IMG/VR virus record: IMGVR_UViG_3300031841_003928
Span: 1 to 20,210 of that record
Source of the DNA: a virus
Reading direction: 5' to 3' (one strand)
DNA length: 20,210 nucleotides
Part shown: positions 1-20,210 of the stretch, in pieces
Numbering within the stretch: the stretch's first letter is position 1
How the letters are laid out: every line of letters starts with the position of its first letter
Made by a program: the position numbers and the translations under genes
The notes under the pieces: model-generated
The model's input: only the letters and a program-made list of their open reading frames with translations
Database searches by the model: none
What the model was told of the DNA's origin: nothing

Positions 1-15
1 GTTATGTACATATCG

Positions 16-28
16 CCCCCCCCCCCCC
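16..28. repeat. 13-base poly-C homopolymer
   Basis: An uninterrupted run of 13 cytosines sits 16 bases from the left edge, downstream of the repressor gene's stop. I see no gene in positions 1-113. Such a run is prone to slippage in replication and sequencing, and may mark a contig edge or an unstable tract. No function is assigned. Confidence 0.9.
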
Positions 29-113
29 GTGCATCAGAATATATTTTGGAACGGCGCGTGCTGCTCGTCAATGTGAATGGCAAAAATTCGCGCCTATATG
101 TGGCGAGACGGCT

Positions 114-404
114 CTAATTGATTAGGTGTTTTTCGCAGGCGGCTAAAATTTTATCGGCGATTTCGTTGGGGAGCCCGTGCGGGATGCCGCGATAAATCCA
201 ATCCAGCGTAAATCCGTAACGGTCGCAGAATTTACTAATCCGATCCACCGGAGGGTAGCGGTTTCCATTTTCCCACCCGGTCCACGTCGACCGATCCTGA
301 GAAATTAAATCGGCGGCGGCCTGGTGGGAAAGCCCGACCACTTCGCGGCATATTTTTAAGCGCGCCGCAACGTCGTCAATGTTCACTGGTTTAGATGGTG
401 CCAT
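114..404 (-). CDS. Xre-family helix-turn-helix repressor (CI-like)
   Basis: A 96-residue protein that is probably the phage repressor or immunity regulator, binding operators in the divergent region to its right. The N-terminal half is a Cro/CI-type HTH: a first helix around ARLKICREVVGLS, a second and third around HQAAADLISQDRSTWTGWENG, then a YGFTLDWIYRG tail typical of short Xre proteins. It has no C-terminal LexA-like peptidase domain, so RecA-driven self-cleavage is not expected. The ATG at 404 is preferred over the GTG at 410 because a TATACT box at 416-411 on this strand places the transcription start near the ATG, and no Shine-Dalgarno sequence is visible. That would make the message leaderless, as for lambda cI from PRM. 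It is transcribed away from the Cro-like gene at 489. The regulator class is clear, but its identity as the lysogeny repressor is inferred from position. Confidence 0.82.
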   Translation of the reverse strand: MAPSKPVNIDDVAARLKICREVVGLSHQAAADLISQDRSTWTGWENGNRYPPVDRISKFCDRYGFTLDWIYRGIPHGLPNEIADKILAACEKHLIN

Positions 405-488
405 GGCCACAGTATAGAAAAATGGCGCGCTGTTTTGTTGTTGCGTTTTGGGATTGACTAGCTAGTTGCGTAATGCAACAATCCGAGC
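405..488. promoter_or_regulatory. Divergent promoter/operator region between repressor and Cro-like gene
   Basis: This 84-base region separates two divergent HTH genes. GTTGC occurs at 440 and 465, and the inverted form GCAAC at 475-479. The pair at 465-479 makes a 15-base inverted repeat (GTTGC-5-GCAAC). A perfect 10-base palindrome, ACTAGCTAGT, lies at 457-466. A leftward -10 candidate, TATACT, reads 416 to 411. A rightward candidate is TTGACT at 454-459 with AACAAT at 477-482, spacing 17. Both -10 boxes sit about 6-7 bases from a start codon, which suggests leaderless messages. Promoter strengths are guesses. Confidence 0.55.
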
Positions 489-722
489 ATGGAAAAGCAA
501 CATCTCCCATCCGATGCGGATTTAATCGACGCGCTAGGCGGGCCGCTGGCCGTTTCCCGCGCGCTTTCCCGCAACCCCGTGACTGTTCGAGGCTGGAAGG
601 CGCGCGGCATCCCCCGGGGTGTTGAAACCCGAACCGCTTTTCGCGAGCTTGCCGACATGAAGGGCGTTGTGGTTGACCCGCGTCTTTTCCCCGCCGCCAC
701 CCAAGAGGGGGAAGCGGCGTGA
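489..722 (+). CDS. Cro/YdaS-like HTH protein
   Basis: A 77-residue small DNA-binding protein divergent from the repressor, in the position of Cro. The sequence shows a Cro-type HTH: DLIDALGGPLAVSRALSRNP, then VTVRGWKARGIPRG, where the W and RGIP are the usual recognition-helix end and turn. The acidic C-terminus (TQEGEAA) overlaps the next start by four bases. No ribosome-binding site precedes the ATG, and the candidate -10 box at 477-482 would start transcription at or next to the A of ATG. It probably competes with the leftward repressor for the GTTGC sites and opens the early operon. The HTH call is firm; the Cro role is positional inference. Confidence 0.75.
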   Translation: MEKQHLPSDADLIDALGGPLAVSRALSRNPVTVRGWKARGIPRGVETRTAFRELADMKGVVVDPRLFPAATQEGEAA

Positions 723-832
723 GCGCGACGACACGAAGAACCTTCAGCCTTGCGCTGTGTTTTCTGGTGGGTTGCGGATTGGTGAAGGCTGTTGAGGCAA
801 CTGTCGACCTTTTCGCCTGGCTGGCGGGCTGA
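719..832 (+). CDS. Small hydrophobic protein with a possible lipobox
   Basis: A 37-codon frame starting with GTG that overlaps the stop of the Cro-like gene (GTGA). After a basic start (SATTRRT) comes a hydrophobic stretch, FSLALCFLVGCGLVKA, and then AVEATVDLFAWLAG. LVGC fits the lipobox pattern, so the mature product could be a very small lipoprotein. It could equally be a single-span membrane peptide. The tight overlap on both sides supports translation. A small early membrane protein could act in superinfection exclusion, but nothing in the sequence proves this. Confidence 0.5.
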   Translation: MSATTRRTFSLALCFLVGCGLVKAVEATVDLFAWLAG

Positions 833-835
833 CCC

Positions 836-1006
836 ATGCCTGACGGTCGCAACACCCTATCCGAGATAGAGCGTGAAGCCGCCGCCTTCGTGCGCGCCAA
901 GACGCACGGCAACCCGACAAGCAAAGCGTATCGCCGCCTGGAGAAGGCCGTGCTGAGCGCGAAGATTTTGAACGCTGACCAGCCTTTGGAAGGGGAGATG
1001 AAGTGA
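836..1006 (+). CDS. Hypothetical protein, 56 aa
   Basis: ATG at 836 follows the previous stop by three bases, and the frame ends in TGA overlapping the next ATG (TGATG). The product is charged and mostly helical: TLSEIEREAAAFVRAKTHG, a short N-P-T-S turn, then KAYRRLEKAVLSAKILNADQ. I recognise no family. The packing and third-position G/C bias fit a real phage early gene. The purine-rich AAGGGGAGATG near its 3' end serves as the ribosome-binding site of the next gene. Confidence 0.6.
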   Translation: MPDGRNTLSEIEREAAAFVRAKTHGNPTSKAYRRLEKAVLSAKILNADQPLEGEMK

Positions 1007-1212
1007 TGGGCCTCAAAAATTTCGCTGTTTACGGCGCGCGTGAAAGCTATCCCCATTATTTTGAAACCAAGGATGAAGCGGTTGCTTCCGCCGAAAATTT
1101 GGCAAAGCAAAGCGCCGGTGGTTTCGCGGTGGTCTTTCAGGTGATTGCGGAGATTTCCAGCCACCTGACCACCACCACCATTTATCCGAACACACCCCAG
1201 GCCTTGGACTAA
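1006..1212 (+). CDS. Hypothetical protein, 68 aa
   Basis: Translationally coupled to the preceding gene through TGATG, with a good Shine-Dalgarno (AAGGGGAG) about 8 bases upstream. The ATG at 1006 is preferred over the in-frame GTG at 1003. The N-terminal half, NFAVYGARESYPHYFETKDE, then helix AVASAENLAKQSA and strand GFAVVFQVIAEI, suggests a small alpha/beta fold. The C-terminus is threonine-rich. I recognise no family or function. Confidence 0.65.
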   Translation: MGLKNFAVYGARESYPHYFETKDEAVASAENLAKQSAGGFAVVFQVIAEISSHLTTTTIYPNTPQALD

Positions 1213-1291
1213 GGCCCGCGCCGCCATGCCGATACTCACAAACCCATCACATTCAATGGCTGGCTGCACCGCCAAAGCGCCGCTGTTGATA

Positions 1292-1329
1292 GACGGGGCC
1301 GGGTGTTCCTCCCCGCGTCCGGCCCCGTC
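1292..1329. promoter_or_regulatory. Perfect 11-bp GC-rich hairpin upstream of the CII-like gene
   Basis: GACGGGGCCGG at 1292-1302 pairs perfectly with CCGGCCCCGTC at 1319-1329 around a 16-base loop. It lies in the 173-base stretch between the 68-aa gene and the HTH regulator at 1386, where I find no convincing gene. There is no U-tract, so it is unlikely to be a simple intrinsic terminator. An mRNA stability or processing element, or a protein-binding site, is possible. Confidence 0.45.
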
Positions 1330-1385
1330 GTCAGTTCTATCCGTATCCATACCTCAGCATGTGGAGATAGGGCCGGGGGTGCGCG

Positions 1386-1835
1386 ATGTCTGAACGCGGC
1401 CTGATTAGACATGAAGTTGTCGCCACCAAAATGCAGGACTCGCTCGCGCTCTTTGTCGGTCGCGGTAAACGATACAGCGTCGATACCGCCGCCGAAGCCG
1501 CCGACATCAAGCCACGCACCCTGAAAAGCTACGTCGAGGGCAAGGCGACGCCTGGATTGCATGTCTTCCTAAGCCTTGCCGCTGCGATGCCTTTGGCGTG
1601 GACCAACTCCGTTCTATCGCTTGCCGGCCTTCGCGCCGAACCGATTGGCGAGGGCGATAGCGACGGCCCCATGGTCATGTGCAGCGTTACCAAATTCGCC
1701 GCCCGCCTAGCCGAGATGCTGGCGGACGGGCGGATTGACCACATGGAGCGCGCCGCCTTGCCCGCGTTGCTCCGCTCCCTTGCCGAGCAACTTCTGGCAT
1801 GGGCCAAGCAACTGGAAGACGGAGGAGGCGCGTGA
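1386..1835 (+). CDS. HTH regulator, possibly CII-like
   Basis: A 149-residue protein with an N-terminal HTH at about residues 31-55: SVDTAAEAADIKPRTLKSYV then EGKATPG. A two-helix stretch follows (LHVFLSLAAAMPLAWTNSVL), then a C-terminal helical part with DGRIDHMERAALPALLR. This arrangement, with LF.G.GKRYSV..AA...I..RTL.SY, resembles phage regulatory proteins of the CII/CP76 type seen in alphaproteobacterial prophages. I place it there by resemblance only. Its position downstream of the Cro-like gene fits a delayed-early regulator. The stop overlaps the next ATG (TGATG), and GGAGGAGG near its 3' end is the next gene's ribosome-binding site. Confidence 0.65.
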   Translation: MSERGLIRHEVVATKMQDSLALFVGRGKRYSVDTAAEAADIKPRTLKSYVEGKATPGLHVFLSLAAAMPLAWTNSVLSLAGLRAEPIGEGDSDGPMVMCSVTKFAARLAEMLADGRIDHMERAALPALLRSLAEQLLAWAKQLEDGGGA

Positions 1836-1999
1836 TGACTTACGACGAAGCCGAAGACTCGCGCTTGTCCTATGACGTGGCCATTGCCGAGATCCGCCGA
1901 CGAAAAATTGCGAGCGGCGAAATCGTTGTGAGGCCTGGCGACTATCCCGAGCCCGCCCCCAAGCCAATCCAAGACTCAATGCAACTGGAGATCACCTAA
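1835..1999 (+). CDS. Hypothetical protein, 54 aa
   Basis: Starts at the ATG overlapping the previous stop, with GGAGGAGG at 1821-1828 as ribosome-binding site. A longer in-frame extension to 1799 would overlap the upstream gene and is not needed. An acidic, helical N-terminal half (DEAEDSRLSYDVAIAEIRRR) is followed by SGEIVVRPGDYPEPAPKP. I recognise no family. It is the last gene before the terminator at 2063. Confidence 0.65.
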   Translation: MTYDEAEDSRLSYDVAIAEIRRRKIASGEIVVRPGDYPEPAPKPIQDSMQLEIT

Positions 2000-2062
2000 T
2001 CCCCGGCGACGCGGGGCGGCTATCCCCATGGCCGAAGCGTCGCACGTTTCCTCCCTGTAACT

Positions 2063-2095
2063 CCCCTGGTGGCACGTCGTCACCAGGGGGATTTT
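2063..2095 (+). terminator. Intrinsic terminator closing the regulatory operon
   Basis: CCCCTGGTG at 2063-2071 pairs with CACCAGGGG at 2081-2089 (9 bp, 9-base loop) and is followed by GATTTT. It separates the regulatory genes from the ParB-like/replication block. The U-tract is short, so termination may be partial, which suits an early/delayed-early boundary. Confidence 0.7.
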
Positions 2096-2164
2096 CCCCA
2101 CCCCTAACGGTCAGGCCGCAGGGGTTTCCGGGTGCAAACACCATAACAACAGAGGGGAGTACGA

Positions 2165-3064
2165 ATGCTTAATCTCTTTTCGCGTGAACAAGAGCCGCGA
2201 CTTTCGGCGGCGAACACTAAGATAGCCGCGCCGAAAAAAATTGCTTGGCTGGTGGACAGTGCGCCCGTCGACCCCGTCAAGATGATTATTACTCCTGAAA
2301 TCGCCAGCGCGATGATGGAGTACAACACCGACAACCGCCCGATCTCGAAGGGACACGTCAACAATCTCGCCGCCGAAATGAAACGGGGGGCGTGGATGTT
2401 CGCTCCGAGCCCGATCATGTTCTCCAACAAGGGGCGCTTGATTGACGGCCAACACCGCCTTTCGGCGATCGTTGAGTCCGGGTGCGCGGTTGAGGCCATG
2501 GTGGCGTTCGGCGTGGACGATGGGGTGTTTGATAAGATCGACACGGGGCGAAGGCGGACGGGGGGCGATGTCTTTGCCATTAACCGCGTGCCGAATTATG
2601 GCGGGATGGCAGCCGCGACAAAGTGGGTACACCTGTACAATAGCGGGTTTTCCGCTGGAACGGGCAACTCGGGAGGGCATGCCTCAAACCGCCTTACCAA
2701 CGCCGACCTCTACAATTATTACCTGCGACTCACCGATCTTCAAAAAAGCCGGGTCGTCTTGGACTGGTGGGGCCGGAACAGCTTGCCAAATCCGACCGTT
2801 GCCTTGGCGGCGCACTATATCTGCGCTGGCAAAAACCGTGCTGAGGCGGATGCGTTTTTTGAAAAGGTCTCTAACGGCATTGGTTTTACGAGTAAGTCGG
2901 ACCCCGCTTTCAAACTACGGGAAAAGCTGACCCGCTCGAATGGCGAAAAAATCATACCGCGCAACATCTTCGCTTACATCATTCAAGCGTGGAATGCGGC
3001 GCGGCAAAATCGGAAAGCCGCTCGGTTTGAATTCGACGGTGGCCCGTTGCCGAGGGCCAAATGA
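2165..3064 (+). CDS. DGQHR-motif ParB-superfamily protein
   Basis: A 299-residue protein. The defining block is LIDGQHRLSAIVESG at residues 92-106, with D94-G95-Q96-H97-R98. It is preceded by RPISKGHVNNLAAEMKRGAW, a pattern of the ParB/sulfiredoxin superfamily as found in phage DGQHR-type proteins. An aspartate-rich FGVDDGVFDKIDTGRRRT follows. The C-terminal 160 residues are helical and not assignable. Relatives may bind nucleotides and DNA, and some act as nucleases or transcription/partition factors; the role here is unknown. The ATG is preceded by GAGGGGAG. The stop overlaps the start of a second ParB-like gene (ATGATG), so the two are co-translated and probably work together. It follows the terminator at 2063, so a promoter is expected in 2096-2160, but I cannot pick one out. 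Confidence 0.75.
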   Translation: MLNLFSREQEPRLSAANTKIAAPKKIAWLVDSAPVDPVKMIITPEIASAMMEYNTDNRPISKGHVNNLAAEMKRGAWMFAPSPIMFSNKGRLIDGQHRLSAIVESGCAVEAMVAFGVDDGVFDKIDTGRRRTGGDVFAINRVPNYGGMAAATKWVHLYNSGFSAGTGNSGGHASNRLTNADLYNYYLRLTDLQKSRVVLDWWGRNSLPNPTVALAAHYICAGKNRAEADAFFEKVSNGIGFTSKSDPAFKLREKLTRSNGEKIIPRNIFAYIIQAWNAARQNRKAARFEFDGGPLPRAK

Positions 3065-3891
3065 TGCGTCTCGGCGAGGTCTACATAGACAGCCTTGTCG
3101 TCGGCGAGCGCCATCGCGCCTTGGTTAAGGACCGCGTTGGCGCACTCGCTGAATCCATGCGCGAAATCGGGCTTCAAAACCCGATTCACGTTTGGTCGCC
3201 AGATCCGACAGAGGCCTATCTGGTGGCGGGGCGTCATCGCCTCGCCGCCGCCGAGTCCTTGGGCTGGGATGAAGTTCCATGCTTCTTCGTCGATATGGAC
3301 GAAATCGACCGCGAACTATGGGAGATTGACGAGAACCTGATGCGCGCGGGGCTGTCGCCAGCGGAAGAGGCGGCGCACCTCGCGAGGCGGAAGGAGCTTT
3401 TCGAGGCGCGGAATGTAGGTGGGGAAAATTTCCCCACCAAGCCACAGCACCAAAAAGGTTTCGCTCAAGACACCGCTGAGAAAACCGGTTCCGACAAATC
3501 CGGGGTCAATAAGAAGCTCGCCCGCGCCGAGGCCATTCCAGACATTGAACGCGTGGCCGGGACATCCCTCGACAAAGGCGTTGAGCTTGATGCCCTTGCC
3601 AAGATGGGCGAGTTAGATCGCGAGGACATCATCGCCAAAGCTCAGGCGGGTGAACGGGTTTCGGCCCGCATGTCCGGCGCATCAAAACGCGCCTTAGCCG
3701 CCGAAACAAATGACCTGAAGATTGAAGCGGTTGAAAGGGTCGCCGCACAAATCATCGATTACGTCCCAGGCGAGCAATGGGATGTTCTTAAGTCCAATTG
3801 CTACAGCGGCGGCATGAAAGCGCTTGGCGATGCGATCGCCCGTCTTACTGGCGTTTCCGTCTTTGACAACACAAGCGCGGGCCGGGGTTAG
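3061..3891 (+). CDS. ParB/Spo0J-like N-terminal domain protein
   Basis: A 276-residue protein with a classical ParB N-terminal domain: RVGALAESMREIGLQNPIHV at about 25-44, then YLVAGRHRLAAAESLGW at 53-69. G57-R58-H59-R60 matches the GxxR nucleotide-binding motif of CTP-dependent ParB proteins. ELWEIDENLMRAGLSPAEEA follows at 86-105, as in ParB-type nuclease/regulator proteins of phages. The later part, KTGSDKSGVNKKLARAEAI, looks like an HTH linking to a C-terminal helical domain. No ParA is present, so chromosome-type partition is unlikely. Phage ParB-like proteins usually act as DNA-binding regulators or nucleases. It overlaps the upstream gene by four bases and is separated from rusA by two. 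Confidence 0.8.
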   Translation: MMRLGEVYIDSLVVGERHRALVKDRVGALAESMREIGLQNPIHVWSPDPTEAYLVAGRHRLAAAESLGWDEVPCFFVDMDEIDRELWEIDENLMRAGLSPAEEAAHLARRKELFEARNVGGENFPTKPQHQKGFAQDTAEKTGSDKSGVNKKLARAEAIPDIERVAGTSLDKGVELDALAKMGELDREDIIAKAQAGERVSARMSGASKRALAAETNDLKIEAVERVAAQIIDYVPGEQWDVLKSNCYSGGMKALGDAIARLTGVSVFDNTSAGRG

Positions 3892-3893
3892 GC

Positions 3894-4265
3894 ATGGCGG
3901 CGGTGATCACAGAACGGGACGCCGCCGCGCTCACGCTGGTGGTGCCGATGCCCCCGAGCACGAACAGCCTGTATCGCAACGTGCCCCGGCGCGGACGGGT
4001 CAAAACCGATCGATACAAGGCGTGGCTGACCGAGGCGGGATACGCGCTCAACCGGCAATCCAGACAAGCCCTAGTTGGCGACGTGTCCCTGACGATCACT
4101 GTAGGGCCGCGCAACCGATCCAGGGATTTGGACAACTGCATTAAGGCCCCCCAGGACTTGCTCCAGGCCCACGGCATCATCGCCAACGACTCACAGGTGA
4201 TCGATGTCCGCGCGCGGTGGAGCGATGAAGTCAAGGGTTGCCAAATCGACATACGGGAGACGTGA
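3894..4265 (+). CDS. rusA: RusA-family Holliday-junction resolvase
   Basis: A 123-residue protein of RusA length (E. coli RusA is 120). It opens with the family strand VVPMPPSTNSLYRN. The catalytic block is DLDN at 77-80 with K83 and D98 in GIIANDSQV. The spacing D-2-D-4-K-15-D equals that of E. coli RusA D70, D72, K76 and D91. RusA cuts four-way junctions made in recombination. In phages it resolves branched replication or packaging intermediates. It lies directly downstream of the ParB-like gene in the same operon. The family assignment is near certain. Confidence 0.93.
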   Translation: MAAVITERDAAALTLVVPMPPSTNSLYRNVPRRGRVKTDRYKAWLTEAGYALNRQSRQALVGDVSLTITVGPRNRSRDLDNCIKAPQDLLQAHGIIANDSQVIDVRARWSDEVKGCQIDIRET

Positions 4266-4268
4266 CGG

Positions 4269-4502
4269 ATGGGCCAAGTCATCCACCTCCCGACCATAGA
4301 GGAACTGGACGCTCGGCAGCCGCTCACGCTGCGAACCGCCGCACTCCAGGCATACGAGGACGGAATCACGGCCGCATGGCGAGCTTATGACCGCGCGGAA
4401 CCTGGACAGCAACGAGGCGCGGACATGCTCCATGGCCAGCGAGACGCCTCGCTAGCTTTCGCGACCGAGGGAACACGCATGCTTCATGAAGTGGAGATTT
4501 GA
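4269..4502 (+). CDS. Hypothetical protein, 77 aa
   Basis: ATG at 4269 lies three bases after the rusA stop, inside a run of touching genes. The start GQVIHLPTIEELDARQPLTL is followed by two amphipathic helices, RTAALQAYEDGITAAWRAYD and ADMLHGQRDASLAFATEGTR. I recognise no family. Co-transcription with rusA suggests a DNA-metabolism accessory role, but that rests on position alone. Confidence 0.6.
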   Translation: MGQVIHLPTIEELDARQPLTLRTAALQAYEDGITAAWRAYDRAEPGQQRGADMLHGQRDASLAFATEGTRMLHEVEI

Positions 4503-4503
4503 G

Positions 4504-4953
4504 ATGTTTGATCGAGACAAAAGAGACGCTGAAATCGTCGCCGGATATAAAGCCGGCGCGTCGCCCGTTGCACTGAGCAAAGCGTGGGGGTTACGGCGGG
4601 CTTTAATTTGCAAAATCATCAATGACGCGAGGATTGCGGTTCACGGCAAGGACATCATCCGGCGCTACCAAAAAGGCGAGCGGCCAACCGATATCGCCGC
4701 CAGTCTCAAATTCACGCAGGGCCAGGTCACTGGTTATTTGAAGGCCAAGAAGGCTTTAAAGCCGAGAAAAATCGGCGGCGTTTCGGGGCTTCACGACCGA
4801 GGCGTCAAGAAAGCCCCGGTGGACTTCGATTGGGGACGCGGCTTTGGTCGAGACAACGTAGAGCCCGATCCGCGCGAGACGCATGGCCGCATGTGGCATG
4901 CCAGCACTCACATCCCCACGGCATCGTCCGCAGACCTGGCAGCGAGGGGTTAG
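4504..4953 (+). CDS. Protein with two tandem HTH units
   Basis: The ATG at 4504, one base after the previous stop with GGAG upstream, gives 149 residues; an upstream in-frame ATG at 4486 would overlap. Two similar resolvase/sigma-like HTH units are visible. The first is residues 11-41: IVAGYKAGASPVALSKAWGL then RRALICKIINDAR. The second is residues 51-82: IIRRYQKGERPTDIAASLKF then TQGQVTGYLKAKK. The C-terminal 60 residues are basic and low in structure. It is probably a DNA-binding regulator or replication accessory just upstream of the initiator gene. The internal duplication is visible in the sequence; the role is inferred. Confidence 0.65.
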   Translation: MFDRDKRDAEIVAGYKAGASPVALSKAWGLRRALICKIINDARIAVHGKDIIRRYQKGERPTDIAASLKFTQGQVTGYLKAKKALKPRKIGGVSGLHDRGVKKAPVDFDWGRGFGRDNVEPDPRETHGRMWHASTHIPTASSADLAARG

Positions 4954-4954
4954 C

Positions 4955-5806
4955 ATGGCACGCATCCGTTCAATAAAGCCGGAATTCTTCTCCCACGAAG
5001 AGTTGTTCGATCTTGAGCAAGAAACCGGCTTTCCGGTCCGCTTGGCATTCGCTGGGCTTTGGACGGTTGCCGATCGGGAGGGCCGATTCAAATGGCGTCC
5101 CCGAACCATCAAGCTCGACGTGCTGCCATATGACGAAGTGGACTTTGCGGCGCTTCTCGATGCCTTGTCCGGTGCCGGGTTCGTTCAACGATACGCCGTG
5201 GGCGGTGAAGAATATGGCTGGATACCGTCCTTTTCCGAGCATCAGCATGTGAACGTCCGTGAACCGCAGAGCAAAATACCCGACCCAACCGATGCAACGA
5301 TAGTACCTGCACGTGCAAAACCAGTACCCGCACGTGGGGAAGGGAAGGGAAGGGAAATAGAAGGGAAGGGAAAGGAAGGGAAGGAGGAAGAGCGCGTGAC
5401 CGCGCCGGCCCGCCCAGATGCCGATCCGGATATCGATCTGGCTTTCCGAGCCTTCAACGACTTGGCAAGCGAGGTTGGGCTGGCGAAAGCGCAGTTGCTC
5501 ACTCCGACGCGGCGAAAGGCTCTGACGGCAAGGTTGGCGGAATGCGGCGGCATCGATGGCTGGCGAACCGCGCTCCAGAACATCCGAGGATCGCCGTTCC
5601 TGCTTGGCGATAACGACCGAGGGTGGAAGGCGGACTTTGATTTCGTCCTTCAGGCGAAGAGTTTCACGAAAATCATGGAGGGTTCTTATGGCGCAGGCAG
5701 TAGCTCGGGCGGCGGGAGTTCTGGAGACGCGATCAGACGAGGTTTGGCAAGCGCCTTCGTGGTTGGCGATGTGGAAGGCCGACCAATCGGTGCCGGTGTC
5801 GCTTGA
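4955..5806 (+). CDS. Phage replication initiator (O/DnaD-like)
   Basis: A 283-residue protein, taking the ATG at 4955 one base after the previous stop. The N-terminal 105 residues match a widespread phage replication family: SIKPEFFSHEELFDLEQETG, then RLAFAGLWTVADREGRFKWR, LKLDVLPYD-like and WIPSFSEHQHVN. This is a winged-helix DNA-binding domain. A basic/acidic low-complexity linker (about 117-148) is encoded by a purine tract. The C-terminal domain at about 160-245 has the family block GSPFLLGDNDRGWKADFDFV and KSFTKIMEGSY. The protein would bind the phage origin and recruit the helicase loader, as lambda O does. Relatives normally end near LEGNY. Here a glycine/serine stretch and about 38 extra residues run on, and they overlap the next gene by 119 bases in another frame. 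Confidence 0.8.
   Translation: MARIRSIKPEFFSHEELFDLEQETGFPVRLAFAGLWTVADREGRFKWRPRTIKLDVLPYDEVDFAALLDALSGAGFVQRYAVGGEEYGWIPSFSEHQHVNVREPQSKIPDPTDATIVPARAKPVPARGEGKGREIEGKGKEGKEEERVTAPARPDADPDIDLAFRAFNDLASEVGLAKAQLLTPTRRKALTARLAECGGIDGWRTALQNIRGSPFLLGDNDRGWKADFDFVLQAKSFTKIMEGSYGAGSSSGGGSSGDAIRRGLASAFVVGDVEGRPIGAGVA
5302..5392. repeat. Iteron-like repeats plus polypurine tract inside the replication gene
   Basis: AGTACCTGCACGTG (5302-5315) and AGTACCCGCACGTG (5323-5336) are direct repeats 21 bases apart, i.e. two helical turns. The first contains the perfect palindrome TGCACGTGCA (5308-5317). Immediately after is a 57-base purine tract (5336-5392) of GGGAA-type units broken by a single T. In lambda the origin iterons and an asymmetric tract lie inside gene O, so this may be the phage origin. 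It may also simply encode a flexible charged linker. Confidence 0.6.
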
Positions 5807-6290
5807 CGACGTGGACGGAGCCATTGCCGTTGTCGAGCGAATGCTGGCCCCGGCTAAACCGGAGGATGTCGCGGTTGTTCTCGGCAAGACGCTGGTGATG
5901 TGGACACCTCCGAAAGAATTGAACCTGCAAGACGCCATGCCGCTCTACGTCCATGCGTTGTCGGATTTGCCGATTGACCTGCTGCGGTCCGCGATGGCGA
6001 AGGCGACGAAGAGTTGCGAGTTCTTCCCCCGTCCAGCGACGATCCGGGATCAAGTTGCCAGCGAGTTTTCCGCCCGTCGTCATACGCTATCCCGCATGAA
6101 AGCCGCCCGTGGGAAAGCGGCGCACGAACAGGCCTTGGAACGGGATCGTCGGGAGCGCGCCTCGGCCAAGGCGGCGGAGGTACGTGAGATCGGCGAGCGA
6201 TTACGTGCGATGTCCGATGGCGTGGTGGCGCGGACCAAGGCGATGAAGGGCGGGCCAGTCCCCGGCGACACCATCGAGGCCGCTGAATGA
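5688..6290 (+). CDS. Putative helicase-loader-like replication protein
   Basis: The ATG at 5688, with GGAGG at 5678-5682, gives 200 residues; a longer frame to 5556 would lie wholly over the initiator's C-terminal domain. The central part, PEDVAVVLGKTLVMWTPPKE then MPLYVHALSDLPIDLLRSAM and CEFFPRPATIRDQV, resembles phage proteins that follow initiators. In those, a helical bundle ends in a F(F/M)P.PAE(I/L)R-type motif and the protein may load the replicative helicase, as lambda P does. The C-terminal third is a charged helix rich in A, R, K and E. I see no Walker motif, so it is not a DnaC-type ATPase. Family assignment is by pattern and position only. Confidence 0.5.
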   Translation: MAQAVARAAGVLETRSDEVWQAPSWLAMWKADQSVPVSLDDVDGAIAVVERMLAPAKPEDVAVVLGKTLVMWTPPKELNLQDAMPLYVHALSDLPIDLLRSAMAKATKSCEFFPRPATIRDQVASEFSARRHTLSRMKAARGKAAHEQALERDRRERASAKAAEVREIGERLRAMSDGVVARTKAMKGGPVPGDTIEAAE

Positions 6291-6589
6291 CCATCGCTCA
6301 CGCCTTCAACTGCTCGCCGTCCGACGCCAAGGCAATCGCCAATCGCTCTACGGCCTTTCACGCGGCTGTCGACAGGCTTGGTCCCATCCGCGCATGGAAG
6401 CGGGGCAAGGTCTGGACGCTGGACGGGCGCAGGGCGGAACCGGCGGAGTTTATCGAAGAAGCGGATTGGTTGGCGTCGCGGCCCGCGCGGACGGATTACG
6501 AGGCTAAGTGGTTGGGCCAAAAGCCGTCGTTTGGAGGCGAGCCATTGACATCCACCAGACAACCAACAACGGCGAAGGAGGGTGAGTAG
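6287..6589 (+). CDS. Hypothetical protein, 100 aa
   Basis: Starts at an ATGA overlap with the preceding gene. The start HAFNCSPSDAKAIANRSTAF then GPIRAWKRGKVWTLDGRRA looks like a small nucleic-acid-binding or excisionase-like fold, but I do not recognise a family. The C-terminus (TSTRQPTTAKEGE) is disordered. GAAGGAGGGTGAG at its 3' end provides the ribosome-binding site for the next ORF. Confidence 0.6.
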   Translation: MTIAHAFNCSPSDAKAIANRSTAFHAAVDRLGPIRAWKRGKVWTLDGRRAEPAEFIEEADWLASRPARTDYEAKWLGQKPSFGGEPLTSTRQPTTAKEGE

Positions 6590-6760
6590 ATGGACGCGGA
6601 GCTAGAGGCGAGGATCGATCGGGTGGGACGGCAGCGGGTTTTCTATCGCATGGCCGCGCTTGGTTGGACCCCGGGGAGTCGTCCTCCGAAATGGGCTTGG
6701 GGGTCGCTTGTCGACGAATTGGAGGCTGGTACACGGCCTCTACCGATCGTCGCGAAATAG
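6590..6760 (+). CDS. Hypothetical protein, 56 aa
   Basis: ATG at 6590 touches the previous TAG, and AAGGAGGG lies 8-15 bases upstream. The product begins DAELEARIDRVGRQRVFYRM and continues ALGWTPGSRPPKWAWGSLVD, tryptophan-rich and positively charged. I recognise no family. The strong ribosome-binding site and exact abutment support expression. Confidence 0.6.
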   Translation: MDAELEARIDRVGRQRVFYRMAALGWTPGSRPPKWAWGSLVDELEAGTRPLPIVAK

Positions 6761-6784
6761 ATTCGGCCAAGGAGGAATAGCGAT

Positions 6785-7432
6785 ATGGACCGAGAAATGA
6801 TTTTGAATGCCCCGGCGACACCAATCCCGTTCCGTCGCCACGGCACCGTGGAGCGCCGAGAGGGGATCAACGGGCGATTTGTCCCGCGCCGGTATGCCGA
6901 TGAAGAAAACCTCGATTGGTATGCTCTGGTGACGAAGCCCCAGCACGAATTCGTCTGCGCCGGGAAGATCCAGGACATGGGCCATGCCGTCTTCGTTCCG
7001 TATGCCTCGGAATGGCGTCGGAAGAGCCGCTATAGCAAGGCCAAGGTGCAGCGCCATTACCCGTTGATGCCTCGATACATCTTTGTCGGTTTCGATTACC
7101 TGCCGCCGTGGCTGGACTTGCACGCCGCTGATTGCATGCAGGGCGTGGTGGGCGTTGGTGGCTACGCGAAGAAGCTTCCGACCGCGCGCGTGATCGAGCT
7201 GATCAACACTCACGGCGCGGGCGTATACGTGGCTCCGGCGGCGCAACAGTTCATGCGGACACACCACGAATTCGCCGTGGGGGACCGGGTGCAAATCGTC
7301 GACGGCCCGCTCTATGAGCACTTCGCCGAGGTGACCGCGATCGACGGCAAAAAGGCCCGTATCTTGTTTGAGATTTTCAATGAGGTACTGGATATAGAAA
7401 TTGCGCTTGACGATCTCGTGATTGCTCGGTAG
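6785..7432 (+). CDS. NusG/RfaH-family transcription elongation (antitermination) factor
   Basis: A 215-residue protein with AAGGAGGA 9 bases before the ATG. After a 43-residue basic leader comes an NGN domain: DWYALVTKPQHEFVCAGKIQ at 44-63, then HAVFVPY at 67-73 and the family block HYPLMPRYIFVGF at 91-103. A KOW domain follows at about 163-190: FAVGDRVQIVDGPLYEHFAE then VTAIDGKKARILFEIF. This is the layout of specialised NusG paralogues (RfaH, UpxY, LoaP), which bind RNA polymerase and suppress pausing and termination on chosen operons. It stands at the end of the early genes, immediately before a 383-base structured gap and the packaging/head operon, where lambda places Q. It is therefore a good candidate late-gene antiterminator. 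The family is clear; the target is inferred. Confidence 0.88.
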   Translation: MDREMILNAPATPIPFRRHGTVERREGINGRFVPRRYADEENLDWYALVTKPQHEFVCAGKIQDMGHAVFVPYASEWRRKSRYSKAKVQRHYPLMPRYIFVGFDYLPPWLDLHAADCMQGVVGVGGYAKKLPTARVIELINTHGAGVYVAPAAQQFMRTHHEFAVGDRVQIVDGPLYEHFAEVTAIDGKKARILFEIFNEVLDIEIALDDLVIAR

Positions 7433-7815
7433 GATTCTGGTAATGGCCCATGCGCGATCTGCGTCAGCGCCCTTTCGGCGACCGAGACGCAGCGGACCCA
7501 GGAAGCGGCGAGTATCAACCGGCTTCTCCCAATCTGGAAAAATGTCCAAAATCAGCGCAAGTTGTTTATCCGCTCCCGAGCAATCGGCGGCGGGTTTTTG
7601 ATTCCCGGTTCTGAATCTGGCTCAACCAGGTAGTAGGAGCCGCCCGGCGGGACTTCGGTCCCGTCCTTCAATTCAAACGTCCTGGCACGGACACAACGAC
7701 GCTATGGGTTGGGGGATGTTCCTGGCCGGCGTCGTTGGTGTCGGGACGCTCTAGTTTCACGCGGGTGAGTGAGGGCTGGTAAGCCCCAGACTTCAATCGT
7801 TTGAAAGGAAGCAAC
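7433..7815 (+). other. Early/late junction with structured RNA elements
   Basis: 383 bases without a confident gene. Hairpin one: CTGCGTC (7459-7465) pairs with GACGCAG (7486-7492) and encloses CGCC/GGCG (7468-7471, 7477-7480) with a CTTTC loop. Hairpin two: GGCGGGAC (7646-7653) pairs with GTCCCGTC (7658-7665) around a TTCG tetraloop closed by C-G, with one G-T pair. Neither has a U-tract. No clear -35/-10 pair was found. It could be the late leader on which the NusG-like factor loads. Low-confidence reading frames on both strands are listed separately. Confidence 0.5.
7450..7614 (+). CDS. Possible small protein, 54 aa
   Basis: An open frame starting with ATG 17 bases after the NusG-like stop. 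It encodes RDLRQRPFGDRDAADPGSGE, YQPASPNLEKCP and VVYPLPSNRRRVFDSRF. Composition is plausible for a small basic phage protein, but the ribosome-binding site is weak. It covers the first hairpin and overlaps a minus-strand frame. I recognise no family and consider it uncertain. Confidence 0.28.
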   Translation: MRDLRQRPFGDRDAADPGSGEYQPASPNLEKCPKSAQVVYPLPSNRRRVFDSRF

Positions 7816-7817
7816 AT
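7552..7817 (-). pseudogene. Possible frameshifted minus-strand gene
   Basis: Reading leftward from an ATG at 7817, the first frame gives LLPFKRLKSGAYQPS, then VKLERPDTNDAGQEHPPTHS and VVVSV, and stops at 7668. A -1 shift in 7671-7701 continues as RARTFELKDGTEVPPGG, YYLVEPDSEPGIKNPPP and ARERINNLR, stopping at 7552. Joined, they make about 88 residues with a beta-strand-like join (SVVVSVRARTFEL) and high third-position G/C in the second part. No slippery heptamer is visible, so an indel is likelier than programmed frameshifting. Its start lies against the + gene at 7816. It may be chance. Confidence 0.28.
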
Positions 7818-8067
7818 GCTTTCCCAAGTAACGTATATCGAGCGCGCCGACGACGAGCCGCTGATTCTGAAGGGTGCCCTATCCGAGCGGCAAGTCCTGG
7901 AGGCGGCAATCGATGCCACAAGCTACCGGCATTTCGGATGCACGGCCAATGGCGGCAGCCAGTCAATCTCCATCGAGGCCGTTGACCGCCAAGCGCTGGG
8001 AGTGGTCGAGGAACACGCGCCGACGAAGCGCCGGAGCCGGAAGAGGGTCGAAGCGTCTGATGGTTGA
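7816..8067 (+). CDS. Hypothetical protein, 83 aa
   Basis: ATG at 7816 is preceded by AAAGGAAG with good spacing; a TTG at 7801 is in frame but would overlie that site. The product is LSQVTYIERADDEPLILKGA, a helix SERQVLEAAIDATSY, then QSISIEAVDRQALGVVEEHA and a basic tail RRSRKRVEASDG. It begins the run of genes leading into terminase. I recognise no family. It overlaps the next gene by 8 bases. Confidence 0.6.
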   Translation: MLSQVTYIERADDEPLILKGALSERQVLEAAIDATSYRHFGCTANGGSQSISIEAVDRQALGVVEEHAPTKRRSRKRVEASDG

Positions 8068-8245
8068 TGTGTGGGACGGGGACGAGCTTGATAAACTTGC
8101 CCGCGACTTGTTCGGGCTCCCGCTTTGGATGCGCGCGAGGATCATGCAGTCTCGCCGGTATAAGCCCGTGGCCTTTGCCCCGCCCGACGACACGCCAAAT
8201 CATTACGACACAACCGTGACGGTGGCGTTCCATGGCAGGGCGTAA
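8060..8245 (+). CDS. Hypothetical protein, 61 aa
   Basis: ATG at 8060 overlaps the preceding stop by 8 bases, and the 3' end overlaps the DUF5681 gene by 14. The sequence VDVWDGDELDKLARDLFGLP then LWMRARIMQSRRYKPVAFAP is helical, ending in a strand TTVTVAFHGRA. Small proteins of this type often sit just before terminase, but I cannot name a family. Confidence 0.55.
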   Translation: MVDVWDGDELDKLARDLFGLPLWMRARIMQSRRYKPVAFAPPDDTPNHYDTTVTVAFHGRA

Positions 8246-8627
8246 ACCTGCGGGTACAGCTAAGAGACAGCTTCCAAAGGCGATGGAGGCTCATCAGTTC
8301 AAGCCCGGCCACTCCGGCAACCCAAAAGGGCGCGGCAAAGGTGTTCGCAACAAGCTTGGAGAGGCGTTCTTGGAGGCCCTCCACGAGGACTTCAACGAGC
8401 ATGGCGCGGCGGCAATCACCAAGTGTCGGGAAGACAGCCCCGTGGCGTACGTCAAGGTCTTGGCCAGCATTTTGCCGAAGGATCTCAATGTCACAATCAA
8501 CCCGTTGGAAGAACTGACCGATGCCGAGCTTATCGAGCGGATCGGAGAACTCAGGGACGCCGTTGACTCCGCTCTTGGTGGAACTGGCGCGGTTGCAGGC
8601 GGAACGGAAGAGGCGACTCGACACTAA
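8232..8627 (+). CDS. DUF5681 protein, likely small terminase subunit
   Basis: A 131-residue protein with the DUF5681 signature FKPGHSGNPKGRGKGVRNKL at residues 23-42, then EAFLEALHEDFNEHGAAAI and YVKVLASILPKDLNVTINPL. DUF5681 proteins lie directly upstream of large terminase genes in many alphaproteobacterial phages. The basic N-terminus and helical core suit a DNA-recognising small terminase, though biochemical proof for the family is lacking as far as I know. The C-terminal third (ELTDAELIERIGELRDAVDS) is acidic and helical. It overlaps the large terminase frame by up to 107 bases. Confidence 0.75.
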   Translation: MAGRKPAGTAKRQLPKAMEAHQFKPGHSGNPKGRGKGVRNKLGEAFLEALHEDFNEHGAAAITKCREDSPVAYVKVLASILPKDLNVTINPLEELTDAELIERIGELRDAVDSALGGTGAVAGGTEEATRH

Positions 8628-9942
8628 CCTTCTCGCCCGATACCTGCCTTATTCCAAGCAGAAAGATTTTCACCACGAGACGGTCCGCGAGCGGCTGTTC
8701 ATGGCGGGCAACCAGCTCGGGAAGTCCTGGGCGGGGGCTTTCGAGTGCGCGATGCACCTGACTGGGAAGTACCCGGATTGGTGGGAAGGCAAACGCTTCA
8801 AGAAGCCTGTGATTGGCTGGGCGGCGGGAGAGACGGGCGAGGTTGTCCGCGACACCATCCAACGGTTGCTGTTGGGCCGTGTTGAGCCCTGGGGGACGGG
8901 GGCGATCCCGCAGGCGGATGTAATCAGCGCTGATTCCGCTCTCGGAACGCCAGGTTTGAAGGGCGTCATCAAGGTTCGTCATGTGTCGGGCGGTGAAAGC
9001 CAATTAACGCTGAAGTCGTACAATCAGGGGCGGGAGAAGTTCCAGGGCGAAACGCTCGATTTTTGCTGGTTTGACGAAGAGCCGCCGATTGACATCTTCA
9101 CCGAGGGGCTGACGCGCACGAATACGACGCAAGGGCCGATTTGGATGACGTTCACGCCGCTCAAAGGCATGTCCGATGTTGTGGTGAGGTTTTTGATGGA
9201 GGAAAACCCTGACCGCTCGGTTACTCAGATGACCATCGAGGACGCCGAGCACTACTCGCCGGAACAGCGTGAGAAGATTATCGCCAGCTACCCAAAGCAC
9301 GAACGGGAAGCCCGGACGAAGGGCGTGCCGATTATGGGCTCGGGTCGCGTCTACCCGATCTCGGAAGAGGAAATCACCATCGCGCCGTGCCCGATCCCGC
9401 CGCATTGGGCGCGCATCGTGGGCATGGATTTGGGCTGGGATCACCCGACAACCGCCGTTTGGCTGGCATGGGACAAGGACACGGACACGATTTACGTCAC
9501 GGACGCCTATCGTAAGCGCGAGACGGTCCCGGCGATGCACGCGGCGACGATCAAGGCCAAGGGGGAATGGATGCCCGTGGCCTGGCCTTCGGACGCTGGG
9601 AGCCACGGCAGGGACGGCGCAACGCCGCTTGTCGAGCAGTATCGTGGTCACGGGCTGAAGATGCTGTCTGATAGAGCGCAATTCGATGACGGCGGCGTAT
9701 CCGTCGAGGCCGGGCTCATGGAGATCCTGGAAAGGATGGAAACGGGGCGGTTTAAGGTGTTCGCTCACCTCAATGAGTGGTGGGAAGAGTTCCGGATCTA
9801 TCATCGCAAGGACGGCAAGATCGTCAAGGAACGCGATGATCTGATGGATGCGACCAGGTACGCGGTGATGATGAAGCGCGAGGCCAGGACGAAGCCGGCG
9901 CCGCACAAGCCCATCAACGTCAATACAAGCTGGGTCGAGTAA
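8521..9942 (+). CDS. Terminase large subunit
   Basis: The ATPase-nuclease motor that pumps and cuts phage DNA at the portal. Walker A is GNQLGKS (63-69). Walker B is LDFCWFDEE (179-187), with D185 and E186 or E187 as acidic residues. Motif III is WMTFTPLKG (208-216). The RNase H-fold nuclease starts at IVGMDLGWDHPTTAVW with D303, continues at AWPSDAGSHG with D358, and ends at DDLMDATRYAVM with D443, the three acidic residues expected for metal binding. The length of 473 residues is normal for the short terminases of SU10-like and P22-like podoviruses. The start is uncertain: the ATG at 8521 lies 107 bases inside the upstream gene, and a GTG at 8578 would give LARLQAERKRR near the N-terminus, as in relatives. 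Confidence 0.93.
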   Translation: MPSLSSGSENSGTPLTPLLVELARLQAERKRRLDTNLLARYLPYSKQKDFHHETVRERLFMAGNQLGKSWAGAFECAMHLTGKYPDWWEGKRFKKPVIGWAAGETGEVVRDTIQRLLLGRVEPWGTGAIPQADVISADSALGTPGLKGVIKVRHVSGGESQLTLKSYNQGREKFQGETLDFCWFDEEPPIDIFTEGLTRTNTTQGPIWMTFTPLKGMSDVVVRFLMEENPDRSVTQMTIEDAEHYSPEQREKIIASYPKHEREARTKGVPIMGSGRVYPISEEEITIAPCPIPPHWARIVGMDLGWDHPTTAVWLAWDKDTDTIYVTDAYRKRETVPAMHAATIKAKGEWMPVAWPSDAGSHGRDGATPLVEQYRGHGLKMLSDRAQFDDGGVSVEAGLMEILERMETGRFKVFAHLNEWWEEFRIYHRKDGKIVKERDDLMDATRYAVMMKREARTKPAPHKPINVNTSWVE

Positions 9943-9947
9943 CCGCC

Positions 9948-10328
9948 GTGGCCTGTCATGGCGATTTTCGCGGGCTTCCACCGCATCATCGCGCTTGGTT
10001 AGAGGCGCATCCGCACAGAACAAGAGAGTGGCTCAGGCACCGGCTGGCCGATGGTTTCGACGTCCATCATTTGAATGCTGACCCGACAGATAACAGCCCA
10101 GACAATTTAGTTCTCATTGAGCATACCGATCATATGCGGATACACGATGCCCCGAGCCTTTTCTATCGAATCAAATTGACGCCGCTTAACGAATGCATGG
10201 GAAGAAAAGCGGCGCCGGACAAAAAGAAGCCGAGCAGAAAAAAGCAGGCGCTCCTCGATCTTGGGTTTCAGACCAAATCCCAATTGGATCGCCACTTGGC
10301 CCGCTTGCGCCGGGCTGAAAATCTGTAG
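9948..10328 (+). CDS. HNH endonuclease domain protein
   Basis: A 126-residue protein starting with GTG. The HNH block is GFDVHHLNADPTDNSPDNLV (36-55) followed by LIEHTDHMRIH (56-66). H40/H41, N53 and H62/H66 are the likely metal and catalytic residues. The tail is very basic, KAAPDKKKPSRKKQ. It sits between the large terminase and the portal. In several phages an HNH protein next to terminase helps DNA cleavage in packaging; elsewhere such genes are free-standing homing nucleases. Its tight fit in the operon (5 bases after terminase) favours a packaging role, but this is inference. Confidence 0.8.
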   Translation: MACHGDFRGLPPHHRAWLEAHPHRTREWLRHRLADGFDVHHLNADPTDNSPDNLVLIEHTDHMRIHDAPSLFYRIKLTPLNECMGRKAAPDKKKPSRKKQALLDLGFQTKSQLDRHLARLRRAENL

Positions 10329-10371
10329 CCAAAATTTTTCGTTGTAACGCACCAATCACCAGAGGTTGCAA

Positions 10372-10578
10372 ATGTCTCAAGCACTAGCTGTCCGCGTTGC
10401 GCGGCTGGATCAATCCCTCACGGCTGCGCTTGATCTGATCTCGGATCTCCGTGCGAAGTCTGCCGATCTCGAAGAGCGTGTCGAGGATCTGGAAACGCGG
10501 CCAGCCGATGTTTCTGGGACGGTCGTTGAAATCATGCCCCGCAAGCGCGGGCGCCCGAGAAAGCTGGCCAATGTCTGA
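10372..10578 (+). CDS. Coiled-coil protein with an AT-hook-like tail
   Basis: A 68-residue protein; the ATG at 10372 has AGAGG 6 bases upstream (TTG at 10366 is less likely). A heptad-rich helix, RVARLDQSLTAALDLISDLR then ADLEERVEDLETR, predicts a coiled coil. The C-terminus PRKRGRPRKLANV contains RGRPRK, which matches the AT-hook core (GRP flanked by basics), so it may bind the DNA minor groove. The stop overlaps the portal start by 8 bases (ATGTCTGA). Function is unknown. Confidence 0.65.
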   Translation: MSQALAVRVARLDQSLTAALDLISDLRAKSADLEERVEDLETRPADVSGTVVEIMPRKRGRPRKLANV

Positions 10579-12895
10579 TTCATCCCGATCCGATAGCAAG
10601 CTTAGGGCGGCCTTATCGTCGCAACTGCGCTCGGCTATTGGGTATGACAATGACGAGCTATCGTCCGAACGCGCCACCGCTTGGCGTTATTACATGGGCG
10701 AGCAATCGACCCTGCCGAGCATCCCGGGACGATCGAAGGTCATGTCCCGCGACGTTTACGAGACGGTCGAAACGGTCATGCCGTCATTGGTGCGGGTGTT
10801 TCTCGGCACGGATCAGGTGTTCCGATTTGAGCCCGAAGGCGAAGAGGACGAAGAGGCGGCGCAGCAGGCGACGGATTATGTCTCGTGGCTGATGCGTCGC
10901 AAGGGCAATTTCCGGCAGATATTCGATTGGATGAAATCGCCGCTGATTTACAAGAACAGCGTCCTGCACGTCTGGTGGGAGGAATCCGAAACCGAAGTCA
11001 CCGAGGAATACACCGGCCTTAGCGTTGATGAGATGACGGAGATCGTCAACGACGAGAGCGTGACGGTTGAAGAGATTGAAGAGTACCCGGCGGAGGTTGA
11101 AATGCCCGCCGAGCCGCAAATGCCACCGCAGCCGATGGGGCCGGATGCTGGCGGCATGCCTCAAGCGCCGATGCCGGGTGACGCCGGCGGGATGCCGGCC
11201 ATGCCGATGCAAGAGCCGATGGCGCTCTTTGACATCAAGATCCGCCGCGTCAAAACCAGCGGCGAAATCAAGATGGAGGCTCTCCCGCCCGAAGAGTTCT
11301 TGACCAACAGCCGCGCCAAGTCTTTGGAAGACGCGCGCATGGTGGCCCGGCGCACGCGGGTATCGAAGAGCGACCTGTTGAAGCGCGGCTATGACGAGAC
11401 GGAAGTCGAGAGCCTGAGCGCCGACGATGATCTGTATGAGGAAACCGAGGAGCGATTTGACGACCTCGAATACGATGACGACAACGACGCCACCAATGAG
11501 GCGGCGCAACTGTGTCGGATCTATGAGGTCTATATCCAGTTCGATTATGACGACGACGGCGAGACCGAATGGCGGCGAGTGGTCATGGGCAACGGTCCGG
11601 ACTCTCCGGTTATTTTCGAGAATGACAAGCACGAGGGATTGCTGCCGTTCTGTGATCTAACGCCGATCATCCTGCCGCATCGCCGCATCGGGTTGTCAAT
11701 GGAGGACGGGTCGCGAGAGGTCCAGCGGTGGAAGTCGACCTTGCTGCGGATGATGATGGACGGGCTTTATCACTCCGTCTTCCCGCGCAAAGTCGTGGAC
11801 ATGAGCCAGATTGAGCCCGAGTTCTTCAACGACGTGTTGAACCAGGCGCCGGACGCCATCATCCGCGCCAAGGGGCCGAATGCGATCGTGCCTCTCCAGA
11901 CGACCTGGGAAGGCCAGCGCGCCTTTCCGATGCTCGAATATGTCGACGGCCAATTGGTCCGCCGCACGGGCGTTACCCCGATGGGGCCGGATCTTAATCC
12001 GAACGCATTGCAGCCGGAGACGGCGGAAAAGGTCCGCGAGGACAGCAATCAGGGCCGCGAGCGAACCGAGCTTATCACGCGCGTGTATGCGGAGACGGGT
12101 TTCAAGCAACTGGCCCGGTTGATGCTCCATCTCGTGACCAAGCACCAGGACAAAGAGCGCATTATTCGCCTTCGCGGCAATTGGGTGCCGATGGACCCGC
12201 GATCATGGAACGCGGATATGGACATCAAGGTGTCTGTTGGCTTGGGAACCGGCAATCGTGACCAGCAGATGCAGCGCTACATGGTGATAGCTCAGAAGCA
12301 GGAGCAGATCCTACAGGTGGCGGGGATGCAAAACCCGCTGGTGACGCTGAAGAACTATTACAACACGCTGGAGAAGATGGTCGAGGCGGCGGACTTGCCG
12401 GACGTTGATATTTTCTTCACCGACCCGGACAAAAACCCGATGCCGCCGCAACAGCCGGGGCAAGATCCGAAGGTGGCCGAGGCCCAAGGCAAGATGCAAA
12501 TGGAGATGCAAAAGCTCCAAATGCAGCAGCAAATGGACGGCCAGAAGATGCAAGCCGAGGCGGCCATGGCGGAGAAGAAATTGCAAGCCGATTCCGCTCT
12601 TGCCGCTCAGAGGCTCCAGGCGGAACAGCAGATCAAAGCCCAAGAGGCCCAGCGCAACGCGGCAATGCAAGAGCGGCAGTTCCAGCAACAGTTGGAACAG
12701 CAGCGCGTGATTGAGGGCATGAAGCTGGAGGCCTCCGAGCGCCAGGCCGAGCGGGCGTATCAATTGGATGTCCAGAAGATGGCCGTCGATCAGCAATTCC
12801 GCGAGCGGGAGCTGGTGATGGAAGCCGAATTGGAACAATTGAAGATGGCCGCCGGCTCGCGTGACGGGCAGGGCAACATCAACGTGAGCGACTGA
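10571..12895 (+). CDS. Portal protein (SU10/P22-type)
   Basis: 774 residues from the ATG overlapping the preceding stop; an upstream frame to 10451 overlies another gene. The N-terminus has the signature WRYYMGEQSTLPSIPGRSKV then SRDVYETVETVMPSLVRVFL (38-78), as in large podovirus portals. A proline/methionine/glycine-rich insert (about 173-217, with repeated DAGGMP) splits the early domain. The stem/wing region follows with DLTPIILPHRRIGLSMEDGS. The C-terminal ~150 residues are a long Gln/Met/Lys-rich coiled coil (QKLQMQQQMDGQKMQAEAAM and similar) that probably forms the barrel in the virion. The portal is the dodecameric channel for DNA entry and exit and binds terminase. The size and tail match the P22-like class, so a short-tailed virion is likely. 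Confidence 0.88.
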   Translation: MSDSSRSDSKLRAALSSQLRSAIGYDNDELSSERATAWRYYMGEQSTLPSIPGRSKVMSRDVYETVETVMPSLVRVFLGTDQVFRFEPEGEEDEEAAQQATDYVSWLMRRKGNFRQIFDWMKSPLIYKNSVLHVWWEESETEVTEEYTGLSVDEMTEIVNDESVTVEEIEEYPAEVEMPAEPQMPPQPMGPDAGGMPQAPMPGDAGGMPAMPMQEPMALFDIKIRRVKTSGEIKMEALPPEEFLTNSRAKSLEDARMVARRTRVSKSDLLKRGYDETEVESLSADDDLYEETEERFDDLEYDDDNDATNEAAQLCRIYEVYIQFDYDDDGETEWRRVVMGNGPDSPVIFENDKHEGLLPFCDLTPIILPHRRIGLSMEDGSREVQRWKSTLLRMMMDGLYHSVFPRKVVDMSQIEPEFFNDVLNQAPDAIIRAKGPNAIVPLQTTWEGQRAFPMLEYVDGQLVRRTGVTPMGPDLNPNALQPETAEKVREDSNQGRERTELITRVYAETGFKQLARLMLHLVTKHQDKERIIRLRGNWVPMDPRSWNADMDIKVSVGLGTGNRDQQMQRYMVIAQKQEQILQVAGMQNPLVTLKNYYNTLEKMVEAADLPDVDIFFTDPDKNPMPPQQPGQDPKVAEAQGKMQMEMQKLQMQQQMDGQKMQAEAAMAEKKLQADSALAAQRLQAEQQIKAQEAQRNAAMQERQFQQQLEQQRVIEGMKLEASERQAERAYQLDVQKMAVDQQFRERELVMEAELEQLKMAAGSRDGQGNINVSD

Positions 12896-12896
12896 G

Positions 12897-15038
12897 ATGC
12901 TTAAACGAAACCAGCAAGACCTAGCGCCCCTCGGGCGCCGCAACCGCGTTGTTCCAGGGTTGTTGGAATTCGCGGAAGAGAACCCGGTTGAGGCGGGTTT
13001 GTTGGCGGCGAGCATGGCCCCTGTGCCGGTGGTTTCCGACGTGGCTGGTTTGCTTGGCGACATCACCGGGATGGTTAAGCGCCCAGAAGATAGAACGTGG
13101 GCAAACGCGGTACTTGCTGCGCTAGGGTTGCTCCCGTTCGTGCCGGCGGGGATCACGAAAATCACCAAGTCGGTGGACCTGCCCGATCTTCGAAAGATGG
13201 ACGTTGCCGAGGGGACGGCGGTTGCCCGCAAGGAGCCGCACCTCATTCCAAGTCACGACAAGGCGGATGGGAAATACGTTGGCGGACCGCGAATGGTAAA
13301 GAGCAAGCGCGGGCTAACCAATTTGCGTAACCGCTTCGACGCCTATGTGGCGGCGGACCCTCGCGGTGGCGACTGGTATGACCGCTACCGCAATTCCGTG
13401 ACCGACGTGACCGGCGGTGATCCCCGAGATGCAGAATGGATGAGTAAAATGGAGGCTCAGTGGTCTGCCGGAGTTTCTCCTGAGGGCGAGCTTGGTTTTG
13501 CCCTGAAGGAGAACAACGCGGCGCTGGCGGGATCTCCAACGAAGTCAGCGCGCCCGGCGCAGCATGAGGCGTTCAAGCGCGCGATCGATGCGAATGATCC
13601 GAATGAATTGCAACTCGGGAAAAAGACGGGCGAGTATGGCCGCCGTATTGACCCGAGCCAGCCACACCCGCCCACGGCGACGGGCGTAAACGATTTCCGC
13701 CACGCGCGGAATTTCGACTACACCGAGGTGGGTGGCGGCTCTCAGCGGGACGCACTGACGGATGCACAGCATCGGTTCTTGGACTATGAGACCGCGCTTG
13801 CGGTTAACCGCGCCAACCACGCGAATATCGGCGGTCGGTCGGACTGGACCGGCGAGCAGTTGCAGGCGGCACCTTGGGTAAGGCAAAAGGCCGAAGCCAT
13901 TTTGGAGCAGCGACCGGCGATCCTTGAGAAGTACCGCAAGCTGGGCTTGCCGGAACAGGACGCATACCGCTTGGCATATGAAGAGGCTTTTACCGAAGCC
14001 ACAAAGACCATTGGGGAACATTTCCCGAAGCACACCGCATACGCCACCCACGAAAGCATGGTTGGCCCAAATACCGGCCACATGCCGGGTTCCGTGAATG
14101 CAACGCAGGCCGAACGTGAGGCCTTCGCGGTAGACCCGCGCTCAACTTGGGCCAATGCCCCCGGTGGCCGTGACGCGATCTATTCTGGCCGTCGTTTGGA
14201 TGACACGGGCGTTGCTATGAGGGTGCGCCCCACGCAGCCCATGCAGGGACTGTATCAACCGCCCGGCGGGTTGCTTGAGGTCAACCCTGGCGAAGTCGCG
14301 CGTCCACTGGTGGCTTTTGACTCGGGCAAGGTCAAGTCTTTACCGCAAACCGACCGAGACATTCTGGAGGCTGGTGAGGCGGTTCGCGCATATGTGGACG
14401 CGCAGGACGCGGGCGCCGCGCACAAAGTGTGGGCCGGGGGCGCGTCCGGGCAGTCCAACAGCATGTTTGTTCCAAGGTCGGGGCCGGCTACGCAGGAACA
14501 GTTGATGGCGGTTCGTGATGCCGCTGCGCCGTATGGCCTAGGGGATGTAGTGGATACGGGCGAGGGGCTGACGGTTACTAGTTTTTATCCAGATCCACCT
14601 AAGATGTCTTCTAAGCAGGCCGGCTTACTAACAGACGCCCTGGATGGGGCGCTTCCCGGCGAAGCAGTAGTTCCGCGCAGGGTTAAGGTTGATTCGGTCT
14701 ATGAGGACTACGTTGATGCGTGGAAGGCTGGTGAGGGGTCTGGGAAGGCGACGGAGCAGCTACTCCGCAAAATAAACAAGAGCCCGGAACTCCGCGCGGC
14801 GTTTGACAACAACCCCCATCTAGCTGAGAACGCGCTTAACCGGTTGCAGCGAGACAAGGACTGGTCGTCAAAATGGGGCGGCACTAGGGAAGACATCCAA
14901 ACCGCCCGCTCGGTTATTGCTGGCGGGCCAGGATGGGTTGGCAGGTTGGAAAAATTGGTCAAGAAGGGCGTTTTGCCGGCGGCTTTGGTGGGGGCTGTTC
15001 TGTCGAACGCTCGCCTTTCTGGCGAAGAACAGTCTTAG
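12897..15038 (+). CDS. Large putative virion/internal protein, 713 aa
   Basis: Starts one base after the portal stop. Hydrophobic stretches lie near the N-terminus (VEAGLLAASMAPVPVVSDVA at 31-50; AVLAALGLLPFVPAGI at 71-86) and near the C-terminus (GVLPAALVGAVLSN). The motif GDITGMVKRPEDRTWANAVL is shared with large proteins that follow portals in some alphaproteobacterial phages. The middle is hydrophilic, with no enzyme motif that I can see. Short-tailed phages carry ejection proteins that form a channel across the envelope, and membrane-active ends with a soluble core would fit. It may instead be a toxin-like or polyvalent protein. The last 80 bases overlap a gene on the opposite strand. 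Confidence 0.6.
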   Translation: MLKRNQQDLAPLGRRNRVVPGLLEFAEENPVEAGLLAASMAPVPVVSDVAGLLGDITGMVKRPEDRTWANAVLAALGLLPFVPAGITKITKSVDLPDLRKMDVAEGTAVARKEPHLIPSHDKADGKYVGGPRMVKSKRGLTNLRNRFDAYVAADPRGGDWYDRYRNSVTDVTGGDPRDAEWMSKMEAQWSAGVSPEGELGFALKENNAALAGSPTKSARPAQHEAFKRAIDANDPNELQLGKKTGEYGRRIDPSQPHPPTATGVNDFRHARNFDYTEVGGGSQRDALTDAQHRFLDYETALAVNRANHANIGGRSDWTGEQLQAAPWVRQKAEAILEQRPAILEKYRKLGLPEQDAYRLAYEEAFTEATKTIGEHFPKHTAYATHESMVGPNTGHMPGSVNATQAEREAFAVDPRSTWANAPGGRDAIYSGRRLDDTGVAMRVRPTQPMQGLYQPPGGLLEVNPGEVARPLVAFDSGKVKSLPQTDRDILEAGEAVRAYVDAQDAGAAHKVWAGGASGQSNSMFVPRSGPATQEQLMAVRDAAAPYGLGDVVDTGEGLTVTSFYPDPPKMSSKQAGLLTDALDGALPGEAVVPRRVKVDSVYEDYVDAWKAGEGSGKATEQLLRKINKSPELRAAFDNNPHLAENALNRLQRDKDWSSKWGGTREDIQTARSVIAGGPGWVGRLEKLVKKGVLPAALVGAVLSNARLSGEEQS

Positions 15039-15135
15039 GCCCGGCATCTACTCGACCATAAATTTCTGCCTCTTCTTCGGGGGTGTAGGGCGGCTCGTGA
15101 TAGATGTTGCCCTTGGGTGTGCGACGAACGACCAT
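14959..15135 (-). CDS. Minus-strand small protein, 58 aa (cassette gene 2)
   Basis: An ATG at 15135 with GGAGG 8 bases upstream, one base after the stop of the other minus-strand gene, so the two form an operon. The product VVRRTPKGNIYHEPPYTPEE then EEAEIYGRVDAGPKTVLRQK ends in a disordered proline/lysine tail, PPPKPPAKRPS. Its 3' 80 bases overlap the end of the 713-aa gene convergently. I recognise no family. The strong ribosome-binding site and coupling support it as real. Confidence 0.6.
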   Translation of the reverse strand: MVVRRTPKGNIYHEPPYTPEEEAEIYGRVDAGPKTVLRQKGERSTEQPPPKPPAKRPS

Positions 15136-15136
15136 T

Positions 15137-15415
15137 TTAGGCCTCCATTCGATCAATATCGCGCTCACAATACATGACCGCGCGCTTGATGGCTTCTCGC
15201 TTGGATCGGGAGGAGTAGCGGTTGAACCCGTTTCCATAGGTCCACCACCTGCGGTTGCCGTTCATGTGCGAGATGACGCCCCAGAACACCTTGCCTGCGC
15301 CGGGGATGACTTGCGGGCGGTAGATGCTGATTTCGGTGTGACCGGGGTAGCGCGCTTCGACAGTGGTAACGCGTCCGTGCTGAGATCTTGTGGGCAGTTT
15401 AGGCATGGCGTTCAT
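15137..15415 (-). CDS. Minus-strand small basic protein, 92 aa (cassette gene 1)
   Basis: ATG at 15415 with GAGGAGG about 9 bases upstream. A beta-rich N-terminal half (GRVTTVEARYPGHTEISIYR, KVFWGVISHMNGNRRWWTYG) is followed by a basic helix, NRYSSRSKREAIKRAVMYCE. The net positive charge could mean nucleic-acid binding. I recognise no family. It is the promoter-proximal gene of an oppositely oriented pair within the head operon, the usual form of a moron. A promoter should lie in 15416-15521, but I could not identify a convincing one. Confidence 0.7.
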   Translation of the reverse strand: MNAMPKLPTRSQHGRVTTVEARYPGHTEISIYRPQVIPGAGKVFWGVISHMNGNRRWWTYGNGFNRYSSRSKREAIKRAVMYCERDIDRMEA

Positions 15416-15521
15416 TGGAGCCTCCTCTTTAGTGCTTTAGGCGGGATGCCTGGGCGCACAAGCTGAAGATCAAATGCCCATGCACTGAATATGGCGATTT
15501 TTGCGGAGATATCAACGAAAA

Positions 15522-16523
15522 ATGCGTATCTTTGCCCCGCTTTTGCATCGCACGGTCGGAGACTTCATCGAGCAAGCGATTTACGCGGCGACGGTAAGGG
15601 AACAGTTCGAGAAGGCCAGCTTAGACGCCTATTACGTTGATGACCGTGCCTATAAGGCCGAGATCCTCGCGATGCTGCCGCAATTCGATCGGCTTTGGGC
15701 GGGGATGCCTATTCCGCTCGATTGGTTCGATAGCGCGGCCCACGGGACAATCCCGAAGTTCCCGGCATGGGAAGCGGCGCACGTTGATCAGAGCGAAATC
15801 ATCCTGCCGCCGATGGCGTGCAAGCGGGAATATCTCCCGGCGTTCGACAGGCTGGCGCAATTCACGCTCCCTGATGGATGGCCGGTGCCGGATTTCCCGA
15901 CCTGGCACGCGGTGATTCACTACCGAGAGGCGGGATACGAGCATCGGGTTGATAGGCCGAACCGGGACATCGACCCGGCCCAGGCGAATGAAGTCATCGA
16001 CCATATCATTTCCAGGGGCGGGCACGTTGTCCGCATCGGTCATGAAGACATGACGCGGTTGCCGGCGCGCAAGGGATACGCGGACTGGTCGAGGATGTCT
16101 TTCAAGCATCAGGCGGGCGCGGTGTCGAGCGCTAGGCTGTTTGTGGAGATTTCCCCGAGCGGGCCGGCGGCACTGTGTCTGGGCTTCAATGTCCCATGGC
16201 TTCGGTGCAATTCGGTCGAGGTCAATGGCCCGACGCGGGGGCACGACATGATGCTGATGCAACACGTTATGGCCGATGGGGCTGAAGTGCCGACAAGCGT
16301 TCTGATCGATCGGGGCGAATTCACCGAGCGCGGGGTTGAGGGCGCGGGGATGGAGTTTCGAAAAAACGCCACCGATGAGATTGCCCGCGCGATCGATGTG
16401 ATGCTGGACCGGGGGCGCGATGAATTGTCGGAGACGGCCCCGACGAACAGGATCGAGATGCCGCCCCGCATTGTTAGAAAGCACTCGATTGTGCGGTGGG
16501 GAGAAATGAGGGCGGCGGCTTGA
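15522..16523 (+). CDS. TIGR04372-like glycosyltransferase
   Basis: 333 residues from the ATG at 15522; a TTG at 15501 is the alternative. It opens APLLHRTVGDFIEQAIYA, as in GT-B-type enzymes. Conserved-looking blocks are HYREAGYEHR (133-142), PNRDI (146-150), GGHVVRIGHEDMTRLP (166-181), SFKHQAGAVSSARLFVEISP (193-212) and SGPAALCLGFNVPWLRCN (213-230). The order N-DI ... GG-V-RIG--M--LP ... K ... S-ARLF ... SPSG-----F--P--- N matches what I know of the TIGR04372 putative glycosyltransferases of LPS/O-antigen clusters. It is coupled by TTGA to a second glycan-type gene. The role would be transfer of a sugar to a surface or virion acceptor. The family match is by eye. Confidence 0.6.
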   Translation: MRIFAPLLHRTVGDFIEQAIYAATVREQFEKASLDAYYVDDRAYKAEILAMLPQFDRLWAGMPIPLDWFDSAAHGTIPKFPAWEAAHVDQSEIILPPMACKREYLPAFDRLAQFTLPDGWPVPDFPTWHAVIHYREAGYEHRVDRPNRDIDPAQANEVIDHIISRGGHVVRIGHEDMTRLPARKGYADWSRMSFKHQAGAVSSARLFVEISPSGPAALCLGFNVPWLRCNSVEVNGPTRGHDMMLMQHVMADGAEVPTSVLIDRGEFTERGVEGAGMEFRKNATDEIARAIDVMLDRGRDELSETAPTNRIEMPPRIVRKHSIVRWGEMRAAA

Positions 16524-17647
16524 TCTACTTCATGATTGAAAACCGTGACCGGGAGTTATGGTCCCGGCTTCTCGTCGCGGGGGCATTGCACGATCGGGGA
16601 ATATCAAGCGTCATCGGAAGCCAGCGGGTGTTGGCGCCGAACCTTGAATCGCTCCCGGTGGGATGTGTCGTATTCAAGGGCGAAAACAAGGCCATGCGCG
16701 GATGGATGGAGACGGCAAAGCGGGCCGGTCACAACATCGCGGTGATGGATGAAGAGGGGTTGGCGGTTCGTTGCCCGGTGCATTTCCGGTCGGACATCCT
16801 GCCGGGTCTTCCGGTCGATGTAACCTACGTTGCAAACGAGTGGCAGGCCGAACACGCGATCAACGGCAAATGGACGGGCAACCCGAGGCTGGATCTGCTG
16901 AAAAGGCCCGAGATTTACGGCGATCCCGATCGATCAGGGTATCTGCTGGTCAACACCAACACCAGCGGGGCCAACCCCCGAGGCGGCGACATCAAGGCTT
17001 ATCATGCGATGTGCATGTCAGCGGGGGTGTTCGATAGCCGAGAGCAGTTCATCGCTCATATCGAGCACGATTGGACGTGCATCAAGAAGGTGCGGGAGTT
17101 TATCGAGGCATACGACGGCGAGGTGGTGATCAGGCCGCATCCCGGCGAGAACCCGGACCCGTGGCTAAATCTATATCGAGGCAACCCGAGAGTTCACGTC
17201 GCCGTTACTGGGAATCACATTCAATGGATGCGGGGCGCGCGCTGTGTCTTGCACACGGGCTGCACGACGGCACTTGAGGCGGCGCATATGGGCGTGCCTT
17301 CGGTATCTCTGTTGGCGGGTGATCACGATGACACTGTTTTCGCGACGAACTATCCACCTTTCCCAGCTACCGCCGACATCGGCGAGGCGCTTGATTTGGT
17401 CGAAGCCGCCGAGGTGCCGGGCGTGGATGGCGACGGCGAGGCCCACAAGCGGATTGCGGCGGATCTTGTCCCGCGTGCTGGCGAGAGCCGAGCGGTGGAG
17501 TTGGCATATACGGCGGTCTCGGGCGTGGACCCGTATTTCCTGAGCAAGGCCAAGATGGGGGTGAGTGACCTTCGTGATTTCGCGGGCAAGTGGGGATTGG
17601 ATCTGCCGATCCGCCAAATCGGTGACAGCGTATTTCAAGCGGGGTGA
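16520..17647 (+). CDS. Surface-carbohydrate biosynthesis (GT-B/glycerophosphotransferase-like) protein
   Basis: 375 residues from the TTG at 16520, which overlaps the previous stop (TTGA). This start keeps the first strand IYFMIENRDRELWSRLLVA intact; GTG 16496 and ATG 16532 are alternatives. Blocks typical of TIGR04396/CDP-glycerol-transferase-like proteins are seen: IGSQRVLAP (32-40), VMDEEGLAV (75-83), GNPRLDLL (120-127), VVIRPHPGENP (202-212) and HTGCTTALEAAHMGVPSVSL (245-264). The last is the donor-binding loop and EA---G-P signature of GT-B enzymes. The acceptor could be a host envelope glycan, a capsid or DNA. Its presence between a structural gene and the scaffold is unusual. The C-terminal 40 residues, KAKMGVSDLRDFAGKWGLDL and beyond, look like an appended helical segment. 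Confidence 0.65.
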   Translation: MIYFMIENRDRELWSRLLVAGALHDRGISSVIGSQRVLAPNLESLPVGCVVFKGENKAMRGWMETAKRAGHNIAVMDEEGLAVRCPVHFRSDILPGLPVDVTYVANEWQAEHAINGKWTGNPRLDLLKRPEIYGDPDRSGYLLVNTNTSGANPRGGDIKAYHAMCMSAGVFDSREQFIAHIEHDWTCIKKVREFIEAYDGEVVIRPHPGENPDPWLNLYRGNPRVHVAVTGNHIQWMRGARCVLHTGCTTALEAAHMGVPSVSLLAGDHDDTVFATNYPPFPATADIGEALDLVEAAEVPGVDGDGEAHKRIAADLVPRAGESRAVELAYTAVSGVDPYFLSKAKMGVSDLRDFAGKWGLDLPIRQIGDSVFQAG

Positions 17648-17670
17648 GCCCCAAAGTTAAGGAGACGACA

Positions 17671-18573
17671 ATGCCTCGTCCTGACACCATGACAATCCCC
17701 GGCGCGGGGACGATGACCCGGCGCGGGCCTTCGATGATGCCTGGGGCCTCCATTTGGCCCGAGTGGCAAAAGGGGCTCCTGTCCGACAAGCAAATGAACG
17801 AGGTCATGCCGCATTTCGCGGGCGGCATTTATGGCGAGGGCGGATACCAGGTGCGAACGCCAGCCAACCCGCAGTCTTTCGGGCTTCTCGGCGCGGGCGA
17901 CCCGCGCGTCTGGGGCGGGACGGCGGCGGAAAACATCATGGCCCAGCCACAACCGCCGCAATCAATGCAGCCGGTCCAGTCACAAGGCCTGCTGGCCCAG
18001 CCCACGGGGCAAGGCGGCAACGGGCTTCTGTCGAATAACCCGAACGGTCAACTGCCGCAGGAACAGCTATCTTTGATGGCCAATCAACCGCAGGAACAGC
18101 TATCTTTGAGGGCCGGAACACCGATGGCTCCGGAGCCGCTGTCTTTGATGCCCAACCAACCGCAGGGCGTGGACCCGATGGCGGGCAATCAAATCCGCCC
18201 GGTCACACCGTCCGGCATTTGGGATGTGCAACCCGACCCGAGCGTGACAAGCGATGCCGCGACGGCACCGGGCTTCACCAATCGGCAGGTATTCGAGATG
18301 ATGAACGGCCACTTGCTCGGCGGTGACCCGATGGAAACGGCGGGGCAGAGGGGCGTGAATATGCAATACGCTCAACACCTCATGAACGGCGGTAATGGCG
18401 GCGCGAATGGCGGCGTGTTTGGCTCGGAAGGCAACGGCGGGTTCTCTCCTGTCGGCGGCTTTACCGAGGAAGATTGGGACACCCAATACGACCCGAGCAA
18501 TCAATCCAATATGGCCGATTGGTACACGTCCTATATTCGCAACAATAGCGGTCCAGACGGGAGTTCGCGATGA
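17671..18573 (+). CDS. Glycine/glutamine/proline-rich hypothetical virion protein
   Basis: The ATG at 17671 with AAGGAG 6 bases upstream decides the start, giving 300 residues; a longer frame to 17644 lacks a site. The N-terminal part PRPDTMTIPGAGTMTRRGPS then WPEWQKGLLSDKQMNEVMPH is followed by a low-complexity stretch rich in Q, P, N and G with tandem PQEQLSL units. A glycine/asparagine-rich linker (MNGGNGGANGGVFGSEG) leads to an acidic, aromatic C-terminus (EEDWDTQYDP ... MADWYTSYIRNN). It is probably disordered and virion-associated. It overlaps the next gene (ATGA). I recognise no family. Confidence 0.65.
   Translation: MPRPDTMTIPGAGTMTRRGPSMMPGASIWPEWQKGLLSDKQMNEVMPHFAGGIYGEGGYQVRTPANPQSFGLLGAGDPRVWGGTAAENIMAQPQPPQSMQPVQSQGLLAQPTGQGGNGLLSNNPNGQLPQEQLSLMANQPQEQLSLRAGTPMAPEPLSLMPNQPQGVDPMAGNQIRPVTPSGIWDVQPDPSVTSDAATAPGFTNRQVFEMMNGHLLGGDPMETAGQRGVNMQYAQHLMNGGNGGANGGVFGSEGNGGFSPVGGFTEEDWDTQYDPSNQSNMADWYTSYIRNNSGPDGSSR
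18055..18148 (+). repeat. 33-bp tandem repeats in the Q/P-rich gene
   Basis: The 22-base block CCGCAGGAACAGCTATCTTTGA, starting at 18055, recurs identically at 18088 (period 33). A degenerate third copy starts near 18130 and ends with GTCTTTGA. They encode PQEQLSLMANQ-type units (PQEQLSL twice, then PEPLSL). Recent duplication by slippage or unequal recombination is likely; copy number may vary between relatives. Confidence 0.85.
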
Positions 18574-18845
18574 GCGATGAAGACGCCAAGCGGCGGCTAG
18601 AGGAACAACAGCGCGCGGGCGAAGAAGCCCAGCGCATCCTCGGGAGCGATTTGTTCAACAAGGTTTTTGACGATCTCCGCGAGCTTTACATCCGCGATGC
18701 GGTCAGCGCTCAGGAAGCGACCGCGAGGCTGGATCGCCTGAAAGCGGTCGAGGTTCTTGAACACGTGCGGGGCGCGCTTGGCGCGGCTTTGATGGCGGGT
18801 AAGGCTTCTCAAGCCATGCTCGGGCACAAGCACGAGGTCGTATAG
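18570..18845 (+). CDS. Small helical protein, 91 aa
   Basis: Starts at an ATGA overlap. Almost all-helical: DEDAKRRLEEQQRAGEEAQR, then SDLFNKVFDDLRELYIRDAV and ATARLDRLKAVEVLEHVRGA. Small helical proteins with a LF...F..L.......A ... LR.L...L pattern commonly lie between portal and scaffold in podoviruses, but no function is established to my knowledge. It is the last gene before the intrinsic terminator at 18876. Confidence 0.65.
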   Translation: MSDEDAKRRLEEQQRAGEEAQRILGSDLFNKVFDDLRELYIRDAVSAQEATARLDRLKAVEVLEHVRGALGAALMAGKASQAMLGHKHEVV

Positions 18846-18875
18846 AGAATTCCCTGCATTGACAGGGGTTAGTTG

Positions 18876-18897
18876 GCGTCCTTCGGGGCGCTTTTTT
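18876..18897 (+). terminator. Intrinsic terminator inside the head operon
   Basis: GCGTCC (18876-18881) pairs with GGGCGC (18886-18891), one G-T pair, around a C(TTCG)G tetraloop, then six T (18892-18897). This is a textbook Rho-independent terminator, placed between the 91-aa gene and the scaffold ribosome-binding site at 18926-18932. It would cut scaffold and capsid expression unless it is read through or a promoter lies downstream. Confidence 0.85.
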
Positions 18898-18938
18898 CAT
18901 TTGCGGTAGCGCCCGAGGGCGTCGCAAGGAGGTTGAAA

Positions 18939-19958
18939 ATGGCAGTTGTCGGTAGCGCCTCACCAGGCGTCGATGACCTTAATCTCGACGGTTTCGAGGC
19001 GTTCGCGTCTCAGGAATTGGACGCCGAAGACGGCATTAATCGAGAGCAAGACACCGAGACGGTTGATGGTCCTTACGAGGGTAGCCCAGAGGCCGACGAG
19101 GGGGCAGAAGAGCAGCCAGAAGGCGATGACGCCGAAGGTTCTGAAGCCGAGGACGAGGAATCGTCCGAATCCGAAGACGATGCGACTGAAGCCGAGGGCG
19201 AAGAGAGTCCAGAACAGGCCGAGGGCGATGACCTTGAAGACTTTGTCGAATGGGAACATCCCCAGCACGGCCCGATCCGGGTAGCTCTTGACGAACTCCG
19301 TGACGGTTACATGCGGACCGAGGATTACACGCGGAAAACCACGTCGTTGAGTGACGAGGCCCGCGAACTCCAGAACCGCGCGCAAGATTGGGAGCGCACG
19401 AAGGAACGGGAGTTGCTGTTTCTACAGGCCAACACGCCTCAGAAGCCGCAATGGGATTCGGATGATCCAATCGGATCGGCTGAAGCTCAGCACCAGTATG
19501 AAGCTGTGATGCAACAGCGCGCCGCTTTCTTGCAACAGCATGAACAGCGACACGCCCACGCTCAACAGCAGTACGCGGCTGAGCAGGCGACATTGCTTCC
19601 CCGGCGCATCCCTGAATGGGCGACGCCGGAAGTGGCAAGCCGCGAAAAGGCCGGCGTTCGGGACATGCTTCTGTCGTCGGGGTACGCCCAGGATGAAATC
19701 AACGGTTTGGCAGATAGCCGGGCCGTCGTCATCGCCCGAAAGGCGTATCTCTATGACCAGGTAATGGCCGAACGGAAATCCAAAACATCGATCGCGAAGA
19801 AGAAGGTGGCCGCAAAGCCGCCGGTTCCCGTGCGGTCGGCTGGTCCCGCTCCGAAGCCGAAAGGCGATCCCAAGAAAGCGCGCCTTGTGAAAGCACACCG
19901 CCAGAAGGGCAGTGCTGAATCAATGGCGGCCATTCTCATGGCTGACATGATGAAGTAA
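18939..19958 (+). CDS. Scaffolding protein (putative)
   Basis: 339 residues from the ATG with AAGGAGG 6 bases upstream; a longer frame to 18873 overlies the terminator. The N-terminal ~100 residues are extremely acidic (EDEESSESEDDATEAEGEES and similar). A conserved-looking block, LRDGYMRTEDYTRKTTSLSD at about 120-139, is typical of podovirus scaffold/head-assembly proteins. Long glutamine-rich helices follow (YEAVMQQRAAFLQQHEQRHA), and a strongly basic C-terminus (SKTSIAKKKVAAKP, GDPKKARLVKAHRQKG) probably binds the capsid shell. It lies directly before the major capsid gene, as scaffolds do. It would drive procapsid assembly and leave before or during DNA filling. Confidence 0.8.
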   Translation: MAVVGSASPGVDDLNLDGFEAFASQELDAEDGINREQDTETVDGPYEGSPEADEGAEEQPEGDDAEGSEAEDEESSESEDDATEAEGEESPEQAEGDDLEDFVEWEHPQHGPIRVALDELRDGYMRTEDYTRKTTSLSDEARELQNRAQDWERTKERELLFLQANTPQKPQWDSDDPIGSAEAQHQYEAVMQQRAAFLQQHEQRHAHAQQQYAAEQATLLPRRIPEWATPEVASREKAGVRDMLLSSGYAQDEINGLADSRAVVIARKAYLYDQVMAERKSKTSIAKKKVAAKPPVPVRSAGPAPKPKGDPKKARLVKAHRQKGSAESMAAILMADMMK

Positions 19959-19989
19959 CCCTTCGGCGGAGGACATAAGGAGCCTTGAA

Positions 19990-20210
19990 ATGGCTGTCCC
20001 CTCCGGAACGACTACCACGTTCGACCTCACGGGCGTTCGTGAAGACTTGAGTAACCTGATATTCAACATCTCACCAACGGAAACTCCAGCAGTGAGTAAC
20101 ATGAAGAAGGGCACCGCAACCAACACCTACCATGAATGGCAGACGGATTCCCTCGCCGCCGCCGCGTCGAATTCACATCTCGACGGCGACGATTCGAGCC
20201 CGACTACCAT
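19990..20210 (+). CDS. Major capsid protein, N-terminal part (SU10/PF17236-like)
   Basis: ATG at 19990 with AAGGAG (19977-19982) 7 bases upstream. The frame is cut by the right edge after 73 complete codons. VPSGTTTTFDLTGVREDLSN then LIFNISPTETPAVSNMKKGT and TYHEWQTDSLAAAASNSHLD is the N-terminus of the SU10 major head protein family (PF17236, DUF5309), an HK97-fold capsid. The HEWQTD--- A ... GDD pattern is diagnostic to my eye. High expression is expected, consistent with its strong ribosome-binding site. Confidence 0.88.
   Translation, partial: MAVPSGTTTTFDLTGVREDLSNLIFNISPTETPAVSNMKKGTATNTYHEWQTDSLAAAASNSHLDGDDSSPTT

Follow-up and report, generated by a model that had tools for sequence, protein, structure and literature searches.

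Predicted glycosylation genes interleaved with the head genes of uncultured podovirus-like phages

Gene layout of the head operon

The complete 20,210-base IMG/VR record IMGVR_UViG_3300031841_003928, hereafter called the window, was analyzed. Two genes of glycan-related families, gtA and gtB, lie within its head operon (Table 1). In an earlier reading made from the sequence alone (the sequence-only reading), they had been described as a translationally coupled two-gene glycan-modifying cassette, located between a virion protein and the scaffold on the strand of the capsid genes. The head-gene neighbors, their common strand and the overlap of the gtA stop with the gtB start were all found as described, and from this overlap we infer translational coupling. 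As to the flanks, the scaffold gene does lie downstream, with two genes between it and gtB, but the upstream 'virion protein' is better described as a swappable large protein (see below), and gtA is immediately preceded by a minus-strand open reading frame (ORF). No counterpart of this ORF was found at any related locus; the block is otherwise plus-strand and late.

Table 1. Features of the window discussed in the text.
Feature	Position	Strand	Match or remark
NusG-like protein	6785-7432	+	PF02357, 1.8e-9; KOW below cut-off
Terminase large subunit	8521-9942	+	PF03237, PF17289
SU10-type portal protein	10451-12895	+	PF23899, 619 bits; true start probably slightly downstream
Large variable protein in the portal-scaffold slot	12897-15038	+	Homologue L067:1600-3831
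ORF of 92 aa between large variable protein and gtA	15137-15415	-	No family match
gtA, TIGR04372-family glycosyltransferase, 333 aa, accessory	15522-16523	+	Profile match
gtB, core gene of the site, TIGR04396-family GT-B protein with TTG start, 375 aa	16520-17647	+	
TTGA stop/start overlap of gtA and gtB	16520-16523	+	Same junction in L003/L004
Gln/Pro/Gly-rich protein	17671-18573	+	Kept behind gtB across the clade
Small conserved gene preceding the scaffold gene	18570-18845	+	Same place as small gene of isolated relatives
Head scaffolding protein	18873-19958	+	phrog_3927, 2.1e-30
SU10-type major capsid protein, first 221 bases, to window end	19990-20210	+	Major capsid protein of relatives matches PF17236

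In base composition, gtA and gtB are similar to the neighboring genes, and promoter and terminator scans around gtA remained at chance level. A role as late antiterminator is possible for the NusG-like protein, whose gene lies just 5' of the packaging and head block.

Families of gtA and gtB

Both family assignments of the sequence-only reading were borne out by profile searches. The gtA product scored 53.5 bits against TIGR04372 (curated cut-off 45), residues 128-306 being aligned with positions 2-194 of the 207-position profile; the gtA copies of two relatives (L001 and L002) scored 57.7 bits. The gtB product scored 155.8 bits against TIGR04396 (curated cut-off 125), and its orthologues scored 145.2 bits in L067, above the cut-off, and 116.7 bits in L068, just below it. 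BFO_1060 glycosyltransferase matches were present among the relatives of gtB. An eleventh TIGR04396-like match (L075) was left out, being located at a contig end in seemingly non-phage sequence.

PF04464, which had been put forward for checking, was not matched: neither gtA nor gtB gave any Pfam match at E-values up to 10, or any PHROGs match. By tblastn, neither gene had a match among 50,697 isolate phage records, and gtA had none in plasmids. Bacterial relatives of gtB were absent from the genome contig scans; the only one located is encoded on an Azospirillum plasmid, in a neuC/neuB/cytidylyltransferase locus. Since the bacterial neighborhood of TIGR04396 is represented by this one plasmid locus, a nonulosonic-acid donor is regarded as only a lead. 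No mention of TIGR04396, TIGR04372 or BFO_1060 was found in the literature searched.

Predicted fold of gtB

PDB sequence searches with gtA, gtB and the C-terminal half of a third enzyme described below (TPR-GT) gave no usable match. The structure of gtB was modeled from an alignment that included two diverged orthologues together with a distant relative, near-identical sequences alone having given a pLDDT of 35. The resulting model (pLDDT 67.5, pTM 0.70) matched 120 PDB chains at E <= 0.001 in Foldseek, and VIA-align gave Z-scores of 14-17 to GT-B enzymes over about 275 residues. Closest were UDP-GlcNAc 2-epimerases (Z 16-17), followed by TDP-vancosaminyl-, phosphatidylinositol mannosyl-, rhamnosyl- and TarL-type transferases (Z 14-15). 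The modeled fold is GT-B, in agreement with the sequence-only reading, and is compatible with either a transferase or an epimerase.

Conservation of gtB and loss of gtA

An intact gtB was found in 10/10 contigs covering the site, two diverged phages among them. It was also intact in all seven slot-covering contigs recovered via portal or scaffold searches; as these searches recovered the contigs independently, this is no artefact of gtB-based searching. The start codon is non-ATG throughout (TTG in close relatives, GTG in two diverged phages). In 3300005512_000815 (L068) and 3300025687_000536 (L067), gtB is 49-51% identical and occupies the same place without gtA, in L068 directly 3' of the portal gene. 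Comparison of the window with relatives gave dN/dS values of 0.10-0.13 for gtB and 0.09-0.12 for the portal gene, and comparison with L001 gave 0.13 for gtA. Purifying selection on gtA and gtB is as strong as on the portal gene.

An intact gtA was present in 3300031111_000127 and 3300028883_000129, directly 3' of the portal gene (with a TGATG overlap in L002) and followed by a 118-aa ORF before gtB. In 3300018415_001166 and 3300020176_000075, gtA is frame-shifted by an internal deletion (window 15598-16362), and in three other relatives it is reduced to its last ~21 codons. Two different deletions were distinguished, one in L003/L004 and one in L007-L009, and gtB is intact throughout. By this comparison of sequences, gtA is accessory, was lost at least twice and behaves like cargo of the slot, unlike gtB. 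Of the proposed two-gene cassette, the existence and overlap of both genes stand, but the pair is not conserved as a unit: gtA was deleted in two ways in close relatives and is absent from L067/L068, whereas gtB was kept and has a different partner, TPR-GT.

The portal-scaffold slot

The slot between portal and scaffold differs among near-identical phages, in which terminase and portal have 95-98% identity. The slot proteins of relatives carry ART-PolyVal (PF18760), PBECR5 (PF18814) or LPD23 (PF18838) and have end segments in common. Interchangeable proteins of the ART-PolyVal ADP-ribosyltransferase, PBECR5 nuclease and LPD23 types are encoded at L008:10822-11850, L004:9363-10952 and L004:6091-8001. 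The protein encoded directly after the portal gene of the window has its N-terminal ~105 residues in common with the LPD23 protein of L004 and is such a swappable large protein. The cargo proteins have N- and C-terminal segments in common; gtB has no counterpart of these.

In three relatives, the end of gtB is overlapped by the start of a gene for a fibre-like protein (L008:9131-9985, 284 aa), of which the C-terminus matches the phage tail-protein family phrog_17312. This protein is a candidate acceptor for glycosylation. A 44.9-kb relative (L049) carries a tyrosine integrase gene at 3918-4958 (-), so some clade members are likely temperate, and an OrfB/TnpB-like IS605-family gene at 5594-7009 (-), the latter by a weak match (PF12323, 0.0003). 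The sugar genes lie in the late block, far from the integrase (G001).

A third enzyme beyond the window

In related contigs, the interval from the major capsid gene to the SU10-type adaptor gene (PF24175), past the position at which the window ends, holds the gene for a protein of 444-481 aa with a clear TPR half, named TPR-GT. The gene was found in 10/10 clade contigs reaching its place, L067 and L059/L068 (at 55-58% identity) among them; as the window stops before it, the phage of the window is presumed to carry it too. In L029, the ATG of the gene overlaps the upstream stop codon (ATGA), and its last 29 bases are shared with the adaptor gene.

In tblastn searches, the C-terminal half of TPR-GT had several relatives: an environmental phage gene that carries the annotation glycosyltransferase tibC, a TPR protein of a second such phage, ctDrO704 (36%), and, in Azospirillum and elsewhere, TPR proteins and proteins annotated as GT9. 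Among the Pfam and NCBIfam glycosyltransferase models, none matched the C-terminal half in the clade at a meaningful E-value, so that the label 'glycosyltransferase' is taken from relatives and motifs; this half looks GT-B-like. PDB matches of the whole protein were rejected as a clue to the C-terminal half, being driven by the TPR part. The possibility that some copies are pseudogenes was likewise rejected: the in-frame stops, at codons 8 and 26, belong to a frame drawn too long and lie upstream of the common start, and the true ATG overlaps the preceding stop. Rhizobium phage RHph_X2_30 encodes an annotated glycosyltransferase of ~1,177 aa (L061:5436-8969), the C-terminal part of which is related to TPR-GT. 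From gene content across the clade, the conserved unit is gtB plus TPR-GT, with gtA optional.

Parallel cases and partner genes

In the unrelated phage ctDrO704, the interval from the capsid gene to the SU10 adaptor gene encodes a TPR-GT, an endonuclease, a methyltransferase and a GT8 enzyme (PF01501, 4.9e-9). In 3300017991_000022 (L076), which has a different portal, a TIGR04396-like gene (124.5 bits, cut-off 125) immediately precedes the SU10 adaptor gene. No glycosyltransferase is annotated in the portal-to-scaffold interval of five phages whose portals are related, namely Pelagibacter phage HTVC106P, Sulfitobacter phage NYA-2014a, EBPR podovirus 2, Sinorhizobium phage phiM5 and the environmental genome ctXG6705, and none of the five gave a TPR-GT match at any position. 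Together, the two parallel cases and these absences indicate that sugar-enzyme genes entered the head-operon region more than once.

The sequence-only reading had seen no gtrA-like flippase gene and had taken this to favor a cytoplasmic target. The observation was extended: GtrA and GT2-type GtrB were absent from 7/7 records (the window and six related contigs, several of them fragments), with control genomes positive. Thymidylate-synthase-like enzymes are the usual source of hydroxymethyl bases; no such gene was detected in the same seven records, several being fragments, and controls were again positive. These absences weaken seroconversion and DNA glycosylation as explanations, to the extent that fragmentary records allow. 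No NeuB was found in the phage records, so any nonulosonic-acid donor must be host-derived.

Discussion

The sequence-only reading had proposed that late expression with the capsid genes would suit either glycosylation of the virion or a timed change of the host envelope. What it had observed was confirmed, and its interpretation was supported in part. A cytoplasmic target is favored by the enzyme families, the modeled GT-B fold of gtB, the late same-strand position and the lack of GtrA and GT2 partners, and the location of TPR-GT beside the capsid gene would tilt the choice between virion and envelope toward the virion. We hold, with moderate confidence, that gtB, TPR-GT and the optional gtA constitute a soluble cytoplasmic system for the glycosylation of virion proteins that uses host-made donors.

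The proposed activities, donor, acceptor and benefit would be as follows. In the cytoplasm, the TPR half of TPR-GT would bind a virion protein, be it of capsid, decoration or fibre, to which the GT-B-like half of the enzyme would add the first sugar. The glycan might then be extended or capped by gtB, and by gtA where present, with nucleotide sugars, possibly CMP-nonulosonic acids, supplied by the host. Particles glycosylated in this way could be less easily bound or recognized, or fitter for their host or habitat. A more specific and more tentative version is that TPR-GT, in the manner of the flagellin-modifying enzyme FlmG discussed below, picks a new head protein and gtB caps the glycan with a host nonulosonic acid, which would give a sialylated or sugar-coated podovirus particle.

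Counting against virion glycosylation are the names of both bacterial families, which derive from surface-polysaccharide loci, and the absence of the genes from isolated phages whose portals are related. In the main rival, which we judge unlikely, gtB and gtA would act during lytic growth on a cytoplasmic precursor of the host surface polysaccharide and alter it; virions, once released, would thereby avoid re-binding to debris, or infected cells would resist superinfection. Late co-expression is compatible with such envelope remodeling, bacterial TIGR04396 members are annotated as surface carbohydrate proteins, and the only plasmid relative, from Azospirillum, lies in the neuC/neuB/cytidylyltransferase locus. 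Yet no GtrA or GT2 (GtrB) partner accompanies the genes, which lie within the head operon and, in G001, far from the integrase; nor does remodeling explain why TPR-GT is interleaved with capsid and adaptor genes, or why ctDrO704 and 3300017991_000022 show parallel arrangements. Given the effector-type genes in the same variable slot, gtA could also be cargo with no relation to the virion, and gtB possibly too. Both would then act on the host like the ART-PolyVal and PBECR5 proteins, made late or injected from the virion. The remaining slot genes do encode polymorphic effector-type proteins and the presence of gtA varies, but gtB is intact in every site-covering contig, diverged phages included, and lacks the end segments common to the cargo proteins; we give this account little credence.

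That epimerase folds are slightly closer to the gtB model than transferase folds raises another improbable alternative, on a par with the cargo account: instead of transferring a nucleotide sugar, gtB could make or modify one, as a WecB/NeuC-like GT-B-fold 2-epimerase providing the donor, with TPR-GT as the sole transferase. Although UDP-GlcNAc 2-epimerases are its top structural matches, the gap to the glycosyltransferases next in rank may merely reflect the common fold. Moreover, gtB does not match the Pfam Epimerase_2 model at E up to 10 but does match TIGR04396, its relatives match BFO_1060 glycosyltransferase, and, in the Azospirillum locus, neuC already exists as a separate gene. Glycosylation of the phage's own hypermodified DNA seems very improbable. 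The T4 glucosyltransferases are phage GT-B enzymes known to glycosylate DNA. This precedent is joined by the diverse DNA glycans reported by Pyle et al. (2024), as cited in PMC12619734; against it, the window and the six related contigs lack a thymidylate-synthase-like gene, and the genes are situated among structural rather than replication genes.

Virion protein glycosylation, to our knowledge, has been demonstrated in few phages so far. Across the diverged, uncultured podovirus-like phages compared here, genes for predicted glycosylation enzymes lie in between head genes and have been conserved, and TPR-GT offers a testable rule for the selection of one virion protein. If correct, the proposal would show how phage particles can be coated, with bearing on antibody recognition and surface adsorption, and glycosyltransferase genes between the portal or capsid gene and the adaptor gene would be a genomic signature for finding more such systems.

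Comparison with known systems

The gtrABC seroconversion cassettes of temperate phages are likewise phage-borne glycosyltransferase systems. Unlike these, the present pair is not accompanied by GtrA or a GT2-type GtrB and lies in a late operon rather than beside an integrase gene. Bacterial TIGR04396/BFO_1060-type proteins come from surface-polysaccharide and nonulosonic-acid loci; gtB and the Azospirillum member have the RPHPxE...E-A-A motif region in common. Compared with the bacterial proteins, those of the phages are shorter and have a conserved tail of their own (IGDSVFQ-G), and their genes lie beside capsid genes without sugar-synthesis genes.

In mycobacteriophages, phage enzymes glycosylate capsid and tail proteins and thereby shield the virions from recognition (Freeman et al. 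2023, as cited in PMC12619734). The likeness to that system is drawn from this cited description; in the present case, the enzymes are of the TIGR04396, TIGR04372 and TPR-GT types, are encoded in the head operon of SU10-like podoviruses, and have a predicted activity. FlmG of Caulobacter crescentus is a soluble cytoplasmic flagellin O-glycosyltransferase that binds flagellins by its TPR domain and adds pseudaminic acid by its GT-B-type domain (PMC7591256). With 596 aa, FlmG is longer than the phage TPR-GT, which in addition is encoded between capsid and adaptor genes. The two are likened by domain layout, the N-terminal TPR domain and C-terminal GT-B-type domain of FlmG being set beside the clear TPR half and the putative GT-B-like C-terminal half of TPR-GT. 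FlmG modifies the subunits of a large protein assembly, and by analogy the phage TPR-GT may do the same.

Follow-up and report, generated by a model that had tools for sequence, protein, structure and literature searches.

A predicted terminator before the scaffold and capsid genes of a lambda-organised viral contig, and two unrelated antiterminator-type genes at the Q position

We have analysed a 20,210-bp viral contig, referred to here in its entirety as the window, in which an intrinsic-terminator sequence, T2 (18875-18897, plus strand), is located within the late region immediately before the scaffold and capsid genes. The interpretation we favour, with some reservation, is that T2 is a late-operon terminator of a temperate, lambda-organised phage and is passed by host RNA polymerase loaded with an antiterminator. 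The more interesting part of the finding is that two unrelated antiterminator-type genes are swapped before one and the same terminator, T1, at the start of the late region. The earlier note on this DNA, which had regarded the terminator as a possible reporter site for a NusG-like factor, is partly supported by these results.

T2 is an intrinsic terminator by sequence, consisting of a stable GC-rich hairpin followed by a U-rich tract. The stem (18875-18892) contains seven pairs, two of them G-U, closed on a C(TTCG)G loop, the letters reading GGCGTCC-TTCG-GGGCGCT and then T to 18897, with a tail of six T. The 20-nt piece folds at -11.5 kcal/mol, a value attained by none of 200 shuffles, and its T-tail score is the highest among the matches listed on either strand. 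The C(TTCG)G hairpin plus six T between late genes described previously is therefore confirmed. With T2's own stem and tail values as cut-offs, shuffling the whole plus strand 60 times gave one match of this grade on stem and tail jointly (0.017 per shuffle), and of 2000 shuffles of the 93-nt gap 7 gave such a match. A tail of at least 4.6 combined with a stem of -8 or better is found at two matches on the plus strand of the window, T1 and T2. In 12000-20210 the terminator-like class shows no enrichment (11 matches versus 8.5 ± 2.6 in shuffles). The summed score rewards strong GC stems even when the tail is poor, and by it T2 (22.2) ranks below the best match in 17 of 30 shuffles and below three other sites in the window (plus 2062, plus 7568 and minus 11507). 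A smaller hairpin with a weak tail lies just 5' of T2 (18851-18868, plus strand). No Rfam family matched the window at its gathering score, the T2 hairpin being matched only at E values of 0.35, 1.1 and 2.7. Judged by these features, T2 would be expected to terminate transcription.

The gene preceding T2 encodes 91 aa (18570-18845, plus strand). In five named phages whose portals are related, a small gene separates portal from scaffold, and the 91-aa gene is by position its counterpart. The stop codon of the 91-aa gene lies 29 nt before the start of the T2 hairpin, and T2 should therefore escape masking by translating ribosomes. A TTG start at 18873 that would carry translation across T2 was dropped as a candidate, the codon being TCG in relatives L002-L006. 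Behind T2, the scaffold ribosome-binding site AAGGAGG can be read directly at 18926-18932, followed on the same strand by the genes for the head scaffolding protein (18939-19958; phrog_3927, 2e-30) and the major capsid protein (19990-20210; PF17236 SU10_MCP, 1.3e-16; phrog_1328, 2.6e-20), the window ending inside the latter and containing its 5' part. These matches bear out the scaffold and capsid assignments made earlier. The capsid frame is uninterrupted in the window's part of the gene and in L007 and L008, is cut off after 49 codons in L002, L003 and L004, and in L005 and L006 shows alignment breaks suggestive of the same capsid-gene insertion. Group I introns (RF00028, 70-78 bits) are present in both relatives searched, at 1446-1684 of L002 and at 7190-7428 and 8088-8315 of L004.

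Of the six best promoter-like sites whose -10 falls in 18846-18925, none has a -10 that begins beyond 18897, in agreement with the earlier statement that the 41 bases between the terminator and the scaffold gene hold no promoter. The best site near T2, TTGGCG-16-TTTCAT with its -10 at 18895, overlaps the hairpin and ranks 17 of 20179 plus-strand positions; its -35 is TCGGCG in five of seven relatives (L002-L006) and is kept in two (L007 and L008). T2 is thus positioned as an internal late-operon terminator, lying among late genes of the same strand with nothing but this one weak, overlapping site as a promoter behind it. As no convincing promoter lies behind T2, transcription of the scaffold and capsid genes must pass it. 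Directly behind T2 is GCGGTAGCG, which we take to resemble the E. coli ops element. It was dropped as an ops/RfaH recruitment site, since the T2 copy is one of many matches with three mismatches and is kept in relatives that have no NusG match; matches with up to three mismatches number 41 in the window versus 26.5 ± 5.5 expected, a count reached in 1 of 100 shuffles. A direct repeat, CGGTAGCGCC, flanks the scaffold start with exact copies at 18904-18913 and 18950-18959 and is not beyond chance, 3 matches being found versus 2.05 expected with one mismatch allowed.

A closely related scaffold protein is encoded by seven contigs, all of which keep the letters of T2. Little weight attaches to this conservation, as the beginning of the adjoining scaffold gene is conserved just as strongly. 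A wider survey covered 78 loci having a scaffold gene by rule, namely the window, the five named phages and 72 of 80 capsid loci (at least 80 exist), eight of the 80 being dropped for want of a scaffold ORF or of upstream sequence. Of the 77 more distant capsid-family loci, three have any terminator-like match near the scaffold start and none approaches the strength of T2, which is not general in the SU10-type capsid family. The 23 letters of T2 are also present in five further contigs, with different neighbours, and the sequence is therefore generic. T2 thus appears to be a terminator of generic type that this clade acquired. Three copies, at L141 3385-3407, L147 4593-4615 and L150 11964-11986, are situated between genes read as a tail/baseplate operon and possibly represent another internal late-operon terminator.

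The window is organised in the order repressor-like gene, ParB-like gene, RusA-like gene, ORFs of 100 and 56 aa, NusG-like gene, T1, packaging genes and head genes. The repressor-like HTH protein is encoded on the minus strand (114-410; PF13560, 3.9e-10), and a candidate early promoter, TTGACT-17-AACAAT (454-482, plus strand), located in the gap between this gene and the first rightward gene, ranks 1 of 20179 plus-strand positions. Packaging and head genes on the plus strand include those for the terminase large subunit (8521-9942; PF03237, PF17289) and the portal protein (10538-12895; PF23899 SU10_portal, 7.3e-186). An integrase match was obtained in two of seven records (G004 and G001) and not in the window; its presence in relatives fits a temperate life. 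No T7-type polymerase was matched in any of 13 records, in a search whose controls also matched nowhere. The phage would appear to be temperate and reliant on host RNA polymerase.

Between the portal and the 91-aa gene, close relatives differ from one another in a mosaic fashion. In the window this region contains an insertion carrying two surface-carbohydrate genes, a TIGR04372 glycosyltransferase and a TIGR04396 gene (15501-17647, plus strand; both above the curated cut-off), possibly concerned with modification of the host surface. Most of the TIGR04396 gene aligns in L003-L007, the TIGR04372 gene nearly whole in L003 and in part in L004-L007. Two overlapping 92-aa ORFs without an NCBIfam match run against the otherwise rightward direction of this late region (14959-15415, minus strand); beside them, on the same strand, is a promoter-like site at 15515-15488. 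The five named phages have the order terminase, portal, small gene, scaffold and capsid and possess neither this cargo insertion nor T2.

At the place of the lambda Q gene, the window encodes a NusG-like protein of 215 aa (6785-7432, plus strand), which matches PF02357 above cut-off (1.8e-9; 38.4 bits against 22.2). Matches to UpxY (2.1e-11), RfaH (5.2e-11), NusG (2e-7) and LoaP (2.8e-6) all fall under the curated cut-offs, the scores for the specialised paralogues being 44.1 of 100 bits for UpxY, 42.8 of 144.5 for RfaH and 27.5 of 125 for LoaP. A candidate late promoter, TTGACG-17-TAGGAT (7407-7435, plus strand), is situated at the end of this gene. It is second by rank among the 20179 plus-strand positions, and 143 nt separate the start of its -10 from the T1 core. 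T1 itself (7568-7600, plus strand) consists of a stem at 7568-7595 followed by TTTTGATT, and an exact 26-mer of it recurs in five further contigs. A second hairpin follows T1, GGGAC-TTCG-GTCCC (7646-7665, plus strand), whose stem is GGGGT/GCCCC or GGGGC/GTCCC in relatives, pairing being retained through the changes. The gene order of a Q-type system, an antiterminator-type gene, a terminator and then the late genes, is therefore present. No Q-family protein occupies the Q position, where a NusG-like or a DUF6456 protein is found, and by analogy the protein at this place may work like Q rather than be Q.

The five contigs sharing the T1 26-mer are the same five of 18 records with a DUF6456 match (PF20057) above cut-off; the remaining 13 comprise the window, seven close relatives that gave no match to the T1 26-mer and the five named phages. 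In all five T1-bearing relatives, a DUF6456 gene of 173 aa lies just before T1, its product scoring 49.5 bits against a cut-off of 26.3, and in all five the rank-1 sigma-70-like plus-strand site of the locus falls between the DUF6456 stop codon and T1. These promoter ranks are positional evidence only; the scores are ordinary, every one of 20 shuffles having a best site (11.5-14.7) above that of the window's plus strand (11.2), and the minus strand also holds scores above the plus-strand best. The DUF6456 proteins are 99-100% identical among the five contigs, which are therefore close to one observation. The gene upstream of the Q position, the 100-aa ORF in the window, is similar in the DUF6456 relatives (51% over 59 residues, 1e-17), and comparison of the NusG-like and DUF6456 proteins with each other revealed no similarity. 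A NusG-domain search was positive in one of eight records, the window; because several of the eight are fragments, absence of NusG is firm only for contigs that reach T1. Relatives of the NusG-like protein were found neither in viral_contigs, by a pattern-based search, nor in the phages set, the phages set yielded no DUF6456 protein, and searches of genome_contigs with the portal and with DUF6456 found none. No solved structure was found for either protein.

T2 is unchanged in three of the five T1-bearing contigs, those that reach it. As these three have DUF6456 before T1, T2 is probably overridden by whatever occupies the Q position and not by NusG specifically. Of the proposal that the NusG-like protein overrides T2, the presence of an antiterminator-type gene upstream and in the right place stands, while the tie to NusG in particular is weakened.

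The literature on DUF6456 proteins bears on this exchange. Homologues of GafA, the activator of the Rhodobacter gene transfer agent (GTA), are described as annotated DUF6456 (PMC9638019; PMC9765227), and in Caulobacter GafA is reported to be split into GafY and GafZ, the latter corresponding to its C-terminal part (PMC9632790). GafZ itself presumably carries the DUF6456 domain. According to the Caulobacter work, GafZ is an experimentally supported antiterminator that works with GafY and lets polymerase starting from the GTA promoter pass terGTA, or rrnB T1 substituted for it (PMC11150451). The Rhodobacter study, by contrast, interprets GafA as acting in initiation or in the manner of a sigma factor, brought in through the omega subunit, and does not take it for an antiterminator (PMC9638019). 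The resemblance to the Caulobacter GTA lies in a structural cluster whose internal terminator is overridden by GafZ, the relatives of the window having DUF6456 before T1; in contrast, terGTA consists of three 150-bp repeats after the first gene and the window has a NusG-like gene instead (PMC11150451). At least five unrelated antiterminator types are reported at the Q place in lambdoid phages (PMC8022706), and processive passage through terminators is described for Xp10 p7 (PMC4513864) and for Tn916 canT (PMC11658703).

Hairpins of this kind are also found in the late operons of well-known phages. With a tail of at least 4.6 and a stem of -8 or better as the rule, 9, 6, 2 and 6 terminator-like matches, some inside genes, are predicted in the main late operon of lambda, of HK97, of P22 and of N15, versus means of 0.7, 1.5, 0.3 and 0.9, respectively, in 15 shuffles each. 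The sites named below are such predictions or record annotations. In lambda, a hairpin detected by the scan (6098-6117) lies in the D-E gap, capsid gene E starting at 6135, and in N15 a terminator-scoring hairpin (5983-5998; annotated stem-loop 5980-6004) precedes gene 8, the major capsid gene, which starts at 6018. Like T2, both combine a GC-rich hairpin with a T run inside a late operon, and both phages have a Q or Q-like antiterminator; unlike T2, which lies 41 nt before the scaffold gene, these hairpins precede the capsid gene with the T run near its start codon. The putative terminator of HK97 (3307-3328; annotated 3309-3335), at the end of the portal gene, likewise precedes the protease and head genes, but it is accompanied by six more annotated on that strand, whereas T1 and T2 stand out in the part of the late operon that the window covers. 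P22 has no terminator-like match before its scaffold gene and one after the coat gene. Given that lambda and N15 have such hairpins immediately in front of the major capsid gene and HK97 has one at the portal end, the placement of T2 cannot be called paradoxical, as it had been. Phage L provides a further parallel, a predicted terminator within a one-promoter late operon, for which the same two functional ideas are discussed (PMC8022706). The Q position and T1 resemble the lambda Q-pR'-tR' arrangement (annotated at gene 23 in P22), an antiterminator-type gene closing the early genes being followed by a promoter, a terminator and the late genes, with the differences that the protein is NusG-like or DUF6456 and not Q and that the window's promoter is a consensus match only.

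Combined, these observations suggest the following sequence of events. Late transcription would start at the promoter just after the gene in the Q position, NusG-like in the window and of the DUF6456/GafA family in relatives, and polymerase loaded with the antiterminator would read through T1 and then, about 11 kb on, through T2. The NusG-like or DUF6456 protein would be the antiterminator acting here and staying on the polymerase as far as T2; no loading site for it was identified. Polymerase lacking the antiterminator, arising from spurious starts, from read-through of other promoters or in the prophage state, would stop at T2, and we propose that production of the scaffold and capsid proteins would therefore be largely confined to lytic growth. 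Passage of T2 by less than all of the polymerase may, in addition, adjust the balance between upstream and capsid mRNA.

What terminators do within phage late operons is called unknown in one account, which gives partial termination as one proposal (PMC8022706), and attenuation is the main rival to regulated passage. T2 would then be leaky, passing a fixed share of polymerase and so setting portal and cargo mRNA against scaffold and capsid mRNA with no dedicated factor. The moderate stem, at -11.5 kcal/mol with its two G-U pairs, would suit such a device as would the published proposal, yet an attenuator would lower the products most needed, and T1 before the late genes together with an antiterminator-type gene at the Q position point to regulated passage; we regard attenuation as unlikely. 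A post-transcriptional role, in which the hairpin protects or defines the processed ends of scaffold and capsid mRNA and termination is incidental, seems less likely still. Annotated stem-loops do recur around the capsid genes of N15, HK97 and P22, the P22 record likening the location of its own to those of HK97 and lambda; some have little or no T tail, and the same gap in HTVC106P and ctXG6705, two of the five named portal-family relatives, contains a hairpin that lacks a T run. The best T tail of the window among the matches listed is nevertheless on T2, where mRNA protection would not need it.

There is little probability that T2 is an ordinary operon end with a scaffold/capsid promoter overlapping or directly following the hairpin. 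The one site that could serve, TTGGCG-16-TTTCAT, ranks high enough to be considered, but position 2 of its -10 is not A, its -35 is altered in most of the relatives, and scant room is left before the ribosome-binding site at 18926. Least probable, in our estimation, is that T2 arrived with the cargo as a 'moron' terminator that keeps cargo transcription out of the capsid genes. The mosaic portal/91-aa-gene region with its surface-carbohydrate genes, and the joint absence of insertion and T2 from the five named phages, would accord with such an origin; against it, T2 follows the 91-aa gene, whose position sets it apart from the cargo, and the plus-strand promoter-like sites of the cargo are not outstanding. 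This origin is in any case compatible with passage of T2 by antiterminator-loaded polymerase.

If the antiterminator explanation is pursued to the Q position, the latter may be an exchangeable slot in which either a NusG paralogue or a GafA/GafZ-family protein acts on the same T1 and T2, a proposal we put forward tentatively and consider somewhat doubtful. Should the terminator alone hold, the finding would be ordinary, such internal late terminators being already known. Were the slot real, a single operon would be served by two unrelated proteins, each providing Q-like late antitermination, and phage late control and GTA antitermination would have a common origin. The same T1, and in the three contigs reaching it the same T2, with different antiterminator-type genes makes antiterminator dependence directly testable, and confirmation would tie GTA control to the control of phage late genes.
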